Of a stretch of DNA of 64,000 bases, positions 1 to 64,000 are shown in pieces (position 1 is the stretch's first letter; each line of letters begins with the position of its first letter). The notes beneath the pieces are model-generated. The model worked only from the letters and a program-made list of their open reading frames with translations, did not search any database and was not told the origin of the DNA. Made by a program: the position numbers and the translations under genes. The stretch covers positions 248,001 through 312,000 of the forward strand of contig JAEKNX010000003.1 of the NCBI GenBank assembly GCA_016839055.1. Direction: 5' to 3'. The DNA comes from Spirochaetales bacterium. GTDB taxonomy: Bacteria; Spirochaetota; Spirochaetia; UBA9216.

Positions 1-3000
1 CATTCACACTTGCAACTGTTGTATTAAGCGTCATGGCACCTGATGCATCTGCAGTGAGGATATCGGCACTTATCTTTCCGGCAGCGTCGGTTATCGCCAC
101 TCCGGAAACAAGAGTAACATCATTAACTGCCCCGGCATTAATTATCCCGGCGGTTATCCCCCCGCCAACGCTTGTTATAGTTATATCGTTGCTGTCATCA
201 TCTGTTGCAGAGGAATCCACATTCGTCGCTATGACGGCTCCGGCTGCTGTTGTCACTGTTATTGCCCCGTTTGATGTATCTATATCTGTAAGGTTAATAC
301 CGTTTGTCTCTGTTACTGTTAGATCCGCGGCGTTTGTAAGGTGCGCTGTAAGGGTTGCAACGGAGGTTGTAAGTGTAGTATTCCCGCCGGCTGCTCCGGA
401 ATTAAAAAACAGATCGCCGGAAGCAAAACCGATATTTCTTGGAGTACCGCCGGAATCAACAACATCAGCTACACCGGTCATTCTAAGATCGCCCCCCGTG
501 GTAATAGTATTGGGAAGCGTCAATGTTCCCCCTGATTTAAGGCAGAGACTGTCATTGCCTAAAAGGGCTACTGCTCCTGCAGCTCCCATATTGAGACTCC
601 CGGTTGCCTCAATTATTGCCTCCCCCTGATTACCTCCCGCGATATCCAGGGCTCCCGCTCCAAGTGCCAGCGCGCCGTTCTGGTAGAGATATATCTCTCC
701 AACAGCTGAGGTGCTTACATTTTTTACTGTCCCCGATATGTTCACCTCAACAGCATCACCGGTTTCGGCAGCGAAACCGGTGATATCACCGATATTTACC
801 TGAGCACTCAGGTCAAGATCAACGGCGGTGATATTCAGCCCAGGTCCGATAGCGGTAATACTTCCCGCATCGGCGCTTAAATTTGCCTCATTGTCGGCTG
901 TAACTGAACCGAGAACGATATTTCCAGGGTTCACAGTAAGTGTAACATCATGGGTCTCATCGCCTCCGGCGTCACCAGAGGTAACTGTTGTCACAGTCAT
1001 AGTATTGCCGCTTAGAACCTCAATTGCGCCGTCGGTGGTTGTTACGCTGGTCAGAGTTACCGCTCCGGTTTCATTCAGGGCAATATCGCCGTCAAGGGTG
1101 CTGTTGGCAATAATTGTTTCAGAAGTTGTGCCAATCCTGTTCGCCCCGCCGATGACACCAATATTATCCCGGGCAGTAAGGCTGAGAGCCTGCGTGGTTA
1201 TCGTGCTGTCGCCATCTGCGTCGATTATTGCTCCAAGGGTCCCCTGGAGAATTACATCACTTGCCGTTCCGCCGGTAGTAATTGTATCAATTTCGATATC
1301 TCCCGCGGAGGCGGTTACGGTAATATCATTTGCTTCGAGATCGGTGCTTGAAACTATGGAAGTTATTACAGTTGCACCTCCGGTTGTTATATCGACATCT
1401 CCATTGGCGGCGATTACATTCTGGATATTCACAGCGTCAGTCTCGGCGATATCGATTAACCCCGCGGCGGTAGTCTGAATATTGAGATTATCAACTGTTG
1501 TATCCACAGTTATCGCCCCGGCAGCCGTAAGACTCAATGTCGTCGCTAAAACATCGGCAAGGCCGTCTGCGTCGGTAACCGCACCTCCGCTGACAAGTGT
1601 TACATTTCCGGTACCGGCATCTACAAAACCAATGGGCATTGCACCGGTAGTTGTAACATAGACATCACCGTTCCCGCCGCTGCTGTCGGCATCAAAGCGG
1701 GTGACATCCACCGTTATTTCAATATCTCCTGCCGCCGCGGCGCCTATGCCGGACGGGCCGGTTATTGAAATAATGTTGCCGTAAATATTCGCTGTCTCGG
1801 CAGCGGAACTATCAGTAACTGCTCCGATATTATCGGATAGCCCCCCGACCGAACCGGCGTAGTCCGCCTCTATTGTTACATTGCCGACAGCCCCCGCAGA
1901 ATCGCCGTCAGCGCTCACAAAGGCTAGTGAAATATCCTCCGGAGCCCGGAGGGTCACATTGCCATCATCCGATAGAACAGAGTATGTATCTGCCACAATA
2001 ATTGCGCCCGCGGCATTCCCGTTAAGCAGCCCGCCGCCCTGGTTGTAATCGGTACCGGCGCTAATTAGAACCGTTCCCGTTCCTGAGGCGCTCACATCTT
2101 CCGATATGGCGACAGTATCGCCAGCATAGAGGAACACTGCGCCGTTTCCTCCAACTGCGCTGACAGTACCGCCGGGAAGATTCCCAACCCATAAATTATT
2201 ACCAACAGCGGAACCGTCTGCGGCAAGAATAATATCACCCCCGCCGGTATTTGAAACCTCATCTGCAAGCCGCAGGAATCCCTGAGCGTAGATATCAATA
2301 TCATCACCGGCTGCTCCTGCTGTTATCTGCACTCCGGCAAGTCCTGCTATCGATTCAACTCTCAGATCTGTATTATTACCGATTCTGATATCACCTGTTG
2401 CCGTCTGCAATGCTGCGGAATCGACAGCCGTATTAATCCTATTCAGATTGCCAATTCCTGCCGTAGTGACAATTCTGAGCTCATCCGCCGTGATTAAAGA
2501 GTCTGTATCGGGATCTTCGACCTCCTGACCGCCAACTGTATCTGTAAAAATATCTACATCACCGATACCTGCCGCAGAAACTGTGTCAATGTCAATATTA
2601 CCTACTGTAGCTCTGATAGTAATATCGTTTGAATCAAGATTTGTAAGTGTCGCTACATCTACCGCATCGATTGAATTTCCTGCGATGATATTTATCTGCC
2701 CGTTAGCGGCATCAATATCAGAAAGAACGACAGCATTAGTCTCTCTGATAAAGATGTCTCCGGCATTTGTACTCGAAAGATTCAAAGAAGCAACTGTAGT
2801 ATTAATTCTGTTAACAGCGCCTGTACCGATATCACCGCGAGCGGTGATGTCAAGCAAGTCGCAACTTATCGTGCTGTCAGCATCAGCATCAATTACAGCC
2901 TGTCCTGCAACAGTATTTGCAGTCAATGTCACATCAGCATCTGGGACAGCTCCGGTTGTAGTGATTATATCCACTTCTATATTGCCGGCAGTTGTGGAAA

Positions 3001-6000
3001 TAGTAATGTCATTGTCATCTGCATCGGTTCCGGTTGCCACATCGGTAATAGTCACAGCGCCAGCGGCATTAATAATAATTGAACCGTCGGCGACATCAAG
3101 AGAAACAAGATCTATTCCACCAGCTTCATTAACCGTCAGATTATTGCCGGCCCCGGTTATAGCTGCTGTCAAAGTGTCAATACTTGTCGTTAGGCTCTCC
3201 CCTGTCCCAGAACTAAACACGAGATTGCCCGCGGTCCAGAGATTATTGTTCAGAGCAGTATCTCCGGCATCAAGTACATCCTGCCCGGCGGTGGCTGCCT
3301 CGATTCTTATTGTTCCGCCGCCTACATTGATAGGCGCATCAGGTACCGTGACATTCCCGCCGGATGAGACGAGCCCAAAGCTGTCTCCTGCCGTCAGCGT
3401 CCAGATACCAATTCTTAGATCATCATCGGTCGTAACCAGAACATCACCTGCCGCACCCGCTCCCGGTGCCATATCAACCTCTAAGGAGTTTACGCCTGAG
3501 GTAGTACTGGCGATTGCTATGTCTGTTGCATTTCCTGTCAGAACCAGATCACGAATATCCACTTCTATCGCATTGGTCGGAGCAGCCAGGACATTCCCTC
3601 CGAGCACACCGATAGTAGTTGCGGCACTCAAGGTCACATCAGACGCGGCGTTTGTTGCGACAATATCAATAGCAGCAGCATCCGCTGTGTCCAGGATGGC
3701 GCCACTGACGGAGGTCACACTTACCGCCGTTATCGCCGCTGAAGTTGTTACAAGACGCCCCAGGATAATATCTTCATCTGCGTCGAGACTAATGTCTCCA
3801 GAGCCGGAGCTTATTACAGTGCCGTCGACCATTGTAAGTGCACCGCTGTTAAGCCCGCCGTTATCTGCGTCAGCGGTTACCGAAACATCACCGCTGGCAC
3901 TTGTGATATCTCCGTCAGCAGCGAAGATTACATCATTATCCGCTGTCAGGGTAATATTTCCCGCCGCGGTTGAGATTCCGTCGTTCAGATTAATGTCCGC
4001 AGCAACTCCATTTGCATCGAGAGTTACAGTTCCTGTAAGCAGGGTGCTTATAACATTAGCCGGAGCACCTCCGGAGTCTGCCGTTATGGAGCCCCCGGCT
4101 GTGATGCTGATATTGCCCGTCGTCGACTGCGTCACCTGGGCAATGCTGAGTGCCCCGGTTTCACTGATTTCAATATTACCGGAGGTGTCATTGATTGCGT
4201 TGATTTCGGTGATGGTTGTTTCCAATGAATTTCCGTTGCCGATACCGGTTTCAGCTTTAAGGGTTACAAGTGCAAGTGCCCCGGTGGCCTGAATATCCTG
4301 ATGAGTATCACCATTATCGGTTATTGCGCCGTTCGTACTGGTTATGCTTACTGCCGCGGCCGTATTATTTACGGTTTGTATACTTGATAACGCAATATCT
4401 CCGTCCGCATTTATTGTGACGGTTCCGGCTCCGGCATTTATTATTATACCGTCAGCCATCGAGACAACTCCAACTGTCCCGCCTCCGGCAGCATCGGCAG
4501 TAAAGGTAATATTTCCTCCGCTGCTTGAAATATCTCCGTCGATCGTAGTTAATAGAATATCATCCTGAGCAGTAATGGAGATTGTTCCCCCTCCAGTTGA
4601 TGTTATTCTGCCGAGAATGTCGATATCAGTACCGACGGCCGCAGCCGCAGATGGCCCGAGGGTTATATTACCCGCAGCCTGAATCTGATTAGCCGCTCCA
4701 TTATTATCAACCTGAACACTCTCAGTGGTATTTCCTGCTCCGCCGTCATTAAATAAATCTGCACCGCTAATACTTACATGCCTGAACGAATCAACCTGAC
4801 CTGCTGCCTCTATCCTGACACCGCCGGATCCGTCAGCATCGCTGTCGGCATTCAGGATTATATCCGCAGCAGCGGCAGTTGTCTGTAGCAGGGCCCGAAT
4901 TAGAATATCCTGGTCTGCAGTTAAGGTAATTGTCTGTGCGCTCGCGGTAGCTATCGCAATTATTGTATCCGGAGAACTGCCTGTAATGGATATGTTTCCT
5001 CCGCCGAGGACAGGGGCTACATTCAGGGCCACTCCTGATGCTGAAAGAGCTCCGCCTACCCCCGGTGTTGTATTGATGACGGCATTAACCGTCAGAGCTT
5101 CGGCTGAGGTTATTGTTACATCGCTTCCGCCGCTTGTAACTGCTCCGGCAATATCAAGTGTACCGCCTACACCAGTCTGGTCGAAAGTGATATTGGCGCC
5201 GGCAGTTGTCAGACTGTTTACAGTAACGGCGGCCGTATGATCATTATCGATATTTATTACAGCAGCTCCTGTGTTATCGGCGGTTATAGTAGCGACACCC
5301 GACAATTCAATAGCGTTAGTGTTGCCGATTCCGGTTGCCGCATCGAAGTCCACTATGTTCGCCGTAATATCAGGAGTTCCTGCTCCGTCGTCATTTATGC
5401 TGCCGACAGAGTTAATAGTCACCTGATCTCCGGCGGCGGTCAGAGTGCCAACAATGATATTGCCGGCTGTTGTTGTATCAAGCAAGATATTATTTGCTCC
5501 GCCGGCCGTGATTGTTGTTGCAGTCATATTCCCATTGTCAGAGCTTATATCTATCTGTCCATCTACTGTAATTGCTGATGTGACGGTAAGAGAACCTCCT
5601 CCTGATGAGTCAATTGTAATATTCGAGCCTGCACCTGTGGTCGATATGCTGGAAAGTGTAGCAAACGCAGCCGTTGATACATTTAAAACAATTGAAGCCG
5701 CGGCAGCTGTAGTGTCAGCATCAATGGCAGCAGCAGCCTCAAGCTCAAGAGGCTGGGTTTCCCCGATACCGTCTGCTGCATCCAAATTAATATTTGATGC
5801 GATAATATCAAGAACTGCATCTACCTGGGCATCATCAATATTGCCGGCAGAATTAATTATGGCATCACCTGCACCTGCATCAATAGAACCTATTTCAATA
5901 TCTCCGGCAGTGTTAACAGTCAGATCGCCGCCGTTTGTATCAATAGTTGCAAGGGTTAGATTACCAAGGCCGTCTAAAAAAACATTCCCCGCACCGGTAT

Positions 6001-9000
6001 TTGCAATGTTAATATCATCCTGATTTGAAAGAAACTGTATACTATTTGCGGCAGTGCCGATTACATCTGCACTTATCAGCGTAATTGTTCCGGTAGTGCT
6101 CAGCTCGGCAAAAGCATTGTCCGCCTGGGCGGAGGAAATATCACCGGTTCCGGCTCGCAGCAATATACTCCCCGTACCACCGGTTGCAAAAGCAGTTCCG
6201 GCCCCGGCATCGTCAAGAACAATTCCTCCGCCGCCGACAATACTGTTTATTTCAATTGCCGCCGCCGCCACCGGGGAAGTTACCGTCTGAAGCGTAATCA
6301 GCCCGCTCTGAGAGAGGAATTCTCCGATTCTTATAGTTCCGGCACCTGTAACATTCACGATATCTGCATCCGAAAGCTGATAGGCACCAGCACCACCGCC
6401 TATTCCCATGGCTGTAGCAGCCGTAGTCGTGTAAAAGTTAAGATCCACTCCGGCAGAAATAACTCCAGAGAGGACAATATCATTTGATCTGATAGTTATG
6501 CTTCCGGTAGCAGCCGCGGCTGCAACATTAACAGAGTTTGCGTCGGTGACCGTTATTGTTGTCAGGGTTCCGCCGCTGAAAAAGCTTACCGCGCCGGTAA
6601 AATCATTAGTTATCCGGTCAAGAATGACTGTAGTCGTGTTCGGAGCAGTAAAACTTGAGGCGCCGTTAAAATCAAGATCGCCTGAATCTGTAATGTTTCC
6701 GCCGGCAGTTATATTACAAATTCCGGCAACAGTTGACGTACCCAAATCCAGGGCACCTGAGTTGACAATTGTAACATCATTCCCCCCGGAAATTACGGCG
6801 GAGACGACATCATTAACAGCTGAGTTCAGGTCTATATCACTACCTGCGCCGGATGTCACAGTGAGAACCTCACCGGTTACCCCGGCTCCGCTGTCCGATA
6901 CTGACCCGGCCGAGCTTAGCGTGACATCATTCGCCTGCCCGGCGCCACCGAGCACCTGGACAACGTCGATGTTGCCGGCGGTTGTAGTCAGCGTTATATC
7001 ATTAGCTTCGTTATTCGTGTTTGAGCTGTCAACGAGGGTGGCGGTTATCACTCCGCCGGCGGTTACTGTTATCGCGCCGTCAAAGGTATCTACCGCGGTT
7101 AAAGTCAGCGCTCCTGCTCCCCGGAGGTTCAAAGAACCAGCTAAAGTTGAGCTTGCATCGACATTACTTCCGGCTGCCAGATCAAGATAATCATCTACGA
7201 CGGCACCCCCGCCTGCGTCGATATTGCCCCAGGTAGTCATCGTTATAAGACCGCCTGCTGTTATATCTACATTTGTATCATCTGCCGTATCCTGAATATC
7301 ACCTGTACATGTGAGTGTTACAACATCGGCTGCAGTTATCGAGCCCACTAAAATAGAAAAACCCAGCCCGACTGCCGTAATAGAAACACTGTCTCCGGCG
7401 CCACCACCTGCACTTACATTGGTGACTGTAGTCTGCCCAGCTGTATTCACAGTTATTGCACCGTTATTCGTTGTAATGTTTGTCAGTGTTACAGCATTGG
7501 CCTCATCAATGCTGATGTTTCCGGCTCCGCTGGTTACTGCGGTTATACTCGCAGCGGCTGTATCAAGCGCCATGGCCCCCGCCGAACTTGCGTTTAGGGC
7601 ATTGCAGATAAATCCTGCACCTAAATTGGAAATGTTACCTGTTGACGCAACAGTTATATCACCCCCGACTGTCGCGGTTATCGTTCCGACGAGGAGGTTT
7701 CCAATTGAATCGATGTAAATATCGCTGCCATCTGCGGCAGCTGCATTAAAGGACGTTACTGCCGTCACATCAAGATGTGTGCCGACCTGGCCTATTCCGT
7801 TGGTATTTACTGTAAAGGCAAGCGTATTCCCGCTCACATCCGCAATCCCGTCGTCAGCGGCGCTTCTAAGCCAGGAACCGGTCGTTATCGATACATCGCC
7901 GTTTGCGGCAGTTACTGCAGTCACAGTCAATGAATTAAGCTCATCGATCACAATATTTCCTGCTGCTGATGTTGCAGCATCTATGCTTCCAACATCGGTA
8001 TCGAGTATCATTCCGCTTACAGCATCGGCGGTCAGGACATCACCTGTTATCCCCGCTCCGCTGTCGGTTATATCCACAGCTGAGGTCAGGGTGACATCAT
8101 TCGCCACACCGCCTGAGACCTGCCCCACATCAATGCTGCCGACTGTAGTTGTTAGACTTATACTGTTAGTACCATCATCGGTGTTTGAGCTGTCTACAAG
8201 TGTTGCAGTCATTGCGCCGCCCGCGGTTATCGTTATAGCGCCGTCAATGGTGTCAATATTTGTAAGCGTCACAGAATCAGCTTCATCTATATAGATGTCC
8301 CCGGAACCCGTGGTAGATGCGGTAATACTTGCAACATCTGTATTAAGCTCTGCATTAACTGCCGCGCCGCCTATTCCCGTTCCAGCTGTGAGGGTCAAGA
8401 TTGATGCGCTGCCAACGTCTCCAATCAAGGCTGAATTATCCGCCTCAGTGATGGTGCTTCCGGTTGCCGTTAGACTTATGGCCCGATCCCCGGTGGACTT
8501 AATCTCATCGACGGTAATACCGCCTGCGGCCGAAGAAGCTGTTATTGTACCGTTCACAGTCTGCAGGAGAGAATCTGCATCCATGACAATAGCATTCGAA
8601 GCAGTGAGGGTTATTGTACCGGCACCTGCAGAAGCAATAGTACCATTCACATTCAGCGCTCCGGCACCGGTTGTATCAACCGTGATATTACCGCCGGCAC
8701 TCGCGGCTGTTATTCCATTACTTAAGGTGAAAATCCCGCCGCTGTTTACATCTAATGTAGTTGTTGCAGTAATGTTTCCGCCAAGGGTAACACTCGTCGT
8801 CGCATCCTGAATATCAAGAGAGTTTACCGTAAGCGCGGCATACGACTGAATATTTCCATCGGTCACCGTCATATCTCCGCCGCCGGTCAAGGCTCCCGAT
8901 ATTGTAATGTTTCCGGCAGCCCCTCCGTCGAGGCCAAGATCATTTCCTACGGTCGCAATAGTGGAACTGAATAAAATATTCCCACCTCCGCTGTCAAGTG

Positions 9001-9946
9001 CAACATTGGAAGTAAGGTTAACCGCATTATTAAAAATTATATCCCCGCCGGTGGTAGTCAGCCCGAGGCCTATCCCAACCGGATTTCCGGTAAAGGTTAT
9101 ATCTCCGGCTCCGGCGTTGAAGGTTCCGGTACCGGATAGATCTCCGGCAATGGTCATAATACTGTTGGTTGTAAGAAAAGCACCTGCGCCTATTAACAGA
9201 TCATTAAAAATCGCGGCATCCTGAGGCTGCAGGTCTGTTCCCCCGGCAGAGACCTGTACATTGCCGAGATCCTCTCCGGTGGAGGTAAGAGTCTGCGGGG
9301 CGCCGGCATTAAAGATAACGGTTCCCGTTCCTTTACTATAATCACCAGGAAAAGTTGTATTCCCACCGATGGTCAGATTCCCATTACCGCTGAAATCTAG
9401 GGTACCGGCGACGGTGAGGGCATCACCTACGGTAATATTAAAAGTATCCGCATCGAAAGTCCCCGTAGAAACCCCTAGATCCCCGCTGATATCAAGATCA
9501 TTGGTTGCAACCGTAATGCTCCCGGCTGTGGGGTCTATTGTCAGACTGCCGATCTGAAGTGAGGCGTTTATAACGCTTCCCGCTTTGGTCATTACCAGCC
9601 CTATTGCAGTATCAAAACTCCCACCGGTGATAGTAACATTTCCATTTTCTACTCCCCCTCCGGAAACAGTTATCTTTTTAATGGGGAGACCGCCGCTATC
9701 CAGGATGTTTCCGGCTAAAAACTCAAGTTCGCCTACATCGGGATCGAAATTATTTAGGTCTACGGTTCGACCGGCTCGATTAATAGTAGCTTTATCACCC
9801 GCTCCGGGTACAGCAGCCGGTGTCCAGTTGCCGGGGACATTCCAATCTCCGTCAGCGTCATTCCAGGTATAATCCACCGCAAAAAGAGGCAATCCCGATA
9901 AGAGTAGTATTATGAATATGAGTAAGACTTTTCCTCTACCGCTCAA
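1..9946 (-). CDS. Giant secreted beta-helical adhesin-like protein, N-terminal part (runs off left edge)
   Basis: The minus strand is open from a TTG start at 9944-9946 to the window edge: 3,315 codons and no stop. GGAGG lies 7 bases before the TTG, and the start is followed by a signal peptide (LIFIILLLSGLPLFA, about residues 10-24). The mature protein opens with YTWNDADGDW and a W..P.NW.P...P..GD pattern, as in many autotransporter and adhesin passenger regions. The rest is a very long run of short Gly/Thr/Ala/Asp/Ile strand-turn units (for example ITITAGG, GNITVDTTG) with hardly any Cys, Trp or Lys. That is what a filamentous-haemagglutinin-type right-handed beta-helix looks like. Long-period repeats are visible: the segment at about 8000-8280 resembles that at about 6850-7130 (both contain TATLVDSSNT and a DSGAGxTG unit). 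The family, the ligand and the secretion route cannot be told, because the C-terminus is outside the window. Plus-strand open frames here are shadows. Confidence 0.85.
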   Translation of the reverse strand, partial: MSGRGKVLLIFIILLLSGLPLFAVDYTWNDADGDWNVPGNWTPAAVPGAGDKATINRAGRTVDLNNFDPDVGELEFLAGNILDSGGLPIKKITVSGGGVENGNVTITGGSFDTAIGLVMTKAGSVINASLQIGSLTIDPTAGSITVATNDLDISGDLGVSTGTFDADTFNITVGDALTVAGTLDFSGNGNLTIGGNTTFPGDYSKGTGTVIFNAGAPQTLTSTGEDLGNVQVSAGGTDLQPQDAAIFNDLLIGAGAFLTTNSIMTIAGDLSGTGTFNAGAGDITFTGNPVGIGLGLTTTGGDIIFNNAVNLTSNVALDSGGGNILFSSTIATVGNDLGLDGGAAGNITISGALTGGGDMTVTDGNIQSYAALTVNSLDIQDATTSVTLGGNITATTTLDVNSGGIFTLSNGITAASAGGNITVDTTGAGALNVNGTIASAGAGTITLTASNAIVMDADSLLQTVNGTITASSAAGGITVDEIKSTGDRAISLTATGSTITEADNSALIGDVGSASILTLTAGTGIGGAAVNAELNTDVASITASTTGSGDIYIDEADSVTLTNIDTIDGAITITAGGAMTATLVDSSNTDDGTNSISLTTTVGSIDVGQVSGGVANDVTLTSAVDITDSGAGITGDVLTADAVSGMILDTDVGSIDAATSAAGNIVIDELNSLTVTAVTAANGDVSITTGSWLRSAADDGIADVSGNTLAFTVNTNGIGQVGTHLDVTAVTSFNAAAADGSDIYIDSIGNLLVGTITATVGGDITVASTGNISNLGAGFICNALNASSAGAMALDTAAASITAVTSGAGNISIDEANAVTLTNITTNNGAITVNTAGQTTVTNVSAGGGAGDSVSITAVGLGFSILVGSITAADVVTLTCTGDIQDTADDTNVDITAGGLITMTTWGNIDAGGGAVVDDYLDLAAGSNVDASSTLAGSLNLRGAGALTLTAVDTFDGAITVTAGGVITATLVDSSNTNNEANDITLTTTAGNIDVVQVLGGAGQANDVTLSSAGSVSDSGAGVTGEVLTVTSGAGSDIDLNSAVNDVVSAVISGGNDVTIVNSGALDLGTSTVAGICNITAGGNITDSGDLDFNGASSFTAPNTTTVILDRITNDFTGAVSFFSGGTLTTITVTDANSVNVAAAAATGSITIRSNDIVLSGVISAGVDLNFYTTTAATAMGIGGGAGAYQLSDADIVNVTGAGTIRIGEFLSQSGLITLQTVTSPVAAAAIEINSIVGGGGIVLDDAGAGTAFATGGTGSILLRAGTGDISSAQADNAFAELSTTGTITLISADVIGTAANSIQFLSNQDDINIANTGAGNVFLDGLGNLTLATIDTNGGDLTVNTAGDIEIGSIDAGAGDAIINSAGNIDDAQVDAVLDIIASNINLDAADGIGETQPLELEAAAAIDADTTAAAASIVLNVSTAAFATLSSISTTGAGSNITIDSSGGGSLTVTSAITVDGQIDISSDNGNMTATTITAGGANNILLDTTTAGNIIVGTLTAAGDQVTINSVGSINDDGAGTPDITANIVDFDAATGIGNTNAIELSGVATITADNTGAAVINIDNDHTAAVTVNSLTTAGANITFDQTGVGGTLDIAGAVTSGGSDVTITSAEALTVNAVINTTPGVGGALSASGVALNVAPVLGGGNISITGSSPDTIIAIATASAQTITLTADQDILIRALLQTTAAAADIILNADSDADGSGGVRIEAAGQVDSFRHVSISGADLFNDGGAGNTTESVQVDNNGAANQIQAAGNITLGPSAAAAVGTDIDILGRITSTGGGTISITAQDDILLTTIDGDISSSGGNITFTADAAGGGTVGVVSMADGIIINAGAGTVTINADGDIALSSIQTVNNTAAAVSITSTNGAITDNGDTHQDIQATGALALVTLKAETGIGNGNSLETTITEINAINDTSGNIEISETGALSIAQVTQSTTGNISITAGGSITADSGGAPANVISTLLTGTVTLDANGVAADINLNDGISTAAGNITLTADNDVIFAADGDITSASGDVSVTADADNGGLNSGALTMVDGTVISSGSGDISLDADEDIILGRLVTTSAAITAVSVTSVSGAILDTADAAAIDIVATNAASDVTLSAATTIGVLGGNVLAAPTNAIEVDIRDLVLTGNATDIAIASTTSGVNSLEVDMAPGAGAAGDVLVTTDDDLRIGIWTLTAGDSFGLVSSGGNVTVPDAPINVGGGTIRIEAATAGQDVLDAGDTALNNNLWTAGNLVFSSGTGESLTTSIDTLTAAITGAGNNLTVNEAGGIDLVSLDVADGSIIINAAGAVTITDVATGTDADDNDITISTTAGNIEVDIITTTGAVPDADVTLTANTVAGQAVIDADADSTISCDLLDITARGDIGTGAVNRINTTVASLNLSSTNAGDIFIRETNAVVLSDIDAANGQINIIAGNSIDAVDVATLTNLDSNDITIRATVGNIDIDTVSAAGIGDVDIFTDTVGGQEVEDPDTDSLITADELRIVTTAGIGNLNRINTAVDSAALQTATGDIRIGNNTDLRVESIAGLAGVQITAGAAGDDIDIYAQGFLRLADEVSNTGGGDIILAADGSAVGNNLWVGNLPGGTVSAVGGNGAVFLYAGDTVAISEDVSASGTGTVLISAGTDYNQGGGLLNGNAAGAIIVADTYSVLSDDGNVTLRAPEDISLAFVSADGDSAGAVGNVTIEADYAGSVGGLSDNIGAVTDSSAAETANIYGNIISITGPSGIGAAAAGDIEITVDVTRFDADSSGGNGDVYVTTTGAMPIGFVDAGTGNVTLVSGGAVTDADGLADVLATTLSLTAAGAITVDTTVDNLNIQTTAAGLIDIAETDAVNIQNVIAANGDVDITTGGATVITSIVSSTDLEANDITVTASAGDIEIDTITTGGTASDVILQGTLGAIIDADGDSTITTQALSLTARDNIGVIGGANRIGTTSETIIANSTLDGDIALNETGAVTLTSVTTTDGAIEVLSGNTMTVTTVTSGDAGGDETHDVTLTVNPGNIVLGSVTADNEANLSADAGSITAIGPGLNITAVDLDLSAQVNIGDITGFAAETGDAVEVNISGTVKNVSTSAVGEIYLYQNGALALGAGALDIAGGNQGEAIIEATGSLNMGAAGAVALLGNDSLCLKSGGTLTLPNTITTGGDLRMTGVADVVDSGGTPRNIGFASGDLFFNSGAAGGNTTLTTSVATLTAHLTNAADLTVTETNGINLTDIDTSNGAITVTTAAGAVIATNVDSSATDDDSNDITITSVGGGITAGIINAGAVNDVTLVSGVAITDAAGKISADILTADASGAMTLNTTVASVN

Positions 9947-10290
9947 GAAACGACCTCCGGAACCTGATAAACTATTTGCTATTCATATTAATATATTTCA
10001 CAAACCCGGAGTTAACAACCCGAATTCTTATAATCGGATCAATATGGAGGAAAAGAGAACTCAGTTTCTGCAGAATTCATAAAAAAACAATATTTCTCTA
10101 AATATTATCTTATAATAATTGAAAGTCAGCACCTGCCACGCTAAATTTAAAGTACATTCCGGATAATGCTTATTTAAAGGCGGATGAATTCCGAAACCAC
10201 TTCCTGATTATTCCACCTGCTGCTCCGGTCTTACATCATATTCTGTTTTGCTGACAGTCAACATAAATTTCCGGGACTTTAGGAGGTTTT
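9947..10290. other. Divergent intergenic region between giant adhesin and lipoprotein pair
   Basis: This AT-rich 344-base gap separates two divergent genes, so it should hold both promoters. It contains the Shine-Dalgarno of each gene at its ends (GGAGG for the adhesin, AGGAGG for the lipoprotein). No coding frame, RNA gene or strong terminator was recognised. Confidence 0.6.
10119..10147 (+). promoter_or_regulatory. Candidate sigma-70 promoter for the lipoprotein pair
   Basis: TTGAAA at 10119-10124 is separated by exactly 17 bases from TAAATT at 10142-10147, about 145 bases before the lipoprotein start. The match is moderate and the surroundings are AT-rich, so this may be chance. Confidence 0.3.
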
Positions 10291-11595
10291 ATGCTTGAAA
10301 AGCTAAAACAATTCATATTGGTCCTGACGGCATTTTCATTATTCCTTTCCTGTTGGAACCCTGTCGCCCCCCCTGTTGATAATCCGGATCCTGCAGACGA
10401 GATTCCAGAACCAGAGGGAAAAGCCCCTGATCTCACAGTATCAATTCAGCTGCCACAAAGCGGCATAGATCCCGGCAGCTCATTTGATATAACAACCACA
10501 ACGACAAACAATGGAACCGCCGACGCGGGCAGCAGCAGCATCAGTTATTATTTAAGCGCGGACAACACCCTCGAAACCGGCAGTGATGTGCTCATCGGAA
10601 ATTATACAATTGCCGCGATTACTTCCGGAAACAGCGTCAGCCATTCTACAACTTATCAGTGGAGCGTATCAGGTACATACTACATTTTTGCCGAAGCTGA
10701 CCCCGACAACATTATTACAGAAAGTGATGAAGCAAATAACCGGGGGCGCGGCAGCCTCTTGATAAACGAGGGAACAAAAGACCTGAGCATTCAATCCATG
10801 AGTCTTTCCGGAAGTCATTCAGCTTACGGAGACAATCTGCCTATCTCACTAGTTGTAAAAAACAACGGCACCGAAACTGTTACCGAAAGTTTTAAGATCA
10901 ATTACTACCTGTCTACAGACTCGGATCTGACTCCCGCCGGGGATACCGATCTTGGAACGCTTGATGTTACGACTGATATTCCAGGTTCCGAAACAGCAGA
11001 TATCAATTCGTCCCCGACTGTCCCCGATGACCTGGATATCAATCAATGCGTCTACATCTATGCAGTTATAGATTCCACAGATGCTGTCACCGAAACCGAT
11101 GAGGGGAACAATACTCTGACCGTTGGTAACGCAGCCATAACTCTAATTTACAACAATGACGACACCGAAAGAAGTTACAGCTTGACCTTCGAGACCTTCC
11201 CTCCCACCGGAAACGCCGGAACAAACCCCGATACCTGGCTTTTCCTCTATGATGATACGACAGGGGGAGACCTCGGGGATTTTATCAATGAAAATGATAA
11301 CGGCGGAACCTTCATGGCAGATAAATATTCCGGACTCGGAGCAACTCTGTCTCCCGGCACCTACTATGTCCTTGTTATGGGAACATCTTCCGGTCCCTAT
11401 GCGTTTTCGATCCGGACCGAATGGATAGACCTCCGGTTTTTCAGCAGTGAGCCCACCACAGATCCTTACGAAAACGATGACTCCTACTCAGGTCATATTC
11501 CAGGCTCTCCGGTATCCGTAAAGGCCGGCGGATTCATAAACAGATACTGCGGAAGCTCGTCTGATTTCGACTGGTTCGAAATAATATTACCTTAA
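10291..11595 (+). CDS. CARDB-domain lipoprotein with PPC-like C-terminal domain
   Basis: 434 residues, starting at an ATG with AGGAGG 6 bases upstream. The N-terminus is a lipoprotein signal peptide ending in the lipobox LFLSC, so the mature protein should be lipid-anchored at Cys21. A Pro-rich linker is followed by two CARDB-like (cell adhesion related) beta-sandwich domains at about 45-155 and 160-275. These are recognisable from the recurring pattern NNGTxxxGSxxxxYYLSxDNxL followed by ESDEANN or ETDEGNN. The last 150 residues (NPDTWLFLYDD, GTYYVLVMGTSSGPY, SSSDFDWFEI) resemble a bacterial pre-peptidase C-terminal (PPC) domain. The next gene carries a close copy of this C-terminal half. Being divergent from the giant adhesin suggests a shared cell-surface role, which is inference only. 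Confidence 0.8.
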   Translation: MLEKLKQFILVLTAFSLFLSCWNPVAPPVDNPDPADEIPEPEGKAPDLTVSIQLPQSGIDPGSSFDITTTTTNNGTADAGSSSISYYLSADNTLETGSDVLIGNYTIAAITSGNSVSHSTTYQWSVSGTYYIFAEADPDNIITESDEANNRGRGSLLINEGTKDLSIQSMSLSGSHSAYGDNLPISLVVKNNGTETVTESFKINYYLSTDSDLTPAGDTDLGTLDVTTDIPGSETADINSSPTVPDDLDINQCVYIYAVIDSTDAVTETDEGNNTLTVGNAAITLIYNNDDTERSYSLTFETFPPTGNAGTNPDTWLFLYDDTTGGDLGDFINENDNGGTFMADKYSGLGATLSPGTYYVLVMGTSSGPYAFSIRTEWIDLRFFSSEPTTDPYENDDSYSGHIPGSPVSVKAGGFINRYCGSSSDFDWFEIILP

Positions 11596-11661
11596 AAAAA
11601 AGGGGCAGAAAAGCTGATTTCGTTATATAATTAATACAGTAATGATAGAAGGAGACAGGAT

Positions 11662-13467
11662 ATGAAAAAATATTTGTTGATTTCAGGACTCATTATGGCG
11701 GCCATCCTTCTCCAATCCTGTCCTATGCCCCTGATCGACATTGATCAGGTGGAACCTATTACAGAAGAATCAGAAATAATACAGCAAGATCCGCCGGCTT
11801 CGGAAACAGAAGAAACCGGAGAGCAGGACGACGGTATTGAGCCGGCACCAATTGAGACTGTTACCCCTGGAATAACAACCGACATCGAAAGGAACCAGGG
11901 CATATATATAAACGAGCAGAACGAAAAGATTGACATCAGAAGCACTGAGGGCGGAATTACCGTGGCCTGCGTAGAAGCTGTAGATATAGTTTTTCTGGAA
12001 GCCCCGAACATAGAGGTTTCTGAGAATGACCGTACAAGAGCGATTGCTCTTGTTATAGGAAGAAGAGACGACGGAAACCCGGGCTTATGGGAGATCCACA
12101 ATGATGACTCAATCCATCCCCTTAAAATTGAAGGAAAAGAGACCTCTATGCTTCCTGAATCTGAAGAATATCAGGACTGGATGATGGCCGCCTTCGGCTG
12201 GAAATATTACGTAACGGGCATAAGCTCCGACGGGAGAATAGTCATTGGCTACGCTGAGAACAATGGCGGATGGGAACATCCTCACTGGAACATTAAAGAG
12301 GAAACAACAGTAGGGGTTTACTGGAATTTAGGCAAAAACAACTCTGGCCGGATTCCCTGGGTATCCAGGGCAAAAGTAATCGGAACTCCCCTGAACTCCT
12401 TTGACTGGAAATTCGGATCTGACAAATTCGGAAGAATAGCAATGAGATGGCTCCGTTTTCTCAGGAAAAGGTTTCAACTCCTGTTTCTTGACTGGATGGA
12501 AAACTATCTGACTACGGCTGTCTCGGTAAACCTGGCAGAAGAGGAAGGACAGTACATAATTAAAGGTCCGGACAAAGACGGTATCGATTCAGCGGCTGTG
12601 GTTAGCGGGAAAAAAGTAATATCCATAGAGCCGCTTCCCACCTCCGGAGATGAGTTGGATCTCAGCCCCGGAGCATTGATACCCGCCAATTCAAATGCGG
12701 CTGACGGAGAAAATCTGGCGGTGATTCTGACTATTGAGAATTCCGGAACAGGCATAGTTACCGGCACCTTCGATGTTCAGTTTTATCTTTCAGACGATAC
12801 AGTATTTGATACCGGAGATATCAACGTCGGAACAGTTTCTGTAACCCAAAATATTCCTGACTCGTCCGCCATTGAAATAACAAGCCTGCTTACGATACCG
12901 GATCTTAAGAAAAACAAATGCCTTTTCATCTATGCAGTTATTGATTCAAACAACTCGGTTGAAGAAACAGATGAGGACAATAATTCCCTCACTCCTGATG
13001 CTGCTCCGGCCATCCTTGTTTACGACGATGAAAACGATTTAAGAAATTACAGCCTAAGCATAGAAACTTTCCCGGCTACAGGAACCGTCGACACAAATCC
13101 TGACACGTGGCTTTTTCTCTATGATGATACGACAAGGGAGGACCTCTCAGACTACCTCAATGAAAATGATAACGGCGGAACATTTTTAACAGATAACTAT
13201 TCCGGGCTTGGGGAAACTCTTACCCCCGGGATCTACTACGTCCTGGTTATGGGAACTGCATCCGGGCCTTATGCACTCTCAGTCCGGCTTTCAGGAGATG
13301 ACATCAGATTCTTTGAAGATGAACTTACCTCGGATCCCTACGAAGACGACGATTCCTATTACGGTCACATCCCGAACTCGCCTGCGCCTGTCAGCGTAGG
13401 CGGCGCAGTAAACAGATACTGCGGAAGCTCATCTGATTTCGACTGGTTCAGGATTGTACTTCCATAG
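11662..13467 (+). CDS. CARDB/PPC lipoprotein, paralogue of the upstream gene with a different N-terminal domain
   Basis: 601 residues. The ATG at 11662 has AAGGAG upstream, and the signal peptide ends in the lipobox LLQSC. An acidic linker (about 25-75) leads to an N-terminal domain of about 240 residues that I do not recognise. It contains GISSDGRIVIGYAE followed by a Trp-rich stretch, faintly like HAF-type extracellular repeats. From about residue 335 there is one CARDB-like domain (ENSGTGIVTGTFDVQFYLS, ETDEDNNSL), then a PPC-like domain to the end. The last 270 or so residues align closely with the preceding lipoprotein, and stretches are near-identical at the DNA level (CTATGATGATACGACA in both). 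The two therefore arose by duplication with exchange of the N-terminal module. The gap between the genes is 66 bases with no terminator, so they are probably co-transcribed. Confidence 0.78.
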   Translation: MKKYLLISGLIMAAILLQSCPMPLIDIDQVEPITEESEIIQQDPPASETEETGEQDDGIEPAPIETVTPGITTDIERNQGIYINEQNEKIDIRSTEGGITVACVEAVDIVFLEAPNIEVSENDRTRAIALVIGRRDDGNPGLWEIHNDDSIHPLKIEGKETSMLPESEEYQDWMMAAFGWKYYVTGISSDGRIVIGYAENNGGWEHPHWNIKEETTVGVYWNLGKNNSGRIPWVSRAKVIGTPLNSFDWKFGSDKFGRIAMRWLRFLRKRFQLLFLDWMENYLTTAVSVNLAEEEGQYIIKGPDKDGIDSAAVVSGKKVISIEPLPTSGDELDLSPGALIPANSNAADGENLAVILTIENSGTGIVTGTFDVQFYLSDDTVFDTGDINVGTVSVTQNIPDSSAIEITSLLTIPDLKKNKCLFIYAVIDSNNSVEETDEDNNSLTPDAAPAILVYDDENDLRNYSLSIETFPATGTVDTNPDTWLFLYDDTTREDLSDYLNENDNGGTFLTDNYSGLGETLTPGIYYVLVMGTASGPYALSVRLSGDDIRFFEDELTSDPYEDDDSYYGHIPNSPAPVSVGGAVNRYCGSSSDFDWFRIVLP

Positions 13468-13484
13468 GATAGTCTCTTTTCCTG

Positions 13485-13510
13485 AAAAAAAATGAGGGGA
13501 TCATCCCCCC
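13485..13510 (-). terminator. Rho-independent terminator of the esterase remnant
   Basis: Read on the minus strand, a GGGGAT/ATCCCC hairpin at about 13495-13510 is followed by eight T (the A run at 13485-13492). It sits directly after the stop of the decayed esterase fragment and may also stop plus-strand transcription from the lipoprotein genes. Confidence 0.6.
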
Positions 13511-13716
13511 ACATTGTCTTCCGGCGGCTCAACACCAATCAGATTCTTAATAAACTGTACTGTCGCTTCGAGAATTTTCGTGGTTCTGAAGTCCTTTTCT
13601 CTAACCTCGGAACCATGCTCTCCGTAAATCTTGAAATCGGCGAATAGCGGACAAACGCCTCCTCGTCATACCGGGGTAGTGCTTTCATGGCACTCCCTGC
13701 TCCAAGCCGGGCTTCC
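13501..13716 (-). pseudogene. Esterase remnant with internal deletion
   Basis: Minus-strand translation from about 13716 gives GAGSAMKALPRYDEEAFVRYSP and FTESMVP, clearly homologous to GASSAMKTLPRFDEEIYEKYSP and FTERMVP of the intact esterase at 15179-16165. After MVP, near 13605-13612, the homology jumps to another frame: HGSEVREKDFRTTKILEAT matches HGFEVKRKDYRTTLILEET. The stretch in between, which in the intact enzyme carries the catalytic Asp, is missing, and everything upstream including the nucleophile is gone. The frame ends at TGA 13501-13503 just before a terminator. This is a dead 3' fragment abutting the adhesin stub. Confidence 0.75.
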
Positions 13717-13737
13717 AGTCACATCTATGTCCCCGGT

Positions 13738-14250
13738 TCATGTCGAATTGATTACACCAGACCCGGTAAGCGTCGCGCCACCGACACTTATACTCAAGTT
13801 CCCGTCTACGACACTCAAGGCTCCGGTTCCGTTTACAGTCAAGACATTACCTGCTGTTATCGTTCCGGTTCCCGCGGCTGCTATGTTCCCTCCGGTGTTA
13901 ACCGTCAAGGCTCCCACAGTCGTAAAACTTCCGCCGGTAGCTACCGTTACCGCCTGGCTTACCACAGCTGAGTTTGCGCTGAAGGCATTAGCCCCGACAT
14001 TAATAGTTTCAGCAAAGGCAATTGTTGCGGTATCGTCGGCTCCATCAGGATAGCCATCATTCGTTGTTGTAGTATCATCGTACCAATTATTTTGAGCAGT
14101 CCACCTTCCTGCCGGACCGCCACCATCCCAGGTAAAATCATCAGCGAACACACCCCCGGCACAGACCATTAGCAGGGTTAAAATTGTGAGTATTTTTATA
14201 AATGTGCGAACTTTCCCTTTTACAGGCATATCAATAAAAATATACTTCAT
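13738..14250 (-). pseudogene. Truncated adhesin N-terminal stub
   Basis: 170 codons with a signal peptide (IKILTILTLLMVCAGGVFA) followed by DDFTWDGGGPAGRW and NNWYDD. This is the same W...W...NW opening as the giant adhesin at the left end, followed by about 100 residues of Gly/Thr/Ala beta-helix units (GALTVNTGGNI, GTITAGNVLTVNG). It stops after GSGVINST, 22 bases before the esterase remnant begins. The family is normally very large, so this looks like the surviving 5' end of a deleted adhesin gene. No convincing ribosome-binding site precedes the ATG, and an alternative ATG lies at 14229. It could still be expressed as a short secreted protein. Confidence 0.65.
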
Positions 14251-14398
14251 AGATAGGGCTGTTACATTACTTTTTATAAGTAAAATTTTTACGCAACTAT
14301 TTTATATAGGGTGTGATTCTCCCCCGGGGGGGGGTATCGAAAGAACGGCCCGTACCGGCCGGCAAAACGTGAGTGTAGCCGGAGCAGAGGTACGGTTG

Positions 14399-14429
14399 AA
14401 TCTTCAGAAAGTCTTGCTTTCTGAAGATT
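14399..14429. repeat. Perfect 13-bp inverted repeat (hairpin)
   Basis: AATCTTCAGAAAG (14399-14411) and its exact reverse complement CTTTCTGAAGATT (14417-14429) flank a 5-base loop. No T run follows on either strand, so it is not a standard terminator. It lies between poly-G tracts upstream of the Uma2 gene. Confidence 0.8.
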
Positions 14430-14444
14430 TGCCTTCTGGAGACA

Positions 14445-14468
14445 GGGGGGGGGGAAACTCCCCCCCCC
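14445..14468. repeat. G10/C9 homopolymer palindrome
   Basis: Ten G, AAACT, then nine C. The two tracts can pair as an all-GC hairpin or, in the other conformation, support a G-quadruplex. A related C5G9 lies at 14321-14334. Such tracts are prone to slippage and to sequencing error. Confidence 0.75.
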
Positions 14469-14513
14469 TCTGCCGTCTCTTGCGTATCCTGATTAATGGG
14501 TTATAATAAAGGT

Positions 14514-15173
14514 ATGTCGACTCACAGAGAACCAAAAAATAATTATTTCACATACTCTGACTATAAAAAATGGCCGGACGAAGAGCGTTGGGAGATAATA
14601 GATGGCGAGGCGTACAAAATGAGCCCTGCTCCAGGCAGAACTCATCAGAAGATGGTTGTTGAGATTGCAAGACAGTTTGGAAATTTTCTCGAAGATAAGC
14701 CCTGCGAGGTGTATTCCGGCCCCTTTGACATCTTTCTGCCCGCAGCGGACGAAGATGAGGATCAGACGAGTACGATAGTCCAGCCTGATATTTCTATAAT
14801 CTGCGATGAATTAAAACTAAGTGAAAAAGGCTGCACAGGAGCGCCCGACATAGTGATTGAGGTAGTATCACCCTACGGAAAAACCCGTGATCAGGTAAAA
14901 AAATTATATACGTATGAAAAGAAGGGGGTCGGCGAATACTGGATAGTCCACTCAATCGACAAACTGATGTGGAAATATGCACGCACAAGCGATGCCCCCG
15001 CGGCCGATTACGGACGCCCGGAGATTTTCGATAACAGCGGACGGCCCAAAAGCAGCATACTGCCCGGTTTCGAACTCGATCTTATGAAGGTATTTGGTCC
15101 TGAGCCTGAGGTAGTCAGCCAACCATCGCCTGCAAAATACCGGACACAACGCAAAACAGAGATTCTTGATTAG
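14514..15173 (+). CDS. Uma2 family (DUF820) endonuclease-like protein
   Basis: 219 residues from the ATG at 14514; an in-frame ATG at 14496 would add six residues, and neither has a good Shine-Dalgarno. The protein shows the Uma2 signature: a start near YSDYKKWPDEERWEIIDG, then VQPDISIICD, PDIVIEVVSP and YEKKGVGEYWIV. These form the PD-(D/E)xK nuclease-like core (Asp and Glu in PDIVIE, a following Lys). Members are abundant in cyanobacteria and some spirochaetes, are often next to mobile or decayed DNA, and have no settled biological role. The isolated position next to remnants and poly-G tracts fits acquisition by transfer. The C-terminal 25 residues are a low-complexity tail. Confidence 0.8.
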   Translation: MSTHREPKNNYFTYSDYKKWPDEERWEIIDGEAYKMSPAPGRTHQKMVVEIARQFGNFLEDKPCEVYSGPFDIFLPAADEDEDQTSTIVQPDISIICDELKLSEKGCTGAPDIVIEVVSPYGKTRDQVKKLYTYEKKGVGEYWIVHSIDKLMWKYARTSDAPAADYGRPEIFDNSGRPKSSILPGFELDLMKVFGPEPEVVSQPSPAKYRTQRKTEILD

Positions 15174-15178
15174 CCGCC

Positions 15179-16165
15179 TTATTTCGCTTCAGATAGTTTT
15201 CTCATAAACCTAATGGTTTCTTCGAGGATGAGGGTTGTTCGATAGTCCTTCCTCTTGACCTCAAAGCCGTGCCCTCCGTTTTTATGAATAAGAAATCTGC
15301 AGGATACACCCAGTTCTTTAAGCCGCTTAATTGTCTTTACTGATGTATTATAGGGAACAACCTCATCCTGCCTGCCGTGAACAGCCATTACGGGAACCAT
15401 ACGTTCAGTAAAGCTGTTTATTGGTGAGTACTTTTCATAAATTTCTTCATCAAAACGGGGCAAAGTCTTCATTGCTGAACTTGCACCAAATCTTGCAAAG
15501 AATGATTTATCATCAGGTGAAAACAGATCTATTAAATCTGAGGGAGAATAATAGGCGACAACGCCGCGGACACCTTCCATGGCCTTCTTTGATACAGTAC
15601 TCTGCTCCCGGGTATTGAAAGCCGCATGACAGAGGGCAAGGTGTCCACCGGCGGACAATCCCATCAGAATTATTTTGGGACTGAGGCCGAGCCTCTCTGC
15701 ATTATCACGGACAAACCCGACGCTGTCTGAATAGTCTTCAATAATTTCGGCCATATTGTTTGTATATGCAAAGCGATAATCGACTGATACGATAGAAAAC
15801 CCCCTGTCAGCCAGGAAACGGCACCATGAAATGATATTGGGCTGGTTTCTATAACCGCTTATCCACCCGCCGCCGTGGGCAAAAACAACGGTTGCGGTTC
15901 CGGGCCCTCCGGCCTGCGGGCGCCAGAGGTCAAGTTTTAGATCCGGACCGGGGATTTCCTTAAAAACTATTGTTTCAGATTCACTGCCGCCCCCTGAATC
16001 TATAGGAAGGCGGGCCCCCATCTTATTTCTCAGCCAGAAGATGAAGGCGATGACGGTGAATAACACTGCGAAGGCTGCATCAACGGCTGCCAGGGCGATA
16101 ATCACCGGAATCAGATAATGTTTATTGGCAATAAACCAGGTGTTTTTCAACCGTTTGAACTTCAT
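15179..16165 (-). CDS. Membrane-anchored alpha/beta-hydrolase esterase (HSL/BD-FAE type)
   Basis: 328 residues. A hydrophobic segment at about 18-45 should anchor it in the membrane, with the catalytic domain following. The oxyanion motif HGGG is at 97-100, the nucleophile elbow GLSAGG gives Ser171, GRQDEVVP gives Asp267 and GGHGF gives His299, so the triad is complete. The family hydrolyses small carboxylic esters; the substrate is unknown. The start codon overlaps the stop of the upstream EamA gene by 4 bases (ATGA), so the two are translationally coupled. A broken relative of this gene lies at 13501-13716. The 3' end faces the Uma2 gene only 5 bases away, with no terminator seen. Confidence 0.85.
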   Translation of the reverse strand: MKFKRLKNTWFIANKHYLIPVIIALAAVDAAFAVLFTVIAFIFWLRNKMGARLPIDSGGGSESETIVFKEIPGPDLKLDLWRPQAGGPGTATVVFAHGGGWISGYRNQPNIISWCRFLADRGFSIVSVDYRFAYTNNMAEIIEDYSDSVGFVRDNAERLGLSPKIILMGLSAGGHLALCHAAFNTREQSTVSKKAMEGVRGVVAYYSPSDLIDLFSPDDKSFFARFGASSAMKTLPRFDEEIYEKYSPINSFTERMVPVMAVHGRQDEVVPYNTSVKTIKRLKELGVSCRFLIHKNGGHGFEVKRKDYRTTLILEETIRFMRKLSEAK

Positions 16166-17046
16166 TTTACAAGAACCTTGTTTCTACGACGCTGAAAATA
16201 CAAAAACAGGGCTGCGCCGATAATCAACAATGCGCCGGCGGCGGATAATAGATCTGGAACCTCGTGCCATAAGAAAAAACCAATAATTACAGAGAAGACT
16301 ACATGGGTGTAATTGTAGATGGAAACCTCTCCGGCTGGTCCGTTTGTATAGGCGAGGGTGAGGAAGTATTGTCCTCCTGCAGCGAAGACACCGGTTAAGA
16401 TGAGAGCTATAAGCTCGAAGAAGGTCGGCGTCTTCCATACCGCAAGCATTGGTATTAACACTAAAATGACAGATATCCCTGAAAACCAGAATATTATAGT
16501 GAGAGTATTCTCTTTACCGCTGAGAGAGGCAATTACCGTATAGGCTCCGGCTGCAAGCAGGGCTGCTGCGAGGCCGGCAATCGCAGGTACTATTTGCATA
16601 TTTAGCCCCGGCTTTATTATCAGCAGAGCCCCGGCGAAGGCTGTTAAGAGAGCCGGAATCTGATATCGGCGAATTTTTTCACCGAGAAATACAGCCGACA
16701 GTATTATCACAAAGAAGGCTGACAGTTTATTCAGAATTGCGGAATCTCCAAGCTGGAGTCGTTCTACCGAGAAAAAGTAGAGAACCACCCCAAAGAACCC
16801 GAACAGCGAACGGACAATCAAGCGCTTTCGGTTTTCAGAGTTTCCAAAAAATATTCGGCGACCTTCCGTTCTGAATTTTAACACGAGAACAGGAATAACA
16901 ATTATTCCCATTACAAAGTTTCTGAAGAACACCTTCTGAATGAAGGGAATTGCGTCAGCCTGCTTGACGGCGGCACTCATGAGCGCAAATGAAAGGGCTG
17001 AGATGATCATATGCAGAGGTGCGGAAAATCCGGGGGGGTTTCTCAT
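16162..17046 (-). CDS. EamA/DMT-family transporter
   Basis: 294 residues, ten predicted membrane helices in two five-helix halves, the standard size and form of drug/metabolite transporters. The first half includes GEKIRRYQIPALLTAFAGALLI and the second VIIGFFLWHEVPDLLSAAGALLII, the typical EamA repeat ends (avoid reading a substrate from these). It is an inner-membrane exporter or importer of unknown solute. It is the first gene of a two-gene unit with the esterase and diverges from aroA. Confidence 0.85.
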   Translation of the reverse strand: MRNPPGFSAPLHMIISALSFALMSAAVKQADAIPFIQKVFFRNFVMGIIVIPVLVLKFRTEGRRIFFGNSENRKRLIVRSLFGFFGVVLYFFSVERLQLGDSAILNKLSAFFVIILSAVFLGEKIRRYQIPALLTAFAGALLIIKPGLNMQIVPAIAGLAAALLAAGAYTVIASLSGKENTLTIIFWFSGISVILVLIPMLAVWKTPTFFELIALILTGVFAAGGQYFLTLAYTNGPAGEVSIYNYTHVVFSVIIGFFLWHEVPDLLSAAGALLIIGAALFLYFQRRRNKVLVK

Positions 17047-17194
17047 ACAGAATTATTACTCTTTTTCTCAGTGAGAATCAACGGGGATAAACTGCAGAAA
17101 ATGAGCGTCCACCGAGGGATAACGAGATTCGCAATAGGAAGTTAACCTAAGTCAGAGAGAGAGACATATAAATACTTTTAATGTATCATTAAGC

Positions 17195-18487
17195 ATGGAT
17201 ACAAGAATTCAAAGCCTTGAAGGAAAAAAACTTAACAGCAGTGCGGCTGTCGCAATACCATCATCAAAATCGCATACAATACGTGCCCTTCTGATTGCCG
17301 CAATGGCTGACGGTAATAGCCGCCTTATCAATCCGCTCGATTCAGCTGATGCCCGCTCCTGTATTGATGCCTGCCGAAAATTCGGCGCCCTTATTGACAC
17401 CTCCTCCAGCGAAGACGAGATGACAGTCTGGACGGTAAAAGGCAGCGGAGGAGTCTCCCCCCCCGATATCAATACTATCGATGTCGGAAACTCAGGCACA
17501 ACCCTCTATCTCGCGGCTGGCATGGCTGCGCTGGCAAAAACCGAAGTCCGCTTCACCGGCGACAACCAGATTCAAAACAGGCCTGTTAAAGCGCTGCTCG
17601 ATGCACTTTCAGACCTTGGAGCAGAGGTCAGCCTTCCGGGCGCTTCCGGATGTCCGCCGTTTCAGCTTAAGGGACCGCTTAAAGGCGGGGAAACCTCAAT
17701 TGAATGCCCGACAAGCCAGTATCTGTCATCCCTGCTTCTGTGCTGCCCGCTTGCCGAAGGCGACAGCATTATAAACGTGCCGCTTCTAATGGAACGCCCC
17801 TATGTTGAGATGACCCTAAGGTGGCTCGACTCTCAGGGAATTGAATATACTAATGAGCATTTTAAACGATTTACAATTCCCGGCCGGCAGAGATACAGGT
17901 CATTCGAATCGCGGATACCGGGAGACTTCTCTTCGGCCGCCTTCTTTCTCTGCGCGGCGGCAATAACAGGATCGAGGCTCACCCTCGAAGGGCTCGACGT
18001 CACCGACAGTCAGGGTGACAAAGCCATTCTCGATTACCTCTCGCAGATGGGCTGCAATATAGAAACCGGAGCCGATTCGGTGACAATCTCGGGGCCGGCG
18101 CGCCTTAAGGCGGCATGCCTCGATCTGAACGACACCCCGGATGCCCTTCCCGCAATGGCGGTTGCGGCCTGTTTTGCAGAGGGAGAGAGCATCCTCCACA
18201 ACGTCCCCCAGGCAAGGCTGAAGGAAACCGACCGAATTGCAGTTATGCGGGGGGAGCTCTCAAAGCTTGGCGCAGAGATCAAAGAACGGGAAGATGGTCT
18301 GATTATCCGGGGCGGAAAACAGCTTAAAGGATGCCATATCGAAGGGCACGAGGATCACAGGGTTGTAATGTCGCTTGCCATCGCAGCCCTATGCGCGGAA
18401 GGGGAAACTGTAATAACCGGCGCCGAAGCGGTTGATATTACCTATCCCGGCTTCTTTGAACAGCTGAGACTCCTGACCGATGGCTGA
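17195..18487 (+). CDS. aroA: 3-phosphoshikimate 1-carboxyvinyltransferase (EPSP synthase)
   Basis: 430 residues, normal length. It catalyses shikimate-3-phosphate + PEP to EPSP, the sixth step of the shikimate pathway, in the cytosol. Visible motifs: PSSKSHTIRAL at 22-32 with the PEP-binding Lys25, GNSGTT at 98-103, the quartet TSQYLSS, LKETDRI, and GHEDHRV near the C-terminus. The usual Arg in the GNxGTxxR motif is replaced here (GNSGTTLYLA), a variation worth noting since that Arg helps bind phosphate in many homologues. The start lacks an obvious Shine-Dalgarno. A threonine aldolase follows 31 bases downstream, probably in the same transcript. Confidence 0.93.
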   Translation: MDTRIQSLEGKKLNSSAAVAIPSSKSHTIRALLIAAMADGNSRLINPLDSADARSCIDACRKFGALIDTSSSEDEMTVWTVKGSGGVSPPDINTIDVGNSGTTLYLAAGMAALAKTEVRFTGDNQIQNRPVKALLDALSDLGAEVSLPGASGCPPFQLKGPLKGGETSIECPTSQYLSSLLLCCPLAEGDSIINVPLLMERPYVEMTLRWLDSQGIEYTNEHFKRFTIPGRQRYRSFESRIPGDFSSAAFFLCAAAITGSRLTLEGLDVTDSQGDKAILDYLSQMGCNIETGADSVTISGPARLKAACLDLNDTPDALPAMAVAACFAEGESILHNVPQARLKETDRIAVMRGELSKLGAEIKEREDGLIIRGGKQLKGCHIEGHEDHRVVMSLAIAALCAEGETVITGAEAVDITYPGFFEQLRLLTDG

Positions 18488-18518
18488 CAAAACCGAGAGT
18501 TTACGATAAAATTAAGCC

Positions 18519-19547
18519 ATGAAAACTTATGATCTCAGAAGCGATACGATAACCAGGCCTTCACTAGGGATGCGCAAGGCAATGATGAGAGCCGATGTAG
18601 GTGACGACGTCTACGGAGAAGACCCGACAGTCAACAAACTCCAGGAAATGGCCGCCGCGCTTACCGGAAAGAAAGACGCGCTGTTCGTGTCTTCCGGTTC
18701 GATGGGAAATCTCATTTCAATTTTTCTTCACGCGGGAAGCGGAAAAGAGGTGCTCACCCACAAGGACAGCCACATCATCCACCATGAGCTGTCATCTGCA
18801 TCCGCTCTTGCAGGTTCGGCCCTGATAGGACTCGATGGAGAACGGGGAAAACTAAGCCCGGAGACAATTGAGAAGGCTCTCCGCCCGGATATTTATTACA
18901 TGCCGAAATCAGGGATGATTGAGATAGAAAACACCATCGGCGGAGTGTACTACAGAGGTGACGAACTGAAGGCAATTTTTGAATTTGCCCGAAAAAAGGG
19001 GCTGCCCGTTCACATGGACGGCGCGCGGCTTTTCAATGCATCAGAGGCATCAGGCATGTCGATAAAAAAGATTGCCTCCTACGCTAATTCGGTTACATTC
19101 TGTCTGTCAAAAGGACTCGGAGCTCCCGTTGGAAGCCTGCTCTGCGGCAGTTCGAAATTCATTAAACATGCCCGAAGAATAAGAAAAATGCTCGGAGGGG
19201 GAACAAGGCAGGCGGGTATCATTGCCGCTGCCGGTATATACGCCCTTGAGCACAATGTTGAACGCCTCAAGGATGATCGCGAAAACGCGATGAAAATTGC
19301 TGAGACACTCAGCTCCTGCAGCTGGGCCAGGATCGATCCTGCCGAGGTAGAAACAAATATTTTATTCTTCGGCACGAAAGGCAGGGACCCTGAAGGGATA
19401 GTCGATCAACTCAAACGGAAGGGAATCCTCTGCGGCGCCGACGGCAAAAACACCATAAGAATGGTAACAAGCCTCGCAGTTCCGTCAGAGGATATCGAAG
19501 ACGTATGCAAAATACTTAAAGATTTTAAACCTGTTAAGAGCCGATAG
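18519..19547 (+). CDS. ltaE: Low-specificity L-threonine aldolase
   Basis: 342 residues, usual length for the PLP fold-type I beta-eliminating-lyase family. It cleaves L-threonine or L-allo-threonine to glycine and acetaldehyde. It starts with the family hallmark DLRSDTITRPS, continues with DVYGEDPTVNKLQ, has HMDGARLFNA with the PLP-contacting Asp167, and CLSKGLGAPVGS with the Schiff-base Lys198. It follows aroA by 31 bases, and its 3' end overlaps the convergent thioesterase by 14 bases. Confidence 0.9.
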   Translation: MKTYDLRSDTITRPSLGMRKAMMRADVGDDVYGEDPTVNKLQEMAAALTGKKDALFVSSGSMGNLISIFLHAGSGKEVLTHKDSHIIHHELSSASALAGSALIGLDGERGKLSPETIEKALRPDIYYMPKSGMIEIENTIGGVYYRGDELKAIFEFARKKGLPVHMDGARLFNASEASGMSIKKIASYANSVTFCLSKGLGAPVGSLLCGSSKFIKHARRIRKMLGGGTRQAGIIAAAGIYALEHNVERLKDDRENAMKIAETLSSCSWARIDPAEVETNILFFGTKGRDPEGIVDQLKRKGILCGADGKNTIRMVTSLAVPSEDIEDVCKILKDFKPVKSR

Positions 19548-20028
19548 GCTCAGGTTCTTCATAAAAAGCTTCCAGTCCCGGATACATCATTTTTTTCCGG
19601 GCGATTTTTTCCGGGATTGTGAAGTATTCAACAACACCTGATGTCACAAGTTTTCCATCCGGATCAATTAGCTCAACATCAACTACAGCAATATTCTTTT
19701 TAATCTCGGCAATCCGTCCGCGAAGAGTAAGCTTGCCTCTATTGGTGAAGGCGGGCTGAATATATTTAACTTCCAGTTTCGTTGTATATCCTGCAGTCTT
19801 CAATTTCAAAAAGACAACCCAGGCGGCAAGCTCATCTATCAGGCTCGCCCTTACTCCGCCATGGAGAACATAGTTATATCCCTGAAAATGATCTTCGGGA
19901 TCCCAGATTGAGACGATATCATCACCATCCTCATAGAATTCCATCCTGAGACCGTTCTGGTTATCAGGAGCGCAGCCGAAACAACAATAATCTTTTACCC
20001 CGACAAACGGGTTACGCAGCTTTTTCAT
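19534..20028 (-). CDS. PaaI-type hotdog-fold thioesterase
   Basis: 164 residues. The 4HBT core contains YVLHGGVRASLIDELAAW, the HGGxxxxxxD motif of PaaI-like acyl-CoA thioesterases, and ends in a typical strand around VVDVELIDPDGKLVTSGVVEYF (split here by the reading). The N-terminal YCCFGCAPDNQNGLRMEF is common in this subgroup. It probably hydrolyses a cytosolic acyl-CoA; the substrate is unknown. It is convergent with ltaE, sharing 14 bases. Confidence 0.8.
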   Translation of the reverse strand: MKKLRNPFVGVKDYCCFGCAPDNQNGLRMEFYEDGDDIVSIWDPEDHFQGYNYVLHGGVRASLIDELAAWVVFLKLKTAGYTTKLEVKYIQPAFTNRGKLTLRGRIAEIKKNIAVVDVELIDPDGKLVTSGVVEYFTIPEKIARKKMMYPGLEAFYEEPEPIGS

Positions 20029-20136
20029 GCCGTAATATTACCGTTCCAGCCGAATTACATCAAGTGAGGAAAGAGCACAGCTTTCTCGGTATCTACACCG
20101 ATACTGACATCTGCGGGATCATTCCAAAATTCAGTA

Positions 20137-20168
20137 GCATCCTCATTACCGCTCCGAAACGAGGATGC
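20137..20168. repeat. 8-bp inverted repeat downstream of the chemoreceptor
   Basis: GCATCCTC (20137-20144) and GAGGATGC (20161-20168) are exact reverse complements with a 16-base spacer. They lie in the 160-base gap between the chemoreceptor stop and the thioesterase start. No T run follows, so a terminator role is uncertain. Confidence 0.5.
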
Positions 20169-20190
20169 CTGCAAAACCATATTCGAAGGG

Positions 20191-22077
20191 TTACATTCCG
20201 TTTCCGTTTGTAAGATATTTCGTATGATTAATGCTTACGTTATCTTCCTCGCTTCCGGATGCTTCCATTCTGAAAAAACTGATCATTTCCCTGAGCTGCT
20301 GCGCCTGGGCAGTCAGCTCTTCAGACATCGAAGAAGCTTCTTCCGCCGATGCCGCATTCTGCTGAATCACCTGGTCAAGTTGAATCATGGCTTCGTTAAT
20401 CTGAGCTGCTCCCAGGTTCTGCTCAGAACTCGAGGCAGAGATTTCCGAAACCAGATCGGCCGTTCTTCTTATATCGGGAACAATAGCCTTAATTCTCTCC
20501 CCGGCTTTATTGGCCTTGCCGACACTCTCGGTGGCCAGCTTGAAAATATCAGAGGCTGCCTGCTGACTGACGGCCGCGAGTTTTCCAACTTCGGCTGCTA
20601 CCACCGCAAAACCTTTCCCATGCTCTCCAGCTCTGGCGGCCTCTATTGCGGCATTAAGCGAGAGCATATTGGTCTGTCTGGCGATATCCCCCACTATGTT
20701 AATCTTTCCTGCTATCTCTTTCATTGCCTGAACAGCTTCAAGTACAGCTTCTCCGCCTGCCTCGGCATCTATAGCCGCCTGAGATGAGATCTTTTCAGTC
20801 TGAGCGGCGTTATCAGTATTCTGCTGAATATTAGCGCCCATCTCTTCGATTGATGAAGAAACTTCCTCGGCATTAGCTGCCTGCTCAGTTGCCCCCTGAG
20901 ACAGCTGCTCGGCGCTCTGGGAAAGCTGGTTGCTGCCCTCGGTCACCTGAATTGAAGAATTGTAGACATTCGACACGACCTCGCGGAGTTTTTCCTTCAT
21001 ATCCTTAAGTGCATCCACTAGAACTCCGATCTCATCCTTCTGGTCAACATCGATGTTTGCATAAAGCTTTCCCTCACTTATCTCCTTTGCATACTGAACC
21101 CCTTTTTTGATAGGAAGGGTCAACGTCCGCGCAAAAAGAATAAAAACAATCAGGGCGATGATAAAGCCTGTTCCGGCGACGATTATAACAGCATTCCTAA
21201 CCTCATACGCCGGTGTCATGAACTCATGATCCGTTACAGCCAGAAAGACTCCCCATCCCGCCTCAGGGACGGAGGCAAAACCTGCTGTTTTGGCAATTCC
21301 CTTGTAGACAAAATTCTGAACTCCGCTCTCGCCATTATTAAAACGCCGCATTAATTCTTCTTCGCCTTTCACATCATTCATATTAATTTCAAATACGAGG
21401 GATGGATCTGGATGCGCCAGCAAGAGTCCTTCAGAATCAGAAACAAACGTATAGCCTGTTTCACCTATAGTTGAATCCTTGACAATATTCCACAGAAACT
21501 CCAGCTTCACCATCAATCCTAGAACGCCGGTTACTCTTCCGGAATTGTCATATACCGGAGCCGCTATTGGGAGAAACGGCACTCCTGTAACCTTACTCCG
21601 GGCAGGTTCGCCGATATTCACCAGCCCCTTCATTGCATTTGTAAAATATGAGCGCTGGGATAAATCAACCCCTATATGTTCTTCTTCGGAGGAGGCCCTG
21701 ACTATTCCACCGGCATCCATTATATTTACTCCTGAATAATCATCACCGAGAACCTTGGTTCGGGCGAACCTTCCCAGGATGCTGTTAAGTTCGAGGTATC
21801 GCACCGCCTCACTCTCATAAACGCCTATGCCGCTGAGAGCATCCTTTGTTTCCTGCCGTTCGGCCATGTCAATCGCAATCTTTTTCTCAGTAATTAACAC
21901 ATTATAGATAGACATTGAAATCTCCGATGTCCTCTTTGCCAACTGTTCTTCTTCCAGAGCCCTGAGCCCCTTCGCTGATTTCTGGTATGAAATCAGACCG
22001 AGAGCCGTAATAGGAAGTAGCAGTACTATTATTCCTGTAAAAATTAGTTTTTTTCCAATGTTCGTATTCTTTAACAT
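20191..22077 (-). CDS. Methyl-accepting chemotaxis protein with dCache sensor
   Basis: 628 residues from the ATG at 22077, chosen because GGAGG precedes it by 6 bases; a longer frame to 22131 lacks this. Order: short cytosolic N-terminus, TM1 (LIFTGIIVLLLPITALGLI), a periplasmic dCache domain of about 260 residues (MDAGGIVRASS, AAPVYDNSGRVTGVLGLMV), TM2 (NAVIIVAGTGFIIALIVFIL), HAMP, then the signalling hairpin. The hairpin tip includes DIARQTNMLSLNAAIEAARAG. It senses a small ligand, probably an amino or carboxylic acid as for other dCache receptors, and signals to CheA/CheW. There is no C-terminal CheR/CheB pentapeptide. It stands alone, with htpG upstream in the same direction behind a terminator. 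Confidence 0.92.
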   Translation of the reverse strand: MLKNTNIGKKLIFTGIIVLLLPITALGLISYQKSAKGLRALEEEQLAKRTSEISMSIYNVLITEKKIAIDMAERQETKDALSGIGVYESEAVRYLELNSILGRFARTKVLGDDYSGVNIMDAGGIVRASSEEEHIGVDLSQRSYFTNAMKGLVNIGEPARSKVTGVPFLPIAAPVYDNSGRVTGVLGLMVKLEFLWNIVKDSTIGETGYTFVSDSEGLLLAHPDPSLVFEINMNDVKGEEELMRRFNNGESGVQNFVYKGIAKTAGFASVPEAGWGVFLAVTDHEFMTPAYEVRNAVIIVAGTGFIIALIVFILFARTLTLPIKKGVQYAKEISEGKLYANIDVDQKDEIGVLVDALKDMKEKLREVVSNVYNSSIQVTEGSNQLSQSAEQLSQGATEQAANAEEVSSSIEEMGANIQQNTDNAAQTEKISSQAAIDAEAGGEAVLEAVQAMKEIAGKINIVGDIARQTNMLSLNAAIEAARAGEHGKGFAVVAAEVGKLAAVSQQAASDIFKLATESVGKANKAGERIKAIVPDIRRTADLVSEISASSSEQNLGAAQINEAMIQLDQVIQQNAASAEEASSMSEELTAQAQQLREMISFFRMEASGSEEDNVSINHTKYLTNGNGM

Positions 22078-22162
22078 CAAGTTCCTCCATGAGTTGCTGA
22101 ATTTTGTTCGAGGTAAGTATAGGAATAACAATTTTAAAATGCAAACTTCAATTCAATATATT

Positions 22163-22191
22163 AAAAAAAAGCAGCCCCGGACTGAGGCTGC
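22163..22191 (-). terminator. Rho-independent terminator of htpG
   Basis: On the minus strand, GCAGCC and GGCTGC pair around a 9-base loop (22171-22191) and are followed by eight T (22163-22170), 26 bases after the htpG stop. A textbook terminator. Confidence 0.88.
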
Positions 22192-22216
22192 CTGTATAAT
22201 CGTTGTTGTTAATTAT

Positions 22217-24085
22217 TTAAACCGCTGCTTCCATGACCCTGTTGAGTCTTTTAACAAACTCGGCTGGCTCTTTAAGCTGCTGCCCCTCGACGAGCATGGC
22301 CTGCTCTAAAAGGAGGAAGCACGCGTCTTCAAAAACTGAATCGCTGGCAGCACTGAGTTTCTTGACAATTGCGTGGTCAGGATTTATCTCAAGAATAGGA
22401 ACAATGTCCGGCATATCGGTCTGTCCCATGGCCTTGAGCATCTGCTGCATCTGCATAGTCGGGTCATTCTCATCCGCGACAATACAGGAGGGAGAGTCTG
22501 AAAGTCTTGAAGAAGCTTTAACGTCCTTAACCTTGTCTCCAAGAACCTCTTTAATTCTCTTTAGAACCGGTTCAAGGTCTTTTTCCTTTACCTTGTCCTC
22601 TTCGGTCTTGAGATCATCGGCGCTGCCGCTCTTATTCACAGCCTTGAGCTCGACTTCTTTATAATTGGCAATTGAAGGCGCCACAATTTCGTCTATCTCA
22701 TCATCCATGATGAGGACTTCGATTCCCTTCTTTTTATATGCTTCAAGCAGCGGAGAGTTTCGAAGTGTTGATTCATTGTCTCCGGTTATGAAATAGATTC
22801 CCTTCTGATCATCCTTCATCCTCTCTTTATACTGCGCGAGGCTTACCCAGCCTTCTTCCTCAGTTGATTTATAGCGGATGAGCTCGAGAAGAGTTTCCCT
22901 GTTGGCAAAGTCGGAATAGAGACCTTCCTTAAGGGGCCTGTTGTACTGATCAACAAACTCCTTATATTTTTCGGGGTTGTTCTCAGCCATCTTTGAAAGC
23001 TCACTCAGGACCTTCTTGGTTGATGCGCTCTTGATTGCCTCCAGAACCCTGTTCTGCTGAAGGATTTCACGGCTGACATTCAGGGGAAGATCTTCGGAGT
23101 CAATAACACCACGGAGGAAACGCAGGTAGACAGGCATCAGCTCTTTCTCGTCGTCGGTGATGAAAACTCGTTTAATGTAGAGTTTCACGCCCGGCTTATA
23201 ATCAGCCTGATACATATCGAAGGGGGCCTTCTTAGGGATGTAGAAGAGGGTTGTATATTCCTGGGTTCCCTCGGCACGGGTATGCATATGCATCAGAGGA
23301 TCTTCAGTATCATGTCCTATGGTTTTGTAAAACTCATTATAATCTTCTTCTGATAGTTCGGATTTCGGTTTCTTCCAGAGCGCGGAGGCAGCATTAATCT
23401 GCTCAATCTTGTGTTCTTTGACTTCCTTGCGATCGTCGCCTTCGCCTTCCCAGCTTGAATCGTCATATTCGAGGAAGATCGGGAAGGCAATGTGGTTGGA
23501 GTATTTCTTTACAAGCTGCTCTATACTCCAGCGGTTCGTATACTCGGTGCCGTTATCATTGAGATATAGGACAATGGTTGTTCCCGGCACCGCGCGTTCG
23601 GCTTCTTCAACACTGTAAGCGCTTCTTCCGTCACTCTCCCATTTCCAGCCCATATCTTCACCGGCTTTTCTAGTTGTTACTTCAACCTTGTCCGCGACCA
23701 TGAAGCAGGAATAAAAACCTACGCCGAACTGGCCGATGAGGTTCGAGTCTTTCTTTGCGTCGCCTGAAAGCTGGTTGAGAAAATTCTTAGTTCCTGACCG
23801 CGCGATGGTTCCGAGATTCGCGTCAAGGTCGTCGGCATTCATGCCGATTCCGCTGTCGGAGACAGTCAGTGTCTTGGAATCCGCATCAAATTTGATATCA
23901 ATTCTCGGATCAAAGTCGAGTTTCTTCAGCTCATCATCGGTGAGAGTCAGATACTTGAGCTTATCAAGCGCATCTGATGAGTTTGAAACAAGTTCTCTTA
24001 GAAAGATTTCCTTATGTGAATACAGCGAGTGGATGATCAAATCCAGCAGCTGTGATATTTCCGTCTTAAATTTCTTTTTGGACAT
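22217..24085 (-). CDS. htpG: Molecular chaperone HtpG (Hsp90)
   Basis: 622 residues, full length for bacterial Hsp90. It is an ATP-driven cytosolic dimeric chaperone. The N-terminal ATPase has EIFLRELVSNSSDALDKL (catalytic Glu), DSGIGM and GQFGVGFYS. The middle domain has the conserved LPLNVSREILQQNR, and the C-terminal dimerisation domain runs to the end. The ATG is preceded by AGGAGA. It is monocistronic, with its own terminator. A 9-bp inverted repeat 44 bases upstream may be the operator; it is not a CIRCE element. Confidence 0.96.
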   Translation of the reverse strand: MSKKKFKTEISQLLDLIIHSLYSHKEIFLRELVSNSSDALDKLKYLTLTDDELKKLDFDPRIDIKFDADSKTLTVSDSGIGMNADDLDANLGTIARSGTKNFLNQLSGDAKKDSNLIGQFGVGFYSCFMVADKVEVTTRKAGEDMGWKWESDGRSAYSVEEAERAVPGTTIVLYLNDNGTEYTNRWSIEQLVKKYSNHIAFPIFLEYDDSSWEGEGDDRKEVKEHKIEQINAASALWKKPKSELSEEDYNEFYKTIGHDTEDPLMHMHTRAEGTQEYTTLFYIPKKAPFDMYQADYKPGVKLYIKRVFITDDEKELMPVYLRFLRGVIDSEDLPLNVSREILQQNRVLEAIKSASTKKVLSELSKMAENNPEKYKEFVDQYNRPLKEGLYSDFANRETLLELIRYKSTEEEGWVSLAQYKERMKDDQKGIYFITGDNESTLRNSPLLEAYKKKGIEVLIMDDEIDEIVAPSIANYKEVELKAVNKSGSADDLKTEEDKVKEKDLEPVLKRIKEVLGDKVKDVKASSRLSDSPSCIVADENDPTMQMQQMLKAMGQTDMPDIVPILEINPDHAIVKKLSAASDSVFEDACFLLLEQAMLVEGQQLKEPAEFVKRLNRVMEAAV

Positions 24086-24128
24086 TCCCTGTCTCCTCTA
24101 AATTTCCGTATCCCGGAGTTGTAGTGTG

Positions 24129-24159
24129 ATTCCAAAAAATATACTAATTATTTTGGAAT
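24129..24159. promoter_or_regulatory. Perfect 9-bp inverted repeat upstream of htpG
   Basis: ATTCCAAAA (24129-24137) and TTTTGGAAT (24151-24159) flank 13 bases, 44 bases upstream of the htpG start. The position suits an operator overlapping the promoter. It does not resemble CIRCE (TTAGCACTC-N9-GAGTGCTAA), so the regulator, if any, is unknown. Confidence 0.45.
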
Positions 24160-24251
24160 TCGGCAACTTTAAAAACAGCCTTCCTCAGAAAATTGCGGCG
24201 AAAAGAGCCGGTAAAAGCAGGCTTATACCGCCGTCCTGATTTCACAGGCCC

Positions 24252-24908
24252 TTATAATCCCATTTCCCTAATCTTAGCGGCAACCGCTTTTGCGAGCCCC
24301 CCGTGACCATCGGCAGTTAAATGTATGCCGTCCTCAGGACAAACCCCGGCAGACTCGCCCGCGTTTAGAAATGCACAGCCGTACTCATCGGCCCTTCTCC
24401 GGTATTCGGCAGCAAGTCCGCGGGAGACTTTCAGCGGATCATGCCCGTCTATATCGGCGAATTCCCTAATATCGAAAGAAGCCTTCTCCTGTATGCCGGG
24501 AGCAACCGGAGAAGGACTCAAGATGAGAATTTCGGGAACATTTCCGCCGCGGCCCGCATCAGAGACCTGGATCATCTCTATCAGGGTTCTGATGCCTTTA
24601 CCTATTGCAAAAGGGCTGTTACGAAAATAGTTTTTTGAGTCGTTTGTCCCCAGCATTATCACGACAAGATCCAGCGGCGCATGCGTCAGTAATCCGTACG
24701 GAAGAAATGCCGCCCCATTTCTGCATGGTTTAAACGGATCCTCCCAGACGGTTGTACGTCCGTTTATGCCTTCAGGAATAATATTATAATCCGGGCCGAG
24801 ATTTTTCTGCAGCAGACTTGTCCATCTTTGTTCATGAGGAAAGCGTTCTCCGCCTTCTCCGTTGAACCCCCAGGTATTCGAATCACCAAAACATAGTATA
24901 TTTTTCAT
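24252..24908 (-). CDS. SGNH/GDSL hydrolase (arylesterase-like)
   Basis: 218 residues from the ATG at 24908; an in-frame ATG two codons upstream (24914) is the alternative, and neither has a clear Shine-Dalgarno. Family blocks are complete: ILCFGDSNTWG with the nucleophile Ser (block I), NGRTT (block II region), MLGTND (block III) and EDGIHLTADGH with the catalytic Asp and His (block V). This subgroup resembles GDSL arylesterases/acetyl-xylan-esterase-like enzymes acting on short acyl esters. There is no signal peptide, so it is cytosolic. Single gene. Confidence 0.85.
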   Translation of the reverse strand: MKNILCFGDSNTWGFNGEGGERFPHEQRWTSLLQKNLGPDYNIIPEGINGRTTVWEDPFKPCRNGAAFLPYGLLTHAPLDLVVIMLGTNDSKNYFRNSPFAIGKGIRTLIEMIQVSDAGRGGNVPEILILSPSPVAPGIQEKASFDIREFADIDGHDPLKVSRGLAAEYRRRADEYGCAFLNAGESAGVCPEDGIHLTADGHGGLAKAVAAKIREMGL

Positions 24909-25160
24909 AACCACATTATTGCACAGTCATAATAGAATTAAAAGGTAATCGAAAGAGGGAATATCATAGACCTGTCAATGGACAGCGATTACGCCCCCCT
25001 TACTCATATAATGATGCTCCATCTACAGCAATTGCACTTCTGCGGGCGGAATTTCCCTCTTGATTTTACCCGAATATACCGATATGTTAAGACATAAGTA
25101 ATGGATGATGACCCTTTTCCTGACAATATAATTCTACACGGCTCCGGAGACCGGAAATAG

Positions 25161-26411
25161 ATGACGCTATCATTTATCTTTCTAGTCATTTTGTTGATCC
25201 TCTCCGGCTGTTTTTCCGCCTCGGAAACCGCATTCACCTCTCTCTCAGCATCTCAGATTCATACGATAAGTAAAAAACGCGGAAGACGCGGTCGTCTTGT
25301 AAAGAGGCTGACCGGAGACCCCGATAATCTGCTGACTACCATTCTGCTCGGAAACAACCTTGTAAACATCGCCGCTTCGGCCGTTGCTACAGGAATTACT
25401 ATAGAACTCTTCGGAAGCGGTGCCGTAGGAATAATGACCGGCGTTCTTACCCTGATAATCCTGATATTTTCTGAGCTCAGCCCCAAGAGAATAGCAATAG
25501 CACGGAATGAAATGGTCAGTCTTTTATCCGCCTGGCCAATTTACATTCTGTCTCAAGTGCTCAAGCCTTTGAATTTCTCTATCCGCGCATTCAGCTCTCT
25601 CATTACCCGCTTCTTCATTCCGGAAGGAACGAGAAAGATCTCCTTCGAAGCGCTCATCCACATGATGCACGCAGCGGAAGCGGAAGGTATAGTAGAAAAC
25701 TATGAGTCCCAGATGGTACGAAGCATATTCAGGCTCAATGATGTATCGGTTCAGGCAATAATGACGCACCGCACCGAGGTGTTCAGCCTGGATAACAAAA
25801 TGACACTCAGCGAAGCAGCACCTGAAATTAGTCGGAGCGGCTTTTCCCGAATACCGGTTTATGAGGGAGAGCCGGAAAACATTGTCGGTATCATCCTGTC
25901 CAATGATGTAACTGCGGCCCTTCTTCAGAAAAAAGACAGCCTGATGCTGAAAGAGATCATGCATGACCCTATCTTCATCTCGGCTACCAGGAAACTGCAT
26001 GAACTCTTTAACCGGCTGAAACATGAAAAGCTGAATATTTCAATCATCCTGGATGAATACGGAGGACTCGCCGGAATTATTACACGGGAAGACATAATTG
26101 AAGAGGTCCTAGGCGAGCTTTATGACGAAAATGAGGAACCATCGGCTGAGCGGGTACAGAAAATAGACAAGAACAGCTGGCGGGTGGCCGGCGATATGAC
26201 CCTCCATCAGTTCATCGACACATTCGAAATAAAAATGCCGGAAACCGAATATGCCGAAACCATCGCGGGGTTCATAGTCGAGAAGCTCGACCGTATTCCT
26301 GTAGATGGTGATGAAATAAAACTCGGAAAGCTGCTGCTCCGAATCGAGAAAACCGAAAAAAACCGGATTGTGTCGATTATCCTCGAAGACAGCAGCCCCG
26401 AGACAAACTAA
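25161..26411 (+). CDS. HlyC/CorC family protein (CNNM, CBS pair, CorC_HlyC)
   Basis: 416 residues. An N-terminal CNNM membrane domain (FIFLVILLILSGCFSASE at the start, then three further hydrophobic segments to about 135) precedes a CBS pair (about 195-320: IMTHRTEVFSL, GFSRIPVYEG, IILDEYGGLAGIITREDIIEEVLGE-type end) and a C-terminal CorC_HlyC domain. Related proteins take part in magnesium or cobalt export or tolerance; some are called haemolysins on weak grounds. The first Cys (LILSGC) resembles a lipobox but in this family lies in the first membrane helix. Its stop overlaps the convergent aminopeptidase by 4 bases. Confidence 0.87.
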   Translation: MTLSFIFLVILLILSGCFSASETAFTSLSASQIHTISKKRGRRGRLVKRLTGDPDNLLTTILLGNNLVNIAASAVATGITIELFGSGAVGIMTGVLTLIILIFSELSPKRIAIARNEMVSLLSAWPIYILSQVLKPLNFSIRAFSSLITRFFIPEGTRKISFEALIHMMHAAEAEGIVENYESQMVRSIFRLNDVSVQAIMTHRTEVFSLDNKMTLSEAAPEISRSGFSRIPVYEGEPENIVGIILSNDVTAALLQKKDSLMLKEIMHDPIFISATRKLHELFNRLKHEKLNISIILDEYGGLAGIITREDIIEEVLGELYDENEEPSAERVQKIDKNSWRVAGDMTLHQFIDTFEIKMPETEYAETIAGFIVEKLDRIPVDGDEIKLGKLLLRIEKTEKNRIVSIILEDSSPETN

Positions 26412-27544
26412 CCTATCTTCAAATCTCCGCCATCAAGAAAAATAAAGCTGTTGCCATCTTCATAGAGGGCGGTGACAGTCGGGTTTTTAACAAGACAGTC
26501 ACAATGAATAAGAGCCTTGGCGTCCTCATCATAATTCGAGCCGATGGCAATATGAATGGTCCGGTAGGCTTTCTCGTCTCCCAGCATGTTTCCGTCTATC
26601 CCCGCTGCAGGATTGAGTCCTATACCGAGCTCTCCCAGGTTTCGGGCATTTTTCCTGTAGACAGCGCCGCTGCCCTCGGGAATTTTTCCGGCCTTCTCGA
26701 ACTCGACGGCGTTCTTCTCTCCAAGTTCAATCGTCTCAAGAAGCGCCCTGGCTTCAACTCCGCCCTTAACTTCGGTTACAAAACCGCCAACGACCTGGAG
26801 GTCAACCGGTTCTTTCACAAGCATATCCCCGTTATATAGCGAGATACTGCCGTCAAAGACAAGTCTGCCGTTTGAAGTTCCAAGTTCGGGAGAGATAAAA
26901 GTCTCGCCGGCAGGAAGGTTTCCGCCTTCACCAGGAACTGAAAAATCACCGTTATCAAGCATCGGCTCCCTGCCTCTGAGCCCTATGGTAAGGTCGGTTC
27001 CTCCGGGACTCGTAATTCTGACAGAAACGGCCTTGCTCAAAATACTCTTCACAGCATCTGCCTCAAATTTAAGCCTCTTGTAATCTATGGGAACAGTCTT
27101 CTTAAAAAGTTCTATGGTAACCCCCGGCGACCAGAAGGCGCGTGTTTTTTTTGTTTCCATTAAATAATGGAAGGTATTGTCGATGCTTTTCCCTTCCGGG
27201 TTTTTTTTAGGATTGATAATTGCCGCCCTGTCTTTTCCGAGTTTCTCTGCGCTCATCGAGATGAGGACATCCGGCTCGGAACCTATGGCGCCTATAACTG
27301 CTTCTTCGGCGAAGGTCATCTGATTCTTAACCGGCTGAAAAACCAACACAGGCTTGCCTCCTGCCGCGAGGGCCGCGTCATAAAGCGCGTATGATATCTC
27401 CGCGACATCCCCGACGGGATTAGTAATAATCAGTACGCTCTCACCTTGCTTAACGGCCAGAACGTCCCGTATAGCGATTTCCGCGGCATTCTGCAGTTCA
27501 GGATCGCGGGTCTCTATGTCTTTGAACAATTGCATATCTTCCAT
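26408..27544 (-). CDS. M29-family aminopeptidase
   Basis: 378 residues from the ATG at 27544, which has GGAGG 6 bases upstream. A longer frame to 27718 would run into the divergent plsC and has no ribosome-binding site. The protein has the M29 (thermophilic aminopeptidase, AmpS-like) layout: GESVLIITNPVGDVAEISYA near the N-terminus, TDLTIGLRGR, and the metal-site region around ELGIGLNPAAGIDGNMLGDEK and HIAIGSN with IHCDCLVKNPT near the end. It removes N-terminal residues from peptides using two metal ions. Monocistronic. Confidence 0.82.
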   Translation of the reverse strand: MEDMQLFKDIETRDPELQNAAEIAIRDVLAVKQGESVLIITNPVGDVAEISYALYDAALAAGGKPVLVFQPVKNQMTFAEEAVIGAIGSEPDVLISMSAEKLGKDRAAIINPKKNPEGKSIDNTFHYLMETKKTRAFWSPGVTIELFKKTVPIDYKRLKFEADAVKSILSKAVSVRITSPGGTDLTIGLRGREPMLDNGDFSVPGEGGNLPAGETFISPELGTSNGRLVFDGSISLYNGDMLVKEPVDLQVVGGFVTEVKGGVEARALLETIELGEKNAVEFEKAGKIPEGSGAVYRKNARNLGELGIGLNPAAGIDGNMLGDEKAYRTIHIAIGSNYDEDAKALIHCDCLVKNPTVTALYEDGNSFIFLDGGDLKIG

Positions 27545-27641
27545 TATTTCCTCCGAATCAGGACCCAGTATAACCCCGGACAGACGGCTTGCCAAGAAGG
27601 CAGTAGTGTACAGAAAATGAATAATACGGTAATATTCGCTC

Positions 27642-28376
27642 ATGAAAGATATTTTAAATACGATTTTTGTGGGCCTCATTTTCGGTCTTTTCATGATCCT
27701 CTCTATTCTACTTTTCATACCATACTGGTTTTTGAGACTGCCTGGACTCGAAACTCAATTCTTTAATTTTACTCACTGGGCAACATCCTTCTGGGGCCGC
27801 TTCATTTTCACCATAGACCGCTGCAGAATGACGGTCACGGGACTCGAAAACATTCCAGATCACAGCCGGATAATCTATATTGCCAACCACCAGGGTTATG
27901 CCGACATACCTTTTCTGATGGCAAATCTTCCGTCGACAATCGGGTACATCGCGAAAAAAGAATTAAAAAAAGTACCAATTCTTGGATTATGGATGATAGC
28001 ACTTCACTGCATCTTCGTGGACAGGGGCAACTTCCGCAAAGCCATGAGAGCTATTGAAACCGGAATTATCGAAGCCGACAAGGGATTTCCAAAGGTAATC
28101 TTTCCCGAGGGGACACGAAGCAGGGGCGAGAAGATGGCAGCGTTCAAACCCGGCAGCATCCTTCTTGCGGCAAAGGCGGGAATTACAATAGTTCCTCTTA
28201 CCCTGAACGGCACATATAAAATGTTTGAAGAGAAAAAAAAGATAACCCCTGCCCCGCTTCAGTTGACAATTCATCCGCCAATTGAAACAAAGGTTATGAG
28301 TGAAGAAGATAAGAAAGGACTAAACGATCGTCTCTGGACGATTATTGCCGGCGGACTGCCGAATAAAGGAGAATGA
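27642..28376 (+). CDS. plsC: 1-acyl-sn-glycerol-3-phosphate acyltransferase
   Basis: 244 residues. A hydrophobic N-terminus (FVGLIFGLFMILSILLFIPY) is followed by the acyltransferase motifs NHQGYADIP (HX4D), KKELKKVPILG, FPEGTRSR and VPLTLNGTY, in standard order. It converts lysophosphatidic to phosphatidic acid at the inner membrane. It diverges from the aminopeptidase, with 97 bases between the two starts. A long hairpin follows 49 bases downstream. Confidence 0.92.
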   Translation: MKDILNTIFVGLIFGLFMILSILLFIPYWFLRLPGLETQFFNFTHWATSFWGRFIFTIDRCRMTVTGLENIPDHSRIIYIANHQGYADIPFLMANLPSTIGYIAKKELKKVPILGLWMIALHCIFVDRGNFRKAMRAIETGIIEADKGFPKVIFPEGTRSRGEKMAAFKPGSILLAAKAGITIVPLTLNGTYKMFEEKKKITPAPLQLTIHPPIETKVMSEEDKKGLNDRLWTIIAGGLPNKGE

Positions 28377-28424
28377 TTGATTTTCGAACATAAAGAGCAA
28401 ACCCCTTTTGTTCAACATCAATTT

Positions 28425-28455
28425 GAAGTTTGAAAAGCCCGGCTTTGCAAACTTC
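28425..28455. repeat. Long imperfect hairpin between plsC and thrH
   Basis: GAAGTTTG (28425-28432) and CAAACTTC (28448-28455) enclose AAAGCC and GGCTTT after a single A/G mismatch, giving a 14-pair stem in 31 bases. No T run follows. It sits 46 bases before the thrH start and could be a weak terminator, a leader structure or an intergenic repeat. Confidence 0.6.
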
Positions 28456-28501
28456 AGCTCGACAACCTGCCTTCCATGGCAGAGATTAGAAGGAGAAATA
28501 A

Positions 28502-29122
28502 ATGAAATTAGTGTGTCTCGACCTGGAAGGAGTACTTGTTCCTGAAATCTGGATTAATTTTGCAGCCGATACCGGAATTGATGAATTAAAAAAAACAACC
28601 CGGGATGAACCCGATTATGACAAGCTGATGAATTATCGGCTTAAAATCCTTGATGCTCACGGACTGAAACTCTCCGATATTCAGAGAGTTATCGGAGAGA
28701 TGAATCCTCTCGAAGGTGCAAAGGAGTTCATGGACGAGCTCAAGAGTAAAACACAGGTGATTATTCTCTCTGATACCTTCGATCAGTTCGCCCAGCCGCT
28801 GATGAGAAAACTCGACTGGCCGACTCTTTTCTGCAACACACTTGAGGTCGACGGCTCTGGAAGAATTACAGGCTATAGGCTCAGGCAAAAGGACGGTAAA
28901 CGAAAAGCCGTCGAGTCATTTCACGCTATGGGCCTGAAGGTAGTTGCCTCGGGAGATTCATACAACGATCTCTCGATGATTAAAAAGGCTGACGCGGGAA
29001 TCCTCTTCACCCCCCCCGAAAGCATTGTTACCGAAAACCCGGATATTCCGGTTGCAATTAATTACACGGAGCTGATGGGCGAGATAGACAAGGCTCTTGA
29101 GAGAATTAGCAATGAATCTTAA
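28502..29122 (+). CDS. thrH: ThrH: bifunctional phosphoserine phosphatase/homoserine phosphotransferase
   Basis: 206 residues, matching in length and sequence the ThrH known from Pseudomonas: [14 protein letters not shown] (nucleophile Asp7), [39 protein letters not shown] and GDSYNDLSM. These HAD enzymes dephosphorylate phosphoserine and can transfer the phosphate to homoserine, linking serine and threonine synthesis. AAGGAG lies 7 bases before the ATG. First gene of a three-gene unit with folE, which starts 11 bases before the thrH stop. Confidence 0.93.
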
Positions 29123-29687
29123 AAAAGTTGAAGGACTGATTCGTGAGCTGCTTATTGAGATAGGCGAGAATCCGGAGAGGGAAGGCCTTGTAAATACACC
29201 CCAAAGAACCGCCAAATCATGGGAATTTCTGACAAAAGGATATCGCGACAATCTCGATACGATAATTAACAATGCCATATTCGAATCAGCATCGAACAAT
29301 ATGGTAATTGTCCGCGAAATCGAGGTCTACAGCATGTGCGAGCATCACATGCTGCCTTTCTTCGGAAAGTGCCACATAGGCTATGTATCTGATGATAAAA
29401 TAATCGGAGTAAGCAAGCTTGCAAGGATAGTCGACCACTTTTCCCGAAGGCTGCAGATTCAGGAAAACCTGACCGAACAGATAGCCCAGGCGGTAGAGGA
29501 CACAATACACCCCGAGGGCGTCGGAGTAGTCATGGAATGCCGTCACATGTGCATGATGATGCGCGGGGTCGAAAAACAAAACTCGGTGATGACCACGTCT
29601 TCAGTTCTCGGCTCCTTCAGAAAAAGTAAGGCAACCCGTGCCGAATTCCTGAACCTGATTCACACAACAAGCGGAAGAATAAATTAG
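29112..29687 (+). CDS. folE: GTP cyclohydrolase I
   Basis: 191 residues from the ATG at 29112; an in-frame TTG at 29097 is less likely. It converts GTP to 7,8-dihydroneopterin triphosphate, the first step to folate or to tetrahydrobiopterin/queuosine precursors. Motifs: [19 protein letters not shown], the zinc site [10 protein letters not shown] (Cys and His ligands), [17 protein letters not shown], and [16 protein letters not shown] with the second zinc Cys. It overlaps thrH by 11 bases, so the two are coupled. Confidence 0.95.
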
Positions 29688-29697
29688 GGAGGTCACT

Positions 29698-30228
29698 ATG
29701 GGTACTGAAAATGTAGAACGGATACGGCTTATCATCACCGGCGGAACCTTCGACAAGAAGTATGACGCCATCCGGGGCGTTCTCGACTTCAAAGATACCC
29801 ATCTTCCGGAAATCATAAAGATCGTCAATCCAAATCCTGAGATCATTCTCGAAAGCAGAATCCTCATCGACAGCCTGGAGATGACCGACAAACAGCGCGC
29901 TGATATTATAAGCTCCTGTGAAGAGTCGGAAGAGAAGCATATAATAATAACCCATGGCACCGATACCATGACGGTTACCGCAGAGCTAATCGGGAAGACC
30001 CTGGGCATCTCACCGGAAGGAAAACTATCGGGTAAAACCATAGTCTTCACCGGCGCTATGGTTCCCTACACCATCAGCGGCTCGGACGCCCTGTTTAACC
30101 TGGGTACTGCTTTTACAGCGGTTCAATTGCTAAGCCCCGGGGTTTATATCGTGATGAATGCCTCAATATTCAGCTGGGACAATGTACGGAAAAACAAGGT
30201 CGAGGGGCGGTTTGAGCCCCGGAGCTGA
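29698..30228 (+). CDS. Single-domain asparaginase-like protein
   Basis: 176 residues. It corresponds to the N-terminal domain of type I/II asparaginases: LIITGGTFDKKYD carries the catalytic Thr (TGGT), and IIITHGTDTMTVTAELI carries the second catalytic Thr-Asp motif (HGTDTM), followed by KTIVFTGAMVP. Full asparaginases are about 330 residues; here the C-terminal domain is absent. Short single-domain homologues are common, so this is probably an intact gene and not a truncation. GGGAGG precedes the ATG, and folE ends 10 bases upstream, so it belongs to the thrH-folE operon. Its substrate is not established. Confidence 0.8.
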   Translation: MGTENVERIRLIITGGTFDKKYDAIRGVLDFKDTHLPEIIKIVNPNPEIILESRILIDSLEMTDKQRADIISSCEESEEKHIIITHGTDTMTVTAELIGKTLGISPEGKLSGKTIVFTGAMVPYTISGSDALFNLGTAFTAVQLLSPGVYIVMNASIFSWDNVRKNKVEGRFEPRS

Positions 30229-30235
30229 AAACTTG

Positions 30236-30270
30236 CCCCCCTCAGGAAGCAATCTTAAGGGGGGGGGGGG
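30236..30270. repeat. C6/G12 tract hairpin downstream of the asparaginase-like gene
   Basis: CCCCCCT (30236-30242) can pair with AGGGGGG (30258-30264) within a run of twelve G (30259-30270). It lies between two convergent genes, 7 bases after the asparaginase-like stop. There is no T tail. Tract length may vary or be a sequencing artefact. Confidence 0.55.
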
Positions 30271-30308
30271 CGCCTTCCACGCTTTTATCGACTTTCATTT
30301 TTAATGGT

Positions 30309-31142
30309 TCATAACCGGAAGGCAAATTTCTCAAGAAACTGCAGAATCTCGGCCCCGCAGCGCCCGGTTCCGACCGCATCGAACATCTCGTCCTTCTTAT
30401 TCGGAAGATAGCGGGCTCCGGCGAGGATAGTCGCGCCCGTGCCCTCATAGGCAGAAGGATACATCATTGTCGAAGGGCCTGTAACACTAACCTGACGGGC
30501 TCCTGTGCACCAGCTAAGCATCTGATCGAGGGTACTGTTGATTCCCGAGGTGCCCGTCATTATGACTATGTCGCATTCGGGCAGCAGCCGGTACTCTGAC
30601 CAGTCGGGGTATAGACAGGGATGAGGTTCCCGGAAGCCCCGCTCAAAAATTCGGAGCTCGATGTCATCCCGATCTCCTAGCATTCGAACAAGAGGCGGAA
30701 AGAAACCCACCATTCCTACAACGTCTCCAGCCTTGATTCCGGCTGCCTCGGCGCCGCCCTTTCCTTCGCGGCTATCCATTTCGTCCCAGGGGGCAAGAGC
30801 ATTTATAACCGATATACCGATTCCGGATTTAAGAAGCGATCTCGAATCTCCGGCCCAGCAGATAAGCTCGGCCGCCTTCATCCCGCTGAAGTCCGCAGGG
30901 CACATCCAGCCGCCGCTTGCTTCAAAAACATCCGAATTGAACCTGAATGAGAGCCCGCATCGGCCATCGGAAAGTTCAGCCGCCAGATATTTCGCGCCGA
31001 GGACTATTCTCTTTACCTCGAGCCCTCCGGCCTTCCGATCAATTTCAAGAGCCTGTATCTTTATCTTGTCTATTATCATATTTACATCCTTTATTAACTG
31101 CTTCGCATCAGAATAACTATCTTCCGATACGGAGTGACTCAT
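30309..31142 (-). CDS. DUF4213/DUF364 putative metal-chelation protein
   Basis: 277 residues. The N-terminal half (about 10-95) fits DUF4213, and the C-terminal half (about 130-275) fits DUF364, a Rossmann-like fold: DVVGMVGFFPPLV, CDIVIMTGTSGINSTLDQML, VSVTGPSTMMYPSAYEGTGATILAG (read in parts). Pfam calls this pair 'putative heavy-metal chelation' on structural grounds; no reaction is proven. It sits 75 bases after the antiporter gene and in the same direction as the antiporter and the ZIP metal transporter, which agrees with a role in metal handling. Cytosolic. Confidence 0.75.
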   Translation of the reverse strand: MSHSVSEDSYSDAKQLIKDVNMIIDKIKIQALEIDRKAGGLEVKRIVLGAKYLAAELSDGRCGLSFRFNSDVFEASGGWMCPADFSGMKAAELICWAGDSRSLLKSGIGISVINALAPWDEMDSREGKGGAEAAGIKAGDVVGMVGFFPPLVRMLGDRDDIELRIFERGFREPHPCLYPDWSEYRLLPECDIVIMTGTSGINSTLDQMLSWCTGARQVSVTGPSTMMYPSAYEGTGATILAGARYLPNKKDEMFDAVGTGRCGAEILQFLEKFAFRL

Positions 31143-31217
31143 GTTTAATTATTCTGACGTCAAACCATAGCTTGCCGGAAGATGCTTAAATATCATATAC
31201 CACATTTATCAGGCAGA

Positions 31218-32402
31218 CTATAAATCCAGGTTAAGCAGCTTACTGCCGAAGACCTTTATTCCAACCAGTCCTATCGGGGCAGTAAAAAGGATGGAAAGAA
31301 CAGCCAAAGCAAGTATTGTCTGCCCCTCGGCTATACCGCTTTGAAGGGCTACAGAACCCAGGGCAGCCTGAACAGTTGCCTTTGGAATATATGCAATTAT
31401 GCAAAAAACTCTCTCTTTGCTGTTAAGATTCGAGCCGAGGGTTGAGATGAAAACACCGAAAGACCGGAAAAGCAGACCAATCGAGATAATCCCGAGCCCC
31501 TTGAGCCCGGCGCCGAGAGCGGTAGGAACATCTACCGACATACCTATCAGAACAAAGAGGATTATCTCGGCAAATATCCAGACCTTCTTCAATTTAGATG
31601 CCAGCTCATGAGCGACATGCTCGGCACCCTCAAGGAGGACAAAACCGACTGTCATCACTCCAAGAAGGGCAGCTATATGGAGTTTGTCGCCAAGTTGCAC
31701 GAGAAGTACTGCAACCATCACAAGAACAAGGGTTTTCTCGGTTGCCCTAACCTGTTCATGACGCCGTCTAAAATACTTTACAAGAAGCAGGCCTGCAACA
31801 AGACCCGAGACAATACCGCCGATTATTGAAACCGGAATTGAAACCAATGCCTTTGTTATATTTACTCCCGAGCTTGTCGCGAGTCCCAGAAAAACAGAGA
31901 AGAGAGTAATTGCAAAAACATCGTCGGCCGACGCGCCGGCAAGAACTATTGATGGAACCTCATTCTTCTTTCCGTAACCCTGCTCTATCAGATCGAGCAT
32001 TGACGGCACAATTACAGCCGGAGAGACTGCGGCAATCATGAAGGCGGTCAAGCCTGAAACCCACCAGTCGAAGCTGAAGAAATGATGAAAAAGAAAGGTA
32101 AGGGCTGTTCCCTCAAAAAGACAGGGCACGAAGGTCATTAGAATGGCAGTTCTCCCAGCTTTTTGGAGTGTAGCCTTAGAGAGCCCCAGCCCGGCACGCA
32201 AAAGAATAACAATCAGGGCGAGGGACTTCAGCATGGGCTCGATATCCCAGAGAGTTTCCGGAATAAGATTACCTAATAAACTTCCGGCAATGATCCCGAA
32301 TACGACCATCCCTAGAATATTAGGGAGCCTTATTATTTTAAAGAGTCTTGAAAATAACCAACCGCCGAGGATAACGATTGCAAGAATAAAATTTAGTGAC
32401 AT
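31218..32402 (-). CDS. Cation:proton antiporter (CPA family)
   Basis: 394 residues, about 12-13 membrane helices. The family core includes RLPNILGMVVFGIIAGSLLG at the N-terminus, AAVSPAVIVPSML, and AGASADDVFAITLFSVF, where the paired Asp (DD) mark the ion-binding site of electrogenic CPA2-like exchangers. It has no C-terminal TrkA domain. It probably exchanges Na+ or K+ for H+ across the inner membrane. GGAGG precedes the ATG. It begins 24 bases after the ZIP transporter stop, so they share a transcript. Confidence 0.85.
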   Translation of the reverse strand: MSLNFILAIVILGGWLFSRLFKIIRLPNILGMVVFGIIAGSLLGNLIPETLWDIEPMLKSLALIVILLRAGLGLSKATLQKAGRTAILMTFVPCLFEGTALTFLFHHFFSFDWWVSGLTAFMIAAVSPAVIVPSMLDLIEQGYGKKNEVPSIVLAGASADDVFAITLFSVFLGLATSSGVNITKALVSIPVSIIGGIVSGLVAGLLLVKYFRRRHEQVRATEKTLVLVMVAVLLVQLGDKLHIAALLGVMTVGFVLLEGAEHVAHELASKLKKVWIFAEIILFVLIGMSVDVPTALGAGLKGLGIISIGLLFRSFGVFISTLGSNLNSKERVFCIIAYIPKATVQAALGSVALQSGIAEGQTILALAVLSILFTAPIGLVGIKVFGSKLLNLDL

Positions 32403-32426
32403 AAATCCTCCGTGAAGCTGGGGGGT

Positions 32427-33236
32427 CTAGCCCAGCGCCACATCGAGCAGCATCATCACGGCAAAACCCAGCATTGTTCCAATTGTCGCCACATCCGAAT
32501 GCTTGCCGGCCTGCGACTCGGGAACGAGCTCTTCTATTACAACATAGATCATCGCACCAGCGGCAAAGGCGAGTGCGTAAGGAAGAATCGGCGTCATTCT
32601 GACAACCGCTAAGGCTCCGAGAACTCCGGCAACAGGTTCCACCATTCCGGAAGCCTGCCCATAGGCAAAAGCCCTGCGCCTCGTAAAACCTTCACGCCGG
32701 AGAGGTATTGAGACCGCAGCCCCCTCTGGAAAGTTCTGAATTCCAATACCGATGGCCAAGGCAATTGCTCCCCCGATTGCTGCCGAAGGGAGGCCTGCGG
32801 CTACAGCACCGAAGGCAACGCCAACGGCTAGTCCTTCGGGAATATTATGTATCGTTATTGCCAGAACTAACAACACAGATCTCTGCCAGCTGGTCTTGGG
32901 ACCCTCTGCTTCTTCCGTTTTGAATCCTGGATGCAAATGCGGAATCAGTTTATCGGCTGCAAACAGAAATGCTCCTCCCAGCAGGAAGCCGACCACTGCC
33001 GGAATCCAGGGACTGCCGCCGCGGTTCTTAGACATCTCGATAGCTGGGGCCAGAAGAGACCAGTAACTGGCCGCTATCATCACACCGGCGGCGAACCCAA
33101 GCATCGCATCGAGTACTTTCTTCTTAATCTGTTTAAAAAAGAAGACAAAGGCTGCTCCGAGGGCCGTGACCGCCCAGGTAAAAAGAGTTGCAATAAACGC
33201 CTGCATCACAGGATGTTGCTCTAAAAACCATTCCAT
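32427..33236 (-). CDS. ZIP family metal transporter
   Basis: 269 residues, eight membrane helices. The two metal-binding helices are [14 protein letters not shown] (helix IV) and [11 protein letters not shown] (helix V), with the His/Asn/Pro-Glu motif of ZIP/ZupT importers. A short loop with HLHPGF between helices III and IV is a likely metal-sensing stretch. It imports divalent metals such as zinc. AGAGG is 6 bases before the ATG. First gene of the ZIP-antiporter-DUF4213 unit, divergent from pstS. Confidence 0.88.
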
Positions 33237-33267
33237 CGATTACCTCTTTAAATGTTTTTTATGTCTT

Positions 33268-33295
33268 TTAACACTATTCTAATCTTTTACTAACA
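33268..33295 (+). promoter_or_regulatory. Pho box upstream of pstS (three repeats, 11-bp period)
   Basis: TTAACA (33268-33273), CTAATC (33279-33284) and CTAACA (33290-33295) are direct repeats, each separated by exactly 5 bases, 59 bases before the pstS ATG. The same arrangement lies before pstC. The form matches the TT(A/C/T)ACA direct repeats bound by PhoP of Bacillus subtilis. The likely binder is the PhoB-like regulator at 52719-53408. Confidence 0.75.
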
Positions 33296-33353
33296 ACCCA
33301 GTCATGTTCTCAAGCCATTATCATATTAAATATTACCTTAATAGGAGAGAAAA

Positions 33354-34196
33354 ATGAAGAAGATAATACTGATAATGATAATTTTGTCGGTTCTGATTGC
33401 AGGCACAGTCCTCGCCAGAGGACAGCAGGAAGGAACAGAAGCTGCAAGCTACTCAATGGGCGGATCAACCACCCTTGAGCCGATTATCCGAAGCGCCATC
33501 GAAGCATACGAAGAGGTCGAATCGAATATACGACTTTCCTACGAAGCTCAGGGATCTTCAGTTGGCGTTCAGGGGGCAATCGACGGAGTATACCTTATTG
33601 GAGGATCCTCAAGAGAACTTAAAGCACAAGAAGTCGAGGCAGGTGCGGTTGCAACCCCGATAGCTCTCGATGGAATAGCGGTTGTTGCTAATGGAAGTGT
33701 TCTCATTGACAACCTTACAAGAGCTCAAATTACAGGTATCTACACAGGCGGTATCACAAACTGGGCTGAAGTAGGCGGGGCCGACAAGGCAATAGTAATC
33801 GTAAACAGAGATGAGGCTTCAGGAACAAGAGTGGCGTTCTGGGAACTAACTCTCAAGGAGGAACTAGGAAAAGAAGCGAAGTTCCTTAAGAACGCAATCA
33901 CCGTAGAATCAAATGGAGATATGGTTACCAAGGTTGGTTCAACTCCTGATTCAATCGGTTTCTGCGGATTCGGCTATATTGACAAGGCAGTAAGCTCAGG
34001 TGGGAAAACCCTTCTGGTTGAAGGAATTGAAGCTACTGTAGAAAACGTTCTTGACAGCTCATACCCTATCTCAAGAAAACTCAATGTAATAACTCTCGGC
34101 CAACCCGAAGGTTTCGCAAAAACCTTCATTAAGTTCCTCCTAAGTGATGAGGGCCAGACTATCGTAGAAGACGAAAAATTTATCGCTCTTCCGTAA
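33354..34196 (+). CDS. pstS: Phosphate ABC transporter substrate-binding protein
   Basis: 280 residues. Signal peptide KIILIMIILSVLIAGTVLA, then RGQQEG, the spirochaete-type mature start; there is no lipobox Cys. It has the PBP fold with phosphate-binding motifs: GSTTLEP, the GSSVGVQGAIDG loop, ITGIYTGGITNWAEVGG, NRDEASGTR (ligand-contacting Arg/Ser) and DSIGFCGFGYI. It captures phosphate in the periplasm for PstCAB, encoded 14 kb away. AGGAGA precedes the ATG. It is monocistronic, with a strong terminator, and is preceded by a Pho box, so it should be induced under phosphate limitation. Confidence 0.92.
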   Translation: MKKIILIMIILSVLIAGTVLARGQQEGTEAASYSMGGSTTLEPIIRSAIEAYEEVESNIRLSYEAQGSSVGVQGAIDGVYLIGGSSRELKAQEVEAGAVATPIALDGIAVVANGSVLIDNLTRAQITGIYTGGITNWAEVGGADKAIVIVNRDEASGTRVAFWELTLKEELGKEAKFLKNAITVESNGDMVTKVGSTPDSIGFCGFGYIDKAVSSGGKTLLVEGIEATVENVLDSSYPISRKLNVITLGQPEGFAKTFIKFLLSDEGQTIVEDEKFIALP

Positions 34197-34217
34197 CCTG
34201 CAAACCTATTTCTCCGG

Positions 34218-34245
34218 CCGCTTCCTCCCGGGAGCGGTATTTTTT
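34218..34245 (+). terminator. Rho-independent terminator of pstS
   Basis: CCGCTTCC (34218-34225) pairs with GGGAGCGG (34230-34237), one G-T pair included, around TCCC, and a six-T run follows at 34240-34245. It is 21 bases after the pstS stop. Confidence 0.85.
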
Positions 34246-34315
34246 CTTCAAATTCAAGCCATTGCCGATTGACATCAGGATTTCTGGGTTTTAACATAAA
34301 CCAAGAGGTGTTTTT

Positions 34316-35131
34316 ATGGATAAAATAACCTTTTCCCGCCAAATTCCAATAATTTTGATTATCCTGATTACCTGTACTTCAATATTTCTCACAGGATGCG
34401 AAGACGAAATCGAAGCTCCAGTAATGCCCCCCTACACCGGCCCATCCACGATGATCGATGATTTTGAGATTGATTTCTATGAAACAGATGAATCTATTCA
34501 TGAAGAGGATCTGGATCCCCTTTATATTATTGAACAGGAAGGCCGCCGTGGACATTGGGTATCCTTCCTTTTCCCTCATCCGAATGACACGCTAATACCT
34601 GACTCCAGCATAAGTCTGACCCATGAAGCCTTCAGCAGCATGCCGCCGACTTATACGGCTGACGGAAAAACAGTCACTTCAGAGAGAGCGATGCATCTGA
34701 AAGGAGTTGTCGGAAATCCGGAAGGAACGAGTCCGGGATATATAAAAGTACTAACAGATCTGGCAACCAATGCGCTCTGGATTTCCTCATCAGACTATGT
34801 TTTTCCCGAGAATTATCTACTCTTTTATGCCCGTGCCGAATCCCCCTGCTCTATATGGGTAGCCCTGCCTGCGATGGCCGACGGATCTTACATTCATAAA
34901 GGCTGCCTTGTAGAATTGACAACAGACTGGACCCTAATATCAATAGATCTGAATAACTGCTATCTGTCTTATGAGCCCGAAACTAAAGTTGTAATTGAAA
35001 AGGCACTACAATTGGTCTTCTATCTAAGCAGCAATTCCGATCATCTTGATGTTGCCGAAGGGGAGACCAAAGCCTACGACATTTGGATAGATGATATCCG
35101 GCTGAGTAATTCGAATATACAGCTTCAATAG
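34316..35131 (+). CDS. Lipoprotein of unknown function
   Basis: 271 residues. The signal peptide ends in the lipobox FLTGC (Cys28), with EDEIEAP after it. AGAGG precedes the ATG. The body begins MIDDFEIDFYETDES, contains ALWISSSDYVF and LLFYARAESPCSIWVAL, and ends AYDIWIDDIRLSN. The sequence of 'DDFE' start and 'WIDDIRL' end is common in jelly-roll carbohydrate-binding-like domains of extracellular proteins, so a glycan-binding role is possible. I do not recognise a family. It stands between the pstS terminator and the promoter of the pentose phosphate operon. Confidence 0.7.
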   Translation: MDKITFSRQIPIILIILITCTSIFLTGCEDEIEAPVMPPYTGPSTMIDDFEIDFYETDESIHEEDLDPLYIIEQEGRRGHWVSFLFPHPNDTLIPDSSISLTHEAFSSMPPTYTADGKTVTSERAMHLKGVVGNPEGTSPGYIKVLTDLATNALWISSSDYVFPENYLLFYARAESPCSIWVALPAMADGSYIHKGCLVELTTDWTLISIDLNNCYLSYEPETKVVIEKALQLVFYLSSNSDHLDVAEGETKAYDIWIDDIRLSNSNIQLQ

Positions 35132-35180
35132 GAAACTTCACTACGGCAAAGCAGTCCTGAAACAAGAAAATCCAAATCTC

Positions 35181-35209
35181 TTGACCCGCGGAAGGGATCG
35201 CGGTACTAT
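35181..35209 (+). promoter_or_regulatory. Sigma-70-type promoter of the pentose phosphate operon
   Basis: TTGACC (35181-35186), a 17-base spacer and TACTAT (35204-35209), 35 bases before the first gene. The spacer carries a small inverted repeat, CCGCG and CGCGG around 8 bases, possibly an operator. Confidence 0.6.
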
Positions 35210-35243
35210 TTGATAGTGCTTTTTCTATATAAGGAGAACATCA

Positions 35244-35561
35244 GTGATAATAGTAAATATAAACCCGGGAATCTGTGGACTGAATACCATCATCAAGGCT
35301 GAATCAACAGACAGCATGGTTTCAAAAATCTGCATTAAATCTTCATGTCCCGCTGTAACCGCTTTTTCCGAAAAGATACCTAGGGTTGAAGTAATGAAAG
35401 ACATTTTTGCCCCCTTTGGAAGTTCTGCCGTTTTCAGAGAAGCCGCGTTAACGATTACTCATGCTGCATGTCCGGTTCCGACAGCAGTCTTGAAAGCCGC
35501 CGAAGCCTCTGCTTCACTCGCCCTTCCGGCAGATGTAACAATGGAAATGAAGAAGGAATAA
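35244..35561 (+). CDS. Small conserved Cys-containing protein (DUF6951-like)
   Basis: 105 residues from a GTG start at 35244 with AAGGAG 7 bases upstream. No signal peptide. Four Cys at positions 11, 30, 35 and 76, two of them in Cys-Pro pairs (SSCPAVTAF, AACPVPTAVLKAAE); the start NPGICGLNT is also striking. The pattern resembles an uncharacterised small family (DUF6951, from memory), which I cannot confirm. The Cys set could bind a metal or Fe-S cluster, or be redox-active. It lies 13 bases before gnd, behind the only visible promoter, so it is the leading gene of the NADPH-producing operon gnd-pgl-zwf. Confidence 0.7.
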   Translation: MIIVNINPGICGLNTIIKAESTDSMVSKICIKSSCPAVTAFSEKIPRVEVMKDIFAPFGSSAVFREAALTITHAACPVPTAVLKAAEASASLALPADVTMEMKKE

Positions 35562-35574
35562 GGTTTAATTAAAC

Positions 35575-37074
35575 ATGGAAAAAAATGACATTGGCCTGAT
35601 AGGACTTGCGGTAATGGGGCAGAATCTTGTAATGAACCTGGCAGATCACGGTTACAAAACTGCGTTTTTCAATAGATCCCGAGAAAAAACTGACCTATTT
35701 ATCAACGAGAGCAAAACAGCATGCGAATCAACCGAAAATCTCGATCCATATTTTGACATTAAGAGTTTTGTTGAATCAATAGAACGGCCCCGAAGGATTC
35801 TTCTGATGGTAAAGGCCGGAGACGGCGTTGATGCGGTGATAGAAAGCCTTCTGCCTCATCTTGAGAAGGGAGATCTCATCGCTGATCTCGGCAACTCATT
35901 CTTCAGAGACAGCATAAGACGTGAAGAAAGTCTGGCCGGGCAGGGAATTTTATTTGCGGGTGTCGGAGTGTCCGGAGGCGAAGAGGGAGCAAGGCGCGGG
36001 CCGTCTATTATGCCCGGCGGCAGCCCGGAAGCAGCAGCCTTGCTCGAGTCAGTGCTGACTTCAATAAGCGCGGAAGTAAAAGAGATCGACGGGAGCCCTG
36101 CTAAATGCTGCAGATGGCTCGGCGGCGGCGGCTCGGGACATTACGTCAAGATGGTACACAACGGAATTGAATACGGTGATATGCAGATTATCTCCGAAGC
36201 CTATAACCTGATGACGGCAGAAAAAAATAATTCACCCTTCCATCTCACAAATGATCAGGCCTCAAAAGTATTCACAGACTGGAACAACAGCAGCCTTGCC
36301 GGCTTCCTGAACGAGATTACATCAGAAATTCTACAATACAGAGATGAAGACGGCAGCTTTCTAATTGACTCAATACTCGACGCAGCGGGGCAAAAGGGAA
36401 CCGGTAAATGGACCGTGGAAGAGAGTTTCAATCAGGGAAGACCCGTCACGGTAATAAGCGAGGCAGTATATGCCAGGGCCCTGTCATCACTGAAGAGCCA
36501 GAGAATAGAGGCGAAAAAACACCTCCAGGGAAGTACGATAGCAATCAATTTCAGCAAAAAAGATAATGAGAGCATAATCTCCGATCTCGGGGATGCCCTC
36601 CTTGCCTCAAGAATAATCTCCTACGCCCAGGGATTCTCTCTCATGACCGCGGCATCCGATAATTTCCGCTGGGAGCTAAGCCCTGTCAGCATAGCTGAAA
36701 TATGGAGGGGAGGCTGCATAATAAGGTCCGCCCTCCTGTCTCCAATAAGAGCTGCCTTCACAAACAACAGCAAACTACCGTCCCTGCTCTTTGACGAGTA
36801 TTTTTCAAACCTGATGACACAGCTCCAAAGCGGCTGGCGGAGAACAGCGGCGAGGGGTATTGCCTGGGGAATTCCTCTGCCCGGCATTACATCGGCACTC
36901 TCATACTTCGACGGCTTCCGGTCGGGAAGGCTGCCAGCCAACCTGATTCAGGCTCAGCGGGATTATTTCGGCGGTCATATGTATGAAAGAACGGACAAAC
37001 CACGTGGAGAGTTTTTTCACACAAACTGGACCGGACGCGGCGGAAAAGCTGCTTCATCGGCCTATAACGCCTAA
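35575..37074 (+). CDS. gnd: 6-phosphogluconate dehydrogenase (decarboxylating)
   Basis: 499 residues, slightly longer than the usual 470-480. It oxidises 6-phosphogluconate to ribulose-5-phosphate + CO2 + NADPH. N-terminal Rossmann motif GLAVMGQNL, then FFNRSREKTD, GVGVSGGEEGARRGPSIMPGG, the catalytic GSGHYVKMVHNGIEYGD (Lys and His-Asn), and C-terminal IAEIWRGGCIIRS and GRGGKAASSAYNA. The last is close to the usual FHTNWxG ending. It is followed after 12 bases by pgl. Confidence 0.96.
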   Translation: MEKNDIGLIGLAVMGQNLVMNLADHGYKTAFFNRSREKTDLFINESKTACESTENLDPYFDIKSFVESIERPRRILLMVKAGDGVDAVIESLLPHLEKGDLIADLGNSFFRDSIRREESLAGQGILFAGVGVSGGEEGARRGPSIMPGGSPEAAALLESVLTSISAEVKEIDGSPAKCCRWLGGGGSGHYVKMVHNGIEYGDMQIISEAYNLMTAEKNNSPFHLTNDQASKVFTDWNNSSLAGFLNEITSEILQYRDEDGSFLIDSILDAAGQKGTGKWTVEESFNQGRPVTVISEAVYARALSSLKSQRIEAKKHLQGSTIAINFSKKDNESIISDLGDALLASRIISYAQGFSLMTAASDNFRWELSPVSIAEIWRGGCIIRSALLSPIRAAFTNNSKLPSLLFDEYFSNLMTQLQSGWRRTAARGIAWGIPLPGITSALSYFDGFRSGRLPANLIQAQRDYFGGHMYERTDKPRGEFFHTNWTGRGGKAASSAYNA

Positions 37075-37086
37075 AAAGGAGATAAC

Positions 37087-37854
37087 ATGGTTGAACTGAA
37101 AGTCCTTGATAATGTATTCGAGATCTCAAAGATGACTTTCAAGCGACTCACATCCGTGGGCCCCCTCGGCAGCGCGGCGCTTTCATTCGGCTCAACCTAC
37201 TCCCGGATTTTCGATGACTGGAAAAAAATACTCTCGGCCGAACTCCTGTCTGACGCACTCCACAATAAGGCCTCATGTTCACACCTGCCGGCCTTTTTTC
37301 CGGGAGATGAGAGGCTTGTCGGTTTCGATAATCCTGATAGCAACTGGGGAACGGCTACACGACTATTTCTGTCGGCCTGCGGTAATAATAAGGACAGGAC
37401 GAGGCATCCAAGATCCCTATCCGGCTACCGGAAAATTCTTTCAGATTTTTTTCCGGGACCTCCGGTTTTTGATATAACTTTTCTCGGCATCGGCTCTGAC
37501 GGTCATACGGCCAGCCTCTTTCCGGGAAGCTGCCCCGATGAGTCCTCACCGGATTGGAGGGCGCCTGTTCTGAGAACGACCGCGTCCTTCGACCCGCCCG
37601 AGAGGCTGACTCTGGGGCCGGAGGTAATTGCAGTCTCAAAACAACTGATAATCATCGTCACGGGAGAAGCAAAAACTTCTGTTCTGGAAAATTTCCTGAG
37701 AGAACTCCAGAATGACACCGGCCCGAAGGCAGCCCTTCCGCCTGTGAAGATAACCAGAAGAAGGGAAGCCCTTTCTCTCAACACCCTCGTTTTGGCCGAT
37801 AAAGAGGCGACAGAAAAGCTTCCGGAAGGGCTCAAGTCAGGATACAGTAAATGA
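37087..37854 (+). CDS. pgl: 6-phosphogluconolactonase (DevB type)
   Basis: 255 residues. It hydrolyses 6-phosphogluconolactone to 6-phosphogluconate, the step between Zwf and Gnd. Motifs: FFPGDERLVGFDNPDSN and LGIGSDGHTASLFPGSC (the conserved GxGxDGHTASLFP), then a C-terminal region ending in ADKEATEKL. AAGGAG precedes the ATG. The stop overlaps the zwf start by 4 bases (ATGA). Confidence 0.94.
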   Translation: MVELKVLDNVFEISKMTFKRLTSVGPLGSAALSFGSTYSRIFDDWKKILSAELLSDALHNKASCSHLPAFFPGDERLVGFDNPDSNWGTATRLFLSACGNNKDRTRHPRSLSGYRKILSDFFPGPPVFDITFLGIGSDGHTASLFPGSCPDESSPDWRAPVLRTTASFDPPERLTLGPEVIAVSKQLIIIVTGEAKTSVLENFLRELQNDTGPKAALPPVKITRRREALSLNTLVLADKEATEKLPEGLKSGYSK

Positions 37855-39200
37855 TCTTTAATAAAACAGGAACTGTTCCCGAAAAAGAGAAATCCGCAAT
37901 AATAATACTCGGTGCATCCGGAGACCTGGCCCGGCGAAAACTAATTCCAGCCCTCTCTGTTCTTCGTCAGCAGGAACTTATCAGACCTGATTCGGTAGTC
38001 ATCGGCGAGGGCCGATCTGAATTTACTGATGAGGAATTCAGAACAAGATTTAAAAGCTGCAAAGGGTTCTGTAAACAGCTGTTCTATCACCAGGGAATAA
38101 CAGGCTTAAAAGACTTTATAGCCAGTAAGGGAGAGTTTAAAAAAATTATTATATTCCTGGCTCTTCCTCCGGCAAGTTATGAAACGACTATCGAGAAACT
38201 CTTTAACGAGGGCTTTCGTGATGAAGTAAACATCGTAATAGAAAAACCATTCGGACGGGATTACAATAGTGCAAGAAAACTAAATGATTCAATCCATAAG
38301 TATTTTTCCGAGAAACAGATTTTCCGAAGTGATCATTATCTTGCGAAGGAAGCAGTCCAGAATATTTTAATCTTCCGTTTCGCGAACTCCATATTCGAGG
38401 CCTCTTGGAACAGCAATTATATAGAATCAATACAGATAAACGCCTTTGAATCAATCGGGGTTGAAGAGAGGGGCGGGTATTTTGATCATTCCGGCTCTAT
38501 AAAAGACATGGTTCAGAACCACCTTTTGCAGATGCTCTGCCTCACAACAATGGATCCGCCGGTTAGCCTGGATCCCGAAGACATTCGCAGTCAGAAAATA
38601 AACATCCTTAAGGCAATAGAGATTGAAGAGGTCAGCCGCGGCCGGTATTCCGGATACCTCGATGAAAAAGGCGTTGCTCCGGACTCGAAGACCGAGACCT
38701 GGGCCGAGCTTAAACTGAAGATTAACAACCATCGCTGGGCCGGAACGCCAGTCTATATCAGGACAGGAAAAGCCCTCGACCGCAAAGGAACGGAAATAGG
38801 GCTTAGATTCAGAAAACGGCCTCATGCACTCTACAATCCGCCTGAAGGAACAGCTTCAAACGAGATAATCTTCAAGGTACAGCCTTCAGAAGGGATAGTC
38901 CTTCAGCTTACCGGCAAAAATCCGGGAATGGATCTTCAGCTTAGCCGGACCGATATGGCCTTTTGCTACAATGACAACTTTAAGGGTGATATTCCCGAAG
39001 CCTACCAGAAACTCCTTCTCGATGCGCTGCGGGGCGACAAGACCCTCTTCGTCAGTGCGGAGGAGACCGAACTGGCCTGGAAGAAGCTGGACGGCCTGCC
39101 TGAGACAGAGACTCTCGTTAGTTATGAAAGAGGAAAAGTTCCTGAGTCGATATTCGGCAATATATGGATCAACTTCGAAAACTACCAAGGCCTGTGCTAA
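37851..39200 (+). CDS. zwf: Glucose-6-phosphate 1-dehydrogenase
   Basis: 449 residues, short for the family (480-500). It oxidises glucose-6-phosphate, giving NADPH. Nucleotide motif GASGDLARRKL (21-31), EKPFG (131-135), and the substrate site RSDHYLAKEAVQN (159-171). In most homologues this reads R-I-D-H-Y-L-G-K-E, so Ile and Gly are replaced here while the catalytic Asp-His and Lys remain. The end (EVSRGRY, AELKLKINNHRWAGTPVYIRTGKAL) is normal. It overlaps pgl by 4 bases. The last four codons (GLC and stop) form the first unit of a 20-bp tandem repeat. Confidence 0.94.
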   Translation: MIFNKTGTVPEKEKSAIIILGASGDLARRKLIPALSVLRQQELIRPDSVVIGEGRSEFTDEEFRTRFKSCKGFCKQLFYHQGITGLKDFIASKGEFKKIIIFLALPPASYETTIEKLFNEGFRDEVNIVIEKPFGRDYNSARKLNDSIHKYFSEKQIFRSDHYLAKEAVQNILIFRFANSIFEASWNSNYIESIQINAFESIGVEERGGYFDHSGSIKDMVQNHLLQMLCLTTMDPPVSLDPEDIRSQKINILKAIEIEEVSRGRYSGYLDEKGVAPDSKTETWAELKLKINNHRWAGTPVYIRTGKALDRKGTEIGLRFRKRPHALYNPPEGTASNEIIFKVQPSEGIVLQLTGKNPGMDLQLSRTDMAFCYNDNFKGDIPEAYQKLLLDALRGDKTLFVSAEETELAWKKLDGLPETETLVSYERGKVPESIFGNIWINFENYQGLC

Positions 39201-39258
39201 CAGGACTCGGCCTGTGCTAACAGGACGCGGCCTGTGCGGGCAGGACTCGGCCTGTGTT
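39189..39258. repeat. 20-bp tandem repeat, 3.5 copies, each a small hairpin
   Basis: Units at 39189-39208, 39209-39228 and 39229-39248, plus a half unit. The consensus reads GGCCTGTGCTAACAGGACTC, with one change in unit 2 and three in unit 3. Each of the first two contains CCTGT-GCTA-ACAGG, a perfect 5-bp hairpin. The array starts inside the zwf stop region and ends on the stop of the convergent phosphoesterase, filling the gap between the genes. Confidence 0.85.
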
Positions 39259-40076
39259 CAGATTTCGATAATCTTCATAGTCTTCGAAACTTCAACAAAG
39301 GGATCGACGTTATCAAACCACTCGGTGCTGTAACCGAGACACTGACAGATGTTGGTAATACCGCCCTTCACTACCTGTTTCCGGTAGTGAACATGTCCGC
39401 AGATCGAATATTTTACTGATGGATATTTTAAAAAAAGTTCTCCGAGAGAACGACTGCCCAGGAATGCATTAAAATAGTCCCAGGTGTCATGGGGAACAGG
39501 CACGGTGAAATCATCTATCGGCAGCATATGCGTGACCGCCACTATCTCATCACCCTCGGATAGAATAAGTGATTCTTCGACGCGGCCGAGAAACCAGTCA
39601 TGAACCTTTTTATCGGGCATTTTCCAGTCAGTCATTATACTGTCCTGCCAAATCCTCCCCTTGTAAGAACGTCTCTGAAAGTCCTCGAAACTGAAGACGG
39701 AGCCGGTTCCAAAGGAATAATCATACCAGCAGGTGTCTCCCACTGCCGACCATCCATTCTTCAGCTTTACAGGGCCTGATGCCAGATTATGAGGATGGGC
39801 AGCCATTGCCGTATAGGTTTCCATCGCGCTAATTCCGGGATGCTTCTCATTCCATAGATCATGATTGCCTGGAACAAAGAGGCAGTCACGGCCTGTTTCC
39901 TTCTCAATCCGGGTGACAACCTCGAGGCTTAACTTGTGATCACTCGCTATATCTCCCGCTGTAATAAAGAGATCCAGATCATTATTTTTTATTGTGTCGC
40001 AAACGGCCGGAGTTACCCGATCTTCTCCAGCGAAGTTAATGTCCACATGGAGGTCCGACAGAAGTCCAATTTTCAT
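39258..40076 (-). CDS. Calcineurin-like metallophosphoesterase
   Basis: 272 residues. The dimetal motifs are complete and in order: SDLHVD, ITAGDIAS, VPGNHDLW, VTHMLP and ICGHVHY. It hydrolyses a phosphomono- or phosphodiester; the substrate is unknown. It has no signal peptide, so it is cytosolic. Last gene of the peptide-transporter operon, 13 bases after dppC, which implies a link to the imported solute or simply co-transcription. Its stop touches the tandem repeat behind zwf. Confidence 0.88.
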   Translation of the reverse strand: MKIGLLSDLHVDINFAGEDRVTPAVCDTIKNNDLDLFITAGDIASDHKLSLEVVTRIEKETGRDCLFVPGNHDLWNEKHPGISAMETYTAMAAHPHNLASGPVKLKNGWSAVGDTCWYDYSFGTGSVFSFEDFQRRSYKGRIWQDSIMTDWKMPDKKVHDWFLGRVEESLILSEGDEIVAVTHMLPIDDFTVPVPHDTWDYFNAFLGSRSLGELFLKYPSVKYSICGHVHYRKQVVKGGITNICQCLGYSTEWFDNVDPFVEVSKTMKIIEI

Positions 40077-40089
40077 GCTTTCTCCATAT

Positions 40090-40905
40090 TTACTTAAGCA
40101 GCCGCGGGTTCAGCTTCTCAGACAGCGTATCCCCGATAATATTGAAAGACAAGACTGCAAATGCAAGCGTCAAGCCAGGGAAAATTGCCATCCAGGGAGC
40201 CTGATAAAGGTAGTTCCTGGCATCCTTTAGCATCAGCCCCCAGCTTGGTTCCGGAGGCTGGGTTCCAAGACCGAGAAACGACAGGCTGGCCTCGATGACG
40301 ACGGCCATAGCAAAGGTTATCGAACACTGCACTACTACCTTCCCAAGGAGATTGGGCAGTATATGCTTGATGATTATCTTGAAAACTCCTGAACCTAGAG
40401 CCCTGGAGGCTTCAACATAGCCCTCGGTCTTGATTGAAAGGGTCTCGGCGCGGACAAGCCTCGCAAAGACAGGACTGAAAATAAATCCAATCGCGAGCAT
40501 TACCTGTACGAGTCCGTAACCGAGAAATGAAACAACGGTGATGGCAAGCAAAATAGTTGGAAACGAGAGGATGCTGTCCATAAGCAGCATAAGAATATTA
40601 TCAGCGGCGACGTTTCCGAGCCCCGCAGCGAGTCCGACTGCCGTTCCGATGAGTACAGCTACTCCGACCGAGACGAGTCCGACAATCAGTGCAGGACGCG
40701 AACCGTGAATGATTCTGCTTAGCACATCACGTCCAAAGTTGTCGGTACCGAGAAGATGGGCTGACGACGGACCTTCAAATCTTATTTCCGTCTCCTGGTC
40801 GGTCGGATTGTAGGGTGAAATCCAGGGTGCCGCGATAGCGGCAACCCCGATAATAATTACAAAAATTATAGCTGCATTAAAAAGTACAGTTCTTGACTTG
40901 TTCAT
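40090..40905 (-). CDS. Peptide/nickel ABC transporter permease, DppC/OppC type
   Basis: 271 residues, six membrane helices. N-terminal TM followed by FEGPSSAHLLGTDNFGRDVLSRII, the hallmark of DppC-type permeases (LGTDxxGRDxLSR), then the EAA loop region EASRALGSGVFKIIIKHILPN. It pairs with the DppB-type permease to form the membrane channel. It follows the binding-protein gene by 3 bases. In most such operons the second permease comes directly after the first; here it is separated by two ATPases and the binding protein. Confidence 0.9.
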   Translation of the reverse strand: MNKSRTVLFNAAIIFVIIIGVAAIAAPWISPYNPTDQETEIRFEGPSSAHLLGTDNFGRDVLSRIIHGSRPALIVGLVSVGVAVLIGTAVGLAAGLGNVAADNILMLLMDSILSFPTILLAITVVSFLGYGLVQVMLAIGFIFSPVFARLVRAETLSIKTEGYVEASRALGSGVFKIIIKHILPNLLGKVVVQCSITFAMAVVIEASLSFLGLGTQPPEPSWGLMLKDARNYLYQAPWMAIFPGLTLAFAVLSFNIIGDTLSEKLNPRLLK

Positions 40906-40908
40906 ATT

Positions 40909-42450
40909 CTATTTAACTACCGTCCACCTGAAATCAAAGGTATCGAGTTTCGGTGTAATAACAAAACCTTCAACGTTTTTCCTGATTCCGGTCTGCCTGA
41001 ATGAAGATCCCAGATATACGAAGGGTACTTCCTTTGCCATTATCTCGAGAGCCTCATCATAAAGAGCCTTCCTCTCTTCAAATCCGATAGTAACGGCTGC
41101 ATCTTTGAGGAGTTCAGTTGTTCGGTCGTTATACCAGCTGACATACTTGCCGCCGCCATAGCCGTTAAGGGTTCCGTCCGGATCGAGTTTTCCGGTGTGT
41201 CCGATAACGGTAAAATCAAAATTATGCCCCTTATAGACATCGGCGAGCCATGTTGACCAGTCGACGAGCTGAATCTTGACGTTTAGACCAACGTCGGAGA
41301 GCATCTCCTGGTACATTTCGCCGGCGGTAACATGCAGGGCATAGTTCTGAGGCAGAAAGAGTTCGAACTCCTGTTTGGAACTTACCCCGGCTTCTTTTAG
41401 AAGAGCTCTTGCTTTTTCAGGATTATAAGTATAGAACTCTACATCATTATAGAAGGCGCTGCTTTTATCCATGAAGGTGTTGATGGGCTCACCGCCGCCG
41501 TAGGCTATATCAAGTATCTTCTGCTTGTCTATCGCGTAATTTATAGCCTGCCTCACCCTGATATCTGAAAGAGTCGGGTTCTCACAGTTCATCGCCATAA
41601 CAAGGATTAGCGCAGTGAGGTTTTCTTCTATGTAGACATCCTTATCGGCTTCCAGCATTGGAATGCTGTCAGCATCGACGATGAATACGATGTCAACCTG
41701 TCCTGCAATGAGGCTCTGAACCTGTACGGATGTCTCAGGGATGATATGCATTTCAATATTATCAACCTTCGGAAGGCCCTTCATCCAGTAGTTTTCATTC
41801 TTGGTAAGTGTAACCTTATTGTCTCTTACCCATTCGACTAATTTAAATGGTCCGGTTCCAACAGGTTTTGAATCAAAATCATGTCCCGAATCAAGAAGGC
41901 TCTTCGGGAGAATAGCTGACCAGCCGGAGGCAATTGTACCAAGAAACGGTGCATTGGGTTTGGAAAGATTGAAGACAACGGTATTCACATCAGGGGTTTC
42001 AATTGAAGTAACAGAAGTAAATCCCTTAAAGTGCGGAGTTCCCGTCTCCTCACTCATCAATCTATCAAATGAAGCCTTCACATCGGCAGAGGTTAAGGGA
42101 TCACCATTATGAAAAGTCACGCCTGATCTGAGTTTGAAAGTCCAGCTCAGGTTATCATCCGAGACCTTCCAGCTTTCAGCGAGCGCCGGAACAATCTTTC
42201 CGCTTCCCTTCTCGGGTTCGGCGAGAGTATCATAGATACTCTTACAAACCTGAAATGTCAGTGTTCCCGAAGTCATATGAGGATCAAGACTGTCGGGATT
42301 GCCTGGAAGAGCAAAGTTCAGGGTAGTCGGTTCCGCGGCGGCTGGAGCTGCAGCCTCCGCTTCGGAAGCTTCCTGCTTTCCTCCGGAAAAGACAAAAGCG
42401 GGGACCAGAATCAGTACGAGTACTGCGGCCAAACAAATCATTCTTTTCAT
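40909..42450 (-). CDS. Peptide/nickel ABC transporter substrate-binding protein (family 5)
   Basis: 513 residues. Signal peptide (ICLAAVLVLILVPAFVFS) followed by GGKQEA and an Ala/Glu linker, the spirochaete-type start without a lipobox Cys. The SBP_bac_5 fold is clear: SLDPHMTSGT, ALAESWKVSDDNLSWTFKLR, VTFHNGDPLTSADVKASFDRL, VRQAINYAIDKQKIL. It binds a peptide or related oligomer in the periplasm for the DppBCDF-type transporter. GGAG precedes the ATG. Confidence 0.92.
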   Translation of the reverse strand: MKRMICLAAVLVLILVPAFVFSGGKQEASEAEAAAPAAAEPTTLNFALPGNPDSLDPHMTSGTLTFQVCKSIYDTLAEPEKGSGKIVPALAESWKVSDDNLSWTFKLRSGVTFHNGDPLTSADVKASFDRLMSEETGTPHFKGFTSVTSIETPDVNTVVFNLSKPNAPFLGTIASGWSAILPKSLLDSGHDFDSKPVGTGPFKLVEWVRDNKVTLTKNENYWMKGLPKVDNIEMHIIPETSVQVQSLIAGQVDIVFIVDADSIPMLEADKDVYIEENLTALILVMAMNCENPTLSDIRVRQAINYAIDKQKILDIAYGGGEPINTFMDKSSAFYNDVEFYTYNPEKARALLKEAGVSSKQEFELFLPQNYALHVTAGEMYQEMLSDVGLNVKIQLVDWSTWLADVYKGHNFDFTVIGHTGKLDPDGTLNGYGGGKYVSWYNDRTTELLKDAAVTIGFEERKALYDEALEIMAKEVPFVYLGSSFRQTGIRKNVEGFVITPKLDTFDFRWTVVK

Positions 42451-42472
42451 TTTTTTCTCCTTATCTATCCGG

Positions 42473-43426
42473 TTAGACCGGTAAAATACTATTATAACAT
42501 GCTACAAAATGGCCTTCGGCAATCTCGAGCATCTCAGGGGCCTTGTCCTGTTCCGATAAGTAAAAGACCCGGCCATCCGGCAAGCCTTTCGAGTAGCCTT
42601 CTTTTTCAACATGAAAGACCTCTTCCCCGGACTCCTCATCTATAGGGCTCAGCCCGGGAATCGATGAAAACAGCTTCAAGGTATATGGATGAATTGGTTT
42701 TTCCATGATTATTTCGGCAGGGGCCGTCTCTACAATCTGTCCCTTATACATCACCGCAATGCGATCACTCAGATAGGATACGAGATTCAGATCATGAGAA
42801 ATAAACAGAAAGGTGAGTGACAGCTTATCCTTCAGCTCGAGCAGCAGATTAATAATCTGTGCCTGAATAGAGACATCGAGGTTTGACACAGGCTCATCGA
42901 GGATTAGAAAATCAGGTTCCACCGACAAGGCCCGCGCTATAACTACTCGCTGCTTCTGCCCACCGGAGAACTCATGCGGGTACCGGCTCTTATGGGAGGG
43001 AGTAATACCGACAAGATTCAGCAGTTCATCAACCCTGGTGTTAACAAGGCGCTTCTCATAGCCTATGTTGTTCAGTCCTTCCTTGATACTGTTCTCGATT
43101 GACATCTTAGGGTTGAGAGCGGAATTAGGATCCTGAAAGACTATCTGAACCTTTCTTCGAAATTCCCTGAGCCTACGGCTTGAGAGTTTCCCGAGATCTG
43201 TACCTCCGATATTTATTTCCCCGGAAGTAGGCGGATCGAGAAAAAGCAGTGCCCGCGAGAGGGTGGTCTTCCCGCATCCGGATTCACCGACCAGACCAAA
43301 AATTGTATTTTTTTCAATATTAAGATTCACCCTGTCCACGGCGGTAAATGAGAGCTTACCGGCCGCCCCGAAGCCGCGGCCTCTGAACGTTTTTACAAGA
43401 TCGACAATTTTAATGAAGCTGCTCAT
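42473..43426 (-). CDS. Peptide ABC transporter ATP-binding protein, DppF/OppF type
   Basis: 317 residues from the ATG at 43426, chosen because GGAG precedes it and it overlaps the dppD stop by 4 bases (ATGA); a longer frame runs inside dppD. Walker A GESGCGKT, signature FSGGQKQR, Walker B LILDEPVSNLD, and the oligopeptide-type C-terminal extension with HPYTLKLFSSIPG and the Fe-S-like Cys near CYNS. It powers uptake with the DppD subunit. Confidence 0.92.
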   Translation of the reverse strand: MSSFIKIVDLVKTFRGRGFGAAGKLSFTAVDRVNLNIEKNTIFGLVGESGCGKTTLSRALLFLDPPTSGEINIGGTDLGKLSSRRLREFRRKVQIVFQDPNSALNPKMSIENSIKEGLNNIGYEKRLVNTRVDELLNLVGITPSHKSRYPHEFSGGQKQRVVIARALSVEPDFLILDEPVSNLDVSIQAQIINLLLELKDKLSLTFLFISHDLNLVSYLSDRIAVMYKGQIVETAPAEIIMEKPIHPYTLKLFSSIPGLSPIDEESGEEVFHVEKEGYSKGLPDGRVFYLSEQDKAPEMLEIAEGHFVACYNSILPV

Positions 43427-44406
43427 TCGGTCCACTCCTTTGACAGGCAGAAACAGGCGGCGCTGTGACCTTCTCGAATCTTCTCCATCTCCGGTTGAGC
43501 CTGTGAGCAGCCGTCCTCGGCAAGAGGACAACGCGGATGAAAGGCACATCCGGGTGGAAAATGCTCGGCATCAGGAACCCGTCCCGATATGGCGGCGAGC
43601 TTCCGCCCTCTCTTGGCCGCGTCAGGAATGGACGCAAGCAGCAGCCGGGTGTAGGGATGCCTCGGAGACTCGAAGATGTCCGCCCTGCTGCCGGACTCTA
43701 CTATTCTTCCGGCATAAATTACCGACACTCTGTCGGAAATATCATGAACAACAGCAAGATCATGAGAAATGAAAAGAATACCCATGCCCAGCTTTCGCCG
43801 GAGTTTCATTATCAGTTTCAGTATCTGCAGCTGCAGGGTCACGTCCAATGCCGTCGTAGGCTCATCGGCAATAAGGAGGGAGGGGTTGCAGCAGATTGCA
43901 ATTCCAATCATCACCCTCTGCTTCATTCCGCCTGATAGTTCATGCGGATAACTGGACAAGACCCTTGTATTTCCGCCCAGACCCACAAGATCAAGAATTT
44001 CAATAGCCCTCTTCAAAGCTTCACTATGGTTCATTCCCAGGTGCAGTCTCAGCATCTCGGTGATCTGTTCACCGACCTTCATGGCTGGATTCAAATATTT
44101 GGACGGCTCCTGGAAAACCATAGCTATTTCCTTGCCCCTGGTCTTTCGCCGCTCTTCCGCGGTAAGGCTTAGAAGCTCGAGATCCTTATATTTGATAGTT
44201 CCGGATTCAATAATTGCCGGAGGTTCAGGAAGCAGCCCCATCACACAGGTAGAGGTCACTGTCTTGCCAGAACCAGACTCCCCCACGAGGGAATGAATCT
44301 CCCCCTTCATGACATCAAGGTCTATACCCCTTACTGCAGAGGCCTTTTTCTCACCTGTTCCGAAGCTTATTTTCAGATCTTTTATTTCTAGTATGCTGCC
44401 GTTCAT
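43423..44406 (-). CDS. Peptide ABC transporter ATP-binding protein, DppD/OppD type
   Basis: 327 residues. Walker A GESGSGKT, signature LSGGMKQR, Walker B LLIADEPTTALD, and the C-terminal oligopeptide-transporter domain with HPYTRLLLASIPD and CAFHPRCPLAEDGCSQA (Fe-S type Cys cluster of OppD/DppD). The start shares one base with the dppB stop (TGATG), and the stop overlaps the DppF start by 4 bases, so translation is coupled. Confidence 0.93.
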   Translation of the reverse strand: MNGSILEIKDLKISFGTGEKKASAVRGIDLDVMKGEIHSLVGESGSGKTVTSTCVMGLLPEPPAIIESGTIKYKDLELLSLTAEERRKTRGKEIAMVFQEPSKYLNPAMKVGEQITEMLRLHLGMNHSEALKRAIEILDLVGLGGNTRVLSSYPHELSGGMKQRVMIGIAICCNPSLLIADEPTTALDVTLQLQILKLIMKLRRKLGMGILFISHDLAVVHDISDRVSVIYAGRIVESGSRADIFESPRHPYTRLLLASIPDAAKRGRKLAAISGRVPDAEHFPPGCAFHPRCPLAEDGCSQAQPEMEKIREGHSAACFCLSKEWTE

Positions 44407-45332
44407 CAGGAAATCCTTATTCTTGGGTTAATTACGCTGTAGAGTACATCGACAAGGAAGTTAACGAGCGAGAACACGACGGCTATGAAGATGACACCGC
44501 CCTGGACGAGGGTAAAGTCCCTCTGGTAAATTCCATATAAAAACAGCCTGCCGAGGCCGGGCAGAGAAAAGACCTGTTCAATAATAATAGCCCCCCCCAG
44601 CATGTAGCCAAACTGAATTCCGGTGATAGTCACAACCGGAATGAGCGCATTCCGCAGAGCATGCTTATATTTTACCATTGTCTCGGTAAGCCCCTTCGCC
44701 CGGGCGGTAATTACATATTCCTTGGACAGCTCCTCAACCATTGAAGCTCGCGTCAGCCTCAAGATAACTGCGGCTCTGGCAAATCCGAGGGAAAACGCGG
44801 GCAGAATCAGATGCTTCAATGATCCGATACCGAAAAGCGGAAAGATAGGGAAACGTACAGCAAAAAGCAATAAGAGGATAATGCCAAGCCAGAAACTCGG
44901 CACCGCCATTCCAATCTGTGAAAAGACCATCCCGAAATAATCCCAGAATGACCACCGCTTTACCGCAGAGAGTACCCCGAGAGGAATGGCAATCACGATT
45001 CCGAGAATGATGCCCATAAAAGCGAGGGTAATTGTCAGCGGAAAGCGTTCATATATCAGCTTGTTTACCGATTCTCCGGAGATCATTGATTCACCAAAAT
45101 CAAAGCGGGCAATGTCACCTAACCATGAAACATACTGCTCTCCCAGAGGTACATCAGTACCAATTCTGGCTCTCACGGCATCAATCTCTTCTTCGGAGGC
45201 ATCAACTCCGGCAATTACCAGCGCCGGATCTCCGGGAATTACCCTTATGACAAAGAAAATAATCGTGGAGATGATTAAAACCGTCAGCACAAGCCTTAGA
45301 AGTCTTTTTAGTACAAATAGAAGAAATTTCAT
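44406..45332 (-). CDS. Peptide/nickel ABC transporter permease, DppB/OppB type
   Basis: 308 residues, six helices. The N-terminus has VIPGDPALV and GLDxPLxxxY-type GTDVPLGEQYVSWLGD, then FGESMISGESV. The EAA loop is YVITARAKGLTETMVKYKHALRNALIPVVT, and LGGAIIIEQVFSLPGLGRL is the typical end. It forms the channel with the DppC-type permease. A GGTGG Shine-Dalgarno precedes the ATG, 34 bases after the MBL gene. Confidence 0.93.
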   Translation of the reverse strand: MKFLLFVLKRLLRLVLTVLIISTIIFFVIRVIPGDPALVIAGVDASEEEIDAVRARIGTDVPLGEQYVSWLGDIARFDFGESMISGESVNKLIYERFPLTITLAFMGIILGIVIAIPLGVLSAVKRWSFWDYFGMVFSQIGMAVPSFWLGIILLLLFAVRFPIFPLFGIGSLKHLILPAFSLGFARAAVILRLTRASMVEELSKEYVITARAKGLTETMVKYKHALRNALIPVVTITGIQFGYMLGGAIIIEQVFSLPGLGRLFLYGIYQRDFTLVQGGVIFIAVVFSLVNFLVDVLYSVINPRIRIS

Positions 45333-45366
45333 TTACCACCCTGCTGTATTGTTGATTACTATTTAA

Positions 45367-46128
45367 TTACCTTTCGTTAGTCCATGATTCAATATCTGTT
45401 AAATTAAAAACACTAGCCGGCAGCGCGAGAGCTATTTCCCCGCTGAATGTTTCCTCAGCCTCAAGAATAAGCTCCTCCCTTATACCGTAATGCGGGAAAT
45501 GACAAAGCAGCAGCATTCCGGTTCCACAACCTTTTGCCAGTCTGCCTGCTTCTCCTGAAGTAAGATGTCCTGAAACCATTCCGTAAAATCTGTTAAAAAG
45601 ACTGGATTCGCAAAGCAGAAGATCACAGCCTTCGGCAAAAGATACAAGCTCGTCGTTCCATCCTGTATCACTGGTATAAACCAGGCTCTTCCCGCCGCAA
45701 CTGAGCCTAATAGCCAGACAACGGGTCGGATGCGGATTTTCAAGAAAACGACATTCGAAGGGACCTATTGTAAGGCTTTCATCCGGAGATACAGGGACAC
45801 CTTTTGTATATTCATGGTAAGTCAGTTTTTCAAACTCATCAGTGCCGTCGGGTGCATAGATAGGAAGAACCCCGCTGGTATTCCCAATATCAGTCTGCAC
45901 CTTCACTGCATACTGAAGACAGCCTATATCGGCAATATGATCGGCATGAAAATGTGAAAGATACACCGCGTCGAGTGAATTGATATCCAGAACCTCATGA
46001 AGCTTGAACAGTACTCCCGAACCGAACTCCAGCATCAGCGAAAACCCCTCATGCTGAAGCAGATATCCGGAGCTCGGATTATCGGCGGCCGGATAGGCTC
46101 CCTGTGAACCAATTACCGTCAGAGTCAT
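45367..46128 (-). CDS. MBL-fold metallo-hydrolase (RNase Z-like)
   Basis: 253 residues. Metal motif HFHADH (YLSHFHADHIADIG), then NPHPTR, the Asp in VYTSDTGW and the late His in LLCHFPHYG. The form is that of the RNase Z/arylsulfatase-like branch of the beta-lactamase superfamily, but there is no evidence for tRNA processing. Cytosolic hydrolase of unknown substrate. It overlaps the upstream HAD gene by 4 bases and precedes dppB by 34, so it belongs to the transporter operon. Confidence 0.85.
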   Translation of the reverse strand: MTLTVIGSQGAYPAADNPSSGYLLQHEGFSLMLEFGSGVLFKLHEVLDINSLDAVYLSHFHADHIADIGCLQYAVKVQTDIGNTSGVLPIYAPDGTDEFEKLTYHEYTKGVPVSPDESLTIGPFECRFLENPHPTRCLAIRLSCGGKSLVYTSDTGWNDELVSFAEGCDLLLCESSLFNRFYGMVSGHLTSGEAGRLAKGCGTGMLLLCHFPHYGIREELILEAEETFSGEIALALPASVFNLTDIESWTNER

Positions 46129-46820
46129 TTCACTGATCCTCCGATCTGAAGCAGACTGCTTATATCAGGGATAATCTGACAATCGGTAATTTCCTCGATT
46201 CCGAATTTCCCGAACCGGTTGACTATCAGGCATTCCATTCCGACAGATCGGCTGCCGACAGCGTCATCATAATAATTATCACCTATATAGATGCCGTCCT
46301 CGGCTGTAGTTCCGGAAACCTCAAATGCCTTTAGAAATATCCCCGCCTCCGGTTTTTCGATACCGACCTCTGAGCTTATTATTATAGTGTCAAAATAGGC
46401 AGTGAGCCCAAGTTCGTCCAAAATCGGTCGTGCGGACCTGTCCCAGTTGGAAATGACTCCAAGACTGTATCCCTCTGAACGAAGCTCAGGCAGGGTGTCG
46501 TGGCAGAAACTGTAGGCTTCCCACTGACGCTCCTGCCCATCCCGCAGCTCCATCCACCTGGTAAAGATCATAGTGATATCCAGTTTAACCCCGAGAAACA
46601 TGTTCAGCCGGCCTATATACCAAGGCATGTAGAACTCCCGGGGCCCACCGAAATATCCGCGATACTCGCGCATGAATAGTTTGTCCATAAAATGAAAACC
46701 TCTGGAGATTTCTTTCATAGACAATTCGATTCCATATTCTTTTAAAGCCTTCTGATACGCCGATTCACGATTGAGATACAGAAGAGTATAGCCAAGGTCA
46801 AACCATATATTTTTTTTCAA
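46125..46820 (-). CDS. HAD-superfamily hydrolase
   Basis: 231 residues from a TTG at 46820, where the protein begins with the usual KKNIWFDLGYTLLYL; a longer frame to 46874 adds 18 residues unlike HAD proteins. The nucleophile motif is DLGYT (Asp-Leu-Gly instead of the common Asp-x-Asp), motif II is SNWD, and motif III/IV are GIEKPEAGIF and IGDNYYDD. The second Asp of motif I, the usual acid/base, is replaced by Gly, which makes phosphatase activity doubtful or points to another HAD reaction. First gene of the transporter operon. Confidence 0.8.
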   Translation of the reverse strand: MKKNIWFDLGYTLLYLNRESAYQKALKEYGIELSMKEISRGFHFMDKLFMREYRGYFGGPREFYMPWYIGRLNMFLGVKLDITMIFTRWMELRDGQERQWEAYSFCHDTLPELRSEGYSLGVISNWDRSARPILDELGLTAYFDTIIISSEVGIEKPEAGIFLKAFEVSGTTAEDGIYIGDNYYDDAVGSRSVGMECLIVNRFGKFGIEEITDCQIIPDISSLLQIGGSVK

Positions 46821-46886
46821 TTTTTCACTCTCTTTATTGAATTTGATATTAAGCGCAAATTTTAATACAGTCAAATTGTTTTATAT

Positions 46887-46912
46887 AAAAAAAGACCGGA
46901 GGCCTGCCTCCG
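46887..46912 (-). terminator. Rho-independent terminator of pyrG
   Basis: On the minus strand, CGGAGGC and GCCTCCG (46897-46912) form a 6-7 bp stem and are followed by TC and seven T (46887-46893). It is 27 bases after the pyrG stop and separates pyrG from the transporter operon. Confidence 0.88.
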
Positions 46913-46938
46913 ATCAGTATTTAAAATTATTCGCGTTA

Positions 46939-48540
46939 TTATTTATTATCTATTGCGCCCCGGATAAAGCCGGCAAACAGCGGATGGGGATCCGTCGGTT
47001 TGGATGTAAACTCGGGATGAAACTGAACGCCCGTACTCCAGCAGTGATTCGGCCACTGAACCGATTCAACAAGCTGGTTGTCAGGAGTTGTCCCCCCGAC
47101 GATGAGCCCCGCTTCCTCGAGAACCTCCCTGTATTTCACCGAAACCTCATAGCGGTGCCGGTGACGCTCATAAATTAGCGGAGTTCCGTAGCATTCTCGA
47201 ATCAAGCTGCCTTCTTTCAGATGAGATTCGCTCCGGCCGAGCCTCATAGTGCCTCCGTAATCCTTTACGTCCAGCTGCTCTTCCAGCAGGCTTACTACAG
47301 GGGCTTCTGATTCAGGCATAAATTCGGTGCTGTTAGCGTCGGCAAGGCCGGCAACAGCACGTGCGTACTCAATTACCATAACCTGCATGCCCAGACAGAT
47401 TCCGAGACAAGGAAGGTTGTTCTTTCGCGCCCAGCCCGCGGCCGTAATCATGCCCTCAATTCCCCTCTTGCCGAAACCGCCGGGAATAAGAATACCGTCA
47501 ACATCCTTGAAGAGCTTATCGAGATCTTTTTCTTTTTCCAAATCTTCGGAGTCAATCTTGACTATTTCAACCTCGACCTTATTGGCAATTCCGCCATGGC
47601 AGAGCGCCTCATTAATCGATTTATATGAATCGGTCAGATCAATATACTTGCCTACCATGCCTATTTTCACGACATCAACTGGATTGCGGTAAATATCGAC
47701 TACCTTTTCCCATCTTGATTTATCAGGTTCAGTATATTCCAATCCGAGTTTTTTCAGAACCATTCGATCCAATCCTTGATTGGCATAAACGAGAGGAATT
47801 TCATATATTGTTCCATCAACATCATAGGCGGAAACAACAGAATCCTTGTTAACATTTGTAAACAGGGATATCTTCCGTTTCATCTCGTCATTAAGCGGTT
47901 TTGCCGAACGGCAGAGCAGCACATCGGGCTGGATTCCGATTTCGCGGAGCGCCTTGGCTGAATGCTGTGTCGGTTTGGTCTTGAACTCTTCGCCGGCAAC
48001 CATCGGAACCAGGGTCAGATGAACAAAAACAATGTTTTCACGGCCTACATCATGAGCAAACTGTCTCGCCGCCTCGAGATAGGGAATAGATTCAATATCG
48101 CCTACCGTACCGCCCACTTCAATTATGGTAATTTCGGAATCATTATCCGTGCCGGCGGAGACTATTCTTCGCTTGATCTCGTCTGTGATATGGGGAATAA
48201 CCTGAACGGTCCGGCCTAAATACTGACCTTCACGTTCCTTTCTGATTACTTCCTGATAAATCTGCCCGGTTGTTATCGACTGTTTCTTTGTCACCGGTGA
48301 TGATGTAAATCTGAAATAATTTCCAAGATCCAAATCGGTTTCGGCACCGTCGTCAGTAACATAAACCTCACCATGCTGGTAAGGGCTCATTGTTCCGGCA
48401 TCCACATTAAGATAGGGGTCTACCTTAACCATACATATACGCAGACCGTGACATTCCATCAGGGTTCCTATCGAGGCTGCAGCAACCCCTTTCCCAAGGC
48501 TGGAGCACACTCCGCCTGTTACAAATACATACTTCTTCAT
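46939..48540 (-). CDS. pyrG: CTP synthase
   Basis: 533 residues, full length. It aminates UTP to CTP using glutamine. The synthetase half has TGGVCSSLGKGVAAAS, KVDPYLNVDAGTMSP and EVGGTVGDIES. The glutamine amidotransferase half has GGFGKRG, the nucleophile CLGICLGMQ and the His-Glu pair of HPEFTSKP. It is monocistronic, with a terminator downstream, and diverges from the pst operon. Confidence 0.97.
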   Translation of the reverse strand: MKKYVFVTGGVCSSLGKGVAAASIGTLMECHGLRICMVKVDPYLNVDAGTMSPYQHGEVYVTDDGAETDLDLGNYFRFTSSPVTKKQSITTGQIYQEVIRKEREGQYLGRTVQVIPHITDEIKRRIVSAGTDNDSEITIIEVGGTVGDIESIPYLEAARQFAHDVGRENIVFVHLTLVPMVAGEEFKTKPTQHSAKALREIGIQPDVLLCRSAKPLNDEMKRKISLFTNVNKDSVVSAYDVDGTIYEIPLVYANQGLDRMVLKKLGLEYTEPDKSRWEKVVDIYRNPVDVVKIGMVGKYIDLTDSYKSINEALCHGGIANKVEVEIVKIDSEDLEKEKDLDKLFKDVDGILIPGGFGKRGIEGMITAAGWARKNNLPCLGICLGMQVMVIEYARAVAGLADANSTEFMPESEAPVVSLLEEQLDVKDYGGTMRLGRSESHLKEGSLIRECYGTPLIYERHRHRYEVSVKYREVLEEAGLIVGGTTPDNQLVESVQWPNHCWSTGVQFHPEFTSKPTDPHPLFAGFIRGAIDNK

Positions 48541-48632
48541 GTGAAGATATTATCCAAATTGAGCGGCTCTCTGTCAAACAGTATGGCCGCCATTATGGAA
48601 ACAAAGCCGATTTTATCTCTCAACCCGCCTTT

Positions 48633-48660
48633 TTAACATAATCCTAACAATTTTCTAACA
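48633..48660 (+). promoter_or_regulatory. Pho box upstream of pstC (three repeats, 11-bp period)
   Basis: TTAACA (48633-48638), CTAACA (48644-48649) and CTAACA (48655-48660) with exact 5-base gaps, 73 bases before the pstC start. The same repeat unit and spacing occur before pstS. Confidence 0.8.
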
Positions 48661-48709
48661 AAGGCGACATCAGCTGTTAATAGTCTACAACCGTATAGAG
48701 GAGACAAAT

Positions 48710-48736
48710 TTGAGTACAATCAGGAGCAATCCTTGA
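48710..48736 (+). CDS. Possible 8-codon leader minicistron overlapping the pstC start
   Basis: TTG at 48710 preceded by GAGGAG 7 bases upstream reads Met-Ser-Thr-Ile-Arg-Ser-Asn-Pro and stops at TGA 48734-48736, which overlaps the TTG start of pstC. The strong ribosome-binding site and the exact stop/start overlap suggest translational coupling. It may be chance. Confidence 0.25.
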   Translation: MSTIRSNP

Positions 48737-49623
48737 ACATGAAAAAAAAAATACTGCAGAGGAGTAGAAAAGAAAAATCTGTTGAAATAATACTGCTGCT
48801 CTGCGCGCTTGTCTCAGTAATAAGCGTACTGTTCATCTCGTTTTTTATCTTCCAGAAAGGACTTCCGCTTTTCAGGACAGTCACTATAGCAGAATTCTTA
48901 TTGGGAACGAATTGGTCGCCGAGTTCCCAGACCAATCCTCAATTCGGTATTCTGCCCTTCATAGCCGGCTCAGTTTACATAACCCTGAGTTCACTATTGT
49001 TGGCGGTTCCAATTGGAATAATGACGGCTGTCTTTATGGCTGAGATTGCATCAAAGAAGGCGGCCGAAGTCATGAGAAGTGTAGTGCAGCTCCTTGCGGG
49101 AATACCGTCGGTAATCTACGGCTTCTTCGGAGTCATCGTTATTTCAAAGTTTATCCGTGAAACCTTTGGAGGCTCCGGATACAGCATGCTCTCCGGAGCC
49201 ATCATCCTCGCGATTATGGTTCTGCCAACAATAATTAACATCACCGAGGTGACCCTGACTTCCCTCCCGAAAAAGATAAAGGAAGGCTCACTATCTCTCG
49301 GGGCAACCCGCTGGCAGACAATCCTCAAGGTTCAGCTTCCCGCGGCAAAGTCCGGAATCATCGCAGGCATAGTACTGGGGATGGGGCGGGCGCTCGGAGA
49401 AACGATGGCGGTACTGATGGTGGCCGGAAACGCTCCGATTATGCCGAAGGGGCCCCTGTCCATGGTAAGGACACTGACAATGAACATTGTAACCGACATG
49501 GGATATGCCTCGGGAGATCACATGACCGCCCTTTTTTCCACCAGCATTGTCCTTTTTCTGTTCATTCTGATTCTTAACATCTCGGTAAACATTATAAAAG
49601 GCAATCCGGAGGAAATTCAATGA
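48733..49623 (+). CDS. pstC: Phosphate ABC transporter permease PstC
   Basis: 296 residues from a TTG at 48733 with AGGAG at 6-base spacing; the next ATG is two codons on, at poorer spacing. Six helices, with the PstC features QKGLPLFR near the N-terminus, GTNWSPSSQTNPQFGILPFI, the loop KIKEGSLSLGATRWQTILKVQLP and GRALGETMAVLMVAGN. With PstA it forms the phosphate channel. It starts the pstCAB-phoU-phoB-phoR operon behind a Pho box and overlaps pstA by 4 bases. Confidence 0.92.
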   Translation: MNMKKKILQRSRKEKSVEIILLLCALVSVISVLFISFFIFQKGLPLFRTVTIAEFLLGTNWSPSSQTNPQFGILPFIAGSVYITLSSLLLAVPIGIMTAVFMAEIASKKAAEVMRSVVQLLAGIPSVIYGFFGVIVISKFIRETFGGSGYSMLSGAIILAIMVLPTIINITEVTLTSLPKKIKEGSLSLGATRWQTILKVQLPAAKSGIIAGIVLGMGRALGETMAVLMVAGNAPIMPKGPLSMVRTLTMNIVTDMGYASGDHMTALFSTSIVLFLFILILNISVNIIKGNPEEIQ

Positions 49624-51260
49624 GCATTATAAATCTGCCGGCAATAGATTCATCCATTGACCGTCTTGTTGAAATAGAAAGACAGAAATCGAACACCAAT
49701 TATGAAAAGGCAAAGCGCCGCAACCTAGCGGCTAATGTACTTCTCTGGGGATCAGCCGCCCTGACTCTGGGCATCCTCCTCTACATTCTCGGCTTCATTC
49801 TCTACCGGGGGTTCAGATCAGACAATATAATTGAATCAGATTTTATTGATTCATCAGGAATATCGGTGCCTCTTGATTGGCATGACGGCGACTCTGTTCT
49901 GATTGTAAATGACAAGACAAGGCTAAAGGAAATAAACCTTAGAGATCTTGAATCTCTGCTGAATGGCAAACCCGACAACTGGGGCAACATCAACTCCCAG
50001 GACCTGGACGTTCTCCCTTACATGCTAAGCTCGGCGAAAGGAGAATTTGGAAAGAATACAACCTACCGAGAGAGCCCTTCGGAGATAGTATCATCAGTTG
50101 CAAGTCAGCCGGGGGCATTGGGATTGATTCCCGCCTCATTTCTATCGCTTACAGAAAATAAAGACATAAATATCATCCCGGTAAAAATGCTGTCAGTGGG
50201 AGTTAATCCGTCCGTCCTCGAAATAGAAAACAATATAAAGCTCCGATATATCGACCGCAAAATTCTCAGAAAAATTCTCCGCGGAGAGTTAACAAACTGG
50301 CAGGAAGCGGCCGGCAGGGACATGCCTGTACGGCTCGTGCTCCCGCCTCCCGGCAGCTTCGAATGGGACGCCCTCATAGAAATTGCGGGTGTAAGCTCCG
50401 AGGAACTTGCACAATCCGCCGTCGGAACCTCGAGCTTTGATGAGTTCTACAGCAAAATCAACTCTACTCCCGGCGCCTTTGGCATGATAAGAAACGACAG
50501 GGCTGAAGAAAACAACATCAAGCTCCTGAGCTACCGCTACAGGCAGACCGGAGCCAACCTTCAGTGGTGGTTCCTTTTCGAGGAACCGAAAAGAGCAGGA
50601 CGGGTAGGCGGAATTTCAACCATCGTGCTTAATACAATCTATATGGTTCTTCTCACTGTTCTATTTTCAACCCCAATTGGAATAGGCGCCGCCGTTTATC
50701 TGACCGAATACGCGAAACAGGGAACTCTTGTTAAGATGCTCAGGCTCGGAACCGAGACCCTGGCGGGCATCCCGTCGATCATCTTCGGGCTCTTCGGCTT
50801 CATAGTCTTCGTAGGCGCAATGCATATGGGAATAGGGCTTCTGTCCGGAACCCTGACCCTGACTCTGATGATCCTGCCGACCATAATCAGGACTTCCGAA
50901 GAGGCTATTAAGGGAGTCCCCAGGTCGTTCAGTGCGGGAAGTCTGGCCCTGGGGGCCGGTAAATGGCAGACAATCTACAAGGTTGTCCTGCCGGCAGCGG
51001 CTCCCGGAATCCTCACGGGGGTAATACTCGCAATCGGACGGGCGGTTGGAGAGACCGCGGCACTGCTTTTCACTATGGGATTCGACTATAGAGCAGTCAA
51101 AAACCTCTCTACCTCGGCAAGAGTATTATCGACTCACCTCTACCAGCTTGTGAAAGAGGGTATATCGTTTGACAGGGCATTTGCGACAGCAACGATCCTT
51201 ATCTTCATTGTCCTGTTTGTAAACCTTGTGTCGACCAGATTAATTAAAAGAAAATACTGA
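49620..51260 (+). CDS. pstA: Phosphate permease PstA with a large inserted PstS-like domain
   Basis: 546 residues, against about 280-300 for ordinary PstA. TM1 is at about 40-62. Residues about 66-320 form an extracytoplasmic insert. The normal permease core follows from about 330: GGISTIVLNTIYMVLLTVLF, GAAVYLTEYAK, and the EAA loop GVPRSFSAGSLALGAGKWQTI, then IGRAVGETAALLFT. The insert carries two similar units resembling part of PstS: about 104-178 (LESLLNGKPDNW, VASQPGALGLIPASFL) and about 212-297 (LRKILRGELTNW, VRLVLPPPGSFEWDAL, NSTPGAFGMIRND). The matching PstS segment here is ITGIYTGGITNW ... DSIGFCGFGYI. Some proteobacterial PstA have a different long N-terminal extension; whether this is the same is unknown. 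It overlaps pstC by 4 bases. Confidence 0.88.
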   Translation: MSIINLPAIDSSIDRLVEIERQKSNTNYEKAKRRNLAANVLLWGSAALTLGILLYILGFILYRGFRSDNIIESDFIDSSGISVPLDWHDGDSVLIVNDKTRLKEINLRDLESLLNGKPDNWGNINSQDLDVLPYMLSSAKGEFGKNTTYRESPSEIVSSVASQPGALGLIPASFLSLTENKDINIIPVKMLSVGVNPSVLEIENNIKLRYIDRKILRKILRGELTNWQEAAGRDMPVRLVLPPPGSFEWDALIEIAGVSSEELAQSAVGTSSFDEFYSKINSTPGAFGMIRNDRAEENNIKLLSYRYRQTGANLQWWFLFEEPKRAGRVGGISTIVLNTIYMVLLTVLFSTPIGIGAAVYLTEYAKQGTLVKMLRLGTETLAGIPSIIFGLFGFIVFVGAMHMGIGLLSGTLTLTLMILPTIIRTSEEAIKGVPRSFSAGSLALGAGKWQTIYKVVLPAAAPGILTGVILAIGRAVGETAALLFTMGFDYRAVKNLSTSARVLSTHLYQLVKEGISFDRAFATATILIFIVLFVNLVSTRLIKRKY

Positions 51261-51275
51261 TACGGAGATAAATGA

Positions 51276-52028
51276 ATGAGAAGCAAACTCTCTATAAAAG
51301 AACTTGATTTTTATTACGGCGATTTCAAGGCCCTGCACAAGGTGTCTATGGAAATAGAGCCTAATAAGGTCACCGCATTAATAGGACCGTCGGGATGCGG
51401 AAAATCAACCCTTCTTAAAACTCTCAACAGGATGAATGATCTCGTCGCAGGTTCAGTTGTTGACGGAACGGTCCTCTATGACGGAGACGATATCTACGGA
51501 AAGTATGATATAATCCAGCTTAGAAAAAAGATCGGAATGGTATTCCAGAGTCCGAATCCATTTGCAATGTCCATCTACGACAACATTGCCTATGGTCCGA
51601 GAATTCACGGAATAAAAAACAAAAAGGTCCTCGACAGAATAGTCGAGAAAAGCCTCCGCCAGGCCGCAATATGGGAAGAGATCAAGAACAGGCTGAAAGG
51701 GCCCGCCCTCGGTCTTTCGGGCGGACAGCAGCAGCGGCTATGCATAGCCAGAGTCCTCGCCGTCGAGCCCGATGTAATTCTAATGGATGAGCCTACCAGC
51801 GCACTAGACCCGGTTTCAACCTCACGAATTGAGGATTTGATCGATGAGCTTAAAAAGGAATATACTATAATTATAGTAACTCACAACATGCAGCAGGCAG
51901 GAAGGATATCTGATTCAACTGCATTCTTCCTCAATGGATACCTTGAAGAAATGGGTGCAACCGAAAAGATCTTTTTCAATCCGGATAGTAAAAAAACAGA
52001 AGATTATATTTCCGGAAAATTCGGTTGA
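51276..52028 (+). CDS. pstB: Phosphate ABC transporter ATP-binding protein PstB
   Basis: 250 residues, usual length. [16 protein letters not shown] start, Walker [35 protein letters not shown] (the PstB Q-loop signature), [13 protein letters not shown], Walker [13 protein letters not shown], and the switch [13 protein letters not shown]. It energises PstCA. The ATG is preceded by GGAG, 15 bases after pstA. Confidence 0.96.
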
Positions 52029-52041
52029 AGAGGGAGAAAAA

Positions 52042-52704
52042 ATGAGTACTAAAACCAGAATACACTTCACAAACGTAATGGAAGAGCTTAACAAAGAAAT
52101 CCTTATGATGGGAGTATATGTCGAAGAAGCCCTGAAGAAAGCCATCGACGCGCTTAAAAATCAGGATGTCAACCTTGCCGAAGAGGTCATTAAAGAAGAT
52201 GAGCGGATAAATGCCCTTGAGATTGAGCTTTTCGACAAAGTCGCAATAGTTCTGGCAACAGAGCAGCCGGTGGCTACCGATCTTCGTCATTTGATGGGCG
52301 CTATAAGAATAATAACCGATCTAGAGAGGGCCGGAGATTATGCGGTTCACATCGCCGAAGGAGCAGTCAGACTTGCGGGCGAAACCTATCTGACCCCTCT
52401 GCGGCAGATACCGGAGGCCGGAGATGAAGCAAGACAGATGCTGCGTGACGCTCTGACCGCCTTCGTGAACTCTGACGAAGGTCTTGCGCGTGAGGTTGCC
52501 GCCCGTGATGACATCCTCGATAAGCTTCACAAAAAACTTCTGAAGAAGATGCTGAAATATATGAATAAGGATGATGAGGCTGATATTGAACAGGCGACCA
52601 CCCTGATTTCTCTTGCAAGATTTCTGGAAAGACTTGGTGATCATGTAACAAATATCTGTGAATGGGTAATATACTCAAAAACAGGTGAGCACGTTGAACT
52701 TTAA
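52042..52704 (+). CDS. phoU: Phosphate signalling protein PhoU
   Basis: 220 residues from the ATG at 52042, which has AGGGAG upstream; a longer frame to 51934 only overlaps pstB. It has the two three-helix PhoU repeats, with the conserved VEEALKKAIDAL, DERINALEIELFDK, ATDLRHLMGAIRIITDLERAGDYA (read in parts), and the second EDxxxRxxDH-type end in FLERLGDHVTNICEW. It couples Pst transport state to the PhoR kinase. 13 bases after pstB. Confidence 0.95.
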   Translation: MSTKTRIHFTNVMEELNKEILMMGVYVEEALKKAIDALKNQDVNLAEEVIKEDERINALEIELFDKVAIVLATEQPVATDLRHLMGAIRIITDLERAGDYAVHIAEGAVRLAGETYLTPLRQIPEAGDEARQMLRDALTAFVNSDEGLAREVAARDDILDKLHKKLLKKMLKYMNKDDEADIEQATTLISLARFLERLGDHVTNICEWVIYSKTGEHVEL

Positions 52705-52718
52705 TCCGGAGGAAAATA

Positions 52719-53408
52719 ATGTCTGGTGAAACAATACTGATAATTGAAGATGAACATGACATAAGGGAACTGATTTCCTACACTCTCGAAAATGAAGGCT
52801 ACAATATTCATAAAGCTGCCGACGGCCTAAGCGGAATTGCGAGTGCCCGTAAAAATAAACCTGATTTAATCCTTCTGGACATCATGCTTCCCGATATAGA
52901 CGGACTCGAAGTATGCAGGAAAATAAAACGGGATGAGAGCATCGGTGATGTTCCGATAATAATGTTAACCGCGAAATCTGAAGACTCAGATGTAATCTCC
53001 GGGCTTGAACTGGGCGCTGAGGATTATATAACCAAACCCTTCAGCCCGAGAGTTCTTGTAGCACGGCTACGGGCCGTGCTTCGAAGAAATATGGATCCGC
53101 AGGTAGATGATAACCAGAGAATCTCGGTTCATGATATTCAGATCGATATAAAAAAACATGAAGTCCTGAGTGAAGGAGAGACCATAGATCTCTCGGCCAC
53201 CGAATTTGCGATTCTCAGTCATCTGGCATCCAATCCAGGCTGGGTCTTTTCCCGCAATCAGATTATCGACGCCGTGAGAGGACAGGACTACCCTGTCACC
53301 GAACGGTCGGTTGACGTTCAGATTCTCGGAATAAGGAAGAAGCTCGGAACCCAGGGACTTTACGTTGAGACCGTCCGCGGCGTCGGATACAGGCTTAAAA
53401 GTGAGTAA
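52719..53408 (+). CDS. phoB: Phosphate regulon response regulator PhoB-like
   Basis: 229 residues. Receiver domain with acidic pair Glu10/Asp11, phospho-acceptor Asp54 (LILLDIMLPDIDG), the Thr in IIMLTAKSE and Lys in DYITKPFSP. It has an OmpR-type winged helix with LSATEFAILSHLASNPGWVFSRNQI, the recognition helix VTERSVDVQILGIRKKLG and the wing VETVRGVGYRL. GGAGG precedes the ATG. It is encoded between phoU and phoR. The likely targets are the Pho boxes before pstS and pstC. Confidence 0.92.
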   Translation: MSGETILIIEDEHDIRELISYTLENEGYNIHKAADGLSGIASARKNKPDLILLDIMLPDIDGLEVCRKIKRDESIGDVPIIMLTAKSEDSDVISGLELGAEDYITKPFSPRVLVARLRAVLRRNMDPQVDDNQRISVHDIQIDIKKHEVLSEGETIDLSATEFAILSHLASNPGWVFSRNQIIDAVRGQDYPVTERSVDVQILGIRKKLGTQGLYVETVRGVGYRLKSE

Positions 53409-53420
53409 CAAGGATAATAA

Positions 53421-55187
53421 ATGAAAAACCGACCCCTTCTGGCCAGAACCTTCTCGATTCTGATAGTTATAGTCCTGATAGCAATAGTTCCACTGACCCT
53501 TTTCAATATCAACAGCTTTAAAAAGTTCTTCTATCTGGAAACCGAATCATATCTTCAGGAAGACTGTTCAATACTGAAGAACCTTTTCCCGTCTGATATA
53601 GAACCGGAAAACCGGCAGGCTCTCAGGGACTTTACATTAAGAGCCGCAGAATCCACTAATCTCAGAATAACAATCATCCGTGAAGACGGGCAGGTTCTTG
53701 CCGACTCTCATAGTGAATCGGATGCTATGAACAACCACGCCGATAGACCCGAAATCATAGAGGCCCTCTCAGGCGGCTTCGGATCGGCGGTAAGAAACAG
53801 CGCGACAATGGCCTATGAGATGATGTACACAGCCGTGCGGCTGAATTTCGCGGACGGCAGCGTGGGAAGCCTCAGAATAGCACGCTCGCTATCAGATGTT
53901 CATGAAAATATCCGCAGCATAAGCCGCAGATCAATTCTAATCTGCATCATAATGCTCGCCATTGTCGGTTGGATAAGTTTAATTCTCGCAGGGAATGTCA
54001 GCCGGATCCTTTTGAAGATATCATCCGCCTCAAGACTTTATGCCTCAGGAAATTTCACGGAGAAGCTGGAGATTTCAAGACCCGCCGAGATTGCGGCGAT
54101 TGCCGATGATCTGAACCTAATGGGAAGACAGCTGAATGAGAGAATAGAAACAATCGAAGAACAGAAAAACGAACTTCAGCTTATGCTGAACAATATGACT
54201 GAAGCTGTCCTGTTTACCGACGAGGAGCTTCGTGTGCTGCGGATAAACGGAGCCGCGGAGAAGCTTTTTAATATCGAAGGAAAAAATCAGCAAGGCAAGA
54301 GTATCCTGGAAATCTTCAGGAACTCACATCTGAACGATTTTGCCGAAAAACTTCTTTCCAAGCGAAAATCAAGAGTAGAAGAAATATCACTGGATCTGCC
54401 AAAACCCGTCATTCTTGAGGTAAGCGGAACAGTCCTATACGATTCCACCGGAGAAAATATAAACTCAGTACTGCTGGTAATGCACGATATAACCAGAACC
54501 AAGCAGCTTGAGCAAATGCGAAAGGATTTCGTCGCCAATGTTTCTCATGAACTCAAGACTCCTGTAACCCTCATAAAAGGATATATTGAAACTCTTCTTG
54601 ACTGCCCGGCCGGAGCGCCGGATAAATCAAGGGAGTTCCTTCAGATAATGGAGAAACATTCCCTCAGAATTGAGGCGATTATTAACGATCTTCTCACTCT
54701 TTCAGGCATAGAGAAGGGCGGCTCTGAAGAACTTACGCTGGAAAAAATTCCGGCAATAGATCTCATCACAAGCGCCGCATCAAGCTGCCGGGGCGGAGCC
54801 GACGAGAAGAAAATAACAATATCCATCGACTGCGATGAAAGCATTATGATGAACATCTATCCGCTGATGGCCGAACAGGCTTTGATAAATCTGATAGACA
54901 ATGCAGTAAAATACAGCGGTACCGGCACTAAAATAATAATTAAGGCAGAATCAGCACCTGACGGAAAAACCTGCCTGAGGGTAAAAGATCAGGGCTGCGG
55001 TATTTCTCCCGAACATCAGGATAGAATATTTGAAAGATTTTACCGGGTCGACAAAGATAGAAGCACGAACTCAGGCGGTACGGGCCTTGGCCTTTCAATA
55101 GTGAGGCATATCGCCTTAAGCCACAACGGGACAATTAACGTAGAAAGCAGGCCAGGTAAGGGCGCGGAATTCATTCTATGCATATAG
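53421..55187 (+). CDS. phoR: Phosphate regulon sensor kinase PhoR-like
   Basis: 588 residues. TM1 (about 10-30), an extracytoplasmic sensor of about 135 residues with the PhoR-like HADRPEIIEALSGGFGSAVR, TM2 (171-191), HAMP, and a PAS domain from about 250 (NMTEAVLFTDEELRVLRING). HisKA follows, with VSHELKTPVTLIKGY (phosphorylated His376), then the ATPase with N-box LINLIDNAVKY, DQGCGI, FERFYRVDKDRS and GGTGLGLSIVRH. The 12-base gap after phoB and the same operon support the PhoBR pairing. A terminator follows at once, inside the convergent sulfotransferase gene. Confidence 0.92.
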   Translation: MKNRPLLARTFSILIVIVLIAIVPLTLFNINSFKKFFYLETESYLQEDCSILKNLFPSDIEPENRQALRDFTLRAAESTNLRITIIREDGQVLADSHSESDAMNNHADRPEIIEALSGGFGSAVRNSATMAYEMMYTAVRLNFADGSVGSLRIARSLSDVHENIRSISRRSILICIIMLAIVGWISLILAGNVSRILLKISSASRLYASGNFTEKLEISRPAEIAAIADDLNLMGRQLNERIETIEEQKNELQLMLNNMTEAVLFTDEELRVLRINGAAEKLFNIEGKNQQGKSILEIFRNSHLNDFAEKLLSKRKSRVEEISLDLPKPVILEVSGTVLYDSTGENINSVLLVMHDITRTKQLEQMRKDFVANVSHELKTPVTLIKGYIETLLDCPAGAPDKSREFLQIMEKHSLRIEAIINDLLTLSGIEKGGSEELTLEKIPAIDLITSAASSCRGGADEKKITISIDCDESIMMNIYPLMAEQALINLIDNAVKYSGTGTKIIIKAESAPDGKTCLRVKDQGCGISPEHQDRIFERFYRVDKDRSTNSGGTGLGLSIVRHIALSHNGTINVESRPGKGAEFILCI

Positions 55188-55200
55188 GCATAGAATGCTG

Positions 55201-56139
55201 TCAGGCTGAGGCTCCAGAGAGCTTCAGCTTTTTTTTCCACAAAGCTTCATTACCATAGCCAAACTCCTTCATAAAGGCGCCGCAGTGCCTGTCCATCATC
55301 TCAACAAGAGGACTCCCCCATTCTTCCCATTTCGGAACCATCCTCTTGCTCGCGGCCGCATGTATTTTAATATCAAGAAGTTCCGGACGATAACTGAAAT
55401 CTCTACTGAAGCCATCCTCAAAGGTAGTAGCATATCTAAGCATATCGAGAAAATACTCATCCCTTATTTCATTATTAAAAAGATCCTCATAGCGGTAAAC
55501 CCTGAAATTCGGCACCCTTTCCATCAGTTCAAAAGCCCTCGAATTAACACTGTTGTAATACCAGCAGTATTTCTCAAATTTTGACATGGCGTTCCATCTT
55601 CCGGCCGAGGCGTCGCCGGGGAAATTATATGCCCGGACACTCAGGTTGAGCGAATTCCAGTCGAAGGGACCATAGAGATGAAAAGCAGTCGCGTTGATAG
55701 CGCTCCTTATCCAGGTTCGGGGATCCCGCATTATCCAGATGATCTTTGAGTTCGGAAAAACCTCGGCAATCAGATCAAGCAGCCCATAGATGATGTGGTT
55801 TGATTCAATATAGAGCCCCTTTCGGAAACTGTTTATATATTCCCTCCGGTTATCAATTATATAACCTTTTGCCTTCTCATCGCCGCAGAGGTTGCGTTGC
55901 CTGGTAGTAGTTAGCTTTCCCAGGCTGTAGCACTGACGATACTGTCCCCAGAGCATTTTGGGGACACCGAACCTGGCCATCTTGCTTATCCAGTCCGCCC
56001 AATTGGACACACGGGTGGTATCTGGTTCATGAACCGAGACGCAGTCGCCTATCATACGCGACATAGTCTCACCAAAAAACTTGGTTCCGGTTCTCCCTGT
56101 CGAGCTTAAAAAAACACAGTGCTTCTGGCTGCAAGTCAT
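55201..56139 (-). CDS. PAPS-dependent sulfotransferase family protein
   Basis: 312 residues. The 5'-phosphosulfate-binding loop is LSSTGRTGTKFF (residues 11-22), and the 3'-phosphate-binding motif lies in WIMRDPRTWIRSAINA. This is the common layout of the P-loop sulfotransferase superfamily. There is no signal peptide or membrane helix, so it should act in the cytosol or at the membrane face. It transfers sulfate from PAPS to an unknown acceptor, such as a glycan, lipid or small molecule. It is the last gene of the cysC-cysD-cysN-cysQ unit, which makes PAPS and clears PAP. Its 3' end also encodes the phoR terminator on the opposite strand. Confidence 0.85.
   Translation of the reverse strand: MTCSQKHCVFLSSTGRTGTKFFGETMSRMIGDCVSVHEPDTTRVSNWADWISKMARFGVPKMLWGQYRQCYSLGKLTTTRQRNLCGDEKAKGYIIDNRREYINSFRKGLYIESNHIIYGLLDLIAEVFPNSKIIWIMRDPRTWIRSAINATAFHLYGPFDWNSLNLSVRAYNFPGDASAGRWNAMSKFEKYCWYYNSVNSRAFELMERVPNFRVYRYEDLFNNEIRDEYFLDMLRYATTFEDGFSRDFSYRPELLDIKIHAAASKRMVPKWEEWGSPLVEMMDRHCGAFMKEFGYGNEALWKKKLKLSGASA
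55205..55236 (+). terminator. Rho-independent terminator of the pst-pho operon, inside the sulfotransferase 3' end
   Basis: On the plus strand GCTGAgGCTC (55205-55214) pairs with GAGCtTCAGC (55219-55228) around CAGA, followed by eight T (55229-55236). It begins 17 bases after the phoR stop and lies within the last codons of the convergent sulfotransferase. Confidence 0.88.
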
Positions 56140-56166
56140 CTTCCGGATTCTCCTACTGTAAACAAA

Positions 56167-56973
56167 TCAGGATACAATAAAGCCGTCATTTCTCATTACA
56201 GGCTTGTTATAAATCAGTCTTCCGCCGTCAGGCCGGGTACATTTTTTACCGGCGCCTTCGACTATCGCATGCGCGGCTGCAGTGTCCCACTCCATGGTGG
56301 GGCCGAAACGGGGACACACATCCACCTTTCCCTCGGCGGCGAGACAGAGCTTGAGACTGCTGCCCGCTGTCAGTACTTCTACCCTGCTGCAGCCTCTTCT
56401 TTTTGCCTCGCTTTCGACCCAGAGGTCAAAGTCCGGAGTTCGATGTGACCTGCTTCCTGCCGCAACGAGAATATCCGGGTTCCGTCCGGTCTTAATCGGA
56501 AGAATTTCGGCATATGAAAGAGCGCAATCCCTTCCGCTGGCCTTATAAGCCCCGAGACCGGCTCCTCCATAATAGATCTTATCCTTAACCGGAAGATAAA
56601 CAATGCCGAGAATCGGTTTGTTTCCGCTGATGATTGCTATATTAACAGTAAATTCACCGTTTCGGCTTATAAATTCTTTTGTACCGTCTAGAGGATCGAT
56701 CAACCAGTAACGCTCCCAGTGCTTCCGCTCTTCAAAGGCAATATCATCTCCTTCTTCCGACAAAACGGGGATGAGCGCGCCGTCGAACTCAAGAACCTCC
56801 AGAGCTTCGGAGATGATGTCATGGGCGGCCCGGTCGGCGTCAGTGACAGGACTGTCGTCCTCTTTCATATCGAAATCAAAATTTCCGGAATAAATTTTCA
56901 TTATTTCATCTCCGGCTCTGACCGATATTTCCGCGAGCTGCTGAAACAGCCTTTTATAATCTTTATCTACCAT
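56167..56973 (-). CDS. cysQ: 3'(2'),5'-bisphosphate nucleotidase CysQ
   Basis: 268 residues. It hydrolyses PAP, the by-product of sulfotransferases, to AMP. Inositol-monophosphatase superfamily motifs: [15 protein letters not shown], the metal-binding Glu of [32 protein letters not shown] (read in parts), and the C-terminal [15 protein letters not shown]. It overlaps the upstream cysN by 7 bases and precedes the sulfotransferase by 27, so it is translated in the same unit. Confidence 0.92.
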
Positions 56974-58748
56974 GGTTTAAACAGGTACCCCTTTTCAAGA
57001 AGATAACTCTTGATTTTCATCGCTGCAGTTTCGGGATTTTCTCCCTCAAGCTGCATGTTCCACTGTATGTCGGTATTCGCCGGACCTATCTGAACAATCT
57101 CTACATTTCCGCTGCCGACAACTGTCTGCAGTTCTTCGAGATCTTCCTGAGTAAGATCTATCGCGGTCAGGATAAGAATAAGTCCGGCACTAAGCATAAG
57201 ATGCGATATTTCCCCAATCATCCGCGCGGGCCTCAGCCCAAAACGGTCCTGCTCCTTCTTGAATTCCGAAGCAATACCATAGAGAATACTCCCAATTCCA
57301 ACAAAATTCACAATATGTCCGTCCTCGAACAGCAGATTCTCCAGACCACGCGCAATTGCCTTCTTGCCGCTGTCCTTGCTCCCGGTAACCACAATCAGGG
57401 CCGGCCGCTGATTGTATTTTTCAGCACGCCGTTCGATGCTTATCTCACTTCTCGCCCAATTGAAATTCCGCTCCCATACGTGTTCACGGGTAGCTTCATG
57501 AGAATCATCGAGTGATTCCTTGATAATGCCTCCGCCGGAAATTTCATAATCATCAACGATGACAAATCGGCTCGTAGACGGATTATCTTCAACAATATCA
57601 AAGGCGGCCGCCTTTTCCAGTTTCAGCACACATTCGGCAACCTCATGACGTTTCACTTCAGACGCCACCTCAGAATCCAGGGTTGATGCATCAATGAGCC
57701 GGATTATCTCTTCGAGTCTTACATTGATCCTGCCGGTTCCGAGTTTAAACAGATAACTGCGGTCTTTTACCATCGGAGATCTTCCAAGCCAGAACAGGGC
57801 AACCCTGATCCTTGACGAGACAAAAGGCTCAGGTTGGCCTTCGGCAGTTGCAAGTTCTCCCCGTCTGATATAAATCTGCTCCTCAAGGGTAAAGCCTGCG
57901 GCCTGCCCGGCACTCAGCCGTTCAGGTACGCCGCCGTTGAAAGCCTCGATAGTGTTAATCCTGCTCCGTTTGCCGGAAGGATAAAAAACCAGCTTCTGAC
58001 TCGCTTCAATTGTTCCGCTTTCAATTGTTCCGGCGACAATTCTTCTGTCGTCTCCGTCACCGGTGAATTTATAGACATCCTGAACCGGTATTCGCAGTGG
58101 AAGGTTCTCTAGAGACTCTTCCTTCCTGAATGAATCAAGGCCTTCGAGAACAGTCATGCCCCGATACCAGCTTATCTCGGAATAATTTTCTATAATGTTT
58201 GCACCCTTTGCCGCACTAATCGGGATGAACCCCGAAGGCTCAAGCTCGATTGATTTCAGAAAATCACTGTACTCGCCCACTATTCTGCGGTACACAGCCT
58301 CATTCCAACCGACAAGATCCATCTTGTTCACGAGTACTATCATCTGTTTTATACCCAGCATCGAAAGCAAGAATCCGTGCCGCCTCGAGTTCTCCCTTAC
58401 TCCCTCTTTGGCGTCAATCACGAGAAAGGCCGCCTCGGCACGAGATGCTCCCGTTACCATATTCTTGAGAAATTCAATATGCCCCGGAGCATCAATGATT
58501 ATATAATTCCGTTTACCGGTATTAAAGAAGACCCTTGCCGAATCTATGGTAATGCCCTGAGCCTGCTCGTCTTTTAGAGCGTCAATCAGAAAAGCATATT
58601 CAAAGGGCCTGGAATTACTAAGACAGTTCTTCCTGACCTGCTCGAGTTTACCCATCGGAAGGGAGCCTGTATCGGCAAGCAGTCGTCCGATCACCGTACT
58701 CTTACCATGATCAACATGTCCCGTAAAGACAATATTCATCTGTTCCAT
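56967..58748 (-). CDS. cysN: Sulfate adenylyltransferase subunit 1 (CysN) with degenerate APS-kinase-like tail
   Basis: 593 residues. GTPase domain: [15 protein letters not shown] (G1), DAPGHIEF (G3), VNKMDL (G4). Beta-barrel domains follow to about 430. Together with CysD it makes APS from ATP and sulfate. The last 146 residues (from about 448) look like an APS kinase fused as in CysNC/NodQ. However, its P-loop reads GSKDSGKK (456-463), with Lys in place of the needed Ser/Thr, and the region matching DGDNIRxGL has become [10 protein letters not shown]. It is therefore probably inactive as a kinase. A separate, intact cysC is in the same operon. It precedes cysD's stop by 1 base and overlaps cysQ by 7. 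Confidence 0.9.
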
Positions 58749-58749
58749 C

Positions 58750-59631
58750 TCACATATACCCTCCCCGTCTCAGGGTTTCCAAACTGCCTCCGTCATCCTT
58801 GTCCTGGGCCCGTCCGGAACGTTCGGCCACATTTTCAAGCGCTCCGGATCTCAGCTCACGAATAATTTCATCCACTGTTTTCGATTCGGATTTTATTGGG
58901 AAAGTGCAGGGATAGCAGCCGAGCGAACGGTAGCGCCGGCCGTTCCCCTGGTTATAATAGAGAGAGACGGTCGGTATATTTTCCTTTTTTATGTATTCCC
59001 AGATATTCAATTCAGTCCAGTCAAGAAGAGGATGGATTCTAAGGTGTGTTCCAGGAGCAAAATCGGTCTTGAACTGGTTCCAGAACTCCGGGGGCTGAGC
59101 CCCGACATCCCAGGTGTTTTCAGTGTCTCTCGGAGAAAAACACCTCTCCTTCGACCTGCTGCCCTCCTCATCCGAGCGGGCACCGACAATTACACCGGTA
59201 TAAGCTTCCTTGTCCTGATCCTCATCCCATTGTCCGGTGGAATGATTCAGCCTATACCGAGAACCCTTGCCGCTGAGGGTGTCTCTGAGAGCATCGGTTT
59301 TAAGTCTCCGGCAGCAATTTATCCGGTCAAGCTGCCCATCGGGGAAGGTCTGGTTCGACTTAAGAGCCGCTTCATTCTGACCATAAATCATGGTGAGCTT
59401 CCATTCCATTGCCAGAGCATCGCGGTATTTAATCATTTCTGGAATCTTGTAGGAGGTATCTATATGCACCAGCGGAAACGGAACATGACCGAAAAACGCT
59501 TTACGCGCGAGCCACAATAGCACAGTGCTGTCTTTCCCGATTGACCACAACATGCAGAGGTTTTTGAAATTTGCATATGCCTCCCGCAGAATGAAAACAC
59601 TTTTACTCTCGAGTTGTACCAAATGGTTCAT
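58750..59631 (-). CDS. cysD: Sulfate adenylyltransferase subunit 2
   Basis: 293 residues from the ATG at 59631, which has AAGGAA upstream and gives the usual CysD start ([18 protein letters not shown]); a longer frame to 59661 is less likely. The PP-loop [17 protein letters not shown] is at residues 30-46. [17 protein letters not shown] and the C-terminal [13 protein letters not shown] and LRRGGYM are standard. It forms APS with CysN. The start lies inside cysC's last codons, a 29-base overlap. Confidence 0.94.
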
Positions 59632-60226
59632 TGATAATTTCCTTATTTGAAAGAAATACAATAATCTTGTCTACACATTCATCGATGCTGAATTTTTCCG
59701 AATCAAGGATGATTTCCGGCCTTAAGGGAGGCTGATAGGGCGAGCTAATTCCGGTAAAGTCTGCAATATCTCCCCCTCTTGCACGGCGGTACAGCCTCTT
59801 CACGTCCCGCTTCTCGCAGCAGGCAAGAGAACATTTAACCCATATTTCTATGAAATTATCCGGCCCCATGAGCTTCCTGATGTGATCCCGGTCTTTCCGA
59901 AACGGACTTATTAACGCGGCCATTGTAATTACTCCGGCGTCAGCAAACAGATGACCCACTTCTCCTGTTCTGCGGATATTCTCGTGCCTGTCATCGAGAC
60001 TGAATCCCAGATCACTACTTAGACCACCGCGTATGTTGTCGCCGTCGAGGATATAGGTTCTGATACTATTATTAAAAAGCCTTGAATCGAGAGCCCTGGC
60101 AATTGTTGATTTACCTGAACCGGACAGGCCTGTAAACCAGAGTAGAGCAGCCTTGTGACCGTTCAGCTCTGCCCTCATTGTTTTAGTGATATTAAAACTC
60201 TCCGGAAACAGATTATTATCAGCCAT
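59603..60226 (-). CDS. cysC: Adenylylsulfate (APS) kinase
   Basis: 207 residues. It phosphorylates APS to PAPS. Intact P-loop [34 protein letters not shown], the conserved [22 protein letters not shown] and [11 protein letters not shown]. All the active-site motifs missing from the kinase-like tail of cysN are present here, so this is the working enzyme. It is the first gene of the sulfation operon and overlaps cysD by 29 bases. Confidence 0.94.
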
Positions 60227-60237
60227 AATGAGCCTTT

Positions 60238-60266
60238 AATATACAATGATAATAAGCTGAAATCAA
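60238..60266 (-). promoter_or_regulatory. Candidate promoter of the sulfation operon
   Basis: On the minus strand TTGATT (60261-60266), a 17-base spacer and TATATT (60238-60243). The match is good, but the -10 box ends only 11 bases before the cysC ATG, so transcription would start inside or after the Shine-Dalgarno-like AAAGG. Either the mRNA is nearly leaderless or the match is chance in AT-rich DNA. Confidence 0.35.
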
Positions 60267-60302
60267 AAATTAAAAAGTTTTTTGATCATTTTTTTTTCAT
60301 AT

Positions 60303-60339
60303 AGCTTCTTTCAAAACTCGATTTGTTTTGAAAGAAGCT
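60303..60339. repeat. Perfect 15-bp inverted repeat (hairpin)
   Basis: AGCTTCTTTCAAAAC (60303-60317) and GTTTTGAAAGAAGCT (60325-60339) flank a 7-base loop, 13 bases after the stop of the small protein gene at 60353. In the minus direction it is followed by A-rich and not T-rich sequence, so it is not a classical terminator for that gene. Confidence 0.75.
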
Positions 60340-60352
60340 TTTACGGAAATTC

Positions 60353-60709
60353 TTAATCATCAAGACTCATATACCTGGTTATCTTCTCCAGTTTGCGGTT
60401 TACCAGCAAAAAGACTATATTCGGAAGTCCGGCAGCCTTGATTTCCTTGGCAAAATATACTGCCAGAAGGGTTTTAAGCTCCTCGATGGTCCTCTTTTCT
60501 GTTCCGGCAGCCGCAACCACTTTTCTTAACTTTTCAATACCGAGTACTTCTTTTTTCAGTAAGCCAATGTTTTCTTTAAAAACATACTCAGTGATTTCCT
60601 GCTTTTCAAGACGTTTCAGCAGAACCTCTTCACCGAATTCCAGGTCGATAATCAAGTCTTCTAATTCTATCATCAATATTTCAAGATATTTTCGAGCCTT
60701 ATTGTCCAT
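60353..60709 (-). CDS. Small helical protein of unknown function
   Basis: 118 residues, all-helical by composition. The N-terminal half is strongly acidic/Leu-rich and coiled-coil-like (LEILMIELEDLIIDLEFGEE, then EKQEITEYVFKENIGLLKKE). The C-terminal half is basic (VVAAAGTEKRTIEELK, VNRKLEKITRYMS). GGAGA-like sequence precedes the ATG. No signal peptide, Cys or recognised domain. It is close to the divergent secreted HExxH gene and 127 bases from cysC in the same direction. Function unknown. Confidence 0.7.
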   Translation of the reverse strand: MDNKARKYLEILMIELEDLIIDLEFGEEVLLKRLEKQEITEYVFKENIGLLKKEVLGIEKLRKVVAAAGTEKRTIEELKTLLAVYFAKEIKAAGLPNIVFLLVNRKLEKITRYMSLDD

Positions 60710-60774
60710 TACTATTCTCCTGTTTGAATTATATAAACCCTTTTAATAGAATGCAAGAAATGTTAGTCTCAGAT

Positions 60775-62049
60775 ATGCAAAGAGTGTTTTTTCTGACTGC
60801 TTTTATGATTATTTTATCAATACCAGGCCTTTCAGCAGTCGATTCCGCATCCCGGAGCCTTATAGAAACGGGACGGATAATCATACTGAGACATGAAAAT
60901 GAGGCGGTTCTGCTTATTGAGCAGTCTCAGCCTGCCGGCAGGCAGTCGGGAATTGAAATAAGTCTGTCAGGCATGGGAACATTACGCCTTCAAGCCGGCC
61001 TGCGGACTGAGACAATCAAATTCTCGATCGGCGAAATCCGGGAGAATATCAACATCTACGCCGGCACTGCCGGATTCTTTCCCGAAAAAATAACCATCAC
61101 CGGCACTGGTAATGGTTTTGACCTTTTGTCGGCGCATACCTACCAGGCCGGAGACGCGCTTACTCCGCTGCCTGCGGATATCGGACATATAATCTTCTCG
61201 GACTTCAGCTCAGACGGAAATACCGAATGGGAACTTTACAGCTGGAACCTTTTCCCGGAAGTCCTGATTTTTGATACCGTCGATTATGAAGTTCAGTCGC
61301 GCCTATTTAAAAGACTGGCATTCTTCGTGGAAAAACCCGGATTCGTCGGCACTCTTGTTCCGAATAAAGATCTGAACGGCAGACACGGCTGGAACGCGCA
61401 TGACTACAAGGCCGACGACCTGGCCGCCTTCTTTACAAAGGCTGAAGCTGAGAATTTCACCCTCAACCCGGAAGAACTGGTCTTAAAACAGATCCTCATA
61501 AACTGCGGCATAATCATCGGAAACAGCGGTACGGAAATGAAGACCTTTTCCGCCGGAGAAGGCGCTGTCCTGTCCGTCTCAAGAGAAACCCTTCCCGACT
61601 GGAGATACAGATTCCTTACCCATGAATGTCTTCACGGCATATTCTTCACGAAATCTGACTACCGGGAAGAAATTGAAAAGGTGTTTACCTCGCTCGATTC
61701 CGAAGAAGTTGAGTTCTGGAAGCATCTCCTCGATTATCGCCGATATGATGTTAATAATTCATATCTTGTGGTTAATGAGTTCATGGCTTACAGCTTGCAG
61801 CAGCCGAAAGATGAAACCGACGATTACTTCAAGGGTTTTCTCTATAAGAAAATGATCGCCGCCCGGCCTTATGAAAAAGGATTTGTAGAAAAATTCGAGA
61901 AGACCCATTCAGATTCTTTCCGGCGGGCCGTTTCCAGTCTTGGACTTGTTCTGTTAAGCTATACAGGCCGGGAACCAGGACATCTGGCAAACCTGTATCC
62001 GCAAGATCTATCTCCGTCATTTTTCAACCTTTTCCCAGCCTCAGAATAA
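60775..62049 (+). CDS. Secreted protein with HExxH metallopeptidase-like motif
   Basis: 424 residues from the ATG at 60775, chosen to give a normal signal peptide (QRVFFLTAFMIILSIPGLSA). In-frame starts at 60760, 60751 (ATG) and 60724 (TTG) are possible and none has a good Shine-Dalgarno. The N-terminal 130 or so residues are beta-rich. The C-terminal half contains THECLHGIFF, an HExxH zinc motif, and about 55 residues later VVNEFMAYSLQQ, where Glu could be the third ligand as in gluzincins. No named family is recognised. It follows a bidirectional gap from the helical protein gene. Confidence 0.72.
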   Translation: MQRVFFLTAFMIILSIPGLSAVDSASRSLIETGRIIILRHENEAVLLIEQSQPAGRQSGIEISLSGMGTLRLQAGLRTETIKFSIGEIRENINIYAGTAGFFPEKITITGTGNGFDLLSAHTYQAGDALTPLPADIGHIIFSDFSSDGNTEWELYSWNLFPEVLIFDTVDYEVQSRLFKRLAFFVEKPGFVGTLVPNKDLNGRHGWNAHDYKADDLAAFFTKAEAENFTLNPEELVLKQILINCGIIIGNSGTEMKTFSAGEGAVLSVSRETLPDWRYRFLTHECLHGIFFTKSDYREEIEKVFTSLDSEEVEFWKHLLDYRRYDVNNSYLVVNEFMAYSLQQPKDETDDYFKGFLYKKMIAARPYEKGFVEKFEKTHSDSFRRAVSSLGLVLLSYTGREPGHLANLYPQDLSPSFFNLFPASE

Positions 62050-62151
62050 TCCCCATGGCTGTCAGATAAGATTTTTGCAGCTTCAATTTGCTATTGATCA
62101 TTCAGGTAAATATAATTATGGTTATGACAACATCCTCAGGAGCGCATTAAG

Positions 62152-63096
62152 ATGTCGATCAACAGGAAATGGATTTCTGCAAGGAAATCTCATCTCCATT
62201 TTTACAATGAAATACCTCTATATTACCGGACCCCGTCAGGAAATATAGCACTCTATAAACCGGCCGGAATGTCGTTCTCCAGTGAAAGCCTAGAGCGGAA
62301 ATATTCAATAGATGAATACTTCATTCATCCTGACAACCGCCTCGAAAGCATAGATGCCGCTCAGAATGGTTTCAATTCCGAACTGAGGCAGAAAATCTCG
62401 GAAGAAAATATTGCCGATGTAAAAACCTCTCTGGTCGATCTTATTGAAGAAACCCTTTCGGCGCCTCGCGGAGGCGGACTCAGCAGGTCACCGCAGACTG
62501 TAAATCAGATGATAGACGGATTTGCACTGAAACCAACGATAATGAAAAATTTCGCGAAAATTTCCTTCAATGATTACACTACCGCTCTTCATTCCGTAAA
62601 TGTGATGGCTCTGACGATAGGCTACTGTTATTATGCGGCCCTTTCTGAAAACGAGACGAAGCAGCTAGGGCTATCCGCCCTCCTTCATGATGTCGGTAAA
62701 ACTGAAATTCCACCCTACATTCTTAAGGCATCAAGAAAGCTCTCTGATGAAGAATTTGAGAAGGTTAAAGAGCATACGACCCTGGGCTTCGAGATGCTCA
62801 ATCTTTACCAGGAAGAAGAAATCAAGAATGCGGCCATGGCAAGTATTGAACACCATGAAAAACTTGACGGATCAGGTTATCCTACAGGCAAGACGGACAT
62901 TTCATACTCGGGAAGAGTCCTTGCCATCATCGACTGCTATGAGGCAATAACGAATGATGACAGACCCTACCGAACGGCTCTCAGCCCGATAAACGCGCTT
63001 GAACTGCTTAAAAAAGATGTTGATCAGGGCAAACTCGACAAAGAAATATTCCGTAATTTTGCCTACAGCTTGACCAATTTCAGGAAAGGTCTATAG
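62152..63096 (+). CDS. HD-GYP domain protein (putative cyclic-di-GMP phosphodiesterase)
   Basis: 314 residues. The N-terminal 140 residues are not recognised. The HD-GYP domain (about 150-310) has LLHDVGKTEIP (HD pair), the KEHTTLGFEML His, and EHHEKLDGSGYPTGK, the full HHExxDGxGYP motif, then IIDCYEAITNDDRPYR. Enzymes of this type linearise cyclic di-GMP. There is no membrane segment, so it is cytosolic. AGGAG lies 9 bases before the ATG. Confidence 0.9.
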   Translation: MSINRKWISARKSHLHFYNEIPLYYRTPSGNIALYKPAGMSFSSESLERKYSIDEYFIHPDNRLESIDAAQNGFNSELRQKISEENIADVKTSLVDLIEETLSAPRGGGLSRSPQTVNQMIDGFALKPTIMKNFAKISFNDYTTALHSVNVMALTIGYCYYAALSENETKQLGLSALLHDVGKTEIPPYILKASRKLSDEEFEKVKEHTTLGFEMLNLYQEEEIKNAAMASIEHHEKLDGSGYPTGKTDISYSGRVLAIIDCYEAITNDDRPYRTALSPINALELLKKDVDQGKLDKEIFRNFAYSLTNFRKGL

Positions 63097-63115
63097 TCCG
63101 TAGCCCCGCCATTAT

Positions 63116-63550
63116 TCAGAATGCTCCAAGCTGACAACTGTGAACCCGGATATTCTCCGCTTCACAAACTGCGGCAGCATGAATCTTCGGACTTCCAGCC
63201 TCGGCGGCGGCTTCCCATAAAGACAGACAGCTAATACCGTCCTCATCTGCCCTGGCCTTAACAGCCATCCGGAGCTGTTCGGCATCCTCACGGGGACTCA
63301 GATCAGCCTTACCCCGGTCGGTCTTATGACCGAAGAGACCCAGCTGACAGCCGTTAATCCGGACCTCCATCAAATCGAGCGCCCTCCCGACGGCCTCCGC
63401 CTTTATTCCCGCAGCGGCCGCGGCCTCATGGGCGGCGTTACAGCTGATTCTTCCCTCATGTACACGCTTTTTCAAAGCAGCAGCCGCTCTTTCATTCAGC
63501 TCGGTTCCCTCCGGATGCTTTCCCGCGTAATGTCCTTCATCTTCATGCAT
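63116..63550 (-). CDS. Two-repeat CQLG-motif protein of unknown function
   Basis: 144 residues from the ATG at 63550, which has GAGGAGAG upstream; a longer frame to 63637 overlaps sbcC. It is made of two similar halves of about 55 residues. Half 1 has VHEGRISCNAAHEAAAAAG and ends VRINGCQLGLFGH. Half 2 has ADEDGISCLSLWEAAAEAG and ends IRVHSCQLGAF. Each holds an ISC Cys and a CQLG Cys. The fold looks helical with a short strand before CQLG. I do not recognise the family. It follows sbcC by 16 bases, so they are likely co-transcribed. Confidence 0.7.
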   Translation of the reverse strand: MHEDEGHYAGKHPEGTELNERAAAALKKRVHEGRISCNAAHEAAAAAGIKAEAVGRALDLMEVRINGCQLGLFGHKTDRGKADLSPREDAEQLRMAVKARADEDGISCLSLWEAAAEAGSPKIHAAAVCEAENIRVHSCQLGAF

Positions 63551-63566
63551 AATATTATTCTCTCCT

Positions 63567-64000
63567 CTAATTATTCCAACTACTAGTAATGTCACTTCCT
63601 TCCTCAGTCTCGTTCCTGACAGTAATATATGTATCAATCTCCTGTTTCAGTTCTTCAACATGGGAGATAATTCCTACCGTTCGTTCTTCCCGCTTAAGTG
63701 ATTTCAGACTCTCGAATACCAGAGCAAGCGATTCCCGGTCAAGAGAACCGAAACCCTCATCGAGAAAGAAAAAACCTGAACGCTCTTTTCCGATACTGTC
63801 TGCCAACGCGAGAGATAGTGAAAACGCGGCCTGAAAAGTCTGTCCGCCGGAAAGTGTTTTTATAGATCTTATCTTTCCTTCATTTAGATAATCTCTCACA
63901 ATGAAATTGTTCGCCTCATCAAGTTCGAGCCGGAGAGACTCTCTCGTGAGTTTCCTGAATCTATCGTTAGCTGCTGCACATAGTTCTCTCAGGTAGACTG
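63567..64000 (-). CDS. sbcC: SbcC-like exonuclease subunit, C-terminal part (runs off right edge)
   Basis: Open from the window edge (in-frame codons from about 63998) to the stop at 63567, about 144 residues. It has the C-terminal half of the SMC/Rad50 ATPase: IKTLSGGQTFQAAFSLSLALAD (signature motif, read in parts), GFFFLDEGFGSLD (Walker B), and TVGIISHVEELKQEI (the switch His). Upstream codons give LCAAANDRFRKLTRES, the usual lead-in. With SbcD it forms an ATP-dependent nuclease that processes DNA hairpins and ends. The last 15 residues are a low-complexity tail. Confidence 0.9.
   Translation of the reverse strand, partial: VYLRELCAAANDRFRKLTRESLRLELDEANNFIVRDYLNEGKIRSIKTLSGGQTFQAAFSLSLALADSIGKERSGFFFLDEGFGSLDRESLALVFESLKSLKREERTVGIISHVEELKQEIDTYITVRNETEEGSDITSSWNN

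Follow-up and report, generated by a model that had tools for sequence, protein, structure and literature searches.

To our knowledge, little is known about the control of the PAPS supply in bacteria beyond a few models. In the NodPQ/NodH system of rhizobia, CysD, CysN and an APS kinase feed one sulfotransferase, which yields a sulfated product, and the APS kinase fused to NodQ is the working one. In Mycobacterium tuberculosis, the domain fused to CysN (residues 424-614) is likewise described as an active APS kinase, within a CysD/CysNC complex that activates sulfate where the reduction and sulfation pathways diverge, according to the available part of PMC4373884. Filamentous fungal ATP sulfurylase carries a C-terminal APS kinase fold that is inactive as a kinase and acts allosterically (accessible parts of PMC13213808 and PMC3779200). 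The available text of PMC6286981 describes archaeal CysN and mentions no such domain. Sulfated capsule clusters of marine bacteria combine sulfotransferases with cys genes for a sulfated polysaccharide, as far as the accessible parts of PMC11641403 and PMC11766843 go.

The window analyzed here is a stretch of 64,000 nucleotides from a marine spirochaete genome (5.0 Mb, 43 contigs, 97% complete). Five adjoining open reading frames, all on the minus strand between 60226 and 55201, were assigned as cysC, cysD, cysN, cysQ and a PAPS-type sulfotransferase gene (Table 1). The reading frames and the family profiles agree on this run of same-direction genes with overlaps or short gaps, as the first-pass annotation had reported it. 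The mechanical call placed the cysD start at TTG 59661; ATG 59631 is preferred, because it gives a length of 293 aa, which is usual in relatives. With this start, cysC and cysD overlap by 29 nt and a gap of 1 nt separates cysD from cysN, while cysN and cysQ overlap by 7 nt and cysQ is followed after 27 nt by the sulfotransferase gene.

Table 1. Features of the sulfate-activating locus and its upstream region (window positions).
Feature	Position	Strand	Evidence or remark
118-aa ORF	60353..60709	-	Upstream of cysC here; adjoins cysQ in two congeners
Inverted repeat, perfect, 15 bp	60303..60339	.	Between the 118-aa ORF and cysC
cysC, separate APS kinase, 207 aa	59603..60226	-	PF01583 (APS_kinase) 200.6 bits; TIGR00455 232.9, over cut-off
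cysD, ATP sulfurylase catalytic subunit, 293 aa from ATG	58750..59631	-	NF003587 346 bits (cut-off 195)
cysN, GTPase subunit of ATP sulfurylase with predicted C-terminal pseudo-APS-kinase domain, 593 aa	56967..58748	-	GTP_EFTU 149.9 bits; APS_kinase 26.4 bits at 449-551
Pseudo-APS-kinase domain of CysN, residues 415-593	56970..57506	-	Alignments; AlphaFold pLDDT 86.9; Z 20.0 to 4fxp
cysQ, PAP 3'-phosphatase, 268 aa	56167..56973	-	TIGR01331 254.7 bits (cut-off 228.8)
PAPS-type sulfotransferase, 312 aa	55201..56139	-	PF13469 (Sulfotransfer_3) 30.8 bits (cut-off 27)

CysC has an intact P-loop (GLSGSGKST) and lid, and matched the plant APS kinase 3uie in phmmer (1.1e-53). The GTPase motif of CysN (GHVDHGKST) is also intact, and the protein belongs to a divergent type, scoring 324.9 against TIGR02034, slightly below the cut-off of 336.1. 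The four enzyme activities are predicted from membership in established families. CysD-CysN would convert sulfate and ATP into APS with hydrolysis of GTP, the separate CysC would phosphorylate APS to PAPS, the sulfotransferase would pass the sulfate from PAPS to an acceptor, and CysQ would clear PAP, an inhibitory by-product. We consider it quite probable that these genes together provide PAPS to a single sulfotransferase and that CysN bears a non-catalytic APS kinase domain, most likely with a regulatory or docking function.

This degenerate domain, which takes up about the last 165 residues of CysN, was absent from the earlier account. Its fold is that of an APS kinase (Z 20), and the fungal allosteric domain (1m8p, 1i2d) matched it at Z about 15.6. 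In alignments, Walker A, DGDN and the lid are lost, and the P-loop reads GSKDSGKK. Judged by these motifs, the domain is predicted to be dead as a kinase. The first-pass annotation had likened the locus to NodPQ/NodH. The resemblance extends to CysD, the GTPase CysN and an APS kinase that serve a single sulfotransferase and a sulfated product instead of cysteine; it ends at the active kinase fused to CysN that marks NodPQ/CysNC-type PAPS synthases, since the fused domain here appears inactive by motif and CysC is encoded separately. The locus further differs in having no Nod genes and in including cysQ. M. tuberculosis CysD/CysNC, as portrayed in the available part of PMC4373884, has the same fusion of CysN to a CysC domain, whereas in the spirochaete the domain is inactive by motif and the reduction branch is absent. 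A pseudo-kinase CysN could be mistaken for a bifunctional CysNC, and genomes may consequently be credited with an APS kinase that they lack. A literature search found no description of a CysN with a degenerate APS kinase domain, which is weak evidence of absence, as subscription papers were poorly covered and "CysN" also denotes S-nitrosocysteine.

Full-length relatives of this CysN (43-59%) occur in many phyla. The Walker A signature GK[ST] was found in none of 101 distinct pseudo-domain sequences, compared with 50 of 51 neighboring separate CysC proteins. A Lys occupies the position of the Mg-binding Ser/Thr in all 82 sequences of the CysC-linked clade and in none of the 19 of a deep Spirochaetota set, and a GIGN-type motif replaces DGDN in most pseudo-domains. 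Because the 82 Lys-bearing sequences make up essentially a single clade, their signature counts as one evolutionary event. Within Spirochaetota, this signature divides CysC loci from cysteine-making loci. The spirochaete's own domain has diverged further than most others (42% to G003 and 46% to L097) and has lost the RR and D of a conserved helix. A quick tree set its CysN apart from those of G003 and G005; with a careful tree, an AU test did not reject the grouping of all three as a single clade (p 0.43), and we make no claim of a horizontal origin of cysCDN.

The predicted dead domain has been retained in many phyla and has a conserved signature of its own, which points to a possible undescribed control or docking part. 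Rather than a remnant, it would be a regulatory or docking component of a CysDN-CysC complex, with sensing of a sulfonucleotide or anion, or pairing with the dimer-forming CysC, as candidate roles. Most likely, it would regulate the sulfate-activating complex or serve for docking within it, as a convergent parallel to the allosteric domain that ATP sulfurylase carries in fungi. More tentatively, and leaning slightly against the proposal in its full form, we suggest a class of GTPase-borne pseudo-APS-kinases in about ten phyla, with Lys for Ser/Thr and GIGN for DGDN, that would sense a sulfonucleotide or anion, dock CysC and set the PAPS output for sulfation, as an independent bacterial counterpart of the fungal domain. 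Such a conserved dead kinase offers a clean test case for pseudo-enzyme regulation of sulfate activation.

Among the narrower readings, the domain may be an allosteric sulfonucleotide sensor of the fungal kind that throttles CysDN as PAPS or APS builds up, which we regard as possible but doubtful. The fungal domain is likewise an inactive C-terminal APS kinase fold on an ATP sulfurylase, and this fold lacks the ATP-site motif, with the P-loop Ser/Thr replaced (GKD) and DGDN altered. The two differ in that the fungal domain sits on a Sat-type ATP sulfurylase and the spirochaete's on the GTPase CysN, and, because the host proteins differ, a separate origin is probable. The fungal domain also keeps its lid and VRxxL...GFxxxDR...N, which presumably include the aligned residues that bind the sulfonucleotide; these are mostly lost in the CysN pseudo-domain, and a fungal-type PAPS site is therefore unsupported. 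Sensing nevertheless has a functional precedent in fungi (PMC3779200 and PMC13213808, in their accessible parts), and is consistent with the retention of the domain where no APS kinase exists and APS would be the product to sense.

A docking half that pairs with the dimer-forming separate CysC, bringing it to CysDN for direct hand-over of APS, appears rather unlikely as the whole explanation. It would accord with the Lys signature following the loci that contain CysC, with the well-kept N-terminal arm (RNxKW...R...YNQK), which is common to plant and fungal APS kinases, and with the dimerization of APS kinase domains noted in the available part of PMC13213808. However, 16 of 18 cysteine-type Spirochaetota genomes without any intact APS kinase still have the domain, so CysC docking is not its only or original role.

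We judge it improbable that the domain is a functionless, decaying leftover of a CysN-CysC fusion. The catalytic motifs and the lid are gone, the domain is missing from CysN of three relatives (L059-L061), and in some lineages it diverges faster (54% for the pseudo-domain against 73-85% in L042/L045), all of which would fit decay. Against this, 101 of 104 distinct sequences retain the domain, new invariant residues have appeared (the Lys and, in most, the GIGN-type motif), and in most close pairs its identity resembles that of CysN domains 2-3, arguing that it mostly evolves no faster.

The best stretch of the sulfotransferase's Sulfotransfer_3 match covers only residues 118-155. Two motifs, STGRTGTKFF (13-22) and RDPRTWIRSA (138-147), which we take to be the 5' and 3' PAPS-binding motifs, are nearly invariant across three orthologues, except for K/Q at 20 and I/V at 144; the predicted PAPS binding, on which the earlier sulfation claim depended, is thus kept at the motif level. 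The structural model, built from 3 sequences, is weak, with a pLDDT of 54.8, and among PDB structures it matched sulfotransferases best (E 1e-4, TM about 0.4); a PDB profile search returned SgdX2 only (E 0.4). At E 1e-8, a sample of 392 genomes of the phylum contained the protein in its own genome and G003 only, the G005 orthologue coming from another search. A tblastn search of plasmid records (72,556) and phage records (50,697) found no relatives, viral contigs gave none either, and a local profile search of the relatives' loci gave only distant Sulfotransfer_3 proteins (E 4e-4 and weaker). Because close relatives are so few, the acceptor cannot be guessed from them. A literature search for spirochete PAPS sulfotransferases gave nothing relevant. 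Compared with the marine capsule clusters, as described in the accessible parts of PMC11641403 and PMC11766843, the cassette has no adjoining glycan genes, whereas the relatives' loci L063, L065 and L067 contain glycosyltransferases.

The phoR and sulfotransferase genes are convergent, with their ends 14 nt apart, and the same neighbors occur in G003. This adjacency could place the sulfotransferase in a phosphate-starvation response, with a sulfated lipid replacing phospholipid, which we consider very improbable: the convergent genes do not form one unit, and the G005 sulfotransferase gene directly adjoins pyrG, without the pst-pho block.

The claim that the cluster makes a sulfated product without sulfate reduction is supported. 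A genome-wide search of the draft assembly (43 contigs, 97% complete, in which genes may be missed) identified this CysD as the only PF01507 match and found no PF01077; the CysH and sulfite reductase of an assimilatory cluster, and with them any co-regulated reduction genes, were not found. The cassette's own sulfotransferase is the single PF13469 match, and there is no PF00685 match. It is hardly tenable that the cluster activates sulfate for cysteine with reduction genes elsewhere or absent from the assembly, even though cysCDN also begins assimilation and other Spirochaetota have a CysN bearing this domain at loci with cysH and sulfite reductase, since PF01507 is accounted for by CysD, PF01077 is missing from all seven genomes of the order (this one and six others), and the same gene run includes the sulfotransferase and cysQ.

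More widely, of 45 genomes that carry this CysN type, 38 have PF13469, against 2 of 14 controls, and only 15 of the 45 have sulfite reductase. A pseudo-kinase CysN with a separate CysC, mostly without sulfite reductase, may therefore serve as a sequence mark for this sulfate activation. Clostridium relatives combine this CysN and CysC with sulfite reductase and have no PF13469 match, so sulfation is not strictly the module's sole use. The expected synteny did not hold up: the five-gene order is peculiar to this genome, two congeners have the sulfotransferase-cysQ pair and cysCDN as separate loci, and the sulfotransferase gene and cysQ are adjacent in three of five genomes of the genus.

Upstream of cysC, a promoter-like site (60266-60238) follows the inverted repeat, and the leader has a z of -4.1; such sites are a weak indicator, numbering 14 in 6 kb against 8.4 expected. 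No known RNA family reached the gathering threshold in 53000-63000. The 118-aa ORF gave no match in Pfam and NCBIfam profile searches and shares 56-61% with its orthologues in G003 and G005.

The five cassette genes lie on the minus strand, where the first-pass annotation had placed them, and are arranged as cysC-cysD-cysN-cysQ-sulfotransferase. CysC, CysD and CysQ exceed the curated NCBIfam cut-offs; CysN, a divergent, EF-1-alpha-like type, falls just below (324.9 bits vs 336.1), and the sulfotransferase narrowly passes the Pfam PF13469 cut-off (30.8 vs 27). The most likely cysD start is an ATG, preferred because the 293-residue product matches the length in relatives. Judging from the families, the four enzyme steps would be standard: CysDN would form APS, CysC would produce PAPS from APS, the sulfotransferase would consume PAPS, and CysQ would clear PAP. 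The leader before cysC, which contains a perfect 15-bp inverted repeat, folds better than 200 of 200 shuffles (z -4.1); the repeat is either a putative terminator of a 118-aa ORF or a putative operator.

Coordinates of the features discussed (window positions unless a locus or protein is named)
Feature	Position	Strand
Cassette	60226-55201	minus
cysD start codon	59631	minus
APS kinase-like part of CysN	residues 415-593	
Inverted repeat in cysC leader	60303-60339	
118-aa ORF	60353-60709	
Long ORF, running past window end	1-9946	minus
170-aa ORF	13738-14250	
JAB, sulfite reductase and TusA fusion	L072:3932-6640	

Sulfate-reduction genes were sought throughout the window's genome (5,008,763 bases, 43 contigs, 97% complete). 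PF01507, which covers CysD as well as CysH, gave a single match, the cassette CysD, and PF01077 (sulfite and nitrite reductases) gave none, either here or in any of the order's six other genomes; among 14 control genomes, the two profiles matched in 14 and 11, respectively. Of the two sulfotransferase families searched, PF13469 matched the cassette sulfotransferase alone and PF00685 had no match in this genome. From these searches, no reductive use was found for the PAPS that the cassette would make, and the sulfotransferase is its one candidate consumer. The proposal of a sulfation cassette without sulfate reduction is therefore sound, as neither cysH nor a sulfite reductase was found genome-wide.

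The C-terminal part of CysN can be aligned to APS kinase, and the alignment indicates a non-working P-loop (GSKDSGKK), GIGS for the DGDN motif, and loss of the entire lid. Within a phylum sample of 392 genomes, 75 had a CysN match at 1e-60, and 27 of the best 30 loci, the window included, extend into this pseudo-kinase domain. A scan of species genomes yielded 447 confirmed relatives, the best 80 of which include Calditrichota, Gemmatimonadota, Acidobacteriota, Planctomycetota, Bacillota (Halanaerobium, Clostridium), Ignavibacteriota/Chlorobiota, Myxococcota, Thermotogota, Sumerlaeota, Neomarinimicrobiota, and others. In the pooled set (112 rows, 104 distinct), the domain is present in 101 distinct CysN sequences and absent in three (L059-L061). 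A canonical Walker A was found in none of the 101 domains, and in 50 of the 51 separate CysC genes at the best 80 of the 447 loci. The Mg-binding Ser/Thr is replaced by Lys in all 82 distinct sequences on the window's side of the family, preceded by Lys in 61 and Arg in 21, and the position is Lys in none of 19 deeper Spirochaetota sequences. Since the Lys-type sequences form what is essentially a single clade, this signature counts as one event. The DGDN position reads GIGN, GIGS, GIAN or GISN in 78 of 101. No description of a degenerate APS kinase domain on CysN was found in the literature searched, relative to which the conserved pseudo-APS-kinase is new; the sulfation cassette itself belongs to a known kind. 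Four loci (L092, L093, L125, L133) carry, besides a normal CysC, an APS-kinase-like protein of 239-240 aa near cysD, with GIPxSGKT or GLSRSGKS as its P-loop.

An AlphaFold model of the domain (pLDDT 86.9, 65 alignment rows) best matched APS kinases from plants, fungi, and humans (Foldseek E 2e-10), the best fold comparison giving Z 20.0 over 156 residues at 2.7 A. The allosteric domain of fungal ATP sulfurylase was among the matches (1m8p, Z 15.7; 1i2d, Z 15.5).

We fetched 31 Spirochaetota CysN loci in stretches of up to 20 kb, in which two CysH and two sulfite reductases were confirmed by Pfam and the rest by phmmer to those. Nine loci contain CysC but lack both CysH and sulfite reductase; the other 22 contain CysH and/or sulfite reductase without CysC, and in three of these, CysN lacks the pseudo-kinase domain. 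Where CysN on the reductive side has the domain, an intact APS kinase occurs anywhere in the genome in 2 of 18 cases (G081, G139), compared with 6 of 6 tested genomes on the CysC side. One genome, G103, has two CysN with dead APS kinase domains that differ in what remains of the P-loop (L063, L075): the copy next to CysC is Lys-type, whereas the one near sulfite reductase has no P-loop. These counts indicate that the dead domain is independent of sulfation use, and that the Lys signature goes with CysC. In the fetched flanks of the best 80 of the 447 relatives' loci, many on short contigs, we counted CysC at 51, CysH at one (L117), and sulfite-reductase-like genes at five. At locus L072, a 903-aa protein fusing JAB, sulfite reductase, and TusA domains lies near cysH-cysD-cysN.

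The dead domain probably serves in sensing, docking, or both. Sensing has a precedent in the fungal allosteric domain, as described in PMC3779200 and PMC13213808; that domain has a similar P-loop loss (GKD, compared with GSKDSGKK in the window CysN) and LGDT for DGDN (compared with GIGS), and the CysN domain survives where no APS kinase exists. However, the residues kept by the fungal domain are mostly lost in CysN, which argues against a fungal-like PAPS site. Docking is favored by the retained N-terminal arm, common to plant and fungal kinases, and by the tie between the Lys signature and CysC. A functionless remnant is improbable. By sequence comparison, the domain is not simply drifting; across 20 pairs, its conservation generally comes close to that of CysN domains 2-3 (92 vs 91%, 74 vs 75%, and 90 vs 85% identity, for instance), and exceptions include L042/L045 (54 vs 73%) and the window's own CysN (36-46% vs 56-60%).

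The five-gene unit, for which synteny in relatives had been suggested as a check, is not conserved. Sulfotransferase orthologues among seven genomes of the order occur in the congeners G003 (71%) and G005 (68%), where cysQ and the 118-aa ORF adjoin the sulfotransferase and cysC-cysD-cysN lies at separate loci (G003:C11, G005:C134). The gene order pyrG-sulfotransferase-cysQ-118-aa ORF, in which pyrG is presumed from its sequence, is common to these two and the window's genome. A pst-phoU-phoB-phoR block separates pyrG from the sulfotransferase in the window's genome and G003 only, and is absent there in G005 (L029 vs L031, L027). Although the layout differs, the function is retained in all three. 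G004 instead has cysQ-cysD and a true CysNC fusion, and no orthologue of the window's sulfotransferase was found in it. In all three of these congeneric genomes, the 118-aa ORF, of no known family, is retained next to either cysQ or cysC. The CysN of G003, a member of the same genus as the window's genome, is identical to that of 'Candidiatus Thalassospirochaeta sargassi isolate JB008' (L150, JAQQAL010000011.1). The genus of Thalassospirochaeta sargassi was reportedly proposed from seaweed metagenomes (work cited in PMC12236494), so the genome of the window is related to a seaweed spirochaete.

At the genome level, we took 37 loci from the set of 80 (representing 36 genomes, hand-chosen over groups) and nine Spirochaetota genomes. 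PF13469 matched in 38 of 45 genomes with this CysN type vs 2 of 14 controls. PF01077 matched in 15 of 49 genomes, being absent from 30 of the 45 with this CysN and from all four added genomes without it. Three Clostridium genomes combine CysC and sulfite reductase with no PF13469 match, so the module of this CysN with CysC is not only for sulfation. Glycosyltransferases adjoin three of six Spirochaetota loci examined (L063, L065, L067), which favors glycans as the acceptor there; no such genes adjoin the window's cassette. Elsewhere in the window, an ORF of at least 3315 aa and the 170-aa ORF each have a TWxxx(G) type motif after a signal-like stretch, and both resemble large secreted repeat proteins.
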